The notes: generated by a model not told the origin, from the letters alone. A DNA stretch of 64,000 nt from Verrucomicrobia bacterium Tous-C9LFEB (GCA_002304345.1 NEUU01000004.1:1-64000), one strand, 5' to 3'; positions 1 through 64,000 are shown, counted from the first letter of the stretch. Numbers and translations are program-made.

Positions 1-58
1 TCTCTCGTGAAAATCCCTCCTCTCCCTCAGACCTGAAAAATAATCCACCAAGACAGTT

Positions 59-121
59 GCTCTATCAAGAGGGAATGGAAACGTGCGGTAGCACCGCGTG
101 AGCCCGGGGTGTGTGCAAAGA
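59..121. repeat. Dispersed intergenic repeat, partial copy
   Basis: This stretch upstream of the MFS gene reads TCTATCAAGAGGG, then GCGTGAGC and CCGGGGTGTGTG. The same blocks occur in the same order in the right arm of the large inverted repeat at 49544-49587. It is a decayed copy of that element. No promoter or ribosome binding site is obvious in the rest of 1-189. Confidence 0.5.
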
Positions 122-189
122 AGCGACCACACTCAATTTCCACGGCAATGGACAAGGCCGGTTTTTGAGGTATTATGTTATCCTAACCT

Positions 190-1455
190 ATGACCGAGAA
201 GACTGACCCGTATGCCGCGCTACGGCTCGGTCCGTACCGGTTGTTCATCTCGGGACGCGGCATCTTTTTCATCGGGATGCACATGCAGTCGACGGCGATC
301 GGCTGGCAGATTTACGAGCGGTTCGGTACGATGCTGTCGCTGGCGTATATCGGGCTGGTGCAGATTGTGCCGATCCTGTTTCTGGCGCTTCCGGCAGGTC
401 ACCTCGCGGACCGGTTCAACCGCAAGGTGATCATTCTGCTGGCGCTGGGGCTGTTCACGATTGCCTCGTCGTGCCTGGCTTATCTGTCGCACACGCATGG
501 AGATGCGCGGCTGATTTATCTCTTCCTGTTCCTGCTCGGCGTGGCGCGGTCCTTTGCGATTCCCTCGATCAGCGCGCTGTTGCCAAACGTGATTCCGCGC
601 TCGGTGTGGGCGAATGCGAATACGTGGAATAGCACGATGTTCGAGCTGGCCTCGATGACGGGTCCCGCGCTCGCCGGTGGAATCATCGCCGCGACGGGCG
701 GCGCAACGGCGGTCTATCTTCTGGCTGCGAGCGGCGCGCTCTCGTGTCTCGCGCTGTTCTCGTTCCTGCATCCGATTCAGGAACTGGCCAATAAGCAGGC
801 GGCCACGTTCCAAGACGTGATCGGCGGGTTGCGGTTCATGTTCCGGACGAAGCTGCTGCTGGGGGCGGCGAGTCTGGATCTGTTTGCGGTGCTGCTCGGC
901 GGAGCGACGACGCTGCTGCCGGTGGTGGCGAAGGATATCCTGCATGTGGGCCCGGAGGGATTCGGTCTGCTGCGCGCCGCGCCGTCGGTAGGCGCGGTGA
1001 CGATGGCATTGATCACGGCGCATCGACCGCCGTGGCAGCGGTCGGGCCGGGTGCTGTTTCTCGCGTTCGTGGGATTCGGTCTGGCAACGATCGTCTTCGG
1101 GCTCTCGCGGAATTTCTGGTTGTCGATGTCGATGCTGGCGTTCACCGGAATGTTCGACAATTTGAACGTGGTGATCCGGCAGACGCTGGTGCAGTTCATC
1201 ACGCCGGACACGATGCGGGGACGGGTGACGTCGGTGAATTTTATCTTTATCGGTTGCTCGAATGAGCTGGGAGGATTCGAGTCGGGCCTGACGGCGCAGC
1301 TCTTCGGGACGGTGCCGTCGATCGTGGGGGGCGGAGTCGGGACGATCCTGGTGGTGTTGGTGATTATGAAGCTGTGTCCGCCGTTGCGGAAATTAGGGAG
1401 AATGCAGGATGTGCAGGCCGCCCCGGCGGAAGCCGTTATAGCGCGGCCCGCGTGA
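190..1455 (+). CDS. MFS transporter, EntS/MFS_3-like
   Basis: This 421-residue integral membrane protein has about ten to twelve hydrophobic segments and belongs to the major facilitator superfamily. The loop after the second segment carries the family signature GHLADRFNRK at about residues 70-79. Overall length and spacing resemble the MFS_3 group that includes the enterobactin exporter EntS, so it is probably a proton-driven exporter of a small molecule; the substrate cannot be read from sequence. The ATG at 190 is the first plausible start but no Shine-Dalgarno sequence precedes it. The gene stands alone and converges on the sugar operon that ends at 1718. Confidence 0.85.
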   Translation: MTEKTDPYAALRLGPYRLFISGRGIFFIGMHMQSTAIGWQIYERFGTMLSLAYIGLVQIVPILFLALPAGHLADRFNRKVIILLALGLFTIASSCLAYLSHTHGDARLIYLFLFLLGVARSFAIPSISALLPNVIPRSVWANANTWNSTMFELASMTGPALAGGIIAATGGATAVYLLAASGALSCLALFSFLHPIQELANKQAATFQDVIGGLRFMFRTKLLLGAASLDLFAVLLGGATTLLPVVAKDILHVGPEGFGLLRAAPSVGAVTMALITAHRPPWQRSGRVLFLAFVGFGLATIVFGLSRNFWLSMSMLAFTGMFDNLNVVIRQTLVQFITPDTMRGRVTSVNFIFIGCSNELGGFESGLTAQLFGTVPSIVGGGVGTILVVLVIMKLCPPLRKLGRMQDVQAAPAEAVIARPA

Positions 1456-1461
1456 GGAGGG

Positions 1462-1494
1462 AGCGCCGCGGCGCGATGCAATCGCGCCCTACAA
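1462..1494. repeat. Hairpin-CCTACAA dispersed repeat
   Basis: Just after the MFS stop codon, a GC-rich stem (GGCGCGATGCAATCGCGCC) is followed by CTACAAAAAGACATT. The same hairpin-plus-CTACAA layout recurs at 3109-3159, 9687-9713, 11614-11639 and 46678-46729, and GCCCTACAAAAAGACATT recurs near 9616. It could also act as a weak transcription end signal. Confidence 0.55.
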
Positions 1495-1576
1495 AAAGAC
1501 ATTCTGCTCGCACAATCCGTGACATCACGAGACATGCTTCACTAGACCCTTTTCGGTTTAGATAGTCGCATTCTTT

Positions 1577-1613
1577 TCACACACCCCGGCGCCTCTCACT
1601 ATCGCGGGCACCA
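1577..1613. repeat. Dispersed repeat, CACACACCCCGGCGC type
   Basis: This stretch contains CACACACCCCGGCGC followed by CTCTCACTATCGCGGG. The first block matches the left arm of the inverted repeat at 49444-49473, and the second matches the sequence at 49602-49616 just beyond its right arm. It is a rearranged partial copy in the MFS/transaldolase intergenic region. Confidence 0.5.
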
Positions 1614-1693
1614 CGTTGCTCCCGATCACTTGCGTCTATCTCAATCGAATTTGCTCTAGTTGAAAGATGCCCTAAAACGTTCTCTCGGCAACC

Positions 1694-1718
1694 CTATTGG
1701 GTCCAGCGTCACGCTGGC
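1694..1718. repeat. VQRHAG-type dispersed repeat
   Basis: The palindromic core CCAGCGTCACGCTGG is preceded by CTATTGGGT. One frame would read YWVQRHAG. Five further full or partial copies lie at 9546-9577, 9741-9776, 11512-11537, 11690-11711 and 15244-15280. This copy abuts the 3' end of the transaldolase gene. Confidence 0.7.
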
Positions 1719-2437
1719 TAGAGTTGGTATCCGGCGGCGGCGGCGTCGTTGGCGAACATTTTTACCGTGTCGAGCGAGAGATCCGCGAGGTCCATGCCGC
1801 TCATCTTGAGCGCCTTGTTCAGGATGTCGTGCGGGACGGTGACGATATGCGTGCCGGTCTGCGAGGCTTGGTAGATATTGAGGATTTCGCGAACGCTGGC
1901 CCAGAGGAGTTCCGCTTTCGGGAGATCTTTCAGGATCTGCAAGCTCTCGCGCATGATCTGCGCGGGGTCGACGCCGGTGTCGGCGATGCGTCCGGCAAAG
2001 ACCGAGACGACGGCGGGCACACTCGGGCTCAAGGCGGCGGCGGTGCCGCGTACTTGATCGAGGGTGAGGATCGCGGTGACGTTGAGCTTCACACCTTCAG
2101 CGGCGAGTTCCTTCACGAGCGGGAGGGACGATTCGCGGCGGGTGTTGGTGATCGGAATTTTGACGTAGACGTTCTCCTGCCACGATTTGATTTTCAGCGC
2201 CTGCCGTTTCATCTCGGGGAATTCATCGGAGAAGACTTCGAGCGAGATGGGCTTCGTGCGGACCGTTTCCAGGATGTCGCGGGCGAAGGCCTCGTAATCG
2301 GCGATCCCGGCCTTGCGCATGAGCGTCGGGTTGGTGGTGAGTCCCTTGATCAGGGGATTGGCGTAGAGGTCGAGGATGCCTTTTTTGTCGGCACCATCGG
2401 CGTAGATGTGAACGGGGAGAGAGTGGAGTGGGGTCAT
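1718..2437 (-). CDS. Transaldolase family protein (TalC/MipB type)
   Basis: This 239-residue TIM-barrel aldolase has the short transaldolase signatures TTNPTLM near residue 35 and VYVKIPIT, whose lysine (about K93) is the Schiff-base residue. The family either interconverts sedoheptulose-7-phosphate plus glyceraldehyde-3-phosphate with erythrose-4-phosphate plus fructose-6-phosphate, or cleaves fructose-6-phosphate. I chose the ATG at 2437 because it overlaps the stop codon of the upstream GmhA-like gene as ATGA; an in-frame start 15 bases earlier also exists. Being coupled to a sedoheptulose-7-phosphate isomerase suggests that it supplies or balances that substrate. It is the last gene of the operon. 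Confidence 0.85.
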   Translation of the reverse strand: MTPLHSLPVHIYADGADKKGILDLYANPLIKGLTTNPTLMRKAGIADYEAFARDILETVRTKPISLEVFSDEFPEMKRQALKIKSWQENVYVKIPITNTRRESSLPLVKELAAEGVKLNVTAILTLDQVRGTAAALSPSVPAVVSVFAGRIADTGVDPAQIMRESLQILKDLPKAELLWASVREILNIYQASQTGTHIVTVPHDILNKALKMSGMDLADLSLDTVKMFANDAAAAGYQL

Positions 2438-3030
2438 TTGACGGATTCCCATTTGGTGGGCGCGGTTTTGAGTTTCGGGTGAGAGACAAAGAGATGCCAG
2501 ATGACGGCTTGGAACGCTTCGGCGTGCGGGGTGGTGTTGGCGGCGCTGACGGTGGGGACGATGATGGCGACATCGGCGACCTGCGCGGTGTAGCCGCCGT
2601 CGCGACCGACGATGCCGACGATGGCCGCACCGACCGACTTGGCGAGTTGCAACGCGGAGACGAGGTTGGGGCTGACGTTCTTTTCGAGGCTGCCGCCGCC
2701 GACGGAGAAGATGAGGAGTCCGTCCTTGGAGTTAAGGCGGCTGCCCTGGAGCCACGCGGCGAAGACGCTGGCCCAGCCTTCGTCATTGGTGCGGGCGGTG
2801 AGTTCGGAGACGTTGTCGGTGGGGGCGTAGGCTTCGAATGCGCAGAGCTTGCGGAAATCGTTCACGGCATGCGAGGCGTTGGCCGCGCTGCCACCGACGC
2901 CGAGGATGAAAAGTCGGCCGCCGCGCTGGCGCACGTTGGCGAGGACGTCGACCGCGCGTTCGATTTCAGCGGCGGAAAGTTGGGAGATGACCTGCGCGGT
3001 TTCGTCGAGATGTTGTTGCGAGTAGCTCAT
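2434..3030 (-). CDS. SIS-domain isomerase, GmhA-like
   Basis: This 198-residue single SIS domain has the phosphosugar-binding loop GVGGSAANASHAVNDF at residues 44-59, in the place where GmhA has its glycine-serine loop and zinc ligands. GmhA converts sedoheptulose-7-phosphate to D-glycero-D-manno-heptose-7-phosphate. The C-terminal helix (HAEAFQAVIWHLF) keeps a histidine but lacks the canonical glutamine in the expected position, so the assignment leans on neighbours: transaldolase overlapping by 4 bases downstream, and a nucleotidyltransferase and heptose kinase upstream. A related SIS enzyme with another substrate remains possible. Confidence 0.75.
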   Translation of the reverse strand: MSYSQQHLDETAQVISQLSAAEIERAVDVLANVRQRGGRLFILGVGGSAANASHAVNDFRKLCAFEAYAPTDNVSELTARTNDEGWASVFAAWLQGSRLNSKDGLLIFSVGGGSLEKNVSPNLVSALQLAKSVGAAIVGIVGRDGGYTAQVADVAIIVPTVSAANTTPHAEAFQAVIWHLFVSHPKLKTAPTKWESVK

Positions 3031-3108
3031 GGAGGATTGGGGTTGAGGAGAATTCTAATTTTAAACAGATGCAGATTAAATCGTATCAGAGAAAGGCGCG
3101 GATCACTT

Positions 3109-3159
3109 GTAGGACGGCACTGTGTGCCGTCGCGGCGGTTCACAGAACCGCCCTACAAC
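3109..3159. repeat. Double-hairpin dispersed repeat
   Basis: Two adjacent GC stems (GGACGGCACTGTGTGCCGTC and GGCGGTTCACAGAACCGCC) are framed by TTGTA on the left and CTACAA on the right. The element at 46678-46729 has the same architecture with different stem sequences, so structure is conserved more than sequence. It lies between the nucleotidyltransferase and isomerase genes. Confidence 0.65.
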
Positions 3160-3198
3160 GCAGAAAACTGAGATTTCGATATTTGAGATCACTCGAGT

Positions 3199-3924
3199 TT
3201 ATTGAGAATGTGGTGTGGTGGAATGTTTAAGGAATTCGTCGAGTTCGGCAAGTCCGGCGGCGGAGCCGATTTCATAGAAGCGGGTGGGAGATTCGAAGGC
3301 GGCGAGTTGTTCGTGGGCGAGAAGGCGGCGGTAGACTTCCGCGAGGTCGAACGGGCCGGTGGTGGGGAAGCCGTCAAACGCGGCGCGGGTGAGGACGCCG
3401 AGGCCGTAATCGATGTGGTGCATTCTGGTGTCGCGTTGCTTTTTGTCGTAGGCACGGATCTGGCCGTTCTCGAACCAGATGTTGCTGGTGTCGTAGAGGC
3501 CCTCGTTGCGGTAGACGGTCATCAGCCCGCGCTTGCCCGATTGGCGGAAGGTGGCTTCGACCGGGGCGAGATCAATCGGCAGGTAGGAATCGCCATAGAG
3601 GACGAAGAATTCCTCACCGAGTTGCGGGAGGGCGCGGCGCAGGGCGCCACCGGTGCCGAGGAGTTTGGGGCCGTCGTAGACGTAGGCAACGCTCAGGCCG
3701 AGCGTGGAACCATCGCCGATCTCGTGCTCGATTTGTTCGCCGAGATGGCCGAGGCAGAGAACGATGCGTTGCGCGCCGTGCTGGCGGAGGAGTTCGAGTT
3801 GACGGCGGATGAAGGGTTTCCCGGCGACGGGCAGCAGCGCTTTTGGAACGGTGGTGGTGAGCGGTTGCATCCGCGTGGCCAGTCCTCCGGCGAGGATGGC
3901 GATGGGGAGCGCGGTGGATGTCAT
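3199..3924 (-). CDS. Sugar-1-phosphate nucleotidyltransferase, HddC-like
   Basis: This 241-residue nucleotidyltransferase begins with the diagnostic loop LAGGLATRMQPLTTTVPKAL, which binds the nucleotide triphosphate, followed by PVAGKPFIRRQ. The YGDSYLP segment near residue 111 holds the metal-binding aspartate. Its neighbours, a GmhA-like isomerase and an HddA-like kinase, suggest guanylyl (or cytidylyl) transfer to D-glycero-alpha-D-manno-heptose-1-phosphate, as done by HddC. Sequence alone cannot separate this from glucose- or mannose-1-phosphate transferases. It is separated from the next genes by 168 and 193 bases of repeat-bearing DNA. Confidence 0.8.
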   Translation of the reverse strand: MTSTALPIAILAGGLATRMQPLTTTVPKALLPVAGKPFIRRQLELLRQHGAQRIVLCLGHLGEQIEHEIGDGSTLGLSVAYVYDGPKLLGTGGALRRALPQLGEEFFVLYGDSYLPIDLAPVEATFRQSGKRGLMTVYRNEGLYDTSNIWFENGQIRAYDKKQRDTRMHHIDYGLGVLTRAAFDGFPTTGPFDLAEVYRRLLAHEQLAAFESPTRFYEIGSAAGLAELDEFLKHSTTPHSQ

Positions 3925-3945
3925 GAGAGGAGGATTTAAGAATTT

Positions 3946-4107
3946 TTGACGAAATTAACGGAATTTACAAAATTTAAAGACACCCAATCCTATAAATCAG
4001 AAAAGCAGTAATCTTACAGAACCTTCCACCCATTTCTTGATTTCTGAGTTCCTGATAAAATTCGTTCTGCTTTTTCCCTATTTCGTAAATTCCGTTAATT
4101 TCGTCAA
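3946..4107. repeat. AT-rich intergenic inverted repeat
   Basis: A perfect 23-base arm at 3946-3968 (TTGACGAAATTAACGG followed by AATTTAC) is repeated in inverted orientation at 4085-4107. About 116 bases separate the arms. The element fills nearly the whole gap between the kinase and nucleotidyltransferase genes and is much more AT-rich than its surroundings. It looks like a small non-coding insertion. Confidence 0.75.
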
Positions 4108-4117
4108 AAAAATACGG

Positions 4118-5095
4118 CTAGACGACAATCTTCGTGCCTTCGAAATCAAAACGGAAGCGGACTTCGGTAAGGCCTTGCGTGTGCATGGCCTGGCGCAGTT
4201 GCATCTTGTCCTCGGCGTAGAACATGAGGAAGCCACCGCCGCCGGCGCCGATGAGTTTGCCGCCGAGCGCGCCGTTCTTCATGGCGAAGTCGTACCACTC
4301 ATTGATTTTGGAGTTGGACATGGAGCCGGAGCGTTCTTTCTTGCGCTGCCAGTGGACGTCCATGAGCCGGGCGAATTCCTCGAGGTTGCCGGTTTCGAGC
4401 GCGGCACGGCTTTGGTAGCCGAGATCCTTGATGAAGTGGAGATTCTCGGTCATCGCCTTGTCGGACTGTTTGCTCTTGTCGTTTTGTTCCTTGAGGATGC
4501 TGGAGGCGGAACGGGAGTAGCCGGTGAAGAAGAGGAGGAGGTTGTCCTCGAGATTGTAGTGGGTCTGCTCGGAGATTTTCAGCGGCCACGCTTCCACGCG
4601 GTCGTCCTTGCCGAAGCGGAAACAGGTGATGCCTCCGTAGGCGGCGATGTATTGATCCTGCTTGCCGATGGGTTCGCCGAGTTTGTCGATTTCGATTTCG
4701 CACGCTTCGCGGGCGAGGTCGGCGGGGTGGATGAGGTCGCGCTTGTAGGCGTGGAGCACCTTGAGCAGGGCGGTGGTGAAACTGCCGGAGGAGCCGAGGC
4801 CGGTCCCGGCCGGGATGTCGGCCATGGAGGTGATTTCGAGATTGGTCTGGTCGGGGATGATCATCCGCAGCGCTTCGCGGATGATGGGATGCTCGATGTC
4901 TTCGAGGCGGGGGGCGCGTTCGAGCTTGGAATATTTGATGATGAGGTCGGTGACGAATGTCTCGTGCAGGGTGATGTAGACGTATTTGTCGATGGCCGCG
5001 GCGATGAGGAAGCCTTCGTGCTCGCGGTAGTAGGAGGGCAGGTCGGTGCCGCCGCCGCCGAGGGAGATGCGCAGGGGTGAACGGGCGATGATCAT
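4118..5095 (-). CDS. hddA: D-glycero-D-manno-heptose 7-phosphate kinase-like (GHMP kinase)
   Basis: This 325-residue GHMP-family kinase shows all three family motifs: the N-terminal RSPLRISLGGGGTDLP, the ATP-binding GTGLGSSGSF at 97-106, and the C-terminal GGKLIGAGGGGFL. The GGGGTDLPSYY opening is typical of the heptose-7-phosphate and fucose kinase branch. The expected reaction is phosphorylation at C1 of D-glycero-D-manno-heptose-7-phosphate. The GmhB phosphatase that should act next is not in this window. Length matches the family, and the start at 5095 places the motif at the expected distance from the N-terminus. Confidence 0.85.
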   Translation of the reverse strand: MIIARSPLRISLGGGGTDLPSYYREHEGFLIAAAIDKYVYITLHETFVTDLIIKYSKLERAPRLEDIEHPIIREALRMIIPDQTNLEITSMADIPAGTGLGSSGSFTTALLKVLHAYKRDLIHPADLAREACEIEIDKLGEPIGKQDQYIAAYGGITCFRFGKDDRVEAWPLKISEQTHYNLEDNLLLFFTGYSRSASSILKEQNDKSKQSDKAMTENLHFIKDLGYQSRAALETGNLEEFARLMDVHWQRKKERSGSMSNSKINEWYDFAMKNGALGGKLIGAGGGGFLMFYAEDKMQLRQAMHTQGLTEVRFRFDFEGTKIVV

Positions 5096-5140
5096 GGCGA
5101 TTGGGGAAAGATTAAATTCGAATCTCTAATTTCTAAACTC

Positions 5141-5225
5141 TAAACAAATTCAAATTTCAAAAAAGGAAATGTTCAAAACAAACGTTGGAAGCGAAGTTTA
5201 GAGATTGGCGATTTGAATTTGTTTA
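5141..5225. repeat. AT-rich inverted repeat
   Basis: TAAACAAATTCAAAT at 5141-5155 is repeated in inverted orientation at 5211-5225. The right arm includes the stop codon of the oxidoreductase gene, and further pieces (AATCTCTAA, TTTAGAGATT) extend the pairing. It resembles the element at 3946-4107 in composition and placement but not in sequence. Confidence 0.6.
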
Positions 5226-6209
5226 GGATTTCTGGGATTGCCGATAGATGGCTTCGACGATGACGAGCGCGGCGCGGGCGGCGGCGAGTCCGGCATCGGG
5301 AGTGCGGCCTTGGGCGACGTCATCGGCGAAGGCGGCGAGTTCGAGCTTCCACGATTGGTCGCCACGGGGGTACTCCCACGCGGTGGTTTCGGGTGGCCCC
5401 ATCTCGGGCAACATTTTGTAGTAGGTGAGTTTTTCCACGCCGTAGCTGCCGCCGAGGCCGTCGATTTGCAGCTTGCCGGTGCGGCCGTAGATTTCCATGG
5501 AGAAGAGGTTCTTCCACTCGGAACAGCTCACGTGCAGCCACGCGGTTTGGTCCGCCGCGGTGCGGAGCGAGAGAAAGGCGTTGTCGTCGACGGGCATGTC
5601 CCAGTAGGACGTGGTGGCGTGACCTTGCACGACGGGGAATTCGCCGAGGAACCAGCGGCTGAGGTCGATGAGGTGAACGCCCTGGTCGATGAGTTCGCCA
5701 CCGCCGGAAAGTTTCGGATCGGCGCGCCATTCGCGGTCGTACCCGACGCGGCCACCGTGACCGTAGCGGGCGCGGAGGAACATCAGCGGGCCGAGGTCGC
5801 CGCTGTCGATGAGTTCGCGGGCCTTGAGCAGCGCGGGATGATAGCGGTGGTTGAAGCCGACGCGGACGACGACTTGTTTTTTGGCGGCCGCGGAAAGGAG
5901 CTGGTCGATTTCCGCGACGGAGATGGCGGCGGGTTTTTCGACGAGGACATGTTTTCCTGCCATGATGGCGGAAAGGGCGATCGGGCCGAGGGCGTTGTTA
6001 ATCGTGGCGACGATGACGGCGTTGATCTCGGGGTTGTCGAGGACGGCGCGAAAATCGGTGACGGCGGTGGCGCCGGGATGAGAGGCGGCGAGGCGCTGGG
6101 CTTGCGCGAGATTGAGATCGCACGTGGCGAGGAGTTGACCGGGCCGCAAGGCGGCGGCGCGTTTCTGGCCGATGAGGCCGCAACCGATGATGCCGAATTT
6201 CAATCCCAC
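5223..6209 (-). CDS. Gfo/Idh/MocA family NAD(P)-dependent oxidoreductase
   Basis: This protein of about 328 residues opens with the Rossmann loop KFGIIGCGLIGQKRA and has the family signatures EKPAA and HRYHP, the latter in the catalytic region. Members oxidise or reduce sugars or nucleotide sugars. An open frame runs further upstream, but the glycine loop demands a start close to it. The GTG at 6209 (preceded by GGGGG) or the TTG at 6203 fits, and both overlap the stop codon of the SDR gene. That overlap makes translational coupling likely. The substrate is presumably an intermediate of the same glycan pathway. Confidence 0.8.
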   Translation of the reverse strand: MGLKFGIIGCGLIGQKRAAALRPGQLLATCDLNLAQAQRLAASHPGATAVTDFRAVLDNPEINAVIVATINNALGPIALSAIMAGKHVLVEKPAAISVAEIDQLLSAAAKKQVVVRVGFNHRYHPALLKARELIDSGDLGPLMFLRARYGHGGRVGYDREWRADPKLSGGGELIDQGVHLIDLSRWFLGEFPVVQGHATTSYWDMPVDDNAFLSLRTAADQTAWLHVSCSEWKNLFSMEIYGRTGKLQIDGLGGSYGVEKLTYYKMLPEMGPPETTAWEYPRGDQSWKLELAAFADDVAQGRTPDAGLAAARAALVIVEAIYRQSQKS

Positions 6210-7066
6210 TTTGTCCCCCGATCCTCCGGCACGATGCGACGGAGTGTATAGATGTCGCTGTTGGCGAGTTCGTCGCGGCGCGTATCGAGCGTTTTCCACG
6301 GGTCCCACTGCGCGCTGATGAGGCGGCCGGTGATGCCGTCGCTTTGGGCCGAGGCGAGAAAGACGCAGAGCGCGGCGGCGTTTTCCAGCGAGGCGCCGCC
6401 TGATTCCTGTTGCTTGAGCGCGCGGTCGTACTGGCTGCCGGCGTTTTCGCGACCGGCTTCGAGGACGTCATTGAGCATGCGCGTGTTGAGTGCGCCGGGC
6501 GCGATGGCGTTGATGTCGATGTGGTGGTCCTTCAACTCGTGCGCGAGGGTTTCGGTGAGGCGGACGACGGCGGCTTTCGACGCGGCGTAGGCGCTGATGC
6601 GAGGCAGCGGAGCGGTCGCGCCACCGCCGGAGAGATTGATGATCTTGCCGTGGCCGTTGTTCTTGAAGTGCGGAATGAGGCTGCGGCAGAAGAAGGCGGG
6701 CCCGAGGAGGTTGATCTCGATGGTGCGGACCCATTCGTTCCAGTCGACGTCTTCAAACGCGCCGATGGGGCGTTGCATCCCGGCGTTGTTGACGAGGATG
6801 TCGACGGTGCCGAGTTCGCGCAGGGCGGTGTCGACGAGGGTGGTGACTTCGAGCGGGACGGCGACGTCGCAGACATCCCAGATGACTTTCTGGCCGGGGG
6901 CGGCTTGCTGCTGGAGCGCTTCGGCGGCGGCTTTGAGTTTGATGCCGTCGCGGGCGCAGAGGACGAGATTGGCTCCGGCGGCGAGATACGCCTGGGCGAT
7001 CGCGAGGCCCAAACCCTGGTTGGCTCCCGTGATGATGGCGTTGCGATTTTTCAGCAGGTCACTCAT
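6200..7066 (-). CDS. Short-chain dehydrogenase/reductase
   Basis: This 288-residue classical SDR has the cofactor loop TGANQGLG at 13-20, NNAG near 94, Ser146, and the catalytic pair Tyr160 and Lys164 (YAASK). It is predicted to be a cytoplasmic NAD(P)-linked oxidoreductase. A C-terminal extension of about 30 residues follows the usual end of the fold. It overlaps the Gfo/Idh/MocA gene downstream, so the two may act on successive positions of one sugar. The substrate is unknown. Confidence 0.85.
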   Translation of the reverse strand: MSDLLKNRNAIITGANQGLGLAIAQAYLAAGANLVLCARDGIKLKAAAEALQQQAAPGQKVIWDVCDVAVPLEVTTLVDTALRELGTVDILVNNAGMQRPIGAFEDVDWNEWVRTIEINLLGPAFFCRSLIPHFKNNGHGKIINLSGGGATAPLPRISAYAASKAAVVRLTETLAHELKDHHIDINAIAPGALNTRMLNDVLEAGRENAGSQYDRALKQQESGGASLENAAALCVFLASAQSDGITGRLISAQWDPWKTLDTRRDELANSDIYTLRRIVPEDRGTKWD

Positions 7067-7242
7067 GCAGTCCCTCTCTTATACTAATTCGTTTTCAAGT
7101 TGAGATGAATCCGCTGGTTATTTTTCATCCCGGCGTCGTTGCTCCTCGGTTGCAGATCCACTCGGGATATGCGTCTTCGTCGCGCCTTGCCTGTACGGAA
7201 AATTCCGGAGCGTCTTCATGTCATCTTGAAAGCTCATTAGTA

Positions 7243-8520
7243 TTATCCTGTGCCGACGGTAGCGTAGAGAATTCCGGAAAGGTTTTGAAGCTCTTTGGCA
7301 AGAAATCGGTTGGCGTCGAGAATCCGCTGGCCGCGCAGAGTGGGGATCAACTCGGCCCACGGGAGGGCGCGGAATTCGGGCCATTCGGTGCAGATCACGA
7401 CGGCGTCGGCATCGCGCAAGGCGTTCGCGGCGGAATCGCAATAACCGAGGGGGGCGATGAGTTCGGAGGGAATCGCAGGCGAGGCGGGGTCGAAACTTTT
7501 CACCTTCGCGCCTGCGGCGTGCAACCGCTGGCAGAGTTCCACGGCGCTGCTGCGACGCAAGGTATCGGTGCCGGGCTTGTAGGTCAGGCCGAGGACGGCA
7601 ACGGTCTGGCCGCGGAGATCGCCGAGGAGTTGCACGAGTTTGTGGTCGGCCCAGAGCTTGTGCGCGTCGTTGCTGGCTTTGATCGCGGGGATGAGCCGGA
7701 GATCGATGTGCTTGTGCTGGCCGACGGTGGTGAGCGTGGTGATGTCGCGGGCGAGCGTGCCGCCGGCAAATGCGCCGCCGGGGGAGAGGTACGCCTTCGG
7801 GCCGATGCGGCTTTCGCTTTTCAAGCCCTGCTCCACTTCGCGGGCGTCCGCGCCGGTTTGTTCGCAGAGGCGGGCGACTTCGTTCATGAAGGAGATGGAG
7901 AGCGCGAGAAAAGCGTTGATGCTGTGCTTGGTCATTTCCGCCGATTCGGGTCGCATCCAGATCACGTTTTCGCTGAAGGGACGCAGCAGCGTGGCGACCT
8001 GTTCGCGGTCGGCGGCGGTGCGGACCCCGGCGATGATGCGGTCGGGATTTTGGAAAATGGCGAGGGCTTTGCCGAGGCGGAGATTTTCCGGCAGACAAGC
8101 GAAGCGGAGTCCGGCGGCGGCAGTTTCGCGTTCGAGTTGCGCGGCGGTGCCGACGGGCAACTGCGAGGAGAGAATCACGAGCGTGTCGCGGCGCAAATGC
8201 GGCACGCAACGACGAAAGCGGTCGAGGACGTAGCCGGGGTCGGGGATGTCATCGGCATCCACTGGCGTGTCGTACGCGACCCAGAGGACGTCCGCTTGGG
8301 CGCACGCTGCCGCCGGATCGCTGGTGAAGCGGAGGCGTTGCGCGGCGAGTCCCTCGGCAATCAGGTCGTTGAGGCCCGGTTCGGAAAGCGGAGCCTGACC
8401 GGCATTGAGCGGCGGGATGGCGGCGGGATCGAAATCAAGTCCGGTCACGGCATGATGCCGGGCGCAACACGCCGCGGTAACGCATCCGAGATGCCAGAGA
8501 CCGAGGACGGTGATGTTCAT
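7243..8520 (-). CDS. UDP-glucose/GDP-mannose dehydrogenase family protein, catalytic Cys replaced
   Basis: This 425-residue protein has the three domains of nucleotide-sugar dehydrogenases: an N-terminal Rossmann fold (ITVLGLWHLGCV), a central helical domain with the conserved Lys198 (EMTKHSINAF), and a C-terminal Rossmann fold (TYKPGTDTLRRS). The family's FGGSCFPKD catalytic motif reads FAGGTLARD, so the thioester-forming cysteine is Thr255 and the following PK is AR. Full oxidation to a uronic acid would not be expected. The ATG at 8520 overlaps the epimerase stop codon as ATGA; an in-frame upstream start would add 12 residues inside the epimerase gene. Confidence 0.8.
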   Translation of the reverse strand: MNITVLGLWHLGCVTAACCARHHAVTGLDFDPAAIPPLNAGQAPLSEPGLNDLIAEGLAAQRLRFTSDPAAACAQADVLWVAYDTPVDADDIPDPGYVLDRFRRCVPHLRRDTLVILSSQLPVGTAAQLERETAAAGLRFACLPENLRLGKALAIFQNPDRIIAGVRTAADREQVATLLRPFSENVIWMRPESAEMTKHSINAFLALSISFMNEVARLCEQTGADAREVEQGLKSESRIGPKAYLSPGGAFAGGTLARDITTLTTVGQHKHIDLRLIPAIKASNDAHKLWADHKLVQLLGDLRGQTVAVLGLTYKPGTDTLRRSSAVELCQRLHAAGAKVKSFDPASPAIPSELIAPLGYCDSAANALRDADAVVICTEWPEFRALPWAELIPTLRGQRILDANRFLAKELQNLSGILYATVGTG

Positions 8521-9485
8521 CGTTTGTCGAAGACCCACGGATTTTGCTCGAGCCATTCGACGGTGCGGACGATGCCCTGTTCGATGGTGAGACTGGGGGT
8601 CCAGCCGGTTTTGCGGATCTTGGCTGTGTCGAGGAAGATAAAGGGATTGTCACCGACCCAGCCGCGATCGCCGCCGGTGAAGTCGAGGTGCGGTTGCAGC
8701 CCGAGTCGGCCAGTGATCCAACGCACGGAGTCGCGCACTTCGCAATATTCGGCGGTGCCGAGATTGTAGATTTCCACGTGGTGCGGGGCGGCCTTGGCGG
8801 TTTCGAGTTCCACGATGTAACGAATCGCGGCAATGCAGTCGGCGATGTGGAGGTACGATTTGCGCTGGTGGCCGTTGCCGAGAATGCGCAGCTTGGCCGG
8901 ATTATCGTGGAGCTGTTTGACGAAATCGAAGATGTGGCCGTGCGTGTAGCGTTCGCCGAGAATGGAGACGAAGCGGAAGATGTAGCCTTCGAAGCCGAAT
9001 CCTTCGCAATACGCCTGGATGAGCGCTTCGCCCGCGACTTTCGACGCCGCATAAAGCGACGTCTGGATCGGGAAGGGACAATTTTCCGGCGTGGGGATGA
9101 TGGTGGCTTCGCCGTAAACGGAACCGGTGGAGGAGAAGGCGATGGTCTTCACGCCGCCGGCGCGCATGGCTTCGAGGACGTTGAAGGTGGCCATCGTGTT
9201 CTGCTGGATGTCGCGCTCGGGATGGTTCAGGCCGAAGCGGACATCGGCGTTGGCGGCGAGATGAAAGACTACGTCGCATCCTTTCATGGCCGTGGCGAGC
9301 GCGGGGAAGTCGAGCACGTCGCCGCGTACGAGGCGGAAATTCTTGTGCTGGAGCGCGGCGGCGAGGAACGGTTCCTGTCCCGTGGAAAAATTGTCGTAGC
9401 CGACGACTTCGTGGTCGTCTTCAAGCAGGGAGTCGACCAAGTTGCTGCCGATGAATCCAGCGGCGCCAGTAACAAAGTATTTCAT
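8517..9485 (-). CDS. NAD-dependent nucleotide-sugar epimerase/dehydratase
   Basis: This 322-residue extended SDR has the NAD loop TGAAGFIG at 6-13, the HLAAN strand, and the catalytic Tyr145 and Lys149 (YAASK). It resembles UDP-glucose 4-epimerase and UDP-glucuronate epimerase-type enzymes. It is the first gene of the sugar operon and overlaps the dehydrogenase-like gene by four bases, so the two products are probably made in fixed ratio and may share a nucleotide-sugar substrate. The exact reaction cannot be fixed from sequence. Confidence 0.85.
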   Translation of the reverse strand: MKYFVTGAAGFIGSNLVDSLLEDDHEVVGYDNFSTGQEPFLAAALQHKNFRLVRGDVLDFPALATAMKGCDVVFHLAANADVRFGLNHPERDIQQNTMATFNVLEAMRAGGVKTIAFSSTGSVYGEATIIPTPENCPFPIQTSLYAASKVAGEALIQAYCEGFGFEGYIFRFVSILGERYTHGHIFDFVKQLHDNPAKLRILGNGHQRKSYLHIADCIAAIRYIVELETAKAAPHHVEIYNLGTAEYCEVRDSVRWITGRLGLQPHLDFTGGDRGWVGDNPFIFLDTAKIRKTGWTPSLTIEQGIVRTVEWLEQNPWVFDKR

Positions 9486-9545
9486 GCGTGGAAAGCCAGT
9501 GGCTTGCCCTCAGCAATAGCGAACAACTGAGGGAGGTCAAGCAGG

Positions 9546-9577
9546 GCTGAGCCCTGCACCCCGTAACGCTTCGCCAC
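9546..9577. repeat. Partial VQRHAG-type repeat
   Basis: GCTGAGCCCTGCACCCCGTAACGCTTCGCCAC shares GTAACGCTTCGCCAC with the copy at 15244-15280, but the palindromic half has been replaced. It lies in the 291-base gap between the reductase and epimerase genes, which otherwise holds only further repeats. Confidence 0.5.
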
Positions 9578-9686
9578 GGGTGGTGTTTTGAGGTGGTTGC
9601 GAATAGGAATTGATCCCGCCCTACAAAAAGACATTGGCTGCGGAAACTCCCCGTTGCCGAAAGCCCCTGTCAGTGAGCAGGCCCCC

Positions 9687-9713
9687 GCCGAAGCCACCGG
9701 CTTCGGCTACAAC
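9687..9713. repeat. Hairpin-GGCTACAAC dispersed repeat
   Basis: The perfect stem GCCGAAGCC/GGCTTCGGC with a three-base ACC loop is followed by TACAAC. It is a member of the hairpin-plus-TACAA family described at 3109-3159. Confidence 0.6.
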
Positions 9714-9740
9714 AGATGTCCATTGCGTAGTCGACTTGGG

Positions 9741-9776
9741 GCGAAGCGTTACAGTGTCCAGCGTCACGCTGGCTGG
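9741..9776. repeat. VQRHAG-type dispersed repeat
   Basis: GCGAAGCGTTACAGTGTCC runs into AGCGTCACGCTGG, which is the full-length form of the family. It ends exactly where the reductase gene ends. Confidence 0.7.
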
Positions 9777-10946
9777 TCAATACACGTCGCGGAGGTAGCG
9801 CTGCTCGGTCTTGGTAAGAGTCACCTCGATGTATTCCTTCGCTGCTTCGGCGGAAAGACCGCCATGCTGGACGGCAATGTCGAGGAGCGCCTGGTGCACA
9901 TCCTTGGCCATGCGCTTGGCGTCGCCGCAGACGTAGAAATACGCGCCGTTCTGGAGCCATTTCCACAATTCGGCGCCATGCTCGCGCATGCGGTCCTGCA
10001 CGTAGATTTTGTTCGCCTGATCGCGGGAGAAGGCGGTATCGAGACGGGAGAGCACGCCCTTTTTCTGGAAGGCGGTGAGTTCCTCCTCGTAGAGGAAATC
10101 GCAGGAGCGGTGCTGGTCGCCGAAGAAGAGCCAGTTCTCGCCCTTCGCGCCGTCGAATTCGCGCTGTTCCAGAAACGCGCGGAACGGTGCGATCCCGGTG
10201 CCGGGGCCGACGAGGATCATCGGCACGTCGCCAGTGGGCGGCAGATGGAAATGTTTCGAGGGCTGGACATAGACCGGCACGGTCGGCGTATCGAGTTCCG
10301 CACCGTGGCCGAGAAAACCGGAGCAGAGGCCGAATTTTTCGCGGCCATGCGTGGTGTAGCGGACGACGGCGAGCGTGAGGTGTACTTCGCCGGGGTGCGC
10401 GTCGAAGGATGAGGCGATGGAGTAGAGGCGCGGGTTCGCCTTGGCCTGCAGGGTGACGAGTTCCTCGGGAGTGATGACTGCGCCGGGATATTCGAGCAGC
10501 ACGTCGATGCAGTCGCGGTCCCAGATGAATTGGTCGAAGAGTTCGTCCGTGGCGATGATGCCTTCGAGATCGGTCTTGGCTGTGCCGGCGGGGAGCTTGT
10601 CGTGGACGGCCTTGACGAATTTTTTCGTCACGCGATTCAGGGCGATCTGGCTGGTGAGCACCGTGCGAAGCGTGGTCGCGCCGAGCTTCGAATCGGTCAG
10701 GGGGTGCTCCGGATCGAGTTTCAATAGGGAAAGAAGTTCATTCACCACCGAAGCGGGGTTGCGCGGAAAAACGCCGAGCGACGCGCCGACTTGATAGGAA
10801 AGTCCGCTGCCTTCGAGATTGATCACGAGGTGACGGGTGTCCTTGGTGGAGCCCGCCTGATTAAGCCGCACGTTTTGCGTAATGCGGGCCGGAAACGGAT
10901 TCTTGATTGTATACAAACTCGTGTTGGCTACGGGGGCGATACTCAT
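9777..10946 (-). CDS. Flavoprotein NADPH reductase, CysJ/FNR type without flavodoxin domain
   Basis: This 389-residue diflavin-reductase-like protein has the FAD-binding signature RLYSIASS at 173-180, the NADP-binding GPGTGIAPFRAFLEQR at 247-262, YVCGD near 350, and the C-terminal RYLRDVY whose terminal aromatic residue stacks on FAD. It matches the reductase half of sulfite reductase alpha subunit, but the N-terminal flavodoxin (FMN) domain is absent. It would pass electrons from NADPH to a separate carrier such as ferredoxin or flavodoxin. It is monocistronic with repeats on both sides. Confidence 0.85.
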   Translation of the reverse strand: MSIAPVANTSLYTIKNPFPARITQNVRLNQAGSTKDTRHLVINLEGSGLSYQVGASLGVFPRNPASVVNELLSLLKLDPEHPLTDSKLGATTLRTVLTSQIALNRVTKKFVKAVHDKLPAGTAKTDLEGIIATDELFDQFIWDRDCIDVLLEYPGAVITPEELVTLQAKANPRLYSIASSFDAHPGEVHLTLAVVRYTTHGREKFGLCSGFLGHGAELDTPTVPVYVQPSKHFHLPPTGDVPMILVGPGTGIAPFRAFLEQREFDGAKGENWLFFGDQHRSCDFLYEEELTAFQKKGVLSRLDTAFSRDQANKIYVQDRMREHGAELWKWLQNGAYFYVCGDAKRMAKDVHQALLDIAVQHGGLSAEAAKEYIEVTLTKTEQRYLRDVY

Positions 10947-11030
10947 GCGCGCGTCACTATAGTGACCTCGCTCGTGGGTTCAACCCAAATTGAACACCTC
11001 GATACGAGGAGGATGAAGGGTTAACAACGG
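10947..11030. other. Upstream region of the reductase gene
   Basis: This short stretch lies between the reductase start and the small minus-strand ORF. It includes a CACTATAGTG inverted repeat just upstream of the reductase start codon that could serve in regulation; nothing else was recognised. Confidence 0.3.
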
Positions 11031-11201
11031 CTAACTTTTTAACGTCTTCATGGGGGCGGTTTTGGCGCTTTCCATGAGGACGGGGGCAGGCGTTTTGATC
11101 TTGGTTCCGATCGAGGCCGAGGTGGTTTCTCGATGAACCAGGAAGAGGGCGATGGCTACGGCAACCAGGAAAAGTAAGGGCCGATTACGCATGATGCGCA
11201 T
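11031..11201 (-). CDS. Small single-span membrane peptide (hypothetical)
   Basis: This 56-codon reading frame encodes a short basic N-terminus (MRIMRNRP), one hydrophobic segment (LLFLVAVAIALFLV) and a hydrophilic tail ending KTAPMKTLKS. This is the layout of a small membrane-anchored peptide or a signal-anchor protein. No Shine-Dalgarno sequence is evident and I recognise no family. The frame is not interrupted and the composition is plausible, but at this length chance cannot be excluded. It sits in an otherwise gene-free 770-base gap. Confidence 0.45.
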   Translation of the reverse strand: MRIMRNRPLLFLVAVAIALFLVHRETTSASIGTKIKTPAPVLMESAKTAPMKTLKS

Positions 11202-11342
11202 CTTGGCATTAAGAATACTTCAGCGTCAATTCAATAGACGGATTATAAGATACGCTACATGAGAAGTACCTTTTCTAATTTCAATAGAGAAGTAAAAGTA
11301 GGGAGACTTTTGTAAGATGACTGATCTTGAAGCTTCCACGCT

Positions 11343-11474
11343 GATCCTTCGACAAGCTCAGGATGACGGGTTTGGGGTGGCAATCTCAACCGGTCGCGAG
11401 GAGTTCTTGTAAGTGCAGAAGCTTACCTCCGACCTTATTTTCATTCCACGTCATCCTCAGCTTGTTGAGCAACG
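11343..11474. repeat. MITE-like element with CTTCGACAAGCTCAGGATGAC ends, copy 1
   Basis: The left end reads GATCCTTCGACAAGCTCAGG then ATGACG. The right end is a decayed inverted copy (CGTCATCCTCAGCTTGTTGA). Internal blocks such as AGAAGCTTACC and TTTTCATTCCACGTCATCC also occur in the copy at 49191-49325, so the whole 130-base unit is repeated, not only its ends. Confidence 0.65.
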
Positions 11475-11511
11475 TGACGTTGCATCCAATACGATTGACG
11501 CTGGGTGCGTC

Positions 11512-11537
11512 ATACTGGGTCCAGCGTCACGCTGGTC
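11512..11537. repeat. VQRHAG-type dispersed repeat
   Basis: ATACTGGGTCCAGCGTCACG followed by CTGGTC. It runs directly into another CTGAGCTTGTCGAAGGATCG end sequence at 11535-11561, a junction that suggests one repeat inserted beside the other. Confidence 0.7.
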
Positions 11538-11613
11538 ATCCTGAGCTTGTCGAAGGATCGGTTCGCAAGGATGGAGAGGCTGGAATCCGCTTTAGATTTG
11601 CGGTGCTATCGAT

Positions 11614-11639
11614 CCGGGCTCAACGAGCCCGGCTACAAC
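11614..11639. repeat. Hairpin-GGCTACAAC dispersed repeat
   Basis: CCGGGCTCAACGAGCCCGG forms a perfect stem and is followed by CTACAAC, as in the other members of this family. Confidence 0.6.
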
Positions 11640-11689
11640 GGGGGTCCGGTTCGGATGTAACAATAGCGGCGGCACTTTGTGCCGCCAGC

Positions 11690-11711
11690 TATCGGGTCCA
11701 GCGTCACGCGG
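11690..11711. repeat. VQRHAG-type dispersed repeat
   Basis: TATCGGGTCCAGCGTCACGC then GGG; the palindrome is slightly degenerate. It ends a few bases before the 3' end of the deoxyhypusine-synthase-like gene. Confidence 0.65.
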
Positions 11712-11716
11712 GCGGC

Positions 11717-12703
11717 TTACCAGCCGAGGAGGTACGCGAAGATCAACGGCGCGACGATGGTGGCGTCGGACTCGACGATGAACTTCGGTGTTTCCGCGCC
11801 GAGTTTGCCCCAGGTGATCTTTTCGTTCGGCACCGCGCCGGAGTAGGAGCCGTAGCTGGTGGTCGAATCGCTGATCTGGCAGAAGTAACCCCAGAGCGGC
11901 ACGTGATCGCGCTGCAGATCCTGGTGGAGCATCGGCACGACGCAGATCGGGAAATCGCCGGCGATACCGCCGCCGATCTGGAAGAAGCCGAGGGAGCTGT
12001 CCTTGGTGAGGTTCGTGTACCATTCGGCGAGTTCCATCATGTACTCGATGCCGGTGCGCACGGTGTGCACGTTCTTCACATCCTTGGTGATGCAGTGGCC
12101 GGCATACATGTTGCCGAGGGTGGCGTCTTCCCAGCCGGGGACGAAGATCGGGAGATTCTTTTCCATCGCGGCGTAGAGCCAGGAATTCTTGATGTCGATC
12201 TGGTAGGAATCCTTCAGCGCGCCGGACTTCAGGATCTTGTACATGAACTCATGCGGGAAGAATCGTTGACCGGCCTGATCGGCGGCGACCCATTCCTTGA
12301 GCACGACGCTTTCGATGCGGCGCATCGCTTCCATTTCGGGGATGCAGGTATCGGTCACGCGGTTCATGTGACGGTCGAGAAGCTTCTGCTCGTCGGCGGG
12401 GGTCAGGTCGCGGTAGTGGGGCACGCGTTCGTAGAAATCGTGCGCGACGAGATTGAACACATCTTCTTCCAGATTCGCGCCGGTACAGCAGATGCCGTGG
12501 ATCTTGTCCTGGCGGATCATCTCGGCGAGGGAGAGGCCGAGTTCGGCGGTGCTCATCGCGCCTGCGAGGGTGACGAACATTTTGCCGCCCTTTTTCAGGT
12601 GCGCTTCGTACCCCTTGGCCGCGTCGATGAGCGCAGCGGAGTTGAAGTGACGATAGTGGTGCAGGATGAAATCTGAGACGGGACTTTTACTGGGAGTGCT
12701 CAT
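11717..12703 (-). CDS. Deoxyhypusine synthase family protein
   Basis: This 328-residue protein has the NAD-binding and active-site features of deoxyhypusine synthase, including LAGAMSTAEL, the ICCTGANLEED segment, and SGAVPNEKITWGKL near the C-terminus. The lysine of WGK (about K300) aligns with the catalytic lysine that carries the aminobutyl group in the eukaryotic enzyme. Bacteria have no eIF5A, so the acceptor must differ; some bacterial homologues make homospermidine from polyamines. The ATG at 12703 was preferred over a TTG nine bases upstream. It is transcribed divergently from the glycosyltransferase gene. Confidence 0.85.
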   Translation of the reverse strand: MSTPSKSPVSDFILHHYRHFNSAALIDAAKGYEAHLKKGGKMFVTLAGAMSTAELGLSLAEMIRQDKIHGICCTGANLEEDVFNLVAHDFYERVPHYRDLTPADEQKLLDRHMNRVTDTCIPEMEAMRRIESVVLKEWVAADQAGQRFFPHEFMYKILKSGALKDSYQIDIKNSWLYAAMEKNLPIFVPGWEDATLGNMYAGHCITKDVKNVHTVRTGIEYMMELAEWYTNLTKDSSLGFFQIGGGIAGDFPICVVPMLHQDLQRDHVPLWGYFCQISDSTTSYGSYSGAVPNEKITWGKLGAETPKFIVESDATIVAPLIFAYLLGW

Positions 12704-12839
12704 AGCGGGCAAACGCTACAGGAATTTGCCTATAAAAGCCAAATGCTTTTCGTGACAAGCGGGTGACAGTCCATTTGCCTTGTCGGTGGGCGGAAAAGTG
12801 GGGATGCTGGCATCCGCATTGGAGCCAACCCCACGCCGG

Positions 12840-14672
12840 ATGTTTCTACGATCTTTTATTCTCATCACTGCGCTGTTCAACGCCCTGGGGTGGGGACTCT
12901 CTGCCGCCGGTTGGTTGAACCGCACAGGCTATGGTGTTGCGTTGGGGATTGCCTTGTTGGCGGGGATCATTTGGTTGAAGCCGGGATCGGGTTTCGCCTG
13001 CGGAAGCCGTGGATTGAGTTGGGGAAGAGTGCGGGGACGTTTTTGTCGCGCATATCCGCTCGCTTTTTTACTCATCGCCGCGATCGCGTTGGCGAGCGGA
13101 CTGCTTTTCGAGCCGGAACATAACGACGGACTCAGTTTTCGGTTGCCGCGGATTTTTCACTGGATCCACGCGCAGGGCTGGCACTGGATCGAAACCTGCG
13201 ATCCGCGCGTGAACATTCGCGGGGCAGGCTTCGAATGGTCGGCACTGCCGGGCCTGCTGTTCACGGGTAGTAATCGTACGGCGTTTCTTATCAATTTTGC
13301 CGGGTATCTCTGTCTGCCGGGATTCATCTACGGCACGTATCGGCGACTCGGTGTCGCGCCACGGGTGGCGTGGAATTGGATGTGGATTTTGCCTTCCGCC
13401 TACGGGCTCGTTCTCGGTGCGAGCGAGGTGGGGACGGATCTTCTTCTGGTGGTCTATGCTCTCGCGGCCCTGTTCTTCGCGTTGCGCGGCGTGGAACGGC
13501 GTTGCTTTAACGATCTCGCCCTGTCGATGCTGTCTGTATCGTTGTTGACCGCGACCAAGCAAACCGTGCTGCCGCTCGCGTTGCCGTGGTTGGCGGCCAT
13601 CGCGCCGGGATGGGCGATTCTTTGGCGGGAGAAGGGGAAGACCCTCGCGGTGAGTGCCGTGGCGTTGGCGATTTCCGTGGCGTTCATTTCATGGAGTAAT
13701 TGGCAGCATACGGGGGATTGGTCGGGGCTGGTCACCGACAAGGCGATCAAGACGCACCTGCATCCGTTGCTCAATTTCACCGGCAATACGGTCTTGATCG
13801 TCCTCCAGAATCTCAATCCACCGCTCTTTCCGTGGCGGGACGATTGGTTGCAATGGGCGCAGGCCTGGCAGCACACCCCACTCGGTCAGGTCTACACGAA
13901 TAATTTCGAAACCAGCTATCTGTGGCTCCCGATCCGTATGAACGTCACCTTCGCGACGTTCGGGCCGGGTGTATTCGCGCTGCTGGTGGTGGCGTGCCTC
14001 TACCACATGGGGCGACGCGGTCTCCCTGCCCGCCGCTTGACCTCGCCTCAGCGTTGCGTCCTGATTGCGGTGGTGGTGGCGTGCCTGGTGATTTTGGTGA
14101 AGACCGCCATGTGGCAGATCGGCCGTCACTTCTTGCCCTATGCTTTCTGCGTGATTCCTTTTCTGCTCGGTGGCGCGGCGCAATCGGTGCTGGTTCGCCG
14201 CCGGTGGTGGCATTGGCTCGTGCAATTGCAATTGGCCCATGTCCTGCTGGCCGTGATCCTGATCGCGCCGCGTTCGCCGCTCGCACTTCTTCGGGGCGCT
14301 CGCGAATTGTATATCAGCCGCGCGGTGCAAAGTTCCGCGAAGGACGCCTGGATATGGGAGCAGATTCCCGCTAGCGAGTCGGTCATCGGGGTGATTCGCT
14401 CCGGCATCGACGCCGAAGTCTGGCTCTGGCAACCCCTCGGCTCGCGTCAGGTGATCATGGTTTCTCCCGACACGGACGCGAAGACTTATGATCGCCTGGG
14501 TATCCGCTACATTGTGGTCAGCGATTACGCGATGTCGGAACTCTCGCTACCACTGGGTCGGTGGATGTCGCAAAAAGAGTGCCGGCCGGTCTCTGTGATC
14601 AAGGAAGATTATCATCCATGGTATCTGGTTCAGCGCATCAAGGTTGACATTCGTCCACAGGTGCGGGAATAA
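12840..14672 (+). CDS. Membrane glycosyltransferase, ArnT/PMT-like
   Basis: This 610-residue polytopic membrane protein has about ten to twelve hydrophobic segments. After the first segments, an external loop contains DGLSFRLPRIFHWIHAQGWH, the acidic-residue loop typical of GT39/GT83-like transferases that use polyprenyl-phosphate sugars (compare DxxxxHLPR in relatives). The final 120 residues form a soluble domain. It probably adds a sugar to a lipid or protein outside the cytoplasmic membrane. The ATG at 12840 leads straight into the first hydrophobic segment; an in-frame TTG 60 bases upstream is less likely. Confidence 0.75.
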   Translation: MFLRSFILITALFNALGWGLSAAGWLNRTGYGVALGIALLAGIIWLKPGSGFACGSRGLSWGRVRGRFCRAYPLAFLLIAAIALASGLLFEPEHNDGLSFRLPRIFHWIHAQGWHWIETCDPRVNIRGAGFEWSALPGLLFTGSNRTAFLINFAGYLCLPGFIYGTYRRLGVAPRVAWNWMWILPSAYGLVLGASEVGTDLLLVVYALAALFFALRGVERRCFNDLALSMLSVSLLTATKQTVLPLALPWLAAIAPGWAILWREKGKTLAVSAVALAISVAFISWSNWQHTGDWSGLVTDKAIKTHLHPLLNFTGNTVLIVLQNLNPPLFPWRDDWLQWAQAWQHTPLGQVYTNNFETSYLWLPIRMNVTFATFGPGVFALLVVACLYHMGRRGLPARRLTSPQRCVLIAVVVACLVILVKTAMWQIGRHFLPYAFCVIPFLLGGAAQSVLVRRRWWHWLVQLQLAHVLLAVILIAPRSPLALLRGARELYISRAVQSSAKDAWIWEQIPASESVIGVIRSGIDAEVWLWQPLGSRQVIMVSPDTDAKTYDRLGIRYIVVSDYAMSELSLPLGRWMSQKECRPVSVIKEDYHPWYLVQRIKVDIRPQVRE

Positions 14673-14678
14673 AAGAGC

Positions 14679-15245
14679 GTGAGCGACGCACCCACCGCCA
14701 GCGGCAGAAACTTTGTCTACTTCGACCTCGAAACGCAGAAAAGCGCGGCCGAGGTGGGTGGCTGGCATAACAAACGCGCCATGCGGATGTCGATCGGCGT
14801 CACCTTCAGCACGCACCGCAACAGCTACCGCATCTATCAGGAGTCCGAAGTGGGCGAACTGATCGAGGAATTGCAGAAAGCCGATTGTGTCGTAGGCTTT
14901 AACAACATCGGATTCGATTACGAGGTGCTCGCGCCCTATTGTGTGTTCGACCTGAGCCAGGTGCCGACGCTGGACATGTTGATCGACGTGGAAAAGGTGC
15001 TCGGCAAGCGGATCGGTCTGGACGCGATCGCGTCGGAAACCATCGGCGCGGGTAAAACCGCTGTGGGCACGGATGCGTTGAAGTGGTGGAAGGAAGGCAA
15101 GCTGCTTCCGATCGCGGAGTATTGCTGTTACGATGTGAAAGCAACCATGCTGGTGCATCAGTATGGCGTGAAGCATGGCCAACTCTATTTTCTGAACGAG
15201 AAAACGAAGCGGCGCGAATCGATTGCGGTCAATTGGCCGGCGTGA
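14679..15245 (+). CDS. RNase H-fold 3'-5' exonuclease-like protein
   Basis: This 188-residue protein has the DEDD exonuclease motifs: FDLETQ (Exo I) near residue 15, GFNNIGFDYEVL (Exo II) around residue 73, and YCCYDVKAT (Exo III) near residue 149. It resembles the predicted YprB-like RNase H domain. It would cut nucleic acid from the 3' end using two metal ions; the substrate is unknown. It starts at a GTG six bases after the glycosyltransferase stop codon, so the two are probably co-transcribed, although a shared function is not evident. Confidence 0.75.
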   Translation: MSDAPTASGRNFVYFDLETQKSAAEVGGWHNKRAMRMSIGVTFSTHRNSYRIYQESEVGELIEELQKADCVVGFNNIGFDYEVLAPYCVFDLSQVPTLDMLIDVEKVLGKRIGLDAIASETIGAGKTAVGTDALKWWKEGKLLPIAEYCCYDVKATMLVHQYGVKHGQLYFLNEKTKRRESIAVNWPA

Positions 15246-15280
15246 CCAGCGTGACGCTGGACCCAGTAACGCTTCGCCAC
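15244..15280. repeat. VQRHAG-type dispersed repeat, reverse orientation
   Basis: GACCAGCGTGACGCTGGACC is followed by CAGTAACGCTTCGCCAC. The repeat begins inside the stop codon of the exonuclease gene, the same placement at gene ends seen for other copies. The rest of 15281-15470 shows nothing recognisable. Confidence 0.7.
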
Positions 15281-15475
15281 ATCTGAATGGTGGAGTGTGA
15301 AATCAAGCGAATCGCACAGGCGATTCGCATTCCTGTTTTGTGTCCGACCACGAATGAACCCTGAATAAGGCAATTTACGTGCTTCCCCAGCGCAACTCCT
15401 CCCTAGGCAATAGCTTACAAAAAGCCAACACTGTAGAGATGTAAGTTGCTTCAAGCGAGTGTGTTACATTATAAT

Positions 15476-15503
15476 TTGACACGAAGTGCCAGATCGGTAG
15501 GAT
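15476..15503 (+). promoter_or_regulatory. Predicted sigma-70-type promoter of rpsU
   Basis: A perfect -35 box TTGACA (15476-15481) is separated by 16 bases from TAGGAT (15498-15503), four of six matches to the -10 consensus. Initiation would fall near 15510, right at the hairpin that follows. Confidence 0.55.
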
Positions 15504-15510
15504 AGTTCCT

Positions 15511-15536
15511 CCCGAGGGCTATAACCCTCCCTCGGG
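15511..15536 (+). promoter_or_regulatory. Stem-loop at the predicted 5' end of rpsU mRNA
   Basis: CCCGAGGG (15511-15518) pairs perfectly with CCCTCGGG (15529-15536) across a ten-base loop. Given the promoter just upstream, this hairpin would form the very 5' end of the transcript, 17 bases before the GAGGTGA ribosome binding site at 15554. It could stabilise the mRNA or bind a regulator. Confidence 0.55.
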
Positions 15537-15567
15537 TTAAGAATAATAGGAACGAGGTGAATTTTTT

Positions 15568-15756
15568 GTGAGCGAAGTTCGTTTGAAAAAAGGTGAGTCT
15601 GTGGATAAAGCCCTGCGTCGCCTGAAGAAAAAGCTCGATCGTGAAGGTACTCTGCGCGAAGCGCGTCTGCGCCGCAATTACGAGAAGCCAAGCGAACGCA
15701 AGCGTCGTAAGGCGAAGGAACCCAAGTTGAATTACTGGGGAGCCTTCTCTCTGTAA
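15568..15756 (+). CDS. rpsU: 30S ribosomal protein S21
   Basis: This 62-residue basic protein matches bacterial S21: [19 protein letters not shown] at the start and a lysine/arginine-rich tail containing [17 protein letters not shown]21 binds the 30S subunit near the anti-Shine-Dalgarno region and helps start translation. The GTG start at 15568 is set by a good ribosome binding site, GAGGTGA, seven bases upstream. The gene is monocistronic with its own promoter, 5' hairpin and terminator. In other bacteria S21 dosage tunes translation, so the leader structure is of interest. Confidence 0.95.
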
Positions 15757-15779
15757 GACGGTTTGCTACGAAGAACTGG

Positions 15780-15815
15780 AATCCGGTTCCACCGCAAGGT
15801 GGGCCGGATTTTTTC
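15780..15815 (+). terminator. Rho-independent terminator of rpsU
   Basis: AATCCGGTTCCACC pairs with GGTGGGCCGGATT around a GCAA loop, and a T-rich run (TTTTTTCTT) follows directly. It lies 24 bases after the rpsU stop codon. Confidence 0.85.
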
Positions 15816-15860
15816 TTGTCCGCGTCTCGTTGTGCGCGGATAGTGACGGAACAAACCAGT

Positions 15861-15938
15861 ACTGGGTACTGAGTTCTAGGTACTAGGTAAAAGGCGGCCG
15901 ATCCTCCTACCTAGAACTTCGTACCTAGAACCTAGAAC
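15861..15938. repeat. CTAGGTAC-type inverted repeat
   Basis: Tandem copies of GTTCTAGGTACTAGGTA on the left (15861-15889) face CTACCTAGAACTTCGTACC and CTAGAACCTAGAACG on the right (15907-15938), able to fold into a long stem. It sits directly upstream of the sugar isomerase start codon at 15950, so it may affect expression of that gene. Confidence 0.65.
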
Positions 15939-15949
15939 GCCGTTTCTTC

Positions 15950-16888
15950 ATGCTGCCGCTCGCGCTTTCAACCTGTTGGAATTCCAGCCGCCACACGGAC
16001 GGCGCGGAAATGCTGCGCGAGATCCGCGACATGGGCTTCACCCGGGCGGAACTTGGCCACGGGGTGCGCTATAGTCTCTGGCCCGGCGTGCTGGATGCCA
16101 TCGACGAGGGCGTAATCGAGATCAGCTCGCTCCACAACTTCTGTCCCGTCCCGATGGGCGTGATGAAGCCGTCGCCGAACTGCTTTGAACTGACCGATCC
16201 GCGGCCGATCCTGCGCCAGCAGGCGATCAATGCCACGATTGAGACGATCCACAACGCGGCGAAGCTCGAGGTGCCGGTCGTGGTCATGCATCTCGGCCAT
16301 GCCAATCCGTACGGGATCAATCGCGAATTGGAGAAACTGGCGGCGCGCGGTAAATTGTACAGCCGCGAATATGTCGCCGCGAAGCTGAAGGCGGTCGAGT
16401 TGCGCCGCAAGCTCTTCCCCGAAGTGTGGGAGAGGCTGCACGAGAGTTTACTCCCCATTGTTGAAGCGGCGGCGAAGGAAGGCATCAAGCTGGGTTTCGA
16501 GAACCGGGAGCGGTACGAGGAATTTCCCAGCGAGGAGGAATTCCAGACCGTGCTCGACGCCTTCCCGGCGGAGACGGTCGGCTACTGGCACGATTTCGGC
16601 CACGCCGCGCGCAAGGAATACCTCGGTTGGAGCGACCACCGGCCTTCGCTGGAACGATTTGCGCCGCGCCTGATCGGCTGCCACGTGCAGGATTGTCTCC
16701 CGCCGGACGAGGATCATCTCGGCCTCGGCAAGGGCGAAGTGCCCTTTGCGGATCTCTTGCCGCTGGTGCAGGCGGAGGCCGTTCCCGTGCTGGAGCTCGC
16801 CCCCAGCGTGTCGCGGGAGGATGTGCTCGCCAGTCTCGAACTTTGGAAGACACTTTCATGCAAAATCTCCGCCGCCACGCCAACCTGA
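15950..16888 (+). CDS. Sugar phosphate isomerase/epimerase-like TIM barrel
   Basis: This 312-residue protein of the AP-endonuclease-2/xylose-isomerase-like barrel family contains the metal-site segments VVMHLGHA, LGFENRERYEEFP, YWHDFGHA and IGCHVQD, and a final VLELAPS. Such proteins isomerise or epimerise sugars, inositols or keto acids; the substrate is not deducible. Its last 31 bases overlap the next gene, a lipid flippase-like membrane protein, so the two are translationally linked. There is no clear ribosome binding site because the inverted repeat abuts the start. Confidence 0.75.
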   Translation: MLPLALSTCWNSSRHTDGAEMLREIRDMGFTRAELGHGVRYSLWPGVLDAIDEGVIEISSLHNFCPVPMGVMKPSPNCFELTDPRPILRQQAINATIETIHNAAKLEVPVVVMHLGHANPYGINRELEKLAARGKLYSREYVAAKLKAVELRRKLFPEVWERLHESLLPIVEAAAKEGIKLGFENRERYEEFPSEEEFQTVLDAFPAETVGYWHDFGHAARKEYLGWSDHRPSLERFAPRLIGCHVQDCLPPDEDHLGLGKGEVPFADLLPLVQAEAVPVLELAPSVSREDVLASLELWKTLSCKISAATPT

Positions 16889-17853
16889 TCGTCCGCATCC
16901 TGATTTCCGCCGCGATTCTGATTTATCTCGGAGTCAAGGTCGACTGGAAGACGTTGACGCAACACGTCATCGGCATGGACCTCCTCTGGCTCGCGGCGGC
17001 GTTTGCCTGCTTTGGGCCGATGCTCGGTCTGTGCGCGTGGCGTTGGCAGATCCTGCTGCGGGTGCAGGGGATCTTCATACCGTGGTGGCAATCGCTGCAA
17101 CTTGGGCTCGTCGGTCATTTTTTTAACTCGTTCCTGCTCGGCATCACCGGCGGCGACGTGGTGAAGATTTATTACGCCACGCTGGCCGCGCCGGAGAAGA
17201 AGGCGGCGGCGGGGCTGTCGGTCATCGTGGATCGGCTGTATGGACTCGTCGTGCTGCTCGTCATCGCCACGATCCTCTGCATTGCCCAGTTTAAGTTTCT
17301 CACCGCCCGGGCCGACACCAGTGCGTCGGTTTATCTCACGCTCACTATCGCGGCGGCGACCTTTGCCATCGGGCTCATCTCCTTTCGACTCGCCGCCATC
17401 AGCGATGCGGTACGCAAGCGCGGGTGGTGGGAGAAAATGCCGATGCACCAGATGTTCGACCACCTCATCGAGGCTTACGAACGCTACGGCTCGGCGTGGA
17501 AAGAGAATGCGGCGGCATTTTGTATTTCTGTGTGCAATCACTCGTTCGGCATGTTGCTCGCCTACTGCATCGTGAAGGCGTTGCATCTCGATGTGCCCTT
17601 CTGGCAATTCGTCAGCATCCTGCCGATCTTGAATCTCCTGATCGCGCTCCCCATCAGCGTGGGCGGGCTCGGTGTGCGCGAAGGGCTCTCGGTGATTTTG
17701 TTCAGCCTGATGGGTTTGAGCCCGGAACATGCCGTCACGTTCGCGCTCACATTCTTCACCGTCACCCTCGCGTGGAGTTTGGTCGGGTCGGTATTCTACA
17801 TGCGGTACCAGACACCGGAGACGGAGGAGAAGAAGGAAGCGGTTACCGTTTAG
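16858..17853 (+). CDS. Flippase-like membrane protein (LPG_synthase_TM/UPF0104)
   Basis: This 331-residue protein has eight or more hydrophobic segments and belongs to the family of the membrane domain of lysylphosphatidylglycerol synthase. The GGDVVKIYY segment after the third helix and PISVGGLGVREG near the C-terminus are family signatures. Members flip lipids or transfer groups to them; relatives often sit beside polysaccharide or hopanoid genes. The open frame extends upstream, but the ATG at 16858 gives the proper N-terminal helix and overlaps the preceding isomerase gene. Confidence 0.85.
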   Translation: MQNLRRHANLIVRILISAAILIYLGVKVDWKTLTQHVIGMDLLWLAAAFACFGPMLGLCAWRWQILLRVQGIFIPWWQSLQLGLVGHFFNSFLLGITGGDVVKIYYATLAAPEKKAAAGLSVIVDRLYGLVVLLVIATILCIAQFKFLTARADTSASVYLTLTIAAATFAIGLISFRLAAISDAVRKRGWWEKMPMHQMFDHLIEAYERYGSAWKENAAAFCISVCNHSFGMLLAYCIVKALHLDVPFWQFVSILPILNLLIALPISVGGLGVREGLSVILFSLMGLSPEHAVTFALTFFTVTLAWSLVGSVFYMRYQTPETEEKKEAVTV

Positions 17854-18124
17854 GGCGAGGGTTGGGAAGAGAGATCGCTCCGATGACAAGGAGAGTGCCG
17901 CCGATGCATTGGATAATGAGGTTTGGTCGCACGTTATAAGCGGTTTTCTGCGCTTTAACGGCCAATAGATTCGTGTCGTTTATTGAGCTGTTATCGGTCA
18001 ATTCGAGCACTTTGTATGCTTGCGTATTGAGATCGGCAAGCCCCGGCTCCAGGATGAAGGCATTGGTGACCAACACAATTCCTGCGGTAGCCATTGCGAC
18101 GCGCAGTAGGCTTTTTAAGTCCAT
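17843..18124 (-). CDS. Small two-helix membrane protein (hypothetical)
   Basis: This 93-residue protein has a hydrophobic segment at each end (LLRVAMATAGIVLVTNAFIL and LIIQCIGGTLLVIGAISL) and a polar middle of about 40 residues. The likely topology has both ends on the same side of the membrane. The ATG at 18124 places the first helix close to the start; a 12-residue longer form is possible. The 3' end overlaps the convergent flippase gene by 11 bases. No family was recognised. Confidence 0.6.
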   Translation of the reverse strand: MDLKSLLRVAMATAGIVLVTNAFILEPGLADLNTQAYKVLELTDNSSINDTNLLAVKAQKTAYNVRPNLIIQCIGGTLLVIGAISLPNPRPKR

Positions 18125-18238
18125 GGCATGAAGAGTACGGAAGGGTATTGTCAGGGTCAATCAGCTTACGTGTGACTTATTTCTCAGGGACTTGTACATT
18201 GCCGGGAGTATCGGTAAGGTGAGAAAATACCCTCTCTG

Positions 18239-19567
18239 ATGAAAGACCAAGCGATCAGCGTTGTGCGCCAGCTGCAAAAGGCCGGCTACGAAACTTACTT
18301 TGCCGGCGGCAGTGTGCGCGATCAGCTCCTCGGGCTGGAGTCGAAGGACATCGACATCGCCACGAGCGCGACACCCGAGCAGGTGCAAAAACTGTTCTCG
18401 CGCGTGACGGATCTGCAGGGCGCGTGCTTCGGCGTGGTGCGGGTTTTGGTCGATGAGTACGCTTTCGAAGTGGCCACGTTCCGCCGTGATGGCCCCTATC
18501 AGGATGGCCGCCGTCCCGAGTATGTGGAATACACCAGCGCGGAGGAGGATGCACGCCGTCGCGACTTCACGATCAACGGTCTTTTCTACGATCCGATTGC
18601 GGACAAGCTCATCGATTTTGTGGGCGGCCAGGCCGATCTCGAGGCGCGGTTGATTCGCGCGATTGGCGACCCGGTGGCGCGGTTCACCGAGGACAAGTTG
18701 CGCCTGCTGCGGGCCGTGCGTTTTGCGGCGAACCTGCCGCGCAAGGATCGCAAGCCGTTCATCATCGAGACGAACACGTGGGCGGCGATGTGTCAGCTCG
18801 CGCCGGAAATCGCCTGCGTGGCGGTGGAGCGGGTGCGGGATGAACTCGACAAGATTTGGGCCGGGGCGCGGCCGGAGCATGGGCTCGATTTGCTCGACCA
18901 GAGTGGCTTGCTCAAAGTGGTGTTGCCGGATGTGGATCATCTCCACGGTGTCGAGCAGCCGCCGCAATTTCATCCCGAGGGGGACGTGTTTCAGCATGTG
19001 CGGATGATGCTCTCGAAGCTGCATCACTCGCCGCTGGTGTTGGGCCTCGCGGTGCTTTTTCACGACATCGGCAAACCGGCGACGTACCAGATGGACGAGA
19101 CGGGGCGCATTCGCTTCAACGGACATGAGTCGGTCGGTGCGCGGATGACGGAACGGATCATGGCCGACATGCGGTACAGCAACGAGACCATCCGGCAGGT
19201 GGTGGCGTTGGTGGAGAATCACATGACATTCAAGGATGTCATGCGGATGAAGATGAGCACGCTCAAGCGGCTCATGGGTCGCGACACGTTCGAGCTGGAG
19301 CTGGAATTGCACCGGATCGATTGCCAATGCAGTCACGGCGATGTGGAGAATTATTTCTTCCTGAAACATCAGCGCGAAAACATGCCGGTGGATGAGATCA
19401 AGCCGACGCCGCTGATCTCGGGCCATGATGTGCTGGCGCTCGGCGTGCCGCCGGGCAAGGCGATCGGCGCGATCTTGCACAAGGTCTACGAGGCGCAGCT
19501 CGAGGGGAGCATTCACACCCACAACGATGGCATCGCGCTGGCGCGCAAACTCGCGAACGATTTCTAA
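18239..19567 (+). CDS. CCA tRNA nucleotidyltransferase / poly(A) polymerase family protein
   Basis: This 442-residue class II nucleotidyltransferase has GGSVRD at 23-28 and the metal-binding aspartates in KDIDIATSAT (about D38 and D40), followed by the RRRDFTINGLFYDP basic motif and a C-terminal HD domain (FHDIGKP, then VENHM). It should add or repair the CCA end of tRNA, or part of it if the organism splits that job between A- and CC-adding enzymes, a split not decidable here. The 114-base gap upstream is shared with the divergent small membrane protein gene. Confidence 0.85.
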   Translation: MKDQAISVVRQLQKAGYETYFAGGSVRDQLLGLESKDIDIATSATPEQVQKLFSRVTDLQGACFGVVRVLVDEYAFEVATFRRDGPYQDGRRPEYVEYTSAEEDARRRDFTINGLFYDPIADKLIDFVGGQADLEARLIRAIGDPVARFTEDKLRLLRAVRFAANLPRKDRKPFIIETNTWAAMCQLAPEIACVAVERVRDELDKIWAGARPEHGLDLLDQSGLLKVVLPDVDHLHGVEQPPQFHPEGDVFQHVRMMLSKLHHSPLVLGLAVLFHDIGKPATYQMDETGRIRFNGHESVGARMTERIMADMRYSNETIRQVVALVENHMTFKDVMRMKMSTLKRLMGRDTFELELELHRIDCQCSHGDVENYFFLKHQRENMPVDEIKPTPLISGHDVLALGVPPGKAIGAILHKVYEAQLEGSIHTHNDGIALARKLANDF

Positions 19568-19659
19568 TTAGAATAAGAACCTGTTTGCGATCTTATCGGG
19601 GTGATGCTGGGCCGGAAGGCGTGGTGAAGCCTTGGCATAGGATATGAGATTGTCCAGAT

Positions 19660-19682
19660 ACCCCATAGCTTGCTACGGGGAG
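19660..19682. repeat. REP-like hairpin
   Basis: ACCCCATAGCTTGCTACGGGG forms a stem with one A-C mismatch between the CCA-adding enzyme gene and the convergent AraC gene. There is no T-run on either strand, so it is not a typical terminator. It resembles short extragenic palindromes common in other phyla. Confidence 0.35.
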
Positions 19683-19685
19683 TGT

Positions 19686-20567
19686 TCATTTCCGGTGCAG
19701 AAGCCGTCGCAGCATCCCGGGGTTCATGCGGTAATGCCGATGAATCGCTTTGCTGAGGTGGCTGGCGTCGACAAAGCCCAGTTCATGCGCGATGACATCC
19801 AGTTTGTCATTGCCATGGCGCAGGCGATTCGCCGCTTCGTGCAATCGCAATTGCAGCAGGAAGGGCGCCGGGGAAAATCCGGTCACTTTGCGGAAGTGAT
19901 GACTGAAGTTACTCCGGCTCATCCCGGCGGCATGCGCGAGATCTGTCGCCGCCAGTGTCCGGCTTTTACGTTGCGCCCACTGGCGACGCGTCCAGTTCAG
20001 CAACTGCTCGCGGCCCTGTGCGGGCGAGCGAATCAACGACAGCGCACGCTCCAGTTCGAGCGTCCACTCCCACAGGGCCAACTCAAAGGCGTAACGATCC
20101 TCGTAACGGCCCTGCACGACCTGCTCGCAAATCTGGGCCGAAAGCATATGTAGTGCTGCCTCGGACGGGAGGGCGAAGACGGTGCCAAATTCCTTCCGCG
20201 TGTGGATCAACCGGTCCCGGATCGTGGGATGGTGGATGATCATCCAGTAGAACGTCCACGACGAAGAATGCTCCGGCAGCCGATAGGAGTGAGCGGAGGG
20301 AATCACTGTGAGGAAGGCGTCGCCAGCCCGGAGTGGAATACGGCGGCCTTTCTCCTCATAGAGACCTTCGCCGTCAAGTGTGTATTGAAAAACGATGTAG
20401 GGATGCCTGGGATCGGCTCCGCGCTTGAGTCCATGCCAGGAATAATCCCGGGGGACCGTGCGCGTTTCGTAGCCGCAATAGATCCATTGTGGCAACAGAT
20501 CCGAAACAACCGGCACAGCCTTTTCCGCAAAGGTGCTGCTCAAAAGCTTCAGCCACGATGGATTCAC
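19686..20567 (-). CDS. AraC family transcriptional regulator
   Basis: This regulator of about 293 residues has an N-terminal cupin-like sensing domain (DGEGLYEEKGRRIPLRAGDAF) and a C-terminal double helix-turn-helix: DLAHAAGMSRSNFSHHFRKV and then VIAHELGFVDASHLSKAIHR. The frame is open to 20657, overlapping the divergent alpha-galactosidase frame, so I chose the GTG at 20567, which leaves about 95 bases for a shared promoter. It probably activates the adjacent alpha-galactosidase gene in response to a sugar. The exact start is uncertain. Confidence 0.85.
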   Translation of the reverse strand: MNPSWLKLLSSTFAEKAVPVVSDLLPQWIYCGYETRTVPRDYSWHGLKRGADPRHPYIVFQYTLDGEGLYEEKGRRIPLRAGDAFLTVIPSAHSYRLPEHSSSWTFYWMIIHHPTIRDRLIHTRKEFGTVFALPSEAALHMLSAQICEQVVQGRYEDRYAFELALWEWTLELERALSLIRSPAQGREQLLNWTRRQWAQRKSRTLAATDLAHAAGMSRSNFSHHFRKVTGFSPAPFLLQLRLHEAANRLRHGNDKLDVIAHELGFVDASHLSKAIHRHYRMNPGMLRRLLHRK

Positions 20568-20608
20568 AAAAATACAATTAAATGAAAATAGAATACCAGT
20601 CCAGAGTG

Positions 20609-20640
20609 TATTCTTTCCGACTGGAAGCGGATATTCTTTC
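20609..20640 (+). promoter_or_regulatory. Candidate AraC-type operator (direct repeat)
   Basis: TATTCTTTC occurs at 20609-20617 and again at 20632-20640, 23 bases apart, close to two helical turns. That is the arrangement usually bound by AraC-family dimers. GAATAC at 20591 also pairs with GTATTC at 20608. The site lies in the divergent region, 23 bases before the alpha-galactosidase start. Confidence 0.45.
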
Positions 20641-20662
20641 AAATAGATACCAAACATCTTTT

Positions 20663-22756
20663 ATGAAACGTCATCTCGTTCGCCGTAATGGTCTGGAATT
20701 TCATTTCTATTTCGCGCCCGATCAACCGGTGCGCTATCTCCTCAATCCCCCGTCCGAGCCCGGTCCCGCTTTACTGAAATGGGCGAGCCTCGTGGAAGTT
20801 CAGGTCAATGGCGGCGATCCAGACGATCATCACGGCAATAAATACACCGCCACCGATCCGGGGCGTCACCTGCGCTATCATCAACATCGCACGGTGCGCA
20901 CGCCGCTTGGGTATAAACTGGAAATCATCCAGCGGGGCGGCGACGTGGAAGTCATCTCGCATCTGCAGTTTCTCGGCAAGCTGCCCGCCTTTCGTTCGTG
21001 GACGACGGTTCGTAATCTGAAGAAGCAGCCCTTGCTGCTCGAATACGTCAGCACCTTCGCCTTGGCGGGTGTTTCCTGCGGCGGCAAATCCGGTTGGGAT
21101 GACAAGATGCAGCTCCACGTGCCGGACAATAGTTGGTGTGGCGAATCGCAATGGCGTTCGGGATCGCTCGCGCAATTCGGTTTGTCCAGGATATCCTCCG
21201 ATTTCCACAAGTTTGGTTTTTCCATCAACCGCATTTCCGTGGCCAATCTGGGCACTTGGTCGACGGTGGAACATCTGCCGATGGGTGCTCTGGAAAACCG
21301 CGAAACAGGTCAGACCCTCTTCTGGCAAATCGAGAACAACGGGTCCTGGCATTGGGAGGTCAGCGATGGCGGGAACGAACTCTTTCTGCATGTTTCCGGT
21401 CCCACCTATCGCGAGTGTCACTGGAGCAAGCGTCTCGCGCTGGATGAGATTTTTACTTCGGTTCCGGCTACGATCGGTTTGACGAAGGGTGGCCTGCAGG
21501 AGTCCATGCAGGTGCTCACGCAGACGCGACGCTTGATACGCCGCCCCCACGTCGACATGAAAAAGATGCCCGTCATTTTCAATGACTACATGAATTGCCT
21601 CGACGGCGATCCTACGACGGAGCGGCTTCTGCCGGTCATCGAATCCGCCGCGAAACTCGGCTGCGAATATTTCGTGATCGATGCCGGTTGGTACGCCGAG
21701 CGCAACGAAACGTGGTGGGCCTCGGTGGGGAAATGGCAACCCTCGCAGAGCCGGTTTCCGAATGGCGGACTTAAAGCTGTCATCGACCGGATTCACGAGC
21801 GGGGCATGATTCCCGGTCTGTGGTTGGAAATTGAAGTGATGGGCATCCACTGTTCGCTGGTCAAGACCTGGCCGAAGGACTGCTTCTTCCAGCGCAACGG
21901 CATTCCGATTATCGACCATGGGCGGTATCAACTCGACTTCCGCCATCCGAAAGTCCGCGCGCATGCGGATGAAGTCGTCGATCGACTCGTCTCCGAGTTT
22001 GGTGTCGGCTACTTCAAGATGGATTACAATATCAACGCGGGCCCTGGCACGGATCGGAAGGCCGATGCTCCCGGCGATGGACTACTCCAGCACAATCGCG
22101 CCTACCTCGAATGGCTGGAAGGCGTCTTCGAGCGCCACCCGAAGCTCGTGATCGAGAATTGCTCCAGCGGTGGACTGCGCCTGGACTACGCATTGCTCTC
22201 GCGCCACAGCATTCAATCCACCACGGACCAGACCGACTATCGGCTCAACGCGGCCATCGCGGCGGCAAGTGCTTCGGCGGTGACACCGGAACAGGCCGCG
22301 GTGTGGAGTTATCCGCTCGCCAAGAGCGACGACGAGGAAGTGATCATGAACATGGTCAACGTGCTTCTCTCGCGCATTCATCAAAGCGGTCGCGTGCACG
22401 AGATTTCTCCCGCCCGCTTGGAATTGATTCGCGAGGCCTTGACGCTTTACAAGGGCATTCGTTCGAATCTGCGCGACGGCATTCCCTTCTGGCCACTCGG
22501 ATTACCGCGACTCGGCGATGACTGGGCAGCCTACGGGCTGCATTGTCCCAAGGCTTCCTATCTGGCCGTGTGGCGTTTCGACGGAGCTAAAAAAACGATC
22601 ACGTTGCCTCTTGGAACCATGCCGAAGATCCGGACGGTGGAATGTCTTTATCCGCAGTCTCCACGCGGCGTGTCCCTCAACTGGCAGGCGCGGAGCGGCA
22701 ATCTCGACGTCACGTTGCCGCAGAAGTGGTCGGCCCGACTCCTGCGGTTGCGCTGA
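20663..22756 (+). CDS. GH36-type alpha-galactosidase
   Basis: This 697-residue enzyme has an N-terminal beta-sandwich and a catalytic barrel. YFKMDYN carries the candidate nucleophile Asp454, and CSSGGLRLD followed by STTDQTD carries the candidate acid/base (Asp522 or Asp525), the layout of glycoside hydrolase families 36 and 27. It should release alpha-linked galactose from oligosaccharides or galactomannan. There is no signal peptide, so it acts in the cytoplasm on imported oligosaccharides. The ATG at 20663 was chosen because the upstream in-frame extension would cover the divergent promoter. Only eight bases separate it from the convergent hydrolase gene. Confidence 0.85.
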   Translation: MKRHLVRRNGLEFHFYFAPDQPVRYLLNPPSEPGPALLKWASLVEVQVNGGDPDDHHGNKYTATDPGRHLRYHQHRTVRTPLGYKLEIIQRGGDVEVISHLQFLGKLPAFRSWTTVRNLKKQPLLLEYVSTFALAGVSCGGKSGWDDKMQLHVPDNSWCGESQWRSGSLAQFGLSRISSDFHKFGFSINRISVANLGTWSTVEHLPMGALENRETGQTLFWQIENNGSWHWEVSDGGNELFLHVSGPTYRECHWSKRLALDEIFTSVPATIGLTKGGLQESMQVLTQTRRLIRRPHVDMKKMPVIFNDYMNCLDGDPTTERLLPVIESAAKLGCEYFVIDAGWYAERNETWWASVGKWQPSQSRFPNGGLKAVIDRIHERGMIPGLWLEIEVMGIHCSLVKTWPKDCFFQRNGIPIIDHGRYQLDFRHPKVRAHADEVVDRLVSEFGVGYFKMDYNINAGPGTDRKADAPGDGLLQHNRAYLEWLEGVFERHPKLVIENCSSGGLRLDYALLSRHSIQSTTDQTDYRLNAAIAAASASAVTPEQAAVWSYPLAKSDDEEVIMNMVNVLLSRIHQSGRVHEISPARLELIREALTLYKGIRSNLRDGIPFWPLGLPRLGDDWAAYGLHCPKASYLAVWRFDGAKKTITLPLGTMPKIRTVECLYPQSPRGVSLNWQARSGNLDVTLPQKWSARLLRLR

Positions 22757-22764
22757 GTGGAAGG

Positions 22765-25665
22765 TTATTTGGCGGGGATCAATTTTCCGTAGAGCGACGG
22801 ATTTTTATCTCCGCCAATGCCGTTGCCCCATTCGAGATAACCGACGCGGCCCGAGCCATCGTTTTCATTCACGACCAGACCGACGCGAATCGATTTGCCT
22901 GCCGTGTAGGTGAGCGGGAACAACTCCGACCACGGGAAACGCAATTGATAGAGCGTCTTGTTTCCACTGCGTGCGATCTGACATTGCACGAAGCGGGCGG
23001 GTTGTCCCGCGGGTGACCAATTGCCGGGAAGATCTCCGCGCAATTCCGCTGCGGCGATTTTCATCACCACGGGACCTTGCGCGGTGAGGGCGATGGCAAA
23101 CTCGGTATTGCCGCCGACCAATCCGTTTTCCTCGCAATCGATGGCCAGTTGCAGACTGTCGCCATACCACAAACGATTCGTCGCTTCATTTTGCACATGC
23201 AGCGGATCGGTCACTTCCACGATCACATCCAGTCCGTTCGCATGCGAGGAGACCACCGCACGGGCCGTCAATGGTTTGGACTTGGCCGTGTTCAGCGCGG
23301 TAGTCCAGTGCCAGTCTTGCGTCACCGGGAACGTCTCCGCGTTGGAGTTTTTGCCAGCTTTGTAGAGTTCCGTGGCCAAGAGCGGCGCTTCCGGAACGGG
23401 TAATGACTGCTGCTGTTGCTCGCGGGGATTGATCAACACGCGAGCCGGTTTCAGTCCTGCCAGCGTCTTGGATTCGGGCGCACTCAGAAAGTAGAGCGTG
23501 CCTGGAAGGAAGGTGGTTTCCGCACTCGCGGGATTCAGTGGCTTGGATTCCCAGTCGCAGAGCGTGGAGTCCTTGCCGATCAACCCGCCGAGTACTTCAC
23601 GCGCTTTGGCGGCGGTGTCGACCCAGAGGACAAGCAGCTCGCCGCGTTTTGTCTTGAGCTGTACGGCGGAACCCGTTCCGGACAGGGCATACTCGTTTAC
23701 ATACTCAGACTTTTTGCCGGTGAGATTCAGCAGCGTTGCCATCACGATCGCCGCGTGACGCGGTTCGGGGCGGGGTCGTTTGCGAAAGATCCCGGAGCTG
23801 TTCAGGAACCAGCGTTGTTCGACGGCAAAATCGAGTTCCTCAATCTCCACTAAATTCAGAATTTCAAAAAGAATCGTCCGCTGAACACCACCCCGCAGTT
23901 GCTGCAGGTAGTCCTTTATCATGCGTTCCGACAGCGCAGTTTCCGAGGGGAAAGGGCCTTTCTGGAAATTGCCACAAAGAATCCCATGCCATTCCGAATT
24001 CACGATGGGCCGGGGTTTGGCGTTCAGGGATTGCTCGATGCGACGATACGGCGTCTCGTTATTCCACGAGCCATGGAGTGACAGCGTGTCGTAATAGGGG
24101 CCGGCGCCGAGGCGCAGGACGTTCCAGTAAAAGGAATGGTAATTGGCGCGAGCGCCGAGGCCGCCGAGCCACACTTCGGAATCGGGTTGCACTTTCTTGA
24201 TCGTCTCGTATCCAGCTTGAAGCAGCTTCACATAATTGGCTGGCGTATCGGCCCAGAAACAACTCGATCCCGGCATGTTCGGTTCGTTCCAGATTTCCCA
24301 GATTTTGATCCGGTCTTTATAGCGGGTCACAACCTTCTCCATGAAATTCCTGAAATCATTCATGTCTTTGGGCGCATAGGCCGTTGCCCGGCGCACGCAG
24401 ACATCGATCTGATTCGCTTCTTCCGGATGAGGTGAAGCCCAGACGGGAGTGTAGTTGATATTCCCCACCATCTCGATGTTTGCCTTAGAGAGAGCCTCTA
24501 CATGCGGGTCGAGCAGTTCCCAGCGATAGACCCCTTTTTCCGGCTCCAACGCTTTCTCCAGTTTGGTGAAGTGCGCCCCCCAGCCGATGCTGTGAATCAG
24601 GGCAAAGTCCAGGCCCACCAGTTGCGCCAGCGGGATCGATTCCGGATTCAGGAGATAACTGAAGCCCACTTGCCCCCCGTGTCCGACATCGGGCAGTCGG
24701 GTGGACATGACGACGAAAGGAAAGCGATCATACGGGATGTTGCTGGTCGCTCCGTTCGGCGCATTCAGCTTCAATTGTTCCGGAGCCAGCGGCAGAAACT
24801 CCCCAGTCGAAGTGAGTCCGAAAAAACGCGCTTCGTAATAGCCCGGTTCGGACGCTTTCCACGACCATCCTTTGCTGATCACGTCGGCCTTCGGAACGGA
24901 GACGGTGGCAATTTTCTCGCCGCGCACGTTGGTGATGCGTCCCTCAATCGCGGAGACATTCACGGGAAATTGCCCATTCGCGAGCGTGAAGACCGCCGGT
25001 TCGCCCAGCGTCCACCAGGAGCCGACCTTGGCCGGAGCGAGTGTCAGCTTGAGTTTGGGCGGACCGGATTCGCGCAGATCGACGGGGCTGATTTTCACGC
25101 GGCGAAATGCCAGCGTACCGGCGAGACCTCCGACCGATTGATACTCGTGCGTGGCGAGATTGACGGCCAGCTTGACCGCGTTTTCAGGAATTTCGGAGGG
25201 CGGAATCTCCACTCGAAACGATTTCCATTCTGTCGTCAACGCCGCCAGGGTCGGCACGCCGAGATCGAACCGACCGATGCATTTGCTCTCGTTGTTCCAC
25301 GTCACGAAGGTCCACGCGCGATTGCCAGTGAAGTCCGCCGAACGTCGCGCCTCGAATTCCACGCGCAGGCCATTCCGGTACGGCGTGATGTCGATCGGTG
25401 CCGACACGATTCCGACAGGATCTTTCTTCGTGGCAGGAATGTTAACAAAGCTGCCGCTCTCGTCCTTCGCGATCGCAATCCCTTCAGGCCGTGCACCCGA
25501 AGGCCAGGAATAAAACGTCCAACCCGGAGGCGTTCCATTGGGTTTGAGCGGGAGACTGAAATCCCCATTCTCGAGTGATTGCGCCAAGCCTGTCGAGACA
25601 ATGAAAGCGAGGAGAAAAAGGCCGCCGAGGATTCCGTGGATGTAACATTTAAAAGAAAGCATCAA
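22765..25665 (-). CDS. Secreted clan-A glycoside hydrolase with CBM9-like domain (966 aa)
   Basis: The protein begins with a signal peptide (hydrophobic stretch ending TGLAQS near residue 30), then a beta-sandwich with an NGDF start (30-200), an Ig-like linker, a barrel domain (about 330-640) and a CBM9-like tail (780-966). IWEIWNEPNMPG places the acid/base at Glu461, and IVNSEWHG the nucleophile at Glu558, the clan GH-A 4/7 pattern of families such as GH39, GH5 or GH42. It is predicted to cleave a polysaccharide outside the cytoplasm; the bond is unknown. A 104-base upstream gap carries the GTTACT-N6-CTATT motif. It is a paralogue of the 819-residue hydrolase upstream. Confidence 0.8.
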   Translation of the reverse strand: MMLSFKCYIHGILGGLFLLAFIVSTGLAQSLENGDFSLPLKPNGTPPGWTFYSWPSGARPEGIAIAKDESGSFVNIPATKKDPVGIVSAPIDITPYRNGLRVEFEARRSADFTGNRAWTFVTWNNESKCIGRFDLGVPTLAALTTEWKSFRVEIPPSEIPENAVKLAVNLATHEYQSVGGLAGTLAFRRVKISPVDLRESGPPKLKLTLAPAKVGSWWTLGEPAVFTLANGQFPVNVSAIEGRITNVRGEKIATVSVPKADVISKGWSWKASEPGYYEARFFGLTSTGEFLPLAPEQLKLNAPNGATSNIPYDRFPFVVMSTRLPDVGHGGQVGFSYLLNPESIPLAQLVGLDFALIHSIGWGAHFTKLEKALEPEKGVYRWELLDPHVEALSKANIEMVGNINYTPVWASPHPEEANQIDVCVRRATAYAPKDMNDFRNFMEKVVTRYKDRIKIWEIWNEPNMPGSSCFWADTPANYVKLLQAGYETIKKVQPDSEVWLGGLGARANYHSFYWNVLRLGAGPYYDTLSLHGSWNNETPYRRIEQSLNAKPRPIVNSEWHGILCGNFQKGPFPSETALSERMIKDYLQQLRGGVQRTILFEILNLVEIEELDFAVEQRWFLNSSGIFRKRPRPEPRHAAIVMATLLNLTGKKSEYVNEYALSGTGSAVQLKTKRGELLVLWVDTAAKAREVLGGLIGKDSTLCDWESKPLNPASAETTFLPGTLYFLSAPESKTLAGLKPARVLINPREQQQQSLPVPEAPLLATELYKAGKNSNAETFPVTQDWHWTTALNTAKSKPLTARAVVSSHANGLDVIVEVTDPLHVQNEATNRLWYGDSLQLAIDCEENGLVGGNTEFAIALTAQGPVVMKIAAAELRGDLPGNWSPAGQPARFVQCQIARSGNKTLYQLRFPWSELFPLTYTAGKSIRVGLVVNENDGSGRVGYLEWGNGIGGDKNPSLYGKLIPAK

Positions 25666-25712
25666 TTGCTATCTTATAAATTCTAGATCTAAATTCGAGC
25701 GGACAAATGAAA

Positions 25713-25733
25713 CCTTAATAGAAGGAGAGTAAC
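25713..25733 (-). promoter_or_regulatory. GTTACT-N6-CTATT motif, copy C
   Basis: On the minus strand this reads GTTACT, six bases, CTATTAAGG. Two other copies with identical spacing lie at 40932-40952 and 44837-44857, all upstream of secreted-enzyme or oxidoreductase genes on the same strand. Here it lies 48 bases before the 966-residue hydrolase start. Confidence 0.45.
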
Positions 25734-25769
25734 ATTTGGAATGGGAGATTGACCTCGCCGCCTGCTAGT

Positions 25770-28232
25770 TCATTCCATGACCCAACCTAATTCTCGGATG
25801 GTAAACTGCGGGCGTTCATGGGGCAGCGCGCTTATCGAGATCTCGCAGGAAACGACCTCATCGAGATTGAGCGCGTCGTCCGCGTAGGGCTTGCGGTAGC
25901 CTTGAAAGACAAACAAAGAGAAGGGCAGCGTGAAGCGTTGACCTTCCGCGCCGCCTATTTTCTTTTCCTCGACGGGAAGCGTGCAGGCGTAGGCCGCGCC
26001 GGAGCGCTCGATTAGTACGAGGGAAATCTGCGCACCGGCCGGAAGCGATTCCGCGCTGAGGCGGAGGGTGACTGCTTTGGCGTTGATTGGAATCAGTTCG
26101 TCTTTCGTAAGATGACAGACTGCCGTGGCCCAGGTTGTGCCGACGGTTTTATTGGGAGCGTCGCCTAATTGAACGGAAACCGTCGTGGCGTTGGTGCTGG
26201 TCGTAATGGTGGCCTGCGTGCCTGCGGGGGTGATGCTCCGCCAGATTGCATGGGGGCTGGTCACCGCCACGGGGCGTTGTGATTTCGGCGTGAGTTCTGC
26301 GGGGCAAAATACCACCGGCAAGGAAAGTCGGCTGGGGACTCCGTCGCCAAAACGGCCCGTCAACTGAATCCACCGCACCCGCCCATCCGCATGCGAGGCG
26401 TTGCCGCGCACAATCACGCGCAACGTTGTACGGGCTCCGGCGGCCAGCGTTTGCTTGGCTTCCGGTAATTGGACGGAGATGCCGTCCGTTGCGTCCACCT
26501 TCCATTCGCCTTTGAGTTCGCTGGAGCTGAAATTATAGATATCGAGATCGAGCGCGTTCTCCAGATGCGTCAGTAAAAAGAAATCGCCGATACGGCTCTT
26601 GAAACGATCAGGCCTTCGAAAATCCGCCACAACAGGAGAAATTCCCAAGGACTTCGTTCCCGTCTGAATCGCGCGAGCGGGCGGCGGCGTGACGGCAACC
26701 GTCGCTGTGGATTTCAATATGAGATAAAGTGGTTCGGGTCCGACCGATTCCGGCGGACGCGCTAATTTTCGGCCCCACATATCCCAAGCGCTTTCCGTGG
26801 CCGGCGGAGTCCACGCGACAGGCGTTTGGTCTTGGGTCCACACCACGACGACTTTCTGTTTTTTGCCATCGATCACGCAGTCGAGGAGCCAGCCCTCGAC
26901 TCCGGCGGGAAGGGATTGCAGGGCGCCGAGGGGAACGGCTCCGGCCAGCAAGCGACCGGCCGCGGCCAGCGCGACATAGGCCGGGCGCGGTTCCAGCGTC
27001 TCCGGCATGAGCACGCCCCACGTCTGGCCCGATTCCTCGGTGAAATCAAACAGGCAGAAATAATAGAGCCGGTCATTCCCATCATGCAGACCACGCGTAT
27101 AAAGCTTGGCGATGTCGGCCGCTTGCTGCGTTTCCGTGGCGGCGCTGAGCCGTCGACGCTTGCGATCAGCAATCGGATAGCTGCCATAGCTGGATTCCGT
27201 CACCCACACGGGGAGATTGCCGCTGAGTCCATCGAAGTTGCGACGTCGCTGCCGGGATAATTCCGGGCTTTTATGCGCGTGAAAATGATAGCTGTCGATT
27301 GCCTCTAGGTAGCCGTTTCGCGAAAGCGATTCGGCGTGGGGAATGCCAATTCCCATGGCGGTATGGATCGATGGATTTGTCGCGCGGGCGGCGAGGCGAA
27401 AGACCTTGGTCGCGGCGGCAATTTCACTGCCAATATAACCGCCCCCGATGCCTTCCGGTTCGTTCCACGCCTCGTAGGCTTCCACCGTGCTCCCGGTTTT
27501 TTCGATGAGACGACGCACGTAGGCGGCGTAGTCGCGATAATCGATGGGAAATTTCTTGCGCGGGCGCACGCCCCAATCGGCACTCACCTGAAAGCAGGGC
27601 GGCGTGGCGGGTTCCGTCATCAGCAGGAGCTTGAGTCCCGCTTTGGCATAGGCATCTGTGGCGAGTTTTAAACTATCGGCGGAACGATTGCCGGAATCCA
27701 CCCACGAGCCATCATCCGCCGCGAGCCAGGTCCAGGCCACGGCATCCCGCACGCCGTTCACTCCCGCCAACGCGACGAGATTGGCCGCATCATCGAGGGA
27801 GGAGATTCGTCCGAGAATATAATAACCGGCGAGCCAGGTTTGCGCGCAAATCGGACTCTCCTCCGGTGTCGGAACGGTGAGCGGTTCCAGCACGGCCAGC
27901 GCGGTATCGACCGGTTCCGCAGCGGGAGACCATGCAACGCGATAAAATCCGACACCGAGCTTGCCCAACGCGATCTTTTCTCCGGCGACGTCACCCGACG
28001 CGATCACGGTTCCGCTAACATCGGTGAGAGACCAGCGCTGTGCCGTTTTGTTGGGAACGGAGAGCGTCACGGCTTCGCCTGAAAGAAAGATGTTGCCCGG
28101 ATGATGCGGCAAGGTTCGAGGCAGGGGCCGCTCCGAGTTCGTCTCGGCGCGACATCCGACCACCGTCGAGCCCAACAACCCCGACATCAGCAACCAGGCG
28201 ATCAAACGGAGCGGAGTCGGCAAAGAGGTCAT
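25770..28232 (-). CDS. Lipoprotein clan-A glycoside hydrolase (820 aa)
   Basis: This protein starts with a lipoprotein-type signal (LLMSGLLGSTVVGC, lipid-bearing Cys at about residue 27), so it should be membrane-anchored. The barrel contains AYEAWNEPEGIG (acid/base about Glu258) and VWVTESSYGSY (nucleophile candidate), again a clan GH-A pattern, followed by beta-sandwich domains. It lacks the CBM9-like tail of its neighbours. I took the ATG at 28232, 14 bases after the stop of the upstream hydrolase; an in-frame start 87 bases earlier would lie inside that gene. It sits between two paralogous hydrolases and is probably co-transcribed with the first. Confidence 0.8.
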   Translation of the reverse strand: MTSLPTPLRLIAWLLMSGLLGSTVVGCRAETNSERPLPRTLPHHPGNIFLSGEAVTLSVPNKTAQRWSLTDVSGTVIASGDVAGEKIALGKLGVGFYRVAWSPAAEPVDTALAVLEPLTVPTPEESPICAQTWLAGYYILGRISSLDDAANLVALAGVNGVRDAVAWTWLAADDGSWVDSGNRSADSLKLATDAYAKAGLKLLLMTEPATPPCFQVSADWGVRPRKKFPIDYRDYAAYVRRLIEKTGSTVEAYEAWNEPEGIGGGYIGSEIAAATKVFRLAARATNPSIHTAMGIGIPHAESLSRNGYLEAIDSYHFHAHKSPELSRQRRRNFDGLSGNLPVWVTESSYGSYPIADRKRRRLSAATETQQAADIAKLYTRGLHDGNDRLYYFCLFDFTEESGQTWGVLMPETLEPRPAYVALAAAGRLLAGAVPLGALQSLPAGVEGWLLDCVIDGKKQKVVVVWTQDQTPVAWTPPATESAWDMWGRKLARPPESVGPEPLYLILKSTATVAVTPPPARAIQTGTKSLGISPVVADFRRPDRFKSRIGDFFLLTHLENALDLDIYNFSSSELKGEWKVDATDGISVQLPEAKQTLAAGARTTLRVIVRGNASHADGRVRWIQLTGRFGDGVPSRLSLPVVFCPAELTPKSQRPVAVTSPHAIWRSITPAGTQATITTSTNATTVSVQLGDAPNKTVGTTWATAVCHLTKDELIPINAKAVTLRLSAESLPAGAQISLVLIERSGAAYACTLPVEEKKIGGAEGQRFTLPFSLFVFQGYRKPYADDALNLDEVVSCEISISALPHERPQFTIRELGWVME

Positions 28233-28246
28233 GTGCAGTGTGATGG

Positions 28247-30706
28247 TTACGGATTGGGGGCGGGAGTCAGCGTGCCATAGAGCGACGGGTCTTTCGAGCT
28301 TCCAATGCCGCTCGCCCATTCGATCCAGCCGAGGCGACCTGCGCCATCGTTGTCATTCACGAGGAGCGAGAAGTAGAGCGGCTTGTCGGCCTTCCAGACG
28401 AGCGGATATAATTCATTCCAATCGATTCGAACTTTATAGCGCCACTGACCCTCACCGATTTTTTCCACTACAGCGCTTCCGAATTGCACAACCTGATTTC
28501 CCGGAGTCCACTTGGCCGGCAAATCACCCGCGAGACTCGGAGCGATGTTTTTCCAGAGGACGGTGCCTTCTTTCGTCAGCGCGGTGGCGAATTCCATCAG
28601 GCCCGCGGACATCCCCCGTTCCTCGGTGTCGATGGCGAACTGGAGACTGTCACCGGCCCAGTACTCGCCACGTTTCCCATCCTGATGATGCTTATCATCC
28701 CCTGAGACATCGACCACGAGATCCAGTCCACTGGCATGACAAGCGAGAGCAAAGCGGGCGGTGTAATCCTTGGGTGATGTTGCTCCGTTCGCGCTCACGA
28801 ACTTCCACGGTCCTGCGATCCAATTGAGTTTGGCTTCATTCAGGAGCGGGCCTTGCGGCGTGGCGAAGAGCGGTTGTGTTTGATAGAGACCGCGCGGCCC
28901 CGTGTGCTCCTTTTTCAGGCGTCGTTCGCGTTCTTCTTTGGAAATCAGGATGTTGTCGGAGACTGTGATGGTCTTGAGCGATTCTGCTTTCGCGTCCGTA
29001 AGCCAGTAAGCGCGACCGGGCAGAATCGGTAGCGAGGCAGCGGAGAGGGAGCGGCCCTCCCAATCGATCACGCGCGTGTCGGGACCAATGGCTTTCAGCA
29101 GGAGCGGGTCCATCGGCATCGTCTTGTCGGTCGTATTCCACACGAGAATCAGCGACTTGTTATTTGTCTCCATCCAGATCGCTTTTTGACCGCTCGGGAA
29201 TTCAAATTCCCCGCGATACGTGAGCTTGCCTTGAATCCGATCCAGGAAGGTGCGCATGACCACCGCCACGAGTCGCGGCTCAATCTGCGGATAGCGGCGG
29301 AACAAACCGGACGGTTGAATATTATAGCGTTCTTCGCGTGAGTAAGGGATCACCTCCATCTCAAAACGATTCGTGTTGTTAATCAGGCAGAAAAACGTGG
29401 TCTGCAACGCGCCGTATTTGATCTGCATCAGATGATCCTGCAGCATGCGCAACGCGAGCTCGCTTTCAGTGGGGAGGGGGCCGGTCGTGCCGAGGGAATC
29501 GACGAGAATGGAGTGACACTCGGTGTTCAGCCACGGCTTCGGTTTCACGCCGAATTTCTGGTCGAGCGCATAAAAACCATCCGGCGTTTGCATCCGGCCA
29601 TGAATCCCGAGCCAGTCGAAATAGGGACCGCCTCCGAGCCGGAGCAATTCGCGATAGAACGGAAGATAGCGTGAAGTCATGCCGCCAATGATCACGTTCG
29701 AATCCGGCTGCACGGACTTGACCGTTTCGTAACCGCTCTTGAGCAGCTCCACGAATTTTTCCGGCGTGTCCCGCCAAAAAACACTGAAGCCCGGCAGGTG
29801 CGGTTCATTCCACAACTCCCATTGCCGGATCTGGCTCTTGTACCGGGTGACGATGGCACGCACCGCATTGGTCCAATCGTTCATGTCCTTCGGCGGATAG
29901 GCGGCATAGCCGGGGACGCAGATATCCATTTGCGTTTTTTCCGGATGCGTCGAAGCCCACTTGGGTGTGTTCTGAATCACCGCTTGAACCGCGAAACCGT
30001 TCTTGCGGAACAACTCCATATACTCGTCGTACTTTTCCCACTGGAACTTGCCACGCTCCGGTTCGAGCAGGAGTTGCGCGGAGGTTTTATCGGCCCATTC
30101 CCAGCCATTGCCACCCCAGAGAAACCAGAAACGCACGAAGCTAAAGCCGATCAGATTGGCGGCGATCACATCGTCGGTCGCATTCTCGCAGCTAAATCCA
30201 AATTGCGGAGGACGCTCGGCGGCGGGGCGCGCTCCGGCTGGCGCTACGGCAATGGTGAACTTCTCCCGGTAATGCAGGCGCGTGCGCGTGCGGTCATTCA
30301 GCGACTTCACCACCCACGGTTCGACCAATGTCTTGGACTCGCGCTCGCCTTTTTCGCGATAAGTAAAAGTCACTTCATAAAATCCCGGCTGCGTCGGTTT
30401 CCACGACCATCCTTCGTGGACGAGTACATCGCGGGCTACGGTGGACTCGGCCACCGTGGTGCCGAGTGAGTCGACGACTTTGCCGGTCAGACTTTCCAGC
30501 CAATCGGGCACTGTACTGGTGAGGACATGGAAGCGGACGACATCGCCGAGCGTCCACCAGCTATACGGGGCATTGCCTCGCAAGGTGAATTCGATCGTCC
30601 GCTTGGCGGGAGTCGTATCGGGGGGCGTTCCTTCCGCCTGAACTCCCGCGCAAAGAGGGAGAATCCAAGCGGCTAGAGCGACGCAGAGTGAGCGGGACAA
30701 AAACAC
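28247..30706 (-). CDS. Secreted clan-A glycoside hydrolase with CBM9-like domain (819 aa)
   Basis: A signal peptide (ending AGVQAEG near residue 25) is followed by an Ig-like domain, a barrel with QWELWNEPHLPGF (acid/base Glu301) and WLNTECHSI (nucleophile Glu396), and a CBM9-like tail from about 620. It shares long stretches with the 966-residue enzyme, for instance PKDMNDW near 272-278 and TRYKSQIRQWELWNEPHLPG at the active site, so the two arose by duplication; this copy lacks the N-terminal NGDF sandwich. Predicted to act outside the cytoplasm on a polysaccharide. The 96 bases upstream hold a GAAGGTTG/CAACCTTC stem-loop. Confidence 0.8.
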   Translation of the reverse strand: MFLSRSLCVALAAWILPLCAGVQAEGTPPDTTPAKRTIEFTLRGNAPYSWWTLGDVVRFHVLTSTVPDWLESLTGKVVDSLGTTVAESTVARDVLVHEGWSWKPTQPGFYEVTFTYREKGERESKTLVEPWVVKSLNDRTRTRLHYREKFTIAVAPAGARPAAERPPQFGFSCENATDDVIAANLIGFSFVRFWFLWGGNGWEWADKTSAQLLLEPERGKFQWEKYDEYMELFRKNGFAVQAVIQNTPKWASTHPEKTQMDICVPGYAAYPPKDMNDWTNAVRAIVTRYKSQIRQWELWNEPHLPGFSVFWRDTPEKFVELLKSGYETVKSVQPDSNVIIGGMTSRYLPFYRELLRLGGGPYFDWLGIHGRMQTPDGFYALDQKFGVKPKPWLNTECHSILVDSLGTTGPLPTESELALRMLQDHLMQIKYGALQTTFFCLINNTNRFEMEVIPYSREERYNIQPSGLFRRYPQIEPRLVAVVMRTFLDRIQGKLTYRGEFEFPSGQKAIWMETNNKSLILVWNTTDKTMPMDPLLLKAIGPDTRVIDWEGRSLSAASLPILPGRAYWLTDAKAESLKTITVSDNILISKEERERRLKKEHTGPRGLYQTQPLFATPQGPLLNEAKLNWIAGPWKFVSANGATSPKDYTARFALACHASGLDLVVDVSGDDKHHQDGKRGEYWAGDSLQFAIDTEERGMSAGLMEFATALTKEGTVLWKNIAPSLAGDLPAKWTPGNQVVQFGSAVVEKIGEGQWRYKVRIDWNELYPLVWKADKPLYFSLLVNDNDGAGRLGWIEWASGIGSSKDPSLYGTLTPAPNP

Positions 30707-30724
30707 AAGAAGGGAGGGATGGCG

Positions 30725-30752
30725 AGAAGGTTGTCCCGAAGAATCAACCTTC
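30725..30752. other. Intergenic stem-loop after the PEP-CTERM gene
   Basis: GAAGGTTG (30725-30732) pairs with CAACCTTC (30745-30752). There is no T-run on the minus strand. It may slow transcription or protect the 3' end of the PEP-CTERM mRNA, letting the structural protein be made in excess over the downstream hydrolases. Confidence 0.4.
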
Positions 30753-30802
30753 CGCCGTTGAGCGAAGAACCATCGTCGAAAGCAAGAACAAGAACCGCGC
30801 GT

Positions 30803-31609
30803 TTAGCCCAGTTTCCGTCGGCTGCCGCGCAGCAGTGTGGCCAGACCAAAAGCCAGCAGGGCCAGCGACTGCGGCTCGGGCACGACGGTCAGCAGCGAGA
30901 CATTGTCAATCGCGTACGAGGTGGAGTTGATGACGTTGTTGAGAAAGCCAACCGAAGCCAGTCCATTGCCATTATTCAACTGGAAGTAGGAGAAGGCCGT
31001 GGGTGTCGACATGCTCGAGCCCACCAATCCGTACGAAAGTGTGTAAGAGCCTGCGGCGAAATCCACCGCGAGGCTCAGATTGTAGGCATTCAACCCCGCG
31101 CCACCCGCTCCGACCGTCAGATCCGTGCTGGCCAACAGACCGACGGCGATGTCTTTCCATCCGAGAGTGACCGAGTAGGCTTGGAGATTAAGAAGACCGG
31201 CCGTGGAGCCTTGAACCGCACGGAAATTCAGGGAAGGGGTTGCTCCGGAAGTTTGATTGAAGTTGAAATTCAGGCTGCGATTGCTCGTGCTGCCAGGGTC
31301 CGTGGCGGCGAAGACGAAATCGAATTGGAACTGCTTGGGATTGCCCGCCGAAAGGCCCGGCGCCAGCGTATCGCTCGTGCCGTAGGGAATCACGGCGGCA
31401 TAGGTTGAAGTACTCACCAGACCCGCCACGCGCGTGGGCGCGATCGTGCTGCTCAGGGTGCTCCAATTGGTCGGCGTGCCTCGATTCTGCGCATCCAGAG
31501 TGCCCCAATTTTCGAGACCTCCATTGGTGATCATCTGGACCTGCGCCTGGGCGGATAATCCCGCAACAAACAACAGTAGAGTGGTGAGGATGGCGGTGAT
31601 GGCTTTCAT
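30803..31609 (-). CDS. PEP-CTERM jelly-roll protein
   Basis: This 268-residue secreted protein has a signal peptide (MKAITAILTTLLLFVAGLSA), a beta-rich domain starting TNGGLENWG and ending YAIDNVSLL, and a PEP-CTERM tail: VPEPQSLALLAFGLATLL then RGSRRK. PEP-CTERM tails direct proteins to exosortase for cell-surface sorting; no exosortase is in this window. The domain is paralogous to the product of 31777-32496, which lacks the tail. The ATG at 31609 begins a standard signal peptide; an upstream in-frame extension is not credible. Role unknown, perhaps binding the polysaccharide degraded by its neighbours. Confidence 0.8.
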   Translation of the reverse strand: MKAITAILTTLLLFVAGLSAQAQVQMITNGGLENWGTLDAQNRGTPTNWSTLSSTIAPTRVAGLVSTSTYAAVIPYGTSDTLAPGLSAGNPKQFQFDFVFAATDPGSTSNRSLNFNFNQTSGATPSLNFRAVQGSTAGLLNLQAYSVTLGWKDIAVGLLASTDLTVGAGGAGLNAYNLSLAVDFAAGSYTLSYGLVGSSMSTPTAFSYFQLNNGNGLASVGFLNNVINSTSYAIDNVSLLTVVPEPQSLALLAFGLATLLRGSRRKLG

Positions 31610-31703
31610 GTGTTTTGTTCTCCGATGGGTTCCTAGGAATGGATGGTTCTTGCTGTCAAAAATCCTATTACTTTGAGTGGTTTGTGTCAAATGAGCGTCA
31701 TCA

Positions 31704-31716
31704 AAACGTTACGTTT
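31704..31716. promoter_or_regulatory. 13-bp palindrome, candidate operator
   Basis: AAACGTTACGTTT is a perfect inverted repeat about a central T, 95 bases before the PEP-CTERM start codon. GTAC arms at 31717-31720 and 31737-31740 flank an adjacent AT-rich stretch. It may bind a regulator of this operon. Confidence 0.35.
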
Positions 31717-31776
31717 GTACTATTATTATTAGCCTAGTACAACTTTACTGGCATTGGTGATCTGGGGGACGCGTGC

Positions 31777-32496
31777 CTACTTGAGTGAAACGTTGTCGAC
31801 GCCGAATCCGGCTTGCGACATCGCGGCGATGAAACTGAAGCTGGAGAAGCCCGTGCCGCTGAGGGGTGTTTGAAAATAGTGGGCGTCGTTCACGCGCGTT
31901 AACTCGCCATTCTCCGGACCATACGCGATGCTGTAACTGCCGCTACCGTCGAAGTTACCCTTGAGCTGGAAGCGATAGACGTTGGCCGTGGTCAGCGTAT
32001 TTTTCTCGGCGTTGTAGACGGAGGCTTGAAAGGCATCTTCCGCAAGATTCTGCCACCTCTTGCCGTCAAAGGCCTGCAACGTCAACCGTCCCGGAGCGCT
32101 CCCCTGAACCAGTCGCAGATTGACCGAAGGAAGCTGGGAACTCTTCTCATTGAGGCAGAGATTGAAACTCCGCGCCGTGGGGGTGCCGGGATCTTCCGCG
32201 ACGAAATAGAATTCCAGTTCGAACGACGTCAGGCCGTTTACCACGCCGCGGGCGATCGCATTTTTATCACCGGGTTTCATCCACGCGGCGTAATCCGAGC
32301 TGCGCGCGAATCCCGGCATGCGGACCGGCTTGGAGCTGCTTTGTCCTACGCCCCAATTCACGGGTTGCCCGGCTGGAGGATTGCCTTCGAGTAGGGACCA
32401 TTTTTCGAAATCACCATTGGCCAGCAGATTTTCCGCGCCGCTCAGCGGGTGGAGCATCAGGAGGCTGGCGGTGAGGAGAAGGAGTGTTTTTTTCAT
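31777..32496 (-). CDS. Secreted jelly-roll protein, untethered paralogue of the PEP-CTERM protein
   Basis: This 239-residue protein has a signal peptide (MKKTLLLLTASLLMLHPLSGA) and a domain starting LLANGDFEKWS and ending FGVDNVSLK, where it stops. The domain matches the PEP-CTERM protein at 30803-31609 through its length (compare EDPGTPTARSFNLCLNE with TDPGSTSNRSLNFNFNQ, and VNLRLVQGSAPGRLTLQAF with LNFRAVQGSTAGLLNLQAY), but there is no PEP-CTERM anchor. It should therefore be released or soluble. The ATG at 32496 is set by the signal peptide. It follows the GH71/GH99-like gene by 35 bases. Confidence 0.75.
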   Translation of the reverse strand: MKKTLLLLTASLLMLHPLSGAENLLANGDFEKWSLLEGNPPAGQPVNWGVGQSSSKPVRMPGFARSSDYAAWMKPGDKNAIARGVVNGLTSFELEFYFVAEDPGTPTARSFNLCLNEKSSQLPSVNLRLVQGSAPGRLTLQAFDGKRWQNLAEDAFQASVYNAEKNTLTTANVYRFQLKGNFDGSGSYSIAYGPENGELTRVNDAHYFQTPLSGTGFSSFSFIAAMSQAGFGVDNVSLK

Positions 32497-32531
32497 GGAG
32501 ATTACCGGGGTTGAAGTGTGGAGGGAACGAT

Positions 32532-34073
32532 CTATTCCGTCAGGTTGACGTAGCGAAATTCGAGGCCGCCTTCCTCCTTGCGCTGGGATTCTTTGACAAT
32601 ACGGGCGACCGGCGGCAAGGGCTGGGGTTTCCCGCCGAGCGTGGCTGTCACGGCTCCCGCGCTCACGGGGCCCAACACACCATACGATACTCCCGCGGGG
32701 AGGGCAACCGTGTCGCCACCTTTGAGCGCGAGCGTGGTGGGAGCTTTGACGTGAGCCCAATAGAAGGCCTTGGGCGCATACGCGGGCGATTCTACGAACG
32801 ACCCGTCATGCGTCAGATCAGCCTTCAGCTTGCCATAGCGCGGCGACTTGGTGGTCACCTGATCGGGAATGCGCATCGGGTAAGCCACGATGACGGTATC
32901 CTTCGTGGCTTGGGGAGGTTGACCGCTCTTGAACCACTCGTTGTAGTAAGCGAAAATGCGCAGCAGGCAATCGCCCTTGCTGCCTGTCGGGCCGACATCA
33001 CTTTCCTCCTCGTAATCATTCCACGTCAACACGAACATCCGCTGCGCGTTGGCTTTCATCGCATTGACATAGGTCTCATGGATGCGACCGAAATTCGGTT
33101 CCGTATAGGCCACATTGCCCCGATAGTAGCCGGGGCTCACCGTCCACAGGTAGGGCACCGTGAATGCCTTTTGAAAAATCTCCTGATCCTTCATGCCATC
33201 CAGCGGCGATGCCGGGCTGAACGCGTACACACCGTCCGCGATTTTGTTCCATTCTTGGGCGAGATCATGCGGGCGGATATCCGCGATGAAGAAAAACTTT
33301 TTCCCTTCGGTGCGAAGTTCCTGCAGGACCTGCCGCCAGCCCGCATCTGGCATGGGCGCACCCGGTTGGGGCGCGGCGCGTTGATGATCCTTGTAGCAGT
33401 CGCTTCCAAAATGAATGATCACGGGGCGACCGTCGATTTTCCACAACGCAGGGGAATCCGGGGTTAAATCGAGCACGCCTGATAGCGAACGCTTCCAGGC
33501 CGCGACATCCAGCGTGCGAATTTTTCCGGCGGTTTCACCGGAAAAATTCCAGATATCCGGATTCGGCGCGAGCTTCATGCCGAGCTTCTCCGCCACCGGC
33601 AGCCAGGTCAGGAAGGTTTTGAATCCCGCTAGGGGCGCATTGCTTTCGGTCAAGGGTTGCGCCGGATCATAATCGGGCAAAGGCTGCATATCGAACGTCA
33701 CGATATCGAATCCCGCGCTCTTCATTTGACCCAGGACCACGCGCGCGGCGGTTTTTTCCAACTGATAATAGTCCGCGCTGCCGACGGCGGGTTCGGATTC
33801 CGGGAAAGTCACGCCCGGTACGAGCGGATAATTCTGAATGCCGCCACTTTGCTTGGCGCGCTGATAATCATACCCCTTTTGCTTCCAGATCTTCGTTCCA
33901 TTCAGAGCACCCACAGGCGAATACCAGGAAATGTAACTGACGGCCACTTCGCGCTTCGGTGCGCTGGGCTCTGCGGCGCGCAAATGGATTTGGCCCGAAC
34001 AAACAATCAGACAGGCGAGAACGAAGCAGGTGGGCCAGAAGGGCCGCAAAAGGCGAGGGCTCATTCTTAACAT
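32532..34073 (-). CDS. Secreted GH71/GH99-like glycoside hydrolase
   Basis: This 513-residue protein has a signal peptide (hydrophobic stretch ending about residue 33) and a barrel-like domain opening VAVSYISWYSPVGALNGTKI. SAGFDIVTFDMQPLP, KFFFIADIRPHDLAQEW and FVLTWNDYEEESDVGPT are the kind of segments found in families GH71 (alpha-1,3-glucanase) and GH99 (endo-alpha-mannanase), which begin with a comparable (I)(A)(H)YY strand and end with a WNE/D loop. Family assignment is tentative. It is divergent from an AraC regulator gene 65 bases away, which probably controls it, and is followed by the jelly-roll pair. Confidence 0.65.
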   Translation of the reverse strand: MLRMSPRLLRPFWPTCFVLACLIVCSGQIHLRAAEPSAPKREVAVSYISWYSPVGALNGTKIWKQKGYDYQRAKQSGGIQNYPLVPGVTFPESEPAVGSADYYQLEKTAARVVLGQMKSAGFDIVTFDMQPLPDYDPAQPLTESNAPLAGFKTFLTWLPVAEKLGMKLAPNPDIWNFSGETAGKIRTLDVAAWKRSLSGVLDLTPDSPALWKIDGRPVIIHFGSDCYKDHQRAAPQPGAPMPDAGWRQVLQELRTEGKKFFFIADIRPHDLAQEWNKIADGVYAFSPASPLDGMKDQEIFQKAFTVPYLWTVSPGYYRGNVAYTEPNFGRIHETYVNAMKANAQRMFVLTWNDYEEESDVGPTGSKGDCLLRIFAYYNEWFKSGQPPQATKDTVIVAYPMRIPDQVTTKSPRYGKLKADLTHDGSFVESPAYAPKAFYWAHVKAPTTLALKGGDTVALPAGVSYGVLGPVSAGAVTATLGGKPQPLPPVARIVKESQRKEEGGLEFRYVNLTE

Positions 34074-34138
34074 ATTGATTTAATTGCTGCGCTGGCGCTA
34101 GGCTAAAGATGGAACAGTTATAGGACAGGGATAACAAT

Positions 34139-35008
34139 ATGCGACAAGTCGAAGAAAAGGCCCGATTTCGTAAATTGCTCGACGAACTCTTTCGCCACTC
34201 TTTTCCCAGCAAGGTATTTCTGGTCAGCCAGCCGGGGACTGTCGCGGGTCTCGAGCAATCCGCGACTTACGACGGACCGCGTGTCAGCGTGTGCCTGTTC
34301 GGCACGGCGCGTTATTCGGTGCGCTCGGGAAACAATGTGAGTGAAATCCAGCTCAAGCGCGGCGAGGCGATTTATGCGCTGCCCGATTGCGTGATGGAGC
34401 CGCATCCGCAATCCAGTTATCTCTCCTTTGGTATTGTGTATTTGCCGCAGTTCACCCGCCTGCTCCTTGCTCGAAAACTGCTCTCCCGCAAGAATAATTT
34501 TCAGCACAACTTCTTGATGAGCTACCATAATCCGGCGCAGCTCGATGAAGATGGGCAGGACATCACACGCTTGATCAGCCGCTGTCACAAGCGCGGACCG
34601 GATAATCTCTACCTCGCCCGCCTCGTGCAGACGCTGCTCATCCGCACCCGCGAAATGCTCGACGACAAGCCCGCCGAGATGCCGCATGGCAAGGCGTACT
34701 TCACGTGGCAGGCGGCCTGTCAATTCGTGCACGAGCACCTGCACCAACCGATCGGCCGCGAAGATGTTGCCCGCTTTCTCGGCTTGCATGCCAATCACGT
34801 CTCGCGGCTTTTCGCCCAGTTCGAACACGGCTCCTTCAATCAACATGTGCTTCAGGCCAGGTTGGACCGCGCGCAGGCCCTGTTGAAAAATCCCGCGCTC
34901 AATATTTCCGAGATCGCGCGCGCCAGCGGTTTTTCGGATGCGAACTATTTCATCCGCTGCTACCGCAAGAAATACGGGAAATCGCCGGGGAAAGCGCGTT
35001 CCGCCTAG
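34139..35008 (+). CDS. AraC family transcriptional regulator
   Basis: This 289-residue regulator has an N-terminal cupin-like domain and a C-terminal double helix-turn-helix: EDVARFLGLHANHVSRLFAQ and then ISEIARASGFSDANYFIRCY. Its start at 34139 follows GGACAGGGA, a fair ribosome binding site. It is transcribed away from the GH71/GH99-like gene and converges on the pseudopilin gene set with only eight bases between stop codons. It is the likely regulator of the hydrolase operon; whether it also controls the pseudopilins is not shown by the sequence. Confidence 0.9.
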   Translation: MRQVEEKARFRKLLDELFRHSFPSKVFLVSQPGTVAGLEQSATYDGPRVSVCLFGTARYSVRSGNNVSEIQLKRGEAIYALPDCVMEPHPQSSYLSFGIVYLPQFTRLLLARKLLSRKNNFQHNFLMSYHNPAQLDEDGQDITRLISRCHKRGPDNLYLARLVQTLLIRTREMLDDKPAEMPHGKAYFTWQAACQFVHEHLHQPIGREDVARFLGLHANHVSRLFAQFEHGSFNQHVLQARLDRAQALLKNPALNISEIARASGFSDANYFIRCYRKKYGKSPGKARSA

Positions 35009-35016
35009 AATCATTT

Positions 35017-37581
35017 TTACGGACGCAGATTGCGCGAGAAATACTGGCTCACTTTTCCCGTCTTGTCGCGAATGAGCAAGGTCTCGGTGCGTTGCTCCGC
35101 CTGCACGATGACGTTCTGGTTGGAGGTTTGCAGAATGGCCTGCCCGACCGCATGGACCGTGTAGGCGTTGCTCCGCACCTCCATCAGATCGATCACCCCG
35201 CGCACCAACGCCTCACTCTCTTCTCCCGTATCGGCGACCGAGGCCATTTCGACCAGTTCGCCGCGCGACAGGAAGAGTTTATCGAATCCATAATCGCGCC
35301 CCGTATTGGCCGAGCTGGATTTGGTGAATTCGGAAACCGCCGTCTGGAGCGTATCGGCCTGCGCACTGCTGATCTGCGCGCTGGCGGCATTGTCCTTGTA
35401 AGCGGCGGTGACGGCGGCGAGAAATCCATTCCGGCGCTGCGCCAGCGAAGTGCCGCTGCCATCGAGAAACGGCACCAGCGCGTTCTTGCGAAAGGCGTTC
35501 AAGTTGATCAACCCGCCCCGACCGACATCCGCGTCGCGCACATAGTAGGGAGCCGTGCTCGACGTGGAAATTTTGTACGGCGTACAAAAGAGATCCAGCA
35601 GCGCCCAATCCGGCACTTGCAAACTCTTCTGCGGTTGAAGCCGCACCGTGCGGAAGGGCGCGCCGTTGGTCGAGCACTCCATGCCCGTGTGCACGAATCC
35701 CAGCTCCGCGACAGACTCCACCACGCCACTTTCGTTGCCCGGCTTTTTCGCAGCGGGAGGAAAGCGCACGCTCTCTGCGCTGAGGGCTCCCGAAGCATCG
35801 GTATCCTGCTGAGCGTTCAGGCCCGCCTTGGCGACTCCTTTCACGGGTGGCGTGCCAAAGGTGTTGTCGTTGGGACGCGCAATCCAGTCGTTACTGTTTT
35901 TATTCACGTTTGGATCGGTCACTTCGATGGATGGGATCTTCGTCTTATCGAGGTTTGTGACATCGAGGATGAAACCGAGGCCAACGCTTCCCGGGAAAGC
36001 TCCTTGAGTGGCGACGTCGATTCGCACCGGATCAGAAGATTTATCGGTCAGGGCGAGTCGAAGATTCAGCCGGCTTGGCCGGGTCGAGCCGTTGATTCGA
36101 AAACTCCGGCTGATGACCCGGCATTGACCGGCGGCGAGTGTCCGGTTCGCGGCGCCACCCAGTTCGGTGTCGGTGATTGAATCGGAGATGCTGGGGGTTG
36201 GTGTGCCCGGATAGCTCGTATTAATGCCGTAAAGAAAGATCAGATTGTATAGTCTCAGATCCGGAATGGAACTAATCCCGTAATTCTCCGGCAAGTAGAT
36301 CTCAATGAAATAAGTGGCATTATAGCCCTCCGTACCACTCGCGTCCTTCGAGGAATTTTTTTCGACCCAGACGGCCACTTCGGTGATGCGAGGTCCTCGT
36401 GTATTACCGAAAATACCCTCGGCCTGATTGTTAAGTCCCACCACGATCTTGCCCGGTGCGGCAACATACCCGCGGATCGGCTCGACGATATCCAGGGTGC
36501 TCTCCCTCGCGCGCACGTACTCGATGAGATTGAGCGCGATCTGTTCGGGCCGAACAGGCGCGAATTTTTCAGCGAGGCTATGTCCCGGATTCATGGGCCA
36601 GTCCGTCCGGTTGAGTAGTGCCGTGAGGGTGGAGGTGACGATTGCAAGTTTGTCACTGGCGGAGGCTCCGGCGACGTTGTTGCGTAGTCCGGGATCGATG
36701 CTCTCGTCCTTGAGGATGTTCAGGTAGGGCTGCGAGCCGGCGATGCTGCCACGCGTCGTCAGCATAAGGCGCGGTTCACCGAAGAGATTGAGCTCCGGGG
36801 TGCGGTTGAGGATGGAGAGATCGAAGCGATTCGTATCGATTAACGCGCTGATCGTGGCATCCACCGCCCGGGCTTCGTCGAGGGAATGGAAGTAATGCTT
36901 GCCGGTGCGCGTGCTCTTGAGTGTGTCCGCGAGGCTCGCGTTGAGGCTCGAGAAAATCAGCAGATTCATCTGCGACGGGTCCCAGCGCGGCACGGTGACG
37001 GATCGACGCCATGCCGTATTGAGATTGATCTTCGCGCCATCATCGTCCGACCAGAAGGCGAAGCGTCCCACGAGCGGATTGCTTTTGTTATAGGCCGGAA
37101 CCGTTCCGCTCGACGCGACCAGCGTGCCGTCCTGCCGCAGGTAAATCCAGCGGACCTTCAGATTCACATTCTGCGCTGTGATCAGGTTGCGCGAGGGCGT
37201 GAAGAGATTCGGCAGGTTCAGGTCGACCGCGATGTCGGTCGAGTCGCCGCTTTGCGCTGCTCCGGAATGAAGCTCCACATTTTTCAAGTCCGTCGCGGTG
37301 ATGGACGTGCCGCTGAGCGTGGCGCGGGTGATGCGGCCCGGTTGCGAAATCCAGAAGCTGCCGGTCAGCGTGCCTTGCGCGATTCTCGCGGCGGCCACGT
37401 CAACGGCCGCCTGTGCCAGATGCTGCGCGCGCACGCCCTGCAAGTGGGCATCCGCCGAGAAACGTTCCGTGCGCATGCTGGTCAGGAAGCCCACCACGAG
37501 AATCGTGATGAGGCTGATGAAGAACAGCGACATCACCAGCGCGACACCGCGCCGGGAGGAATGGGAGGGGAAGCGGTTCAT
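35017..37581 (-). CDS. GspK/PilX-like minor pseudopilin (Verru_Chthon cassette protein A-like)
   Basis: This 854-residue protein has an N-terminal pilin-like helix, RRGVALVMSLFFISLITILV, with Gly at -1 but Met instead of Glu at +5 of the mature protein. That loss of Glu5 is a hallmark of GspK, the pseudopilin that caps the tip in type II secretion. The protein is more than twice the usual GspK length, with a long Thr/Ser/Asn-rich region. It is the last of four minor pseudopilin genes and overlaps the third by four bases. Size, position and neighbours match protein A of the Verru_Chthon cassette, a set defined by co-occurrence with no known function. Confidence 0.8.
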   Translation of the reverse strand: MNRFPSHSSRRGVALVMSLFFISLITILVVGFLTSMRTERFSADAHLQGVRAQHLAQAAVDVAAARIAQGTLTGSFWISQPGRITRATLSGTSITATDLKNVELHSGAAQSGDSTDIAVDLNLPNLFTPSRNLITAQNVNLKVRWIYLRQDGTLVASSGTVPAYNKSNPLVGRFAFWSDDDGAKINLNTAWRRSVTVPRWDPSQMNLLIFSSLNASLADTLKSTRTGKHYFHSLDEARAVDATISALIDTNRFDLSILNRTPELNLFGEPRLMLTTRGSIAGSQPYLNILKDESIDPGLRNNVAGASASDKLAIVTSTLTALLNRTDWPMNPGHSLAEKFAPVRPEQIALNLIEYVRARESTLDIVEPIRGYVAAPGKIVVGLNNQAEGIFGNTRGPRITEVAVWVEKNSSKDASGTEGYNATYFIEIYLPENYGISSIPDLRLYNLIFLYGINTSYPGTPTPSISDSITDTELGGAANRTLAAGQCRVISRSFRINGSTRPSRLNLRLALTDKSSDPVRIDVATQGAFPGSVGLGFILDVTNLDKTKIPSIEVTDPNVNKNSNDWIARPNDNTFGTPPVKGVAKAGLNAQQDTDASGALSAESVRFPPAAKKPGNESGVVESVAELGFVHTGMECSTNGAPFRTVRLQPQKSLQVPDWALLDLFCTPYKISTSSTAPYYVRDADVGRGGLINLNAFRKNALVPFLDGSGTSLAQRRNGFLAAVTAAYKDNAASAQISSAQADTLQTAVSEFTKSSSANTGRDYGFDKLFLSRGELVEMASVADTGEESEALVRGVIDLMEVRSNAYTVHAVGQAILQTSNQNVIVQAEQRTETLLIRDKTGKVSQYFSRNLRP

Positions 37582-38384
37582 CGGAAATTTTTCAACGCGA
37601 CGGTAAAGGTGGCGATGGAGGCTCCGCCCTTGATCGCGGTGGGCAGGGTGTTGATGAAAGTTTCCGGCGTGTCACTCGCTCCCGCCAGGGGGACGGGACT
37701 GGTCACCCGTTTGGCGCTGGTTTCATCGAGAAAGACGAGCGAGATTTTGATGCAGGCGGGCAGTTGATTGACGGGCGAGGTCTTGCGCGAATTGCCGAGG
37801 TACGCGGTCCCATCCTTGTTATACGCCTGCACCCAGAGGCCGAGCACATTCTCGAGGAAGAGGCCCCGGTATTGACTCGTCTTCGTCGCGGGAGCCACGC
37901 TATCGAGCATGCTATCGCTGATCCATTTATCCGGATTGCTCCCATCATAGATCAGGTAATTGGTGTCAGTCGGATTCACCAGCATCCGGCAAAGATTCGC
38001 GCGATTGCCGTCGCGACGGATGAAGTACCCCACCTCCGCGATATTGCCGTTTGAAGAATCGGTGGCCACGGGCGCTTGCCAGAAAATGGAGTGAGGATGA
38101 TTAAGCGTCACACTCGTCGGGTTGATCACGAGTTGCAGCGCGGTGTCAGCGGTGTCGGGCGAGACGACCGCCTGCCGCAGTTCACGTCCCATGAAGGTGA
38201 GTGCCGATCGCGCGCGATTGCGGTGTTGATTTTGACTCAGCCCCTTCGTCCAGACGCGGCTCATCTGGTCGGAGAGGCCGACCAGAACCAGCATGACGAG
38301 CGACAGCACCGCCATCGCGGCGAGAATTTCCACGAGCGAGAAACCGGCGCGATGAGGTGGAGGATTACTTGGCGAGCGTTGCAT
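37578..38384 (-). CDS. GspJ-like minor pseudopilin (Verru_Chthon cassette protein C-like)
   Basis: This 268-residue protein has the processing site HRAG/FSLVEILAAMAVLSLVMLV, with Gly at -1 and Glu at +5, followed by a long amphipathic helix and a soluble beta-rich domain. Length and order place it as the GspJ equivalent. It should be cut and methylated by the prepilin peptidase, then join a tip complex in the periplasm. The ATG at 38384 was chosen; a GTG 12 bases upstream is possible. It overlaps the preceding gene by 20 bases and the next by four. Confidence 0.8.
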   Translation of the reverse strand: MQRSPSNPPPHRAGFSLVEILAAMAVLSLVMLVLVGLSDQMSRVWTKGLSQNQHRNRARSALTFMGRELRQAVVSPDTADTALQLVINPTSVTLNHPHSIFWQAPVATDSSNGNIAEVGYFIRRDGNRANLCRMLVNPTDTNYLIYDGSNPDKWISDSMLDSVAPATKTSQYRGLFLENVLGLWVQAYNKDGTAYLGNSRKTSPVNQLPACIKISLVFLDETSAKRVTSPVPLAGASDTPETFINTLPTAIKGGASIATFTVALKNFR

Positions 38385-38817
38385 GCAGGACTTCACGATT
38401 GGGTCGTTTTGCCGGGTCGGATACTGTCGTGGGCCAACTGAAAGTCAGCGTGGTGAGAACCAGATGGCTGCCCAGATCCGCCACCTCGGTGCTCGAGTTC
38501 GGCAAGCGGCCCGCCACCGCGCATTGATACAGCGAACTCGTATTGGCCGCGATCAGAGGCTTGTCCGCGCCGTCGGTTTGGAGTTGACCCTGATTGTCGA
38601 AAAAGTAATTCACCGGCGTCCCCACGACGAGCGCGTCCTTGCCCGACTGCAAGCGGCTGGTCACTTGCGCCATCATCGAGGCCAGCACCGTATCGTAGCC
38701 CGATTGTTTGCTCGCGATCAGGCCCACGCTCAGCAAGCCGAAAATGGAAACCATGGCAAACGAGACGATGCCGAGAGCCACCACCACCTCCACCATGCTG
38801 AAACCCGCGCGCCTCAT
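38365..38817 (-). CDS. GspI-like minor pseudopilin (Verru_Chthon cassette protein B-like)
   Basis: This 150-residue protein starts MRRAG/FSMVEVVVALGIVSFAM, a class of opening shared with GspI (short leader, Gly at -1, Glu at +5). It is the smallest of the four, as GspI is. The ATG at 38817 overlaps the stop codon of the upstream gene as ATGA, and its own 3' end overlaps the next gene, so all four are translated as one coupled unit. Confidence 0.8.
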   Translation of the reverse strand: MRRAGFSMVEVVVALGIVSFAMVSIFGLLSVGLIASKQSGYDTVLASMMAQVTSRLQSGKDALVVGTPVNYFFDNQGQLQTDGADKPLIAANTSSLYQCAVAGRLPNSSTEVADLGSHLVLTTLTFSWPTTVSDPAKRPNREVLHATLAK

Positions 38818-39410
38818 GGACGTTCGATTTTGGGAATTCCGGTATAGACGTTCAGAACGATGTCGTAGTAATTCGACGCCACGGCCGAATGATCCTGCAC
38901 CAGTCGCAGCACGGGCATCGTGTTCGCCTTGATCTGGGCGCTCTCCATCGTGCCGTCGGCGAGGAAGACTTGATAGGCGTAATGGCTTGCGCTGATCGTC
39001 TTGCCGGAATATTTCAAATCGCCGATGGCGGGCGAGACGGTGGGTTTGTCTGTGACGAAGACACCGCTATTCGTACTGTCCACGACCACCTCTGCGGGGA
39101 GGAGTGTCCACGGCGAAACCATGCTCCAAGTTTGCGTCGCCGACTTGTATTCGACGAGACAAAAGAGCCGGTAATCGAGCTTGGTATCGCCCGTGTTGAT
39201 CGCCATCACCAAGGCCGTCGACGTATTGCGCGAGATCGAATTTTGCCGGGCTTGATTGGCCAGGTCGGCGATCTGGTTGCCGCTGTTCACCAGCTTCGCC
39301 GCGCGCAGGGAATTGATTGCCGGGAATCCCACCGTGCCGATCAGCGCCATGATCGCGATGGTGACCAATAATTCCGTCAGGGAAAAAGCGGCGTTCGTTT
39401 TCATGGGCAT
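38814..39410 (-). CDS. GspH-like minor pseudopilin (Verru_Chthon cassette protein D-like)
   Basis: This 198-residue protein has a leader ending TNAA/FSLTELLVTIAIMALIGTV, with Ala at -1 and Glu at +5. It is the first gene of the pseudopilin set, the position of GspH in type II secretion operons. The start could be the ATG at 39410 or 39404; a third in-frame start lies 18 bases earlier. A 68-base gap separates it from the FAD oxidoreductase gene upstream, with which it may be co-transcribed. Confidence 0.8.
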   Translation of the reverse strand: MPMKTNAAFSLTELLVTIAIMALIGTVGFPAINSLRAAKLVNSGNQIADLANQARQNSISRNTSTALVMAINTGDTKLDYRLFCLVEYKSATQTWSMVSPWTLLPAEVVVDSTNSGVFVTDKPTVSPAIGDLKYSGKTISASHYAYQVFLADGTMESAQIKANTMPVLRLVQDHSAVASNYYDIVLNVYTGIPKIERP

Positions 39411-39478
39411 CGAAGTCGATGAGGGCAATGCTGATCAGCAGGGGAGACGATTCCGTAGTACTATATCGGTCGGGATTC

Positions 39479-40849
39479 TTAGGGCGTGAGGCTCAAACTT
39501 TTCCGCGCCGTCGGCGCTTTCTTGCGTGGCGCGGGTTCGGGCGCGACGGCAGGCGGCGGTTCCGGCGCGGCGATTTCCGTGGATCGCATCCGGGCCAGTC
39601 GTTGCAGCAATTGCGGGCGATTCAATTCGTCTGGGTTCAGGCTTTGCTCCACGCACATCGCGGCGGCCACGCCGACCGCTTCACCTGTCGCCACCGCGTC
39701 ACCGGTCACCCGGTAGCTGGCAAAGGCAATGTGATCGCCGGAGATGCAACGGCCCGCCATCATCAGATTGTCCACGTCGCGAGCGACCAGGCAACCAAAC
39801 GGAATGTCGTAGAACGGGAAGAAAACGTGCGTCAGTCCCGTGCCTTCCTTCGGGTCGGGATGATGGATGTCCGCCATGAAACGCACATGGCAGATACCGT
39901 CGTCGAATTTCTTGTGCGACTGCAATTCTTCCACCGTCAGATAATGACGGCCCCGGATGCGACGGCTTTCGCGGATGCCGATGAACGGCCCCGTGTCCAT
40001 CAGGTACACGTCCTTCCAGGCCGGGCCTGCGTGTTGACGATAAAGCTCCACCAGCTTGCGAATCTCCGCGCGACCCTCGATTTCCGCGCGCGTCAGATTG
40101 CGCACATCGATGCCGCTGCCGTACAGATGCGTGGCCATCAACATGAATACACCCGGTTGACCCGGTTGCGGAAACAACGTCACATCGCCATAGCTCGGCT
40201 CCACTCCCGCGCGACGCGCGATGTCCAGCAACGGCTGGATATGAACCGTCTCGCCCGTGTATCCGCCGATGCGACCGTAGAGCGTCATCGGCTGCACCTT
40301 GCCATCCTTCGGGCGACCATACTCAAAGGCGCAACCGGCCTGTGCCGCCACGTCGCCATCGCCCGTCGTATCGATCACCACCTTGGCCTTGATAAATTCG
40401 CGACCCGATTTGCTCTCGGTATAAACGCCCGTGACATGGCGGCCTTCACGCGCCACGGCGGCCACGGAAGTATAAAGCTGCACCTCGATACCCGTCTCGA
40501 TGATCATCTCGTCGAGCAACGTCTTCATTGCTTCCAGTCCATACACCGGCCAGTTCGGCCACTGTTTGCAATACACCGCCGCGCCGCGTTCTTCCAGGCG
40601 GCGGCGAATCTCGCAATTCAATCCGTCCTTATGTTCCGTATCGATCAGGATCGTCAACGCGCCTGCCGTCCACACGCCACCGAGGAACGGGTGCCGTTCC
40701 AGCAAGAGCACTTTCGCCCCGGCGCGAGCTGCGGTAAATGCCGCCGCGATTCCCGCGGGACCTCCGCCGCAGACGAGCACATCGGTTTCGCGGACGACCG
40801 GCACCGAATGCGCGGGTTCTAAAATGGTGGGAGAGGAAGTGGGGTTCAT
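39479..40849 (-). CDS. FAD-dependent oxidoreductase (FAD_oxidored family)
   Basis: This 456-residue protein has the dinucleotide-binding loop VLVCGGGPAGIAAA at 24-37, an acidic strand end (LLLERHPFLGGVWTAG), and the later motif VVIDTTGDGDVAAQAG, typical of the FAD_oxidored family. There is no signal peptide, so it should be cytoplasmic, and the C-terminal 35 residues are Ala/Pro/Lys-rich and probably disordered. Members are often found with polysaccharide-degrading genes in Verrucomicrobiota and Planctomycetota; the substrate is unknown. A GTTACT-N6-CTATT motif lies 83 bases upstream. Confidence 0.8.
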   Translation of the reverse strand: MNPTSSPTILEPAHSVPVVRETDVLVCGGGPAGIAAAFTAARAGAKVLLLERHPFLGGVWTAGALTILIDTEHKDGLNCEIRRRLEERGAAVYCKQWPNWPVYGLEAMKTLLDEMIIETGIEVQLYTSVAAVAREGRHVTGVYTESKSGREFIKAKVVIDTTGDGDVAAQAGCAFEYGRPKDGKVQPMTLYGRIGGYTGETVHIQPLLDIARRAGVEPSYGDVTLFPQPGQPGVFMLMATHLYGSGIDVRNLTRAEIEGRAEIRKLVELYRQHAGPAWKDVYLMDTGPFIGIRESRRIRGRHYLTVEELQSHKKFDDGICHVRFMADIHHPDPKEGTGLTHVFFPFYDIPFGCLVARDVDNLMMAGRCISGDHIAFASYRVTGDAVATGEAVGVAAAMCVEQSLNPDELNRPQLLQRLARMRSTEIAAPEPPPAVAPEPAPRKKAPTARKSLSLTP

Positions 40850-40931
40850 AGATTAGAAATATGTAACGATTTGAATTTCGATAACCAAATCATCGCACTA
40901 CGCCAGAGCAAATGATAGGGCACTTCTGAAA

Positions 40932-40952
40932 CAAAAATAGGACTCGAGTAAC
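40932..40952 (-). promoter_or_regulatory. GTTACT-N6-CTATT motif, copy A
   Basis: On the minus strand this reads GTTACT, six bases, CTATTTTTG. The copy at 44837-44857 is identical outside the spacer, and AGAAGT follows both at similar distance. It lies upstream of the FAD oxidoreductase gene in a 120-base gap with no gene. Confidence 0.5.
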
Positions 40953-40969
40953 AAAACGTGGGATGAGGA

Positions 40970-43900
40970 TCAAAAGCGGGTGACGCGCACGCGCATGAAA
41001 CGCTTGCTCTCAACCCCGATGGGTTGCGCATCTTTCACCACGATGGTTTCCATTCCCGCGCCCGGAGTATTGTCGTCAACGCTCACCTGATTCTCCTCCT
41101 GCAGTGGGTCCAGCGAAGTCCAGGGGCCATTCACGTCGCTGGCGACTTCGACCGTGAAAGCGAGATCGGTCGCGTTCTTATTTCGAGTGAAGGTGCAGGT
41201 CAGATAGCGGGTGCCGTTGAGGGATTGCTCCTCCACGTAGGGCAAGCTTGTGGGTGGAAGTCGTAGTGGATTTCCGCTGCTGTCGCGCAAGTGATAACCC
41301 AAGGCGTAACGCAACAGATTTGTCACTCCATCGGACAGCGGTTGATCCAGATCTCCCGAGAGTCCGGCAATCACCTCGGTCGAGCCGAAGTTAATCAACC
41401 GCCAGTTGCTGAGGTTCGGGGCGACATACGGCGACGCGGCGACGATGGCGCTGTACGTTCCCGCATAGGACGCATTGAACGCCTTGATGCGGAACCGGTA
41501 CGTCTGCCATCGCGGGGCTGCATAAACAAACTGTAGCGTCTCGGCCGTGACGGTGCTCACCGTACTGAAACTCGTCCCGTTATCCGACGATACTTCGATC
41601 TGATACGCCGCCGCGCCATCGACGGCATTCCAGTTCAAAATGATTTCGCCGGTGGCGGTTCCGAGATTTGCGGTGATCGCGGTAATCGTCGCCACGGGTC
41701 CCAAGGTGAGGGTGATGCTGACAGCGGCCGCTTCACTCGTGGCCACGCCATCCGTGGCGGTATAGGTAAACGTATCGGCTCCGGTATATCCACCGAGCGA
41801 ACGATACGAATAGGCACCGGTCGTTGCATTCACATTCACCGTGCCATGGGCGGGAGCTTGCGCGATCGCGTAGGTCACTGCTTTTCCCTCGGGATCGACA
41901 GCGGTGACATTGCCGGTGGCCGGCGTATTGGAAAAAGCCGAAAGCGTTTTCGGAGCAGCCAGCGGAGGGAAATCCGCGGGAATAACCGTCAACAGCCGGA
42001 ACGCATCGCGTTTGTTTCCCAACACATCCGTCGCCACGACGGTCAACGCATGAGTTCCCTCTGACGGAGTAAAAGTCCAGCGCCACAGGGGGCCGGTCGT
42101 CAAAGCGCCCAGCCACGTCGCGCCATCATAGAAATCCACCGACGCGAGTGCATTCGTCTGATCGAAATCGCGTGGATCAATCTCGATGGGCACCGAAGTA
42201 CCCACCGCCACCGAGTCCGCGAATAACGCGGGCGTGACGATGCGCAGCGCGGAATGCGTGGGGATGGCGCTGCGGGTGACGAGATCCGTGGACGTCATCG
42301 CGCGATAAATGCGGGCCGTTGTTTCGTTCGGCAACCACGAGGCGGTGCTGACGACTCCCGTGTAACTCGCGTAGGGGGCGAGCGCCGTGAACGAACTGGT
42401 GGCGCTCGGCGTTGTCGCGGAGGAATAAGTCGTGCGATCCGCCAGCCAACCGGAATTATCCGCGAGCGTCAGTAGCGTGGGAAAGGTTCCCGCCGTGGCC
42501 GTGGGGGAGGGTGCCATCGGGCGCGGGTAACGCAGTTTGACCACTTCCGCAATCCATGCCCAGCCCGCTTCCCACGCCTGATTGCCGCCGGTGTTGTGAC
42601 CTACATTCCAGTTCATGCAGAAGGCCACCTGCGCCCCCTGGCTGCGCCACCAAGTGAACATCTCCTGCGCTTTCAGGGGATTGGTGAAGGGATTGTTATC
42701 CGCCGATCCGGGCACGAAGAGTCCGGGAACTTTTTTGGATGCAGCACTCAGCGTGGGATTCGACCACTCGCCACCGCAAAACGGCACAAACGCGATCACC
42801 CGCTCGGGCCAATTCCGCACGAGAAAACACGAATCGAAGGCCCCGCGCGAAAACCCGGCGATGGCCAGAGGCGCATTGGAAATTTCCGGGCGACCCGAGA
42901 CAGCGGCCGCTTGATTCAGCACTTCCTGTACGGCGGCCTTGATCTTGACCGTATCGTTGCCCATCAGGTTCATGCGCGCATCCTGTGTGTACCCGATCAA
43001 ACCGAAGCCCATCGCGCGCGCCGCCTCCTGCGCCACCAGATCGTGCGCCAGATAGCGATAGTCCGAGCCATCGCCGGGTCCGATGAAAACAATGCCGCGA
43101 ATGACCGGCTCCGTGGCGGGCAGCCACAACCGGAAGCTTCCCGACTCCGTGCTGGTGGTCGTGCTATAGGTCGCGGTGAAGGTCAAAAACGGCTCCACCA
43201 GAAGCCGCGACGAATCGGTTTCCACGCGCACATTATCCCACGAGGTCAAATTGGTGGTGCCAGCGATTGTCTCCGTGTAGCGGATGGATTCCAGCATCAA
43301 CGCCGAGTCACCGTTCGCGCCCCATTTCGAGCGCGCCAGTTGATGCAGCCCGCTGAAGCGCGACGTGTTGCTTCCCCGCGTATTGGCGCCGCCCGCCACA
43401 TCGTCATACGAACCTGTCAGGCGATAGCGCGTGCCATTGATGGCCAGATCGATGTTACTGAACTTCGCGCTGCCCAGATAGACGGTCCCATCGGCGGAAG
43501 AGCCGTTGAAAGGATACTTGTTCGCCGACTGGGCGAGATCCTCGGGACTTGCGCCTGGCCCATCGGTCTTCGCGATCAACGAGACATTGTTGTCCGCCCG
43601 CGCCGTCACCACGAAGGCATCGTTGGCGCTGGTCGAAGTTCCCGTCTGCGAGGCCAGCGAAAAGCGCATGCGCTGTCGCGACGTGGCGGCAGTGCCGCTC
43701 AGGCTTACGGTCGCTCGAAAACGCAGTTGCTGGTCGAAGAAATTGAATCGCGATTGCACCGGCGTGGTCGTGGAAACCAGGACATAGTCTGTTCCGGTCG
43801 ATGTGGACGTTTGTAACAAACCGCCATTGGCCTCTGCGATGGTGCTTGTGAAGGGAAGCGTCGAGGACCACGCTGCGCTCTCGCTGTTACTGTCGGCCAC

Positions 43901-44725
43901 CACGCCGTTGTTGAAGCTGTCTTCAAAGACATTGGCCGGTTCCATATTTTCCACGCGGAAATGATCCACTGTGGCGGTCGTGATCTGGCCCGCTCCGGCG
44001 GTGGAATTGCGCACCACTTCAAACTGCAATGCCGTTTTGCCATCCGTGCCCCAGCGCGCGACGGAGAGCCCATGTTGACCGCTGAAGGTCGATACTCCCG
44101 CACCGCCCACATACTGCACCACGAGGGTGTAATCGGTCGCATCCACCGTCAGCTCAAAGTGTGTCGGCACCCCGGCCTGCGCCACATTATTGATCAACTT
44201 GCCCACGTTCTCCACCGAGGCGTTTGGCTGATCCCGCTTCGCGCTGAGCGACACGGTTTTGTCGGCTTTTAAAATCACTGCGAGCACATCCTCCTCGGGA
44301 TACGCGCTGTTCGATCCGCCATTCAAGACGAAGCGGAGATGACTCTGGTTTGCCACGCTTCCCGCAATCGTCACATCGGCGGAGAAGCGAAGTTTGCGTC
44401 GGAAAAAATTCCACTCTTGTTGTGGTGATCCCGAGCTGAGGCGTGGCGCGATCACCCCCGCGTACGTGGACGTATCGCCCGCCGTGATCGTCAGCTTGCC
44501 CCCGCTTTCCACGATCGAGCTATAGGTGTCGGTGTACGGTGTCCAAAATCCCGTGATCGCATCGCTGTTCGACGCCGAACCGTTTTCGAAGCGATCCAGA
44601 AACAACGTGGTTTGCGCGCAGAGCGGCAGCGTTCCGATCCATCCCACGGCCACGCCAACGATCAGGCCGAGACGCCATCCGGTCCATTGCCGAATCCATT
44701 TGTGAAGAGAGAAGCCGTGATGCAT
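40970..44725 (-). CDS. Large secreted protein: tandem jelly-roll, alpha/beta-hydrolase, Ig/FN3 domains
   Basis: This 1251-residue protein has a signal peptide (hydrophobic stretch ending PLCAQT), two tandem beta-sandwich repeats of about 230 residues each (FLDRFENG and FEDSFNNG starts, DHFRVEN and WDNVRVE ends), then an alpha/beta-hydrolase whose nucleophile elbow is GFSRGAFD (Ser626) with a candidate catalytic His in WNVGHNTGG. A segment of Ig-like, cadherin-like (TGADTFTYTATDGV) and fibronectin-III-like domains follows, ending in a domain with NLLRYALGYHL and KRFMRVRVTRF. It may be a carbohydrate esterase. The ATG at 44725 precedes the signal peptide closely. It is the first gene before the oxidoreductase and pseudopilins. 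Confidence 0.75.
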   Translation of the reverse strand: MHHGFSLHKWIRQWTGWRLGLIVGVAVGWIGTLPLCAQTTLFLDRFENGSASNSDAITGFWTPYTDTYSSIVESGGKLTITAGDTSTYAGVIAPRLSSGSPQQEWNFFRRKLRFSADVTIAGSVANQSHLRFVLNGGSNSAYPEEDVLAVILKADKTVSLSAKRDQPNASVENVGKLINNVAQAGVPTHFELTVDATDYTLVVQYVGGAGVSTFSGQHGLSVARWGTDGKTALQFEVVRNSTAGAGQITTATVDHFRVENMEPANVFEDSFNNGVVADSNSESAAWSSTLPFTSTIAEANGGLLQTSTSTGTDYVLVSTTTPVQSRFNFFDQQLRFRATVSLSGTAATSRQRMRFSLASQTGTSTSANDAFVVTARADNNVSLIAKTDGPGASPEDLAQSANKYPFNGSSADGTVYLGSAKFSNIDLAINGTRYRLTGSYDDVAGGANTRGSNTSRFSGLHQLARSKWGANGDSALMLESIRYTETIAGTTNLTSWDNVRVETDSSRLLVEPFLTFTATYSTTTSTESGSFRLWLPATEPVIRGIVFIGPGDGSDYRYLAHDLVAQEAARAMGFGLIGYTQDARMNLMGNDTVKIKAAVQEVLNQAAAVSGRPEISNAPLAIAGFSRGAFDSCFLVRNWPERVIAFVPFCGGEWSNPTLSAASKKVPGLFVPGSADNNPFTNPLKAQEMFTWWRSQGAQVAFCMNWNVGHNTGGNQAWEAGWAWIAEVVKLRYPRPMAPSPTATAGTFPTLLTLADNSGWLADRTTYSSATTPSATSSFTALAPYASYTGVVSTASWLPNETTARIYRAMTSTDLVTRSAIPTHSALRIVTPALFADSVAVGTSVPIEIDPRDFDQTNALASVDFYDGATWLGALTTGPLWRWTFTPSEGTHALTVVATDVLGNKRDAFRLLTVIPADFPPLAAPKTLSAFSNTPATGNVTAVDPEGKAVTYAIAQAPAHGTVNVNATTGAYSYRSLGGYTGADTFTYTATDGVATSEAAAVSITLTLGPVATITAITANLGTATGEIILNWNAVDGAAAYQIEVSSDNGTSFSTVSTVTAETLQFVYAAPRWQTYRFRIKAFNASYAGTYSAIVAASPYVAPNLSNWRLINFGSTEVIAGLSGDLDQPLSDGVTNLLRYALGYHLRDSSGNPLRLPPTSLPYVEEQSLNGTRYLTCTFTRNKNATDLAFTVEVASDVNGPWTSLDPLQEENQVSVDDNTPGAGMETIVVKDAQPIGVESKRFMRVRVTRF

Positions 44726-44836
44726 TTTTGTGATCACAACATCGAGGGCGTTGACTCCACCCATCGCGGCGTACGGCCTTGTTGCGATCGCAAGAATTAC
44801 ATTTTTCTTCTCGAAATTCCTAGGGGACTTCTAATT

Positions 44837-44857
44837 CAAAAATAGCAGGAAAGTAAC
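44837..44857 (-). promoter_or_regulatory. GTTACT-N6-CTATT motif, copy B
   Basis: On the minus strand this reads GTTACT, six bases, CTATTTTTG, as at 40932-40952. It lies 112 bases before the chosen start of the 1251-residue secreted protein. Confidence 0.5.
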
Positions 44858-44864
44858 GAATCGA

Positions 44865-45476
44865 TCACACTTCCGTGCGGAACGGATGCGGAAAATCGAG
44901 CGCCTGCGACGGAAATCCATACCCGTCCAGTTCCTGCCAATCCAGCGTCGGCACCAATGCCGCGCGCACCAGTTGAATGTGCAAATGCTCGAACACATTG
45001 CCATTCACCGGCCACGTCGCCAGTCGACCGATCACTTCATTCGCCGGGAGAACCGTGCCCACTTTCGGTAGATTGGTTTCCAGATGACCCAGCACAATCG
45101 CCGGATGCGTGGCGTCGCGCTGCACGGCGATGCGACCGCCCCAACCCACCTCGTCATCCTTCTTGTAAAACGTATCCACCACCCGCACCGGGAAGGGGAG
45201 TTGCACCGGCGTTCCCTTGTGCAAATACACATCGATGCCGAGATGCGTGAAATTCTTTTCCGCCTCCATGTACGAACCCGACCACATCCATTCCCGCTGT
45301 TCCATCCAGCCCCCGAAGGACGCCGCGCCCAGTTCGGACTGCATCCGGTCGATCTCATGTTGATACGCTGGCGCACCGACGGGACGTTTCGCGCAATGGG
45401 TTCGCAACCACTCGTTGAGATTGATCTCCACGAAATGCGGCACCTGCGGAAAAAGAGTTTGAATGGTCAACAACAT
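44865..45476 (-). CDS. M23-like metallopeptidase-fold protein without signal peptide
   Basis: This 203-residue protein has the zinc-site pattern of M23 (LytM-type) endopeptidases: THLGIDVY with His78 and Asp82, and EHLHIQ with His164 and His166. The strand between (GGRIAVQRD, IVLGHLE, VGTVLPANEVIG) matches the usual core. M23 enzymes cut peptidoglycan cross-bridges outside the cell, yet no signal peptide or membrane segment is present, so it may act in the cytoplasm on another substrate. It lies 19 bases after the GNAT-like gene and is probably in one operon with it. Confidence 0.7.
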   Translation of the reverse strand: MLLTIQTLFPQVPHFVEINLNEWLRTHCAKRPVGAPAYQHEIDRMQSELGAASFGGWMEQREWMWSGSYMEAEKNFTHLGIDVYLHKGTPVQLPFPVRVVDTFYKKDDEVGWGGRIAVQRDATHPAIVLGHLETNLPKVGTVLPANEVIGRLATWPVNGNVFEHLHIQLVRAALVPTLDWQELDGYGFPSQALDFPHPFRTEV

Positions 45477-45495
45477 GAGAAAATCGGGATCAACA

Positions 45496-46116
45496 TTAAT
45501 TCGTTTTCGGATCGGCTTTCACCAATAACTTGCGCACCGGCACCGGCAACTGCAGCAGTCCATGCCCCTGGCCATCCGTGCCTACCGCCACGCCGCCCGC
45601 GCTGGTCAGGATCGCCCGGCCCGCGTCCGACCATGCCGTCGCCAGCGCCTCCTCGAACACCACGCCCTGCTTGCGCCACTCCGCCTGCTCCATCACCGCG
45701 TGATTCCACAGCTTGCGCAAATACCCATGTCCCTGGCATTCCGGATGCACCATCATCGACAACAAATAGAGATAGACCGGCTCCGTCAGCGGCGGCTTGC
45801 CCACAGTATCCTCGGGGCGAATCTGGCCATCGCGCAAATGCCCCGTCAGCAGACGGTCCCGCGCGGCCCGATTCAGCCACAGCCAGTGCACCGAGCCCAT
45901 GATCACCCCATCCACCTCCATGCACACATTCATATGAGGATTTTTTTCCGCGATCGCCAGCCAGCCCTCCACCGTGCCCCAATCTTCGGGTTGCAACGAG
46001 CCGAAGCAAAACGCATCCATCTCGCGAATGCGCACAATCACATCGCGGATGCTGGGATATTCCGACCAATTCCGGCAACACGCGCGCTCGTTGCCCTTGC
46101 CTGACACAGTACTCAT
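45496..46116 (-). CDS. GNAT-like acetyltransferase
   Basis: This 206-residue protein has LLSMMVHPECQGHGYLRKLW at about residues 116-135, where VHPECQGHGYLRKL is the acetyl-CoA binding segment of GNAT transferases (Q/RxxGxG/A form). The substrate is unknown. The frame is open for 77 more codons upstream, but those would overlap the divergent DUF3817 gene, so I chose the ATG at 46116. It forms a pair with the M23-like gene downstream. Confidence 0.65.
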   Translation of the reverse strand: MSTVSGKGNERACCRNWSEYPSIRDVIVRIREMDAFCFGSLQPEDWGTVEGWLAIAEKNPHMNVCMEVDGVIMGSVHWLWLNRAARDRLLTGHLRDGQIRPEDTVGKPPLTEPVYLYLLSMMVHPECQGHGYLRKLWNHAVMEQAEWRKQGVVFEEALATAWSDAGRAILTSAGGVAVGTDGQGHGLLQLPVPVRKLLVKADPKTN

Positions 46117-46255
46117 GCCGCACACACCATAGTGGGCTACAGCTCCCCTGCAACTGAGAATCTCACCGCGCCTCGCGCCCGTCCGCTCGCCCCTTGACCA
46201 TTTCGTTTTTGATTCTAAGTTGCTCCATCCCTTGGTGGAGACCCCTCCTACGCCT

Positions 46256-46612
46256 ATGACTGAAACAACTGTGAAATCGCCCGCGCCCGAAACGAAACCC
46301 GACCGGTGGAAACAACTCCTCACCCCGCTCGGCCGACTGCAAGCCATGAGCTATGTCGAAGGCATTTCCCTCTTGCTGCTGGTCGGCATTGCGGTTCCCT
46401 TGAAGTACGCCGCCGACTTCCCCCGCCTCGTTTCCATCCTCGGACCGATCCACGGCGTTGCCTTCATTCTCTACAGTCTGTGGCTCGCCGAATGTGCCTT
46501 TGCCGGAAAATGGAAACTCGGCGAAGTGTTCAAGCTCTGGCTCTCCAGCTTCATCCCGCTCGGCTTTCTCTATTCCTGCCCTGTCATCCGCCGCAAACAG
46601 CTCGCTGCGTAA
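46256..46612 (+). CDS. DUF3817 family membrane protein
   Basis: This 118-residue protein has a short polar N-terminus and three hydrophobic segments; the pattern MSYVEGISLLLLVGIAVPLK, GPIHGVAFILYSLWLAE and SSFIPLGFLY is that of the DUF3817 family of small integral membrane proteins. Its function is unknown in the family. The ATG at 46256 was preferred over an upstream start that would lengthen a non-conserved leader. It is divergent from the GNAT-like gene. Confidence 0.75.
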   Translation: MTETTVKSPAPETKPDRWKQLLTPLGRLQAMSYVEGISLLLLVGIAVPLKYAADFPRLVSILGPIHGVAFILYSLWLAECAFAGKWKLGEVFKLWLSSFIPLGFLYSCPVIRRKQLAA

Positions 46613-46677
46613 ACAGGTTCGATACCATTTTAAAGTATTCTGCACAGATTATCGAATGCCGATGCCTTGCGGTTTTC

Positions 46678-46729
46678 TGTAGGGCGGCTCGGTGAGCCGC
46701 CGCGGCGCTTCACCGAAGCGCCCTACAAC
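46678..46729. repeat. Double-hairpin dispersed repeat
   Basis: TGTAGGGCGGCTCGGTGAGC followed by CGCCGCGGCGCTTCACC and GAAGCGCCCTACAA forms two GC stems framed by TGTAGG and CCTACA. It is the best-preserved member of the family also seen at 3109-3159 and lies between two convergent genes, where it may help end transcription. Confidence 0.7.
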
Positions 46730-46747
46730 AGCATACGTTAAGCCGCA

Positions 46748-49036
46748 CTACCGCAGCGTTGTTTCCAGCAGTTCATTGGCTTGAATCAAGCGGATCGTCG
46801 TCAAGCGCGCCAGCGTCTCATGCAGCGCGGCGGACACCTGCGAATCCGTCTCCTCCATGCGCGTCAACGCCTCCGGGCTCAGCCGCCAGATCACGCTATC
46901 CACATCCACGATCAGCGACGCCGTGCGCGGCGCGTGCAAATACAAACCGATCTCCCCCATGATCGAACTCGGCCCCATCGTCCGCAACCGGATCGATTCC
47001 CCGTGGCCCGATTTCAATTGGGCGCTCACCTGACCCCGCTCGATCAGGAACAAATCGCGGCTCCGCTCCCCCTGCACCGCCAGCACCGCGCCTGCCTTCG
47101 ACTCCATACGTTCGAAATACGGAGCCAGCCGCGCCGCAATATCGTCCCGGCCCTGCAGAATGATCGCCAGCAATTCCTCGAAGGGAATCTCCTCCTGCAC
47201 CAGTTCCGCCTGATGCGGTGCCAGTAGTTGCGACTCGCACCACTCCACCGCGCGGTCTGCGTCCGGCTCGATCCGGAACGCGTGCGGTCCCTCCAGCAAA
47301 CCCGGCTCATGCTGCAACCCCATCAAAAGGCGCGGTGGCAAACTGCAGCACAACACCTGAAAGCCTGACAGCCTCGCCGATTGCTGCAGCTTCCGGAACG
47401 ACAACAGCGCGGAACTGTCCAGACCCGTCACATGCCGGAAATCCAGAATCAAATACCGCAGCGCTGGCAACGACGAACGATGCACGCGCCGCTTCACCCG
47501 GTGCATGAGGCCATGCGCCGTTCCGAAGAAAATGAACCCCTGCAACTTCATCACGTGAATCGACGGCCGCAGCGACTTCAACAACGCCCGCTCATGCGGC
47601 GTCCGGTCCACATTACTCCGATGCGATTGACCGCCCAGTTCCAGTCGCACCACCTCGATGCGGCTGTACCGCAACGCGAACAGCGCCACCGCCGTGATCA
47701 AGCCGATCCCGATCCCCGGCAAATAGCCCACCCACGCGATCACCAATAAAATCAAGACGATCAGCGCGTACTCACTGCGCGGAATCCGCGAGTACGAATC
47801 CAGCAACCACTCCGACAGGAAGTTCAATCCCAGATACGCCAGCAACCCACCGATCACCGGCATTGGCAAATACCCCACCACAGACGGCCCCACAAACAGC
47901 GTCAACCCCGACCCCACCGCCGTGAATAAACCCACCCACCGGTTGCGCGGTCCCAGCCGCAACGCCAGACTCGTCAGCGACAGCGAATGCATCCCCACCA
48001 AACCCCCGCCGCACGCCGTCACCAGATTGGCAATTCCCGCCGCCTCCAGTTCGCGATCCGCCTCCACATCCCGCTCCGCGCTCAGCTCCATCGCGCTCGC
48101 GATCATCAGCAACGAAATCGTCCCCACCAGCACCAATGCCCCCAAGGTCTCCACCTGCTCCGCGATCAACCTCCAATTCGCCTGACCTAACACCGCCAGC
48201 CCGTTCGGCTCCCAATGAATCGCCACCGGAAACGGGCCCGGCAACCAGCCCGATGTTCGCAACGTCTCCAGCGGAATTCCTTGAAACCACGCCGCCGTAT
48301 AGAAAACCACCACCGCGCCCAGCACCAGAACCGGCACCGTCAGAAAATGATGCCAATGACGCATCACCACCATCAGTAAAAGCGCCAGACCCAGCGCCGG
48401 AGCCCACTTCGAAATCAGGCTCCACTCGAACACTCGCCCCAACAACGCCACATCGAGCGTCCGATCCGTCACCACCGTGAACGCGCCCTTCAAGAGCAGC
48501 CATCCCGCCCCCGCCATGAAACCGCCCACCACCGGGAACGGCAAAAACCGGATCAACCGCCCCAGTCGATAATGCCCCAGCAACGACAACACCACGCCTG
48601 TCAAAAAGGTCGAGAGAATCAGCGCCGCCAACACCGTCGGCAAGAGCACTCCCGCCGCCGTGCCTGCTGGATACAGCGCCACAATACCGCCCGCCAGAAT
48701 GGCCAGCATCGGCGCCGTGCGATCGCTGGGAATCGCGATCGTTCCCGGCACCGTCCCCAGAAAGGTCACCACCAAACCCGTCGTCACCGCCGAGAACAAA
48801 CTCAACCCGATCCCCGTCGACAACGCCGCTTCCAATGGACCTTGGAAAATCAGCGCCGCCAGCGACACCGAAAAGGTCACCGTCAAAAACCAGCACAACA
48901 CCGCCGTCGGAATCGCCCGCCACATTTGCGACGGCGGAAACTCCCGACGCCACCACCGGCTTGCCCGCGACAGGCGCGAGACCAGCGGATGCGAGGGCGC
49001 AGGGGAGAGGGGTGGGGAGTCGCTAGACATGAGCAT
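46748..49036 (-). CDS. SulP anion transporter with STAS and cyclic-nucleotide-binding domains
   Basis: This 762-residue protein has a membrane region of about twelve segments of the SulP type (FLPFPVVGGFMAGAGWLLL and the GLVGMHSLSLTSLALRLG loop), a STAS domain (LILDFRHVTGLDSSALLSFRK) and a C-terminal cyclic-nucleotide-binding fold (RDLFLIERGQVSAQL, MGPSSIMGEIGLYL, RTASLIV). It is predicted to transport an inorganic or organic anion, with activity set by STAS and perhaps by a bound nucleotide. ATG codons at 49036 and 49030 are both possible starts. It is monocistronic. Confidence 0.85.
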   Translation of the reverse strand: MLMSSDSPPLSPAPSHPLVSRLSRASRWWRREFPPSQMWRAIPTAVLCWFLTVTFSVSLAALIFQGPLEAALSTGIGLSLFSAVTTGLVVTFLGTVPGTIAIPSDRTAPMLAILAGGIVALYPAGTAAGVLLPTVLAALILSTFLTGVVLSLLGHYRLGRLIRFLPFPVVGGFMAGAGWLLLKGAFTVVTDRTLDVALLGRVFEWSLISKWAPALGLALLLMVVMRHWHHFLTVPVLVLGAVVVFYTAAWFQGIPLETLRTSGWLPGPFPVAIHWEPNGLAVLGQANWRLIAEQVETLGALVLVGTISLLMIASAMELSAERDVEADRELEAAGIANLVTACGGGLVGMHSLSLTSLALRLGPRNRWVGLFTAVGSGLTLFVGPSVVGYLPMPVIGGLLAYLGLNFLSEWLLDSYSRIPRSEYALIVLILLVIAWVGYLPGIGIGLITAVALFALRYSRIEVVRLELGGQSHRSNVDRTPHERALLKSLRPSIHVMKLQGFIFFGTAHGLMHRVKRRVHRSSLPALRYLILDFRHVTGLDSSALLSFRKLQQSARLSGFQVLCCSLPPRLLMGLQHEPGLLEGPHAFRIEPDADRAVEWCESQLLAPHQAELVQEEIPFEELLAIILQGRDDIAARLAPYFERMESKAGAVLAVQGERSRDLFLIERGQVSAQLKSGHGESIRLRTMGPSSIMGEIGLYLHAPRTASLIVDVDSVIWRLSPEALTRMEETDSQVSAALHETLARLTTIRLIQANELLETTLR

Positions 49037-49190
49037 CGAAGGCAAGAGAAGGCACGAACAGTGCCAAAAGCCAGGCCTCACCCGCAACCCCCATCCCCCT
49101 CCGCCACGCAATTGTAACAATCCGCTGCCCAGTCGTCTGAATTCCTAGAGCGGTTTTCAAGTTGATTGTCGCATTCCAAACCATCCCAGC

Positions 49191-49325
49191 CGATCCTTCG
49201 ACAAGCTCAGGATGACGCGTTGGGAAGGTAACCTCCACTCGTAACGAAGAGTTCTGGTGAGAGTAGAAGCTTACCCTCAGACATTACTTTCATTCCACGT
49301 CATCCTGAGCTTGTCGAAGGATCGG
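49191..49325. repeat. MITE-like element with CTTCGACAAGCTCAGGATGAC ends, copy 2
   Basis: This 135-base unit has near-perfect inverted ends: GATCCTTCGACAAGCTCAGG then ATGACG on the left and CGTCATCCTGAGCTTGTCGA then AGGATCGG on the right. The interior matches the copy at 11343-11474 in several blocks (AGAAGCTTACC, TTTCATTCCACG). There is no coding capacity, consistent with a non-autonomous mobile repeat. Confidence 0.75.
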
Positions 49326-49443
49326 CTGAGTTGCTTGAAGAGTTTTAGCGTTGCGACAATCTAGATGAAAAAGGCTCTAGAACTCCGGAAACTGTGACGG
49401 TGGGGGTGATTTCTCAGGTCCCATTGAAATCGACATCTTATTT

Positions 49444-49587
49444 CACACACCCCGGCGCTCACGCGCCACCCCTGCCATTCGACTACGCTCAGGCCAGACT
49501 TTGATAGGAGACTCCTGCTAGCGAAACTCACAGTTGCCGAAATCCCCTCTATCAAGAGGGGTGGCGCGTGAGCGCCGGGGTGTGTCA
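49444..49587. repeat. 30-bp-arm inverted repeat element
   Basis: The left arm at 49444-49473 (CACACACCCCGGCGCTCACG, then CGCCACCCCT) is inverted at 49558-49587 with a near-perfect match. About 84 bases separate the arms. Partial copies are at 59-121 and 1577-1613. No gene is present inside. Confidence 0.75.
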
Positions 49588-49665
49588 ATCTTCACAAGAG
49601 CTCTCACTATCGCGGATACTGTATTGCTCCTGATTTGCAGTACGAAATTCTTCGCCCATGACACT

Positions 49666-50457
49666 TCATTTGCTGGCCGCATTCGCACTCGGCGCATCAT
49701 CGTAACTGAGTCCGGGGATCGGAGCATAGCCGATGAATCGACTCGTGCCTTTCGCGGTGGGCAGTCGGAAATCGAAGACTCCGACACCCCAGCTCGGCTT
49801 GCCGCCCGAGAGGCGTCCATCGCTCGCGCCGAACATCAGTTCCTTGCCGTCGGTCGCTCGCTTGCCGAGATAAATCATCACGTGGGAAATCGGCGGATTC
49901 CGTTTGCCGACATCATAGGTCCCGGTCCAAAACAGCAGGCATCCCGGACGCAGCTTGGCGAACTCGAACGTCCTTGCCTCCACGCCATTCACCGCGATGA
50001 ATGTGCCCGCCTGCCACGCCCAACGATACTGCTCATCCGATTGACGCGGCACCGCCGTCAGACCCACCGAGCGCAGCAGATAATACATCGTCCCCGAGCA
50101 ATCCATGCCGCCATTCTCCGGCTTGGCCGATCCCATTTTGTAGACGAGACCTTTGCCGGAAAGATCCAGCGCTGCCGTGAGCAATTGTTGAACCGCCACG
50201 CTGTTCTGGGCGAATCCCTCGAGTTCCGTGACGAGGAGCGAGCCCGGCAAAGGCGGGGCCGGAGTGGGAGGCGCTACCGGTTTCTCTTTCTCGACGGGCT
50301 TCTCGGGCGGTGGTGGCAGGGGAGCCGGTGCTGGCAGCGACACTGCAGGCGCATTGGTTTCCGTCAGCGTCTGACCCGGCGCGCTCGACACCAGCGCCAA
50401 CGCCACGACGAGAGATTGGGCCATGGGAAAACAAAGCGTGCGGGACGGTAAGGGCAT
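49666..50457 (-). CDS. Secreted NlpC/P60-type hydrolase
   Basis: This 263-residue protein has a signal peptide (MAQSLVVALALVSSAPGQ region), a proline-rich linker (about 38-75) and a C-terminal NlpC/P60-like domain. The catalytic Cys120 sits in NGGMDCSGTMYYLLRSVG and the catalytic His192 in PPISHVMIYLG, the standard Cys-His layout. It should cut peptide bonds in peptidoglycan stems outside the cytoplasm. The start at 50457 was chosen because it gives a complete signal peptide; the nearby ATG at residue 12 would also work. Confidence 0.8.
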   Translation of the reverse strand: MPLPSRTLCFPMAQSLVVALALVSSAPGQTLTETNAPAVSLPAPAPLPPPPEKPVEKEKPVAPPTPAPPLPGSLLVTELEGFAQNSVAVQQLLTAALDLSGKGLVYKMGSAKPENGGMDCSGTMYYLLRSVGLTAVPRQSDEQYRWAWQAGTFIAVNGVEARTFEFAKLRPGCLLFWTGTYDVGKRNPPISHVMIYLGKRATDGKELMFGASDGRLSGGKPSWGVGVFDFRLPTAKGTSRFIGYAPIPGLSYDDAPSANAASK

Positions 50458-50768
50458 TTCGTTTCAGTATACCCCAGCTTTGAATTTTTCGCTCCGAAAA
50501 ATCCCACGTCCCGGTTTTTTCGTCATTCCGCGCGAAAATGTCGCACACCTAGCTCACGCAGCAAACCTAACGCAAACGTCTTGGCGCGATTTATGGTTCA
50601 ATAGGGGGCATGCGCAGGTTCCTCTCTGAAATCTCCCCGCGCGCAATCCCCGTGCACACGGGTTTCCACGGCATGCCACAGGCTCAAGCAGTTAGGAAAA
50701 CTGTCCACCTTCGGAGCCATTGGGAGTTGCGATCCCGCATGTCGGCTCCGCCCCGGAACAAGGCCGTC
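50458..50768. other. Intergenic region, nothing recognised
   Basis: This 311-base stretch lies between the NlpC/P60 start and the GH130 stop codon. Long reading frames cross it on the plus strand but run antisense to real genes. A GGAGCC/GGCTCC pair near 50718 and 50743 could form a weak 3' stem for the GH130 transcript; there is no T-run. Confidence 0.4.
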
Positions 50769-51740
50769 TTAGCGCTCTGTCAGGCAGTACTCCACCAATT
50801 CATCGACCGAAACCTGCGCGAGGCAAATCCGCGTATCGGCCCCGCCGTAATAGATATTCAGCGTACCGTCCGGCATCACGACCGCGCCATTGGTGAAAAC
50901 CACATTCGGCACTTGTCCCATGCATTCATAGGGTGTCTCGGGCTGAAGGATAAATTGACGTGGCGCGGCAACGATGCGATCCGGCTGATTGAGATCCAGC
51001 AGCATGGCCCCAAGATAATAATTTTCCGTCGCACAATTCTTCGCGGTCGCATGATACACACACAGCCAGCCGTGCTCCGTCTTGATCGGCACCGCGCCCG
51101 CGCCCACTTTGCATCGGCTCCACGGCGTATCCGGCATTACCACCGGACGCGATTCGCCCCAGTGCAGCAAATCCGGGGAGTAGCTGACCCAGATGCGGCC
51201 ACCCCCGTCGATATTCTGGGGTCGCTCGAGTCGCGCGTAACGTCCTTGGATCTTTTCCGGGAAGAGCGCGGCATTGCGATTCGAGGGCACGGAGAGTTCA
51301 CCCACCGCTTCGAAGGAGCGAAAATCTTTCGTCAGCGCCGTTCCGATGCAACTGCCGTAACCGCCCAACCAACTGGCGTGGGTGACATAGTAATGTCCCT
51401 CCAGTTGCGTGATGCGCATATCGAAACGATTTTCCAGGAACCGGCTTTCCGTATCGCGCAGCGGATAATCGACGGGCTCCGTTTGAATTTCAAAGGTCAC
51501 GCCGTCTTCACTCGTGGCCACATAGAACGCATTGTCGCGAGCCATGTCTTCCACGCGCAAGAGCAGCAGCACGCGATCTTCAAACCAGGTCGCGCCGCAG
51601 TTAAACACCGAGGAGCAGGGAACCGGCATATCGCCCGGGGCAATAATCGGATTCTTGGGGTGACGTTGCAGAATTCCGGTTTGATAGGCGCGCGGGCTTG
51701 TTTCGCGGACGCGTTTACGAGGGGCAAGGAGCGTTTTCAT
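50769..51740 (-). CDS. GH130 family glycoside phosphorylase
   Basis: This 323-residue protein has the five-bladed propeller features of GH130: NPIIAPGDMPVPCSSVFNCG near the N-terminus, LLLRVEDMARDN, RFLENRFDMRITQLEG, and YYGGADTRICLAQV at the C-terminus. Known members phosphorolyse beta-mannosides (for example mannosyl-glucose or mannosyl-N-acetylglucosamine) to mannose-1-phosphate. There is no signal peptide, so it acts in the cytoplasm on imported disaccharides. It follows the LacI gene by three bases and ends the six-gene run. Confidence 0.85.
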   Translation of the reverse strand: MKTLLAPRKRVRETSPRAYQTGILQRHPKNPIIAPGDMPVPCSSVFNCGATWFEDRVLLLLRVEDMARDNAFYVATSEDGVTFEIQTEPVDYPLRDTESRFLENRFDMRITQLEGHYYVTHASWLGGYGSCIGTALTKDFRSFEAVGELSVPSNRNAALFPEKIQGRYARLERPQNIDGGGRIWVSYSPDLLHWGESRPVVMPDTPWSRCKVGAGAVPIKTEHGWLCVYHATAKNCATENYYLGAMLLDLNQPDRIVAAPRQFILQPETPYECMGQVPNVVFTNGAVVMPDGTLNIYYGGADTRICLAQVSVDELVEYCLTER

Positions 51741-51743
51741 AAA

Positions 51744-52862
51744 TTACAAAGTCAAAGGCCGAACCGTTTCGCCGGGGTTCCACGTCGCATCGAGTTGAAT
51801 GCTGATGGGCAATCCTTCCGGGTAGGCGATGCGTCGCTGCACGACTTCCGGAACCAATCCACCCACTTTATCCATCGGCATGACCAGACCGGAAAGCGTA
51901 TGGCCATCCTGGGTCAGCCCTTCCTCCTCGACGCCATAGGAAACGATGCTGATATCCTTGGGAATGTGCAGGCCGGTTTCCTCAAGCTGCGTGATCAATT
52001 CGCGGGCGACCGGATTGGACGAGCACACAATCGCTGTCGGCTGCGGTCTCGTCTCGAGAATTTTCCGGCATCCCTGCCGGACGGCCTCGCTGAGAGAGGT
52101 GGTCGTCCAATCCCGCTCAATCAGGCAGACCGGCCAGTTCGCCAGATCCGGATGTTGGTTGGCCAGATAGAGCCACGAGGCGTAGCGCACGCCATGACCC
52201 GAGTGCGACAGCCAGTCCGCGGTATCCTCGTCGCTGAATTCCTCATCCGGCAAAAGAAAGGGCGCGTGGCGATCCAGAATTCCCAGCCAGGCAATATTAC
52301 GATGTCCCGCCGCCCGCAGCTTGTTTACCGCCAGGGCTGCCGCTCGCGCTTCGTTGAAGTAAACCGAATCCACGCCGGTTTGGAAGTCATGCCCGATCGT
52401 ATAAATCACCGGGGCCGACTTGCGCATCGCGTTGAGCCAGCGGGTTGGATACGGCTCGCTCAAGGCCACGCCGTGAAAATGTTCCTTGTTCAGGAAGGCG
52501 AGCATTTCATCGAGGCTCGCAAAGGATTCGGCCACTGCCGTCCCTTCCATTTTCGCCAGGCTGCGATTCAGCCCGATCATCATGTCATTGCGATACGGCA
52601 CCACATCGCCGCGATCGAGGGAGCCGACGGTGGGGCAGAGCAACGACAGCTTGTTCTCCGAGCCGCTGAACGCTTTCACAAAGGGAGGAAAGAGACGGTC
52701 CTTCGAGGAGAAATAACCGATCTCCTCCGCCTTGCGCCGGACCAGTCGCCGCGTTTCCTCGCTGATGCGTCCGATGCCGCGAAGCGATTTGGAAACGGTC
52801 ATCGTCGTCACGCCGAGTTCGGCGGCAATATCCTTGAGGGTTGGTCTGTTCATTTTATCCAT
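51744..52862 (-). CDS. LacI family transcriptional regulator
   Basis: This 372-residue regulator has the N-terminal helix-turn-helix PTLKDIAAELGVTTMTVSKS, hinge region, and a periplasmic-binding-protein-like sensor. Normally it represses until a sugar binds. It lies inside the gene run it may control, between the secreted jelly-roll protein and GH130, and is separated from GH130 by three bases. The start could be the ATG at 52862 or the one at 52853. The perfect palindrome at 57867-57879 upstream of the first gene is a candidate operator. Confidence 0.9.
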   Translation of the reverse strand: MDKMNRPTLKDIAAELGVTTMTVSKSLRGIGRISEETRRLVRRKAEEIGYFSSKDRLFPPFVKAFSGSENKLSLLCPTVGSLDRGDVVPYRNDMMIGLNRSLAKMEGTAVAESFASLDEMLAFLNKEHFHGVALSEPYPTRWLNAMRKSAPVIYTIGHDFQTGVDSVYFNEARAAALAVNKLRAAGHRNIAWLGILDRHAPFLLPDEEFSDEDTADWLSHSGHGVRYASWLYLANQHPDLANWPVCLIERDWTTTSLSEAVRQGCRKILETRPQPTAIVCSSNPVARELITQLEETGLHIPKDISIVSYGVEEEGLTQDGHTLSGLVMPMDKVGGLVPEVVQRRIAYPEGLPISIQLDATWNPGETVRPLTL

Positions 52863-52883
52863 CCGTTGCAGTTAGTCCTTCGA

Positions 52884-53618
52884 TCACTTTACAGAAAGAT
52901 CATCCACATCAAAAGCACGAGCTGTCCCGCAATTTCCCACCACCACCACATTTATTTTAGTAAATTTGCCCGAGGTGCCAAAGGCTCGAATCGGCGTGGC
53001 TTCCAGTAGAATATCCGGGGCTTCACCCGCTTCACGAATCGTCACCTTGCCCTCGACGGCCGGGGAGTTCGGATCGCGGGAGAAATCCGAGATCACAATC
53101 TCATACCACGTTTCTTTTTTCCACGCGGCTTTCTTGATGTCATCGAACGAAATTTTTCCCCAGCTCGCGCCGCCACTGGAAATCTGGATGAAATTATCCG
53201 CCGAGCCATCGCGCGTGCCCCCATTAAAACGAATCGCCATTCCATGCACTCCGTCATTGGAACCAATCAGGACTTGGGTCATGACGTAGCCATCGTTCGG
53301 GGCCATGACGCGCAGCTTGATGCGGAATTCTCCGGCCGCTTTTTCCTCCAGCACGAACGCTTGATCCTCGGGAATCAGGCGACGGTATTGTTCGTTCAAT
53401 TCGATCCGCGCTCCAGGGCCGGAATAGCCCGCGGCCAACTTCACCTTGCCCCCATGACCATCGCCCTGATGCACGGACCAATTCTCCACACTCTTCAGCT
53501 CCGTATCCTCCGGCACGGCGGAAAAAGTCTCCTGAACTCCGGCGATTCCTGACGGGCACGTCGCCTGCAGCACCCACAGCACGATCGCTGCGATGCCTGA
53601 CGAAGAGCTCAGTTTCAT
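52884..53618 (-). CDS. Secreted jelly-roll protein, untethered paralogue of the PEP-CTERM protein
   Basis: This 244-residue protein has a signal peptide (KLSSSSGIAAIVLWVLQATC region) and one beta-sandwich domain that stops at FDVDDLSVK with no anchor. It matches its upstream neighbour at many places (TQVLIGSNDGVHGMAIRFNG against AQILAGKNDGVNGLAVVFDG; FIQISSGGASWGKISF against VIKISSGGTGWGSITY). The ATG at 53618 begins the signal peptide; the frame is open for five codons before it. It lies 19 bases after the PEP-CTERM gene, in the same run. Confidence 0.75.
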   Translation of the reverse strand: MKLSSSSGIAAIVLWVLQATCPSGIAGVQETFSAVPEDTELKSVENWSVHQGDGHGGKVKLAAGYSGPGARIELNEQYRRLIPEDQAFVLEEKAAGEFRIKLRVMAPNDGYVMTQVLIGSNDGVHGMAIRFNGGTRDGSADNFIQISSGGASWGKISFDDIKKAAWKKETWYEIVISDFSRDPNSPAVEGKVTIREAGEAPDILLEATPIRAFGTSGKFTKINVVVVGNCGTARAFDVDDLSVK

Positions 53619-53637
53619 AGAGGGTGCTTGCATGGGA

Positions 53638-54465
53638 TTACGAAGTCCGAATTCTGCGACGCAGGAGGGGGAGACTCAAGAGCGTCAATCCGATGAGTGA
53701 CAGCGCGCCGGGTTCCGGAACGGCCATCGCCGTCAGGTCATCGAAATTAATTTGCCGAGCCGACGCCTTGTTTCCCACCAGCAGGCTATCGATGGTGTTA
53801 AAGGTTCCCGAATTCCCGAAACCGGTGACAAGTTGATTGCTCAACAGGATGGTCGAAGTCGTGAGGTCGGTGATCGTGACGTAGCCCGTGACGGCCGATC
53901 CATATCCACTGGAAACCAGAGAGATGTTGGTGAAATCCACCTGATACCAGTCATTGGCTTTCCAGTTCAGACTCAGCGTCGTATAGGTGATGCTGCCCCA
54001 GCCGGTTCCTCCCGATGAGATCTTGATCACATTATCGGTATTCACATCGGAAGTTCCTCCGTCGAAAACCACCGCGAGTCCGTTGACGCCATCATTCTTG
54101 CCCGCCAGGATCTGGGCCTGTTGATAGTTATTGGCGCTGCTCAATTGCAATTTGACGCTATACCCGCTGATGGTGGTCCCACCCGCTGTCATCTTGTCCT
54201 CGGTCGGAATCGTGTAGCGATAGAGGCTGAGATTGTTCATGGTCGCGCCCGCACCGCTATATCCCGCCGTGGCGGAAACGGTGGCATTCGTCGTTCCCGA
54301 TTGTAAGCTCCACCCGGAAACGCTTGGAAGCGCCGTGCCGTCGGTTACCCCCGAAAAGTCCTGCAGGGTGATGACCTCCGCGCGAAGCACGCCACACACC
54401 GGGAGCGCGATCGCGGCCAGTCCTATGATTAGTTTTCTGATTTTTTTCATGTTCATTTTGGTCAA
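53638..54465 (-). CDS. PEP-CTERM jelly-roll protein
   Basis: This 275-residue protein has a signal peptide (KKIRKLIIGLAAIALPVCGV) and a beta-sandwich domain starting ITLQDFSG, then the tail AVPEPGALSLIGLTLLSL and a basic end LLRRRIRTS, the pattern recognised by exosortase. Its domain is paralogous to the protein encoded just downstream. The start at 54465 overlaps the stop of the hydrolase gene as ATGA; ATG codons at 54456 and 54450 are alternatives. It should be attached to the cell surface or matrix. Confidence 0.8.
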   Translation of the reverse strand: MTKMNMKKIRKLIIGLAAIALPVCGVLRAEVITLQDFSGVTDGTALPSVSGWSLQSGTTNATVSATAGYSGAGATMNNLSLYRYTIPTEDKMTAGGTTISGYSVKLQLSSANNYQQAQILAGKNDGVNGLAVVFDGGTSDVNTDNVIKISSGGTGWGSITYTTLSLNWKANDWYQVDFTNISLVSSGYGSAVTGYVTITDLTTSTILLSNQLVTGFGNSGTFNTIDSLLVGNKASARQINFDDLTAMAVPEPGALSLIGLTLLSLPLLRRRIRTS

Positions 54466-57116
54466 GGTTGAGCGGCCCTTGATTGCACATCACCAGCTCC
54501 TCGGGTCGCTTCGGGAGGAGTTTTTGTCGTTGTAAAAGGGGAGGCGGCGGCGGAGGGCTCGAGCACCCACTGCCGGAAAGCGGATGGTCGCTTGCCTTCG
54601 CCAATGCCCGGAGTGATTCCGATCCAGCATTTGCGTCCGCGACCGTCATTATCATTGGCGATGAGGTTCATCCGAAAGACGCGGCCGTTGGTGACATTGG
54701 GGAAATTCAACACGGTCCACGGGATCAACATTTCGTAAATCGTCACGCCCTCGTCGCGTCGGCTGCTGACTGCCACGTCTTCACGCGCACGCGAAGTCGG
54801 ATAGGTCTGGTAAACGCCCGCGCCGGTTGCGGTGCGAAAGACGCCCAGTTCCACACATCGGCTGTCGTACCCTGAATCGGCACGGCTGCCCATATCCCAG
54901 CCAATCTGGAGCGAATCCTTTTGCCAGAATTGGGCATCACCCGCGCGGCTTTCAGTTGCGACGTCATCCGTGACCTTCACCGCCAGATAAAGGCCCTCGC
55001 TGATCCAACCGGTCCACACTTCCATGGAAAGATCTTTCGCCCCATTCCAGTCCACACCCGGATCGTGCGGAGAGACCGCCTCGCGATTCTCCAGCACGAG
55101 CGACTTGAGTCCAGCGACCTCGTCCAAGCGACCGTCCATTTTCACGGACGTTAACTTCGCGATGGGCGTCAGATCATACGAGAATGGGAACGTGATTTTC
55201 TTGCCGCTGCTTTCCTGCAAAAGCTCCAGAGGAATTTCTCCCTTGCCCGCCAGCGGCGCGCTCAACGAAAGAGTCACCACAGAGGAGCCCGTCGGCAGCT
55301 TGCGTGACTGGCCCAGTTCGGGACGATTCGTTGGGAAGAGTTTGATAGAGCACGGCTCACCGCTGTTATTCACCACATCGATGTTCAAGTGAGCGACATC
55401 GGTGAGATACGCCCGCTCGATCAAAAGCGTTTCCCGCGCCCGCAGCGGAGCCGATCGAATGGCTTTCTCCAAACGATCTGCTTCCCCGCCTTGCACCCGC
55501 ACAAAAAGCGGCAGCGCGCGGACCGTCCAGTCGCCTGACACCACACGGCCGAAACCGTCATTGATTTCCAGTCCGTTAAAATTCTTTTCCCGCAAGGCGA
55601 TCTGGATTTCTCCGCCAACGGACTTCGGTTCGCTCAACCACAGGAGAAACACACCGTCCCCGTTGCGATTGTCCGCAAAGCGCAAGACCTTGCCGAACTC
55701 TCCCAGCGGAAAGGTGCGGACAAAGCGAACATCATCCAGAAAACGCGCGCACGTCGCATAGGCTGCCGCGCCCGGAGTCGGATAGGAATTCGGTGGATTC
55801 CCGTGAAACATTCCATAGGTAAATCCTCCCTCGTAGCCGGGGAAAAACATTGAGAACCAAAACAGCTTCTCCACTTCCGGAACGGACCTCGCCAGCGCCA
55901 TCGCCTGCGCGAGATAAGCGGCCAGCAATTCTGTCGCAGGAGATGTCAGCGGCTCGTCTTTGTGTAAGCCCCAACCAAATTCCGTCGACCAGATGCGTGG
56001 CTTGAGCTCATGCTTTTTCATCAGCTCCGCCATGGCGGCGAATCGTCCCGCGGTCTGAATCGCATCGGGCGATTCGGCCTTCGCATCGGAGCCCAAATAA
56101 CGCGATCCCGTGTAGGGGTGTCCGCCCATGATGTTCATGGCCGCCGGAACTTCGGCCAAGGTGGCTTCGCTAAAACCCAGATGGGGGAAATCCACGCCAC
56201 TCACGTCCAAGCCGATGACCGGCAATTCGGGAGCGACGCCCTTGATGGTCTCGTATGCCGTCTTGAGCAGAATCGCGTAGATGCGGGAGATCGGAATTTT
56301 CCCGCTGGACTTGCGCGCACACTCGAGATCCGGTTCATTGACCACCTCGATGGCCGCGACTTGTCCGCGGTAACGCTCCACCACATCCTTAGTGAATTGT
56401 TGAAAAGCGGGGAGATACTCCGGTTTCGTCAGTTCCTCAACCGATTTCCACTTCGCCCATTTCGGCGGCATCTCGGGGCGAATGACCAGAACCACGCCAA
56501 TACCGTGTTGCCGTAATTCCGTAACGCGCCCATCGAGGCTTTTCCAATTGTAGGTATTCTCCGCGGGGGAGAGCCACTCCCAGACCGCTTGCTGCCGCTC
56601 GCATTTAATCCCGATCCGTTGCGCCGCCTCGGGGTCGCGATTAAACATCGAGCCGAAAAAACTCCGGGCATCCATCCGGCCGTAGTTGGGGAGTTTCTCC
56701 ACTACCGTCAGCGCGCTTTCCTGACGCGCTACGATCTGGCCCTGGTCTTGCAGGGTGACCAGAATACTCCAGTAACCGCGCGCCGTGGTCGGCAAGCTCA
56801 ACTTCTTCTCGATCTTGCCCGCGTTTTCAAAGGAAAGACTCCAGCGTTCCTGACGCGCGGCTTCACCGGGTGCCTGAATGGACGCCGTCAGTTCGACAGT
56901 CTTTTTTTGCTCGGACTTATTTTGCACCGCGATCTGGTAGTCGACGGCTTCACCCACGAAGGCCACGCCGGAGGGCACATTCGGAGTGATGACAATCTCC
57001 CAACCGGGCCGCGATTCCGCCGCCAGCCCCTGCATCCATCCCGCCCAGAGGAAGATCAAAATCAATCGTCCTAGTGAGCTGGAAGCGCTCCGATTTTTTT
57101 CGTGCCAGAGATTCAT
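54462..57116 (-). CDS. Secreted clan-A glycoside hydrolase with CBM9-like domain (884 aa)
   Basis: A signal peptide (LGRLILIFLWAGWMQGLAAE) is followed by an Ig-like domain, a barrel with IEVVNEPDLE (acid/base Glu261) and IWSTEFGWGL (nucleophile Glu379), and a CBM9-like domain from about 665 to 865 that includes LYLAVKVTDDV and LIANDNDGRGRK. The layout resembles the 819- and 966-residue enzymes but similarity is low. It overlaps the pseudopilin gene before it and the PEP-CTERM gene after it by four bases each, so the three products are translationally coupled. The cleaved bond is unknown. Confidence 0.8.
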   Translation of the reverse strand: MNLWHEKNRSASSSLGRLILIFLWAGWMQGLAAESRPGWEIVITPNVPSGVAFVGEAVDYQIAVQNKSEQKKTVELTASIQAPGEAARQERWSLSFENAGKIEKKLSLPTTARGYWSILVTLQDQGQIVARQESALTVVEKLPNYGRMDARSFFGSMFNRDPEAAQRIGIKCERQQAVWEWLSPAENTYNWKSLDGRVTELRQHGIGVVLVIRPEMPPKWAKWKSVEELTKPEYLPAFQQFTKDVVERYRGQVAAIEVVNEPDLECARKSSGKIPISRIYAILLKTAYETIKGVAPELPVIGLDVSGVDFPHLGFSEATLAEVPAAMNIMGGHPYTGSRYLGSDAKAESPDAIQTAGRFAAMAELMKKHELKPRIWSTEFGWGLHKDEPLTSPATELLAAYLAQAMALARSVPEVEKLFWFSMFFPGYEGGFTYGMFHGNPPNSYPTPGAAAYATCARFLDDVRFVRTFPLGEFGKVLRFADNRNGDGVFLLWLSEPKSVGGEIQIALREKNFNGLEINDGFGRVVSGDWTVRALPLFVRVQGGEADRLEKAIRSAPLRARETLLIERAYLTDVAHLNIDVVNNSGEPCSIKLFPTNRPELGQSRKLPTGSSVVTLSLSAPLAGKGEIPLELLQESSGKKITFPFSYDLTPIAKLTSVKMDGRLDEVAGLKSLVLENREAVSPHDPGVDWNGAKDLSMEVWTGWISEGLYLAVKVTDDVATESRAGDAQFWQKDSLQIGWDMGSRADSGYDSRCVELGVFRTATGAGVYQTYPTSRAREDVAVSSRRDEGVTIYEMLIPWTVLNFPNVTNGRVFRMNLIANDNDGRGRKCWIGITPGIGEGKRPSAFRQWVLEPSAAASPFTTTKTPPEATRGAGDVQSRAAQP

Positions 57117-57859
57117 TTTAAGAGATCGTTGAGAGCTTGTTGCTTCCAGCGCAGATCGCCATAAGCCGCGGTCTCGACATGCCCATCCGCCATCAAGACA
57201 TTCGCCAGATTCCGATGGCGCGCGGTGAAGCGTGAATCCCCCGCCGCCGTGGCCGTAGGATTATCGAGGCTGTAAAGTGCCCCTTTGTCGGCATCCATCA
57301 CGACAGGCCAATTCGATAAACTTTGGATGCGGGAATACAAACGCGTGTCATCTTGGGACCGGTGCGGCGTCGGCAGCCAAATCATCGCATCGAGCATCCC
57401 GTAATTGACCGAAGTGGGCGGGATCGTGCCAAACGTAATCGGCCCATTCTTTTGTGCGGGGCAAGACAACACTTTCGGGGAAGAGAGATATCCTCCGCCT
57501 TTCGCGCCTGACGACGGCCCGAGGAGTTGATGAAACCAATAATAGGTCGTAGTCGAATCGTATATCTTCGGCATGACGCCATCGTTCTCCGACCGATACA
57601 ACGATAGTGCGATCGCTATCTGCCTCAAATTCGACTGGCATTTGGCGGATTTCGAAATGGCCTGAACCTGTCCCACCACCGGCAACGAAATGGCCGTCAA
57701 TAGGACGATAATCGTCACAACCACCAGCAACTCGATTAGCGAAAAGGCCGACCCCTTTTCCTTGGAGGCTAACTTCGCCCCCTTAAGGAGCCGATAGCCG
57801 TCGTCACACGAGATCCATCGATCCGCTTGAGTGCGAGAGATGGTAATGACGCTGGCCAT
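57113..57859 (-). CDS. Pseudopilin with H-x9-DG C-terminal motif
   Basis: This 248-residue protein has the prepilin site SAFSLIELLVVVTIIVLL (Ala at -1, Glu at +5) and a C-terminal HRNLANVLMADGHVE, which fits the H-x9-DG motif seen in prepilin-like proteins of Planctomycetota and Verrucomicrobiota. The leader before the cleavage site is unusually long (about 40 residues), and the true start may be further in. It is the first gene of the run and overlaps the hydrolase gene by four bases. It should be processed by a prepilin peptidase and sit in the cytoplasmic membrane. Confidence 0.8.
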   Translation of the reverse strand: MASVITISRTQADRWISCDDGYRLLKGAKLASKEKGSAFSLIELLVVVTIIVLLTAISLPVVGQVQAISKSAKCQSNLRQIAIALSLYRSENDGVMPKIYDSTTTYYWFHQLLGPSSGAKGGGYLSSPKVLSCPAQKNGPITFGTIPPTSVNYGMLDAMIWLPTPHRSQDDTRLYSRIQSLSNWPVVMDADKGALYSLDNPTATAAGDSRFTARHRNLANVLMADGHVETAAYGDLRWKQQALNDLLK

Positions 57860-57866
57860 GAATTAA

Positions 57867-57879
57867 GGTTATAATAACC
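57867..57879. promoter_or_regulatory. 13-bp palindrome, candidate operator
   Basis: GGTTATAATAACC is a perfect inverted repeat with a central A, eight bases before the annotated start of the pseudopilin gene. Given that a LacI regulator is encoded in the same run, this is a plausible operator, though LacI sites are usually more GC-centred. Confidence 0.4.
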
Positions 57880-58157
57880 CTAATAAATGTCAATCGAAGA
57901 TTTTCAAGGCTTGAAAGCAGCTATTTGGAATTATTTTAACTTCGATCGATCAATCAGCTCCGAATTCCCGTGAAAGGTGCTCAATTTGGGATGCCTGGCT
58001 ACCGCGTCGGACCGGAAGAGATGTGGTCGCCTTCGAGTTGCAAGTGAACGCAAGCTGCGCGGGGGAAAGGCAAATCGTGCGCCAACTCCATGTTTTCATG
58101 TCCCGCCTCCATCCAATGCCCGTTTACGTTGGTCGCTGAAGACATACACTGATTCAT

Positions 58158-58934
58158 ATGAAACGCTATACAGACCTACTCGCGTTGTTTCTGATTTTGC
58201 TGGCTTCCTGTCTGTTTGGGCCGCAAGCCAAGGCGCAGCTCTTTTACGAAGGGTTCGACAACAGCACGGGGAGCAACATTCTCGGTATTGGCAACTACGG
58301 CAGTAGCTGGCATGCGGTCATGGGTGTGGCGAACAATCCGGTGACTGACATCACCTCGGCGACCTCGGGCAACTATTTTATGATCAACGGTGGCGCCGGC
58401 AATCCGAATGCCTCTGCCGGTTTTCTCTCTGGAGGCTCCACGGCCACCGGGTCCACCACTTATTATGCGGCCTATACCACCTTGGCCTCTTCGCTGACCA
58501 TTCCCACCGGCACCGCCATCACGTGGACGATGGGCAACAACGTCACAGGTATGGGAGTTCGTCTGCTCGTGCAAAGCAGCGGCAATTGGTATACCACGGG
58601 AGGAGCGTGGAATTCCAACACTACCGCCTTCAGTACGGATAGTGCTTTTGCCTCCGCTGCCACGGCATCGATCACGTATACCTATACGTTTGCCACCACC
58701 GGCTGGCGATCGGTGACCCTCACTCCGGGAGAGAATCTGGTTCTCGAGCCTCAGCCGGGGGCTTCCACACTTCCCACAAACCAGATTACAGCCATCGGTT
58801 TCTTCATGTATGAATCGAATGGCAACATCACCCGTTTGGATTCCCTCACGGTTGTTCCCGAGCCTTCCTCATTTGCTCTGCTCGGTCTGGGTGCGGGAGC
58901 GTTGGGCCTTCTGCGGCTGCGCCGAAAGAGCTGA
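58158..58934 (+). CDS. PEP-CTERM protein
   Basis: This 258-residue secreted protein has a signal peptide (LLALFLILLASCLFGPQAKA), a Gly/Ser/Thr-rich beta domain opening LFYEGFDNSTG and the tail VVPEPSSFALLGLGAGALG with a basic end RLRRKS. It should be sorted to the surface by an exosortase encoded elsewhere. It is transcribed toward the 356-residue secreted protein on the other strand; the two stop codons are about 40 bases apart. Function unknown; the domain resembles the other jelly-roll proteins in general character only. Confidence 0.8.
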   Translation: MKRYTDLLALFLILLASCLFGPQAKAQLFYEGFDNSTGSNILGIGNYGSSWHAVMGVANNPVTDITSATSGNYFMINGGAGNPNASAGFLSGGSTATGSTTYYAAYTTLASSLTIPTGTAITWTMGNNVTGMGVRLLVQSSGNWYTTGGAWNSNTTAFSTDSAFASAATASITYTYTFATTGWRSVTLTPGENLVLEPQPGASTLPTNQITAIGFFMYESNGNITRLDSLTVVPEPSSFALLGLGAGALGLLRLRRKS

Positions 58935-58949
58935 CGTTCCGATTTCCCC

Positions 58950-58966
58950 GACTCTTTTAGAGTCGA
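58950..58966. terminator. Hairpin between convergent genes
   Basis: CGACTCTTTTAGAGTCG forms a short stem with a TTT loop between the PEP-CTERM and 356-residue protein genes. It lacks a clear T-run, so it may be a bidirectional but weak terminator. Confidence 0.4.
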
Positions 58967-58976
58967 GAAGTTCGGA

Positions 58977-60047
58977 TCACCTGTTCATCGGTTCGTTCGG
59001 TTTGCCATAATGAGGAGGCAAAAACTGAATCTTTTCCCACGGGAACCCTTGCAGGATTTCCCACCCCGCGGCGCTCTTGAAAATTTCAGGATAAGGATCG
59101 GGCAGTCCTTTTTGCGTCCAGGCTTTGGGATTCTCGGCCCGCAACGAAATGGCTCCTGCCCGATCCCACACAACGAATCCATATTGTTGCGCGGCCCGGG
59201 CGATGATTTTGCCCGCCGGATGCATGGATAAGGCCTCCACATCCACATCGGGATTCAGACGAAAGCGTTGTCCCTCCTGAATGCGATGCGGCAAACGTTC
59301 CGGATTCGAACCGTCCGACCGTTGCGCCGGCCAGGAGAAAAGTTGAGGCTCCTCGCAATCAACGAGAGCGATTCCCATGACATGATGGATCGCTCCGCGC
59401 CGAAGCTCCTCCGCGGTGATCTGGCCGCCTATGAAGGGAAGGCTCGTCGCGGTCGTTCCGAAATGATCCGGCCAGATGCCCGGATTGCGGGAGACGTTCG
59501 TCATTTTTCCACCCCAGCAGGCTTCCCATTGGCCCTCTCTTTTTCGGGTATTCCAAAACTCCCACAAGGTATCCGTCTCGGGTTGGTAGATGCACATCTC
59601 GGCATCCGTGCCATCGGCTGGAGCGGCATACTCTGGAATCGGCACCGCCTCCCACTGCGCGGCAAGTTTCGGATTTTTGAACCCTTTCTTCTGCCCATCC
59701 CATTCCTCCACCCGAACGGTCGGCGTCTCTTTCGGGACAAGGTAAACAGGACAGGAGAATGCGACCGTATTGATCGTAACGGTGTTGTAGTACTTCTTTT
59801 TTTGCCGCAGAAACTCCGTCACCAAATTTTCCGAGTCGGCATGCAAGGGGACATCCTTGGGGAGGGGCTGGTACCAAAAACTGGTGGGTGCAAAGACCGT
59901 GTGCGTAGCGGGCACTATTTTTTCAGTGGCGATTCCTTTCAGCATAAACAACAAAACCAATGTGGCGGCTATCGCTAGCCTCGCTAACCGGGATCGAATG
60001 ACCACGTGAGCCACAAGGCTTAAAAAATCAGGTTTCAGATCAGCCAT
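58977..60047 (-). CDS. Conserved secreted protein, WYQPLP family (unknown function)
   Basis: This 356-residue protein has one N-terminal hydrophobic segment (LARLAIAATLVLLFMLKGIA) and then the opening FAPTSFWYQPLPKDVPLHAD. Blocks such as MCIYQPETDTLWEFW, ACWGGKMTNVSRNPGIWP, TATSLPFIGGQI and YGFVVWDRAGAISL resemble, from memory, a family of secreted proteins common in Actinobacteria that have no assigned role. The ATG at 60047 places the helix near the N-terminus; the frame is open 51 bases further upstream. It converges on the PEP-CTERM gene. Confidence 0.6.
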   Translation of the reverse strand: MADLKPDFLSLVAHVVIRSRLARLAIAATLVLLFMLKGIATEKIVPATHTVFAPTSFWYQPLPKDVPLHADSENLVTEFLRQKKKYYNTVTINTVAFSCPVYLVPKETPTVRVEEWDGQKKGFKNPKLAAQWEAVPIPEYAAPADGTDAEMCIYQPETDTLWEFWNTRKREGQWEACWGGKMTNVSRNPGIWPDHFGTTATSLPFIGGQITAEELRRGAIHHVMGIALVDCEEPQLFSWPAQRSDGSNPERLPHRIQEGQRFRLNPDVDVEALSMHPAGKIIARAAQQYGFVVWDRAGAISLRAENPKAWTQKGLPDPYPEIFKSAAGWEILQGFPWEKIQFLPPHYGKPNEPMNR

Positions 60048-60098
60048 GGATATCCTCGCGTGGAAGGGTACGGGGAGGCTCCCCCGCGACGAAAGCAA

Positions 60099-60295
60099 AA
60101 ACGGATTTCGGTCAAAGCGCGTATTTGGGGATCATATTTAAAAATATGGCTTATAAAGAACATATTCAATACCGTTCTGATATTATAAACGGAATTAAAT
60201 TTAGATATTATTACATAACATACTTTTAATTACGTAGATGTGTTATAATAAAAGCGTCGAAAATTGCTATTGCATTATGATCTGTTTATTGTATT
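60099..60295. other. AT-rich regulatory region upstream of the GntR-type regulator gene
   Basis: This is the most AT-rich stretch of the window and holds several imperfect inverted repeats, including CCGTT/AACGG around 60173-60193 and ATAACA/TGTTAT around 60216-60245. It probably contains the promoter of the regulator gene and of the divergent secreted-protein gene, but no single -35/-10 pair stands out. Confidence 0.4.
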
Positions 60296-61423
60296 ATGTG
60301 GCTCGTAATGAGAGTGGAAACAGGTTCCAAAGTCGAAATCGTCTACCAGGCGCTGGCGGAACGCCTGAGCGCGGGTATTTGGAAGGTAGGCGAATACATT
60401 TCGACCGAGGAAGCGTTGGCCCGCGAGTTTGGGTATGGCCGCAATACGATTTCCAAGGCGATTGCGCGCATGGCGCACGAGGGATTGGTGGAGCGGAAAA
60501 AGCGCGCGGGGACCCGCGTCCTGCAGTCTGAGGTCCGGCGCGAGCGTACCTCGGTTGATCTCAATGCGGTGGCCTTCATCTGCCCGAGCGAACAGCACGA
60601 AGGCATCTGGCGCACGATCCGGGGATTTCAGCAGGCTGCGGGGGAGAAGAAGCGTCGCACGTTGACGCTGACCACCGGCAGCGACTACCGCAAGGAGCTG
60701 GAGATTATCGGTCGCCTGGTTGAATTTGACGTGCAGGGCGTCGCCATGAATGGAGTCGAACCGCTGCCGGAGAATGTCACACATTTCCAGAAGCGATTGC
60801 AGGAAGCGTCCTTGCCGATGATTCAAGCGGGCGCGGCCTGTCTGGGGCTGCAGATACCGAGTGTGATTGTGGATGGTTTTCATGCGAGCCATACGATGAT
60901 CCATTACCTGTTCGACAAGGGGGTCCGGCGCATCGGTTATTTCGATACCCGCGCTCCGATCTCACCATGGATTTTGCCGCGTTACCAAGGGTATCGGTGG
61001 ACGCTGGCCGAGCTGGGACTGGTGGAAGATCCGCGTTTGGTCTGCGCGCGCGAATCGAAGTGCAACGACTTCAATGATCCGCTGGCGGAATCCAAGGCTT
61101 TCGCGCGGGAATATCTCGATCAGATCAAGGGCTTGAATGTCGAGGCGGTTGTTTGCGGTACCGATTACTGGGCGCTCGGATTGATCGCCGCGGCGATGGA
61201 GCGTGGCATCGAGGTGCCGCGCGATCTGATGGTGACGGGGGTGGATGACTACGCGATGGCCAGTTCGGCTCCGGTTCCGTTGACGACCTATCGCGTGCCG
61301 TTCGAGGCCATGGGGCGGAAGTCCTATGAAATGCTCGAAGAAATGATTTCAACCGGTCGGTGGCGGAAGGTGGAAACGCAGGTGCAAATGCGTGGAGAAG
61401 TGGTCATTCGAAACAGCGCTTAA
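60296..61423 (+). CDS. GntR-type HTH regulator with LacI-like sensor domain
   Basis: This 375-residue protein has a winged helix-turn-helix of the GntR type (STEEALAREFGYGRNTISKA, then GLVERKKRAGTRV) and a C-terminal periplasmic-binding-protein fold as in LacI regulators (VCGTDYWALGLIAAAMERGI and VTGVDDYAMASSAPVPLTTY). It is the AraR-like arrangement. The start could be the ATG at 60296 or at 60308; neither has a ribosome binding site. It precedes the PEP-CTERM gene by 42 bases and probably controls the module with it. Confidence 0.85.
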   Translation: MWLVMRVETGSKVEIVYQALAERLSAGIWKVGEYISTEEALAREFGYGRNTISKAIARMAHEGLVERKKRAGTRVLQSEVRRERTSVDLNAVAFICPSEQHEGIWRTIRGFQQAAGEKKRRTLTLTTGSDYRKELEIIGRLVEFDVQGVAMNGVEPLPENVTHFQKRLQEASLPMIQAGAACLGLQIPSVIVDGFHASHTMIHYLFDKGVRRIGYFDTRAPISPWILPRYQGYRWTLAELGLVEDPRLVCARESKCNDFNDPLAESKAFAREYLDQIKGLNVEAVVCGTDYWALGLIAAAMERGIEVPRDLMVTGVDDYAMASSAPVPLTTYRVPFEAMGRKSYEMLEEMISTGRWRKVETQVQMRGEVVIRNSA

Positions 61424-61459
61424 AAAACAGAAGCTAAGGCATAAATACAAAACGCGAGA

Positions 61460-61471
61460 TAACATATGTTA
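61460..61471. promoter_or_regulatory. 12-bp palindrome overlapping a start codon
   Basis: TAACATATGTTA is a perfect inverted repeat; its central ATG is the start codon of the PEP-CTERM gene. A regulator bound here would block both transcription and translation of that gene. AT-rich palindromes of this length also arise by chance. Confidence 0.3.
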
Positions 61472-62611
61472 AATAAAATTGAGCTGTACTTCAATAGAGG
61501 ATGTCGGGTGCAAATCGTATCATTGATGTCCTTTTTGCTGCTGGGTGGAGTTGAAAGTGCTTTGTCCCAAACATGGGTGGGGTTGGGGACGGATGGCAAC
61601 TGGAGTACGGCAGCCAATTGGGATACGACATCGCCTGCGAGTGCGAGCACGACTGTAGTGACTCTATCCGGTACGACAGGTCTGACCTCGAGCGTGGATA
61701 CGGCTTATACCGTGAAATCCATCGTTTTCGCCAGCGGCAGTGGCGCATTCAATGTCACGGGGCAGCAGATTTCGCTTCAAGGGACCGACGGTACGCTTGA
61801 TATCGTCAATAACTCGACCACCGACCAGGTGATTAATAATAACATCAAGCTGCTGTCTAATAGCGGTATCTCGACGGGTTGGAATACGGCTTACGGAACT
61901 TTGACCGTGAATGGTAATGTGGACGGCAACGGCAAGACGCTAACGTTCGCCAACTCCTCGACGAGGGCCATGACGGTGAACGGCATCGTGAGCGGCGCGA
62001 GCTGGGTGCAGATTTATGGCGCGGGGTACGTGGTGCTGAATAACGCCAATACAGTCACGAGCGGTATGGCTGTGAGTGGCAAATTGATCGTCAATGGTTC
62101 CTTGGCCACGAGCGCCAATGCCCTGGTGATTCAGAATGCGGGCTTGTTGGGAGGCAAAGGGGTGATTAACAAGAGTGTGACGATTCAAAATGGTGGCATC
62201 CTCTCCGCGGGTGAAATCAATGCTTCCAACGTCAGTCAGGCAAATCTGCTGACCTTGGGGTCGAACCTGACGCTCAACAACACCTCAAAACTGAAGTTTG
62301 ATCTGGGCACAGCGAGTGATCTGGTGACTGTGGCGGGCAATTTAACCTTGGACGGTTCGCTGGATGTCACGGCCATGTCTGGATTCGATCTTGGCAGCTA
62401 TACCTTGTTCTCCTACACCGGAACGCTTACGGACAATACCTTGGACTTAGGAACGATGCCGAGCATGGGATATAATTACTCGATTGATACCTCGACCATC
62501 GGTTTGGTGAAGCTCAATGTGGTGCCGGAGCCGAAGACGTGGGCCTTGTGCCTGTTGGCCACCGCGGTTTTGATCGTCGCCCGCCGTCGCCGCGTGATCT
62601 TCAACCTCTAG
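61466..62611 (+). CDS. PEP-CTERM protein with autotransporter-like beta-helix repeats
   Basis: This 381-residue protein has a signal peptide (VSLMSFLLLGGVESALSQ), then TWVGLGTDGNWSTAANWDT, an opening typical of autotransporter-associated beta-strand repeat proteins, then a Gly/Asn/Thr-rich body with repeated N-x-LTL/GTLTVNG strands. It ends with VVPEPKTWALCLLATAVLI and RRRR. It should be surface-sorted through exosortase and may form a right-handed beta-helix scaffold. It lies between the regulator and a secreted jelly-roll protein gene. Confidence 0.8.
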   Translation: MLNKIELYFNRGCRVQIVSLMSFLLLGGVESALSQTWVGLGTDGNWSTAANWDTTSPASASTTVVTLSGTTGLTSSVDTAYTVKSIVFASGSGAFNVTGQQISLQGTDGTLDIVNNSTTDQVINNNIKLLSNSGISTGWNTAYGTLTVNGNVDGNGKTLTFANSSTRAMTVNGIVSGASWVQIYGAGYVVLNNANTVTSGMAVSGKLIVNGSLATSANALVIQNAGLLGGKGVINKSVTIQNGGILSAGEINASNVSQANLLTLGSNLTLNNTSKLKFDLGTASDLVTVAGNLTLDGSLDVTAMSGFDLGSYTLFSYTGTLTDNTLDLGTMPSMGYNYSIDTSTIGLVKLNVVPEPKTWALCLLATAVLIVARRRRVIFNL

Positions 62612-62651
62612 ATTTCCTTAACATCCTGCCTGACCCACTTTGGATGACTCT

Positions 62652-63344
62652 ATGAAAGCTCTTCTTCTCTCCTTGGTATTGTGTTCGGCATGGATGACGG
62701 CTCCGGCAGAGACAATCATCAAGGATTCGTTCTCGCGGAGTGAGTCGCGGAAATCGAGCGATCCACTGGAATCCCGTCCCACCGAAACGGGAGGCGCGAC
62801 ATGGATCGCGACGCGCAATCTCGTCATCGCGCCGGATGCGGCGGGACAATCCGGCGTGGCGGTGTCGAATGCCGGGGCCTTTAGCGGCAAGGTGGCGCTT
62901 CCCGCCGAAGGGGATCTCATCACGATTGAAGCTGAAGTACGCGCCGTTCCTTCGGCTGGGGGCACAAACTGGGTGGCCATCGGGCTCGGCGACCTGCCGA
63001 GGGAAGGGGAGTTCAGTTGGAGCAAGGGCCTCTTTCTCCTCGTCATGAATACGGGCCAATTTCAATGTTTCGCAAATTTCCAAGCGGGCGGTGCGGGCCC
63101 GACCATCGCGATCAAGAACGGGAACACACTGGATTTCGACGCCACCGGCATGACAAAGGTCAAGATCGAGTATGACCGCCGCAGCCACGTTCTGTGCCTG
63201 TGGGTGAATGAGATTGCCGTGGTGAAAGGTTATCCATTCAAGGAAAACCAATTTCTGCCCGATACAAGCTTTGCCGGGTTTAGCGGATTCAAGCAAACGC
63301 CCATGACTCAAACGGTGCGCAATTTCTCCGTGACCGTGAAATAA
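62652..63344 (+). CDS. Secreted jelly-roll protein without anchor
   Basis: This 230-residue protein has a signal peptide (KALLLSLVLCSAWMTAPAE) and one beta-sandwich domain opening IIKDSFSRSES and ending MTQTVRNFSVTVK, with no PEP-CTERM tail. Its size, opening and ending match the untethered proteins at 31777-32496 and 52884-53618, although sequence identity is low. The ATG at 62652 was chosen; another lies 12 bases upstream. It follows the PEP-CTERM gene by 40 bases and precedes the pseudopilin gene by 13. Confidence 0.7.
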   Translation: MKALLLSLVLCSAWMTAPAETIIKDSFSRSESRKSSDPLESRPTETGGATWIATRNLVIAPDAAGQSGVAVSNAGAFSGKVALPAEGDLITIEAEVRAVPSAGGTNWVAIGLGDLPREGEFSWSKGLFLLVMNTGQFQCFANFQAGGAGPTIAIKNGNTLDFDATGMTKVKIEYDRRSHVLCLWVNEIAVVKGYPFKENQFLPDTSFAGFSGFKQTPMTQTVRNFSVTVK

Positions 63345-63357
63345 GGCGGGCCGATTT

Positions 63358-64000
63358 ATGACCACACACCCTCAATCCCGGGCTTTTACGCTGACTGAGT
63401 TGCTGGTGGTGGTTTGCATTATCGCCGTGTTGGTCGCTCTCGGTTTGCCCACCATGAAGACGGCGCTCATGCGCGCGAATCAAACCAAGAGCATGGGCAA
63501 CCTCAAAAACATCGGAGCCGCCGTGTCGACCTACTTGGCCGAGAATGACGGGCGATATCCTTATCAAAGCGGCACCAACTCCACCCCGCCCTATTGGAGT
63601 GTCAAAGTCACCTCCTACCTTTCCGCTCCGACCGGAGTGAAGACTTTCAAAGGCGTCGCGGTTCAGGTGAGCCCGGTCATGATGGACCCGATGTTGGGGC
63701 AGACGATCCACCACTATCTGGGAGATTACGGCTGTAATAATTGGGTCTTTGTGATCCCGGACGAAGGTGCCCCACAGCTCTCCGCGGCAGCCCTCACACG
63801 CTCCTCGGAGATCGTCATGGTGATGACGGCGGGAAATATGACCCCCGAGGGGGTCACCACCTCAGGGAGTTGGTATGTCAACTCGAGCTACTTTGCATGG
63901 GGTGGGAAATTCGGCGCCCAGGGTTGCCCCGCCTACCGGGCCACGGACAATGTGCTGTCTCTTTTCGTCGACGGCCACCTGCAGTCGATTCCCAAGGATG
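63358..64000 (+). CDS. Pseudopilin (truncated by window end)
   Basis: The frame from the ATG at 63358 is open to the window end and gives at least 214 residues. It begins with the processing site SRAFTLTELLVVVCIIAVLV (Ala at -1, Glu at +5). The end region reads ATDNVLSLFVDGHL; the DG is in place but the histidine of the H-x9-DG motif is Ala. The gene lies 13 bases after the jelly-roll gene and is co-directional with the module. The C-terminus is not in the window. Confidence 0.8.
   Translation, partial: MTTHPQSRAFTLTELLVVVCIIAVLVALGLPTMKTALMRANQTKSMGNLKNIGAAVSTYLAENDGRYPYQSGTNSTPPYWSVKVTSYLSAPTGVKTFKGVAVQVSPVMMDPMLGQTIHHYLGDYGCNNWVFVIPDEGAPQLSAAALTRSSEIVMVMTAGNMTPEGVTTSGSWYVNSSYFAWGGKFGAQGCPAYRATDNVLSLFVDGHLQSIPKD

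Follow-up and report, generated by a model that had tools for sequence, protein, structure and literature searches.

Single prepilin-type genes are linked with regulator, PEP-CTERM and glycosidase genes in putative polysaccharide-utilisation operons of a Verrucomicrobiota bacterium

Introduction

Genomes of Verrucomicrobiota and Planctomycetes contain dozens to more than 100 pilin genes each, and no job is known for them. The window analysed here, a stretch of 64,000 nucleotides from Verrucomicrobia bacterium Tous-C9LFEB (GCA_002304345.1, NEUU01000004.1:1-64000), contains two gene sets in which a prepilin-type gene stands beside genes for a regulator, a PEP-CTERM protein and an unanchored secreted protein. 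What does a pilin do in such a set? In Bacteroidota, each SusCD-type polysaccharide-utilisation locus serves one polymer and unites a regulator, a glycan-binding surface protein and glycosidases in a single operon. Both gene sets share this layout of regulator, surface protein and glycosidase, but they have a pilin instead of SusC/SusD, and their regulators are of the LacI and GntR types. As a preliminary description of the window had stated, the proteins scanned in the two sets gave no match to the SusC/SusD families.

Earlier publications describe large pilin families, place a pseudopilin in an alginate-induced operon and put forward the idea of pili as fishing rods. Verruconatronum alginivorum has a PulG-like pseudopilin inside its alginate-induced degradation operon and 67 homologous pseudopilins in its genome (PMC13274419). 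The likeness lies in the pseudopilin of a polymer-induced polysaccharide operon; however, the enzymes of that operon (PL15, PL39 and PL29) differ, and neither linkage to PEP-CTERM and LacI genes nor a genome-wide linkage test is reported. In Planctomycetes, the DUF1559/H-X9-DG pilins form a large paralogous family with 68 members in P. limnophila (PMC10632474, PMC5394234, PMC12078418), dextran-binding pili-like fibres occur (PMC5394234), and dedicated pilin-like proteins have been proposed in a review as polysaccharide fishing rods (PMC12078418). A large pilin family is common to both groups, but in the parts of these papers covered here the fibre is not assigned to a gene and no link to individual polysaccharide operons is reported. 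PEP-CTERM proteins are abundant in Verrucomicrobium (PMC1569441). A systematic linkage of pilin, LacI, PEP-CTERM and hydrolase genes appears to be new, as a partial literature search found no report of it.

Composition of the two gene sets

Set 1 (50769-57859) consists of six co-directional minus-strand genes in the order pilin, PslG-like clan-A hydrolase, PEP-CTERM lectin-fold protein, its unanchored paralogue, LacI regulator and GH130 enzyme (Table 1). Their junctions are as tight as first described and range from a 4-base ATGA overlap, between pilin and hydrolase, to a 21-base gap, between paralogue and LacI gene; the gaps after the PEP-CTERM gene and the LacI gene are 4 and 3 bases, respectively. 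The PEP-CTERM gene starts either at 54465 (TTG, 4-base overlap) or at 54456 (ATG, 5-base gap). The start codon of the pilin is also uncertain, and the leader, at 38 aa, is longer than usual.

Table 1. Predicted features of the two gene sets and of a separate pilin cluster in the window
Feature	Coordinates	Strand	Evidence
Pilin cluster nearest to Verru_Chthon cassette (D, small unnamed pilin, C, A)	35017..39410	-	Best NCBIfam matches TIGR02596, TIGR02599, TIGR02600
Set 1, GH130 mannoside phosphorylase-like enzyme	50769..51740	-	PF04041 143.2 bits (cut-off 26)
Set 1, LacI-family regulator	51744..52862	-	PF00356 (HTH) and PF13377 (Peripla_BP_3) above cut-off
Set 1, unanchored paralogue of the PEP-CTERM protein	52884..53633	-	Sequence comparison (36% identical)
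Set 1, PEP-CTERM lectin-fold (jelly-roll) protein	53638..54465	-	Marginal PEP-CTERM score; AF2/Foldseek; conserved in L109 and L111
Set 1, PslG-like secreted hydrolase of clan GH-A with CBM9-like domain	54462..57116	-	Profile matches and PslG alignment
Set 1, first gene, H-X9-DG-tailed prepilin-type protein	57113..57859	-	Above cut-off: TIGR02532 16.8 bits (cut-off 16.3), TIGR04294 19.1 bits (19), PF07596 28.7 bits (23.3)
Promoter-like block TTGACATTTATTAGGGTTATTATAACCTTA upstream of set 1 pilin	57864..57894	-	Inverted repeat GGTTAT-T-ATAACC
Set 2, regulator with GntR-type HTH and LacI-type sensor	60296..61423	+	PF00392 57.3 bits, PF13377 98.3 bits
Set 2, PEP-CTERM protein	61466..62611	+	PF07589 22.2 bits (over cut-off of 20.7)
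Set 2, unanchored secreted protein	62640..63344	+	Homologue in L047 operon, 28% identical
Set 2, prepilin-type protein	63358..63999 (runs beyond window edge)	+	TIGR02532 20.5 bits (cut-off 16.3)

The set 1 hydrolase matches the GH42-like (25.2 bits) and CBM9 (38.6 bits) profiles. It aligns with PslG of P. aeruginosa over residues 155-421 (38.2 bits), including both catalytic glutamate motifs (NEP and STE-GW), which are kept in all three hydrolase paralogues of the genome. By its sequence the enzyme is placed in clan GH-A as PslG-like, with no particular numbered GH family assigned. Its likeness to PslG (PDB 5bx9, 4zn2) consists of the clan-A barrel and the two aligned motifs; however, the match reaches only 38 bits, and the set 1 protein is longer, has the CBM9-like domain and lies in a catabolic-looking setting, whereas PslG belongs to exopolysaccharide synthesis.

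The PEP-CTERM assignment in set 1 is marginal, at 16.0 bits for the protein and 20.7 bits in the genome search against a PF07589 cut-off of 20.7, and the versions of this gene in loci L109 and L111 of two other genomes also end in a PEP motif, a hydrophobic stretch and a basic tail. The AF2 model of the protein (pLDDT 80.5, eight sequences) matched legume lectins and CBM66 in a Foldseek search (best E 6.7e-6). Model quality and matches together support the jelly-roll fold suggested in the preliminary description. The AF2 model of the pilin shows a long helix and a head (pLDDT 77), and the head gave no significant match to the PDB, including any solved carbohydrate-binding fold.

The last gene of set 1 encodes, as judged from its profile match, a GH130 enzyme, to which we assign no particular linkage specificity. 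No signal peptide was seen in its sequence, and its closest solved structures are TM1225 and UHGB_MP (about 190-200 bits) and mannooligosaccharide phosphorylases, with matches to solved phosphorylases that cover most of the protein. Because of these GH130 relatives and of a GH38 protein that begins the paralogous operon L018, operons of the set 1 type probably act on a mannose-containing polymer.

In set 2 the genes for regulator, PEP-CTERM protein, unanchored protein and pilin are separated by 42, 28 and 13 bases. Paralogues of its PEP-CTERM protein, a putative beta-helix according to the preliminary description, occur in loci L038 and L047, where they adjoin LacI and pilin genes; the unanchored protein had no match in Pfam. 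At full length, beyond the window edge, the pilin has 232 aa, and the next genes encode a hydrolase of family GH5 (102.6 bits) and an esterase of the CE2 type (locus L009). Thus set 2 too contains a clan-A hydrolase, which could not be seen when the two sets were first described as having matching parts, and that description is confirmed. The set 2 pilin matched neither TIGR04294 nor PF07596 and is therefore classified as prepilin-type only; it has a DGH-like tail nonetheless. Sets 1 and 2 are very probably regulator-controlled polysaccharide-utilisation operons.

Conservation and paralogues

A search of the named genomes with the set 1 hydrolase found three loci. The full six-gene order is kept in L109 (HJP_bin11; hydrolase 84% identical) and in L111 (SCN18; hydrolase 52% identical), and pilin, hydrolase and lectin-fold protein are present in L110. 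The pilin is about as conserved as the hydrolase in the L111 comparison, with 55% identity over 207 aa, and the LacI regulators are 69% identical. The promoter-like block 5' of the pilin is identical in L109, and L111 carries a related form of it. Since the genome of L111 (G062) lies outside the 62 genomes of the window's order, the six-gene operon probably spans orders, as that order is defined by the 62-genome set. Two close paralogues of the hydrolase are encoded in the window genome; the gene for each immediately follows a separate pilin gene and overlaps it by 4 bases. Paralogues of the set 1 pilin lie in L018 and L015. For the more distant hydrolase homologues of G001 and G002, which score about 300 bits, no pilin was present within 1.5 kb on either side.

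Genome-wide linkage of pilin genes

The window genome gave 78 prepilin-type, 75 LacI-sensor and 83 PEP-CTERM matches. One extra H-X9-DG match brought the pilins to 79, and removal of 16 in T2SS, Verru_Chthon-like and other paired clusters left 63 single pilins, in which the N-terminal helix is conserved and the head varies. Thirty-one of the 63 lie less than 5 kb from a LacI gene (12.8 expected), 39 less than 5 kb from a PEP-CTERM gene (14.2 expected) and 24 less than 5 kb from both (6.7 expected). None of 3000 whole-contig rotations and none of 3000 local shifts of 10-40 kb reached the observed linkage, with the lengths of some small contigs entered as estimates. The recurring, tightly linked module is thus more than chance. 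An artefact of shared islands was rejected, as the linkage holds against the local shifts.

Around the pilins, 68 pilin-containing units were delimited with gene calls from a simple codon-usage script instead of a trained gene finder. The orders LacI > PEP > hydrolase > pilin, PEP > pilin and LacI > pilin recur. Among 94 operon mates, Pfam matches comprised GH42-like (9), GH5 (6), GH10 (6), beta-helix (5), CBM9 (5), GH113 (3) and GH130 (2). The 25 families listed, of 207, for 94 control proteins taken from nine other stretches included none of the mates' families. Similarity of pilins is correlated with homology of their mates in 49 units (Mantel r 0.39, a value that no permutation out of 5000 attained), and r is 0.29 once the set 1 triplet is left out. 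Modules are also mixed: set 2 and L047 have PEP-CTERM, secreted and GH5 proteins in common (GH5 48% identity) and dissimilar pilins, so that a strict pairing of pilin and hydrolase is not supported. LacI-type CG-centred palindromes were not enriched 5' of pilin operons against the control.

All three gene families are abundant, several pilins stand alone and mixed modules exist, so that pilin, LacI and PEP-CTERM genes could merely co-travel in mobile or recombining glycan-gene islands with no shared mechanism. We consider this quite improbable, given that the linkage exceeds that after local shifts, that gene order and overlap are kept at 52-55% identity and that the correlation between pilins and mates persists without the set 1 triplet. 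The linkage of pilin, regulator, surface protein and hydrolase suggests that every such set comes with a dedicated filament subunit for food capture or enzyme export.

In six genomes, the counts of pilin and LacI genes rise together (78/75, 77/60, 66/54, 32/20, 25/16 and 12/8). Among the matches listed, 11 of 57 pilins of G002 (5.4 expected) and 7 of 34 pilins of G003 (2.2 expected) lie less than 4 kb from a LacI gene; the direction is the same and the effect weaker. The G003 pilins are mostly in Verru_Chthon-like clusters. In the distant G062, which has 112 pilins, the same module orders were found in loci picked by frame size and thus non-random, and the operon mates include fewer recognisable glycosidases, with weak enrichment.

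Secretion and pilus machinery

The window genome contains one complete T2SS locus (C3:86-109 kb), which includes pseudopilins of its own and three GspE/PilB-type ATPases. A TAD-type locus and four PilT/PilU-family ATPases above the curated cut-off are present too. With about 60 dispersed pilins and very few machines, the simplest reading is a many-to-one arrangement in which many pilins would be assembled by one machine.

The complete T2SS raises the question of whether the pilin is a substrate-specific T2SS pseudopilin or adaptor that aids export of the hydrolase and the lectin-fold proteins encoded in the same operon. These proteins start with Sec-type signal sequences, pilin and hydrolase overlap by 4 bases and have been duplicated jointly, and a T2SS was proposed for alginase export in V. 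alginivorum (PMC13274419). We regard this function as unlikely, because the T2SS has core pseudopilins of its own, no evident exported enzyme is encoded in some of the pilin operons, and PEP-CTERM proteins take another sorting route. Known T2SSs, moreover, use one pseudopilin set for many exported substrates.

Possible function of the pilin

Capture, secretion and display agree equally well with the linkage and the joint duplication, which do not establish the first suggestion, a pilin that helps to export or display the hydrolase; that interpretation as a whole is partly supported. Display deserves separate consideration. The pilin could be a co-regulated scaffold, anchored in a filament or in the membrane, that holds the cell or its enzymes on the polymer without retraction. 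It co-occurs with lectin-fold and PEP-CTERM surface proteins, and a variable head on a conserved N-terminal helix would suit such a role; however, the surface location is putative and the head has no known scaffold domain. We consider a display or adhesion protein less probable than a T2SS adaptor.

It is quite possible, and our tentative proposal, that the two sets are utilisation operons each with its own polymer-capturing pilin; that capture itself is the pilin's job is possible, if slightly more doubtful. In the mechanism that we infer, the LacI or GntR-LacI regulator would detect a sugar and switch the operon. Sec-exported lectin-fold proteins would bind the polymer, one of them held at the surface via PEP-CTERM sorting, and the clan-A hydrolase would cleave it. 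In set 1, the GH130 phosphorylase may complete the breakdown of manno-oligosaccharides in the cytoplasm. The pilin, which has no machine of its own, would be one of about 60 dispersed subunits that enter a shared machinery of the T2SS/T4P type. Its variable head would most likely give the filament specificity for the polymer of its own operon, and PilT-type motors may pull the caught polymer to the cell.

This proposal is supported by the linkage above whole-contig and local nulls and by the GH42-like, GH5, GH10, GH113 and CBM9 families in the operon mates. The six-gene order in L109 and L111, a pilin as conserved as the hydrolase, and paralogues with their own overlapping pilins point the same way, as do the tracking of mate homology by pilin similarity and the presence of a complete T2SS and four PilT/PilU-family ATPases. 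Further support comes from the pseudopilin of the alginate operon (PMC13274419) and the dextran-binding pili-like fibres of planctomycetes (PMC5394234). Against the proposal, the pilin head matches no solved carbohydrate-binding fold, homologous hydrolases stand beside unrelated pilins in set 2 and L047, and the PilT motors may serve ordinary twitching only. The weak glycosidase enrichment in G062 and the dominance of another pilin type in G003 also count against it.

A wider reading, which we consider rather doubtful, is that the pilin is the signature gene of the polysaccharide locus in Verrucomicrobiota, as SusCD is in Bacteroidota, with dozens of locus-specific pilins giving one shared, retractable filament of the T2SS/T4P type an exchangeable glycan specificity. 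The links between pilins and operons offer a testable substrate for each pilin and a genomic handle on the uptake of large sugars, which is a long-open question, and would make polysaccharide loci predictable from pilin genes.

A different pilin type in the same window

The region at 25-39 kb had been described as repeating the theme of the two sets. Glycosidases and a PEP-CTERM protein are indeed found there, but its four pilins (35017-39410) are closest to the Verru_Chthon cassette and not of the single-pilin type. Because their scores are all under the curated cut-offs (A 182.6 of 332.3, C 51.8 of 256.5 and D 39.5 of 70 bits), the cluster is classified as closest to the cassette and not as a member. 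The Verru_Chthon cassette (TIGR02596, TIGR02599, TIGR02600) also consists of prepilin-type genes of Verrucomicrobiota, but as a clustered set resembling minor pseudopilins it differs from the single pilins in LacI/PEP-CTERM operons. On the basis of these matches, the cluster represents a different pilin type outside the single-pilin module, and its genes look like an alternative minor-pseudopilin set rather than a further copy of the module. Its protein A also resembles GspK, and its neighbours encode an AraC regulator and GH71-like and GH42/GH39-like enzymes.

The LacI regulator and the PEP-CTERM surface protein also exist as a reduced module: 3' of the plus-strand gene set (set 2), in the stretch that continues it past the window edge (L009), there are two genes of each kind, LacI and PEP-CTERM in alternation, and the pilin is absent.

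In the minus-strand operon (set 1), the pilin has ATG 57859 as its sole in-frame start. A promoter-like block with strong conservation is 4 bases away from this ATG, and L109, the HJP_bin11 locus with the intact set 1 order, does not conserve the 38-aa leader: the mRNA may be leaderless, or the start non-standard. The protein adjoining set 1 in both genomes has no Pfam match, and its C-terminal sequence EILQGFPWEKIQFLPPHYGKP is common to both.

Clusters resembling the Verru_Chthon pilin-gene cassette occur in the window, L020, L033 and L047, with further sets possible in L028 and L046. Their gene order and weak similarity to GspH, GspJ and GspK suggest alternative minor-pseudopilin (tip) sets, additional to the core T2SS. 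The 1264-aa protein encoded upstream of the window's cluster contains repeats of the bacterial Ig and cadherin-like types and may be a surface protein.

Coordinates of the features discussed
Feature	Window	Other locus
Reduced module		L009, C31:76896-81051
Set 1 pilin start and promoter-like block	57859-57894 region	
Set 1 neighbour protein	58977-59945	L109:3625-4704
Verru_Chthon-like cluster	35017-39410	
1264-aa repeat protein	40970-44764
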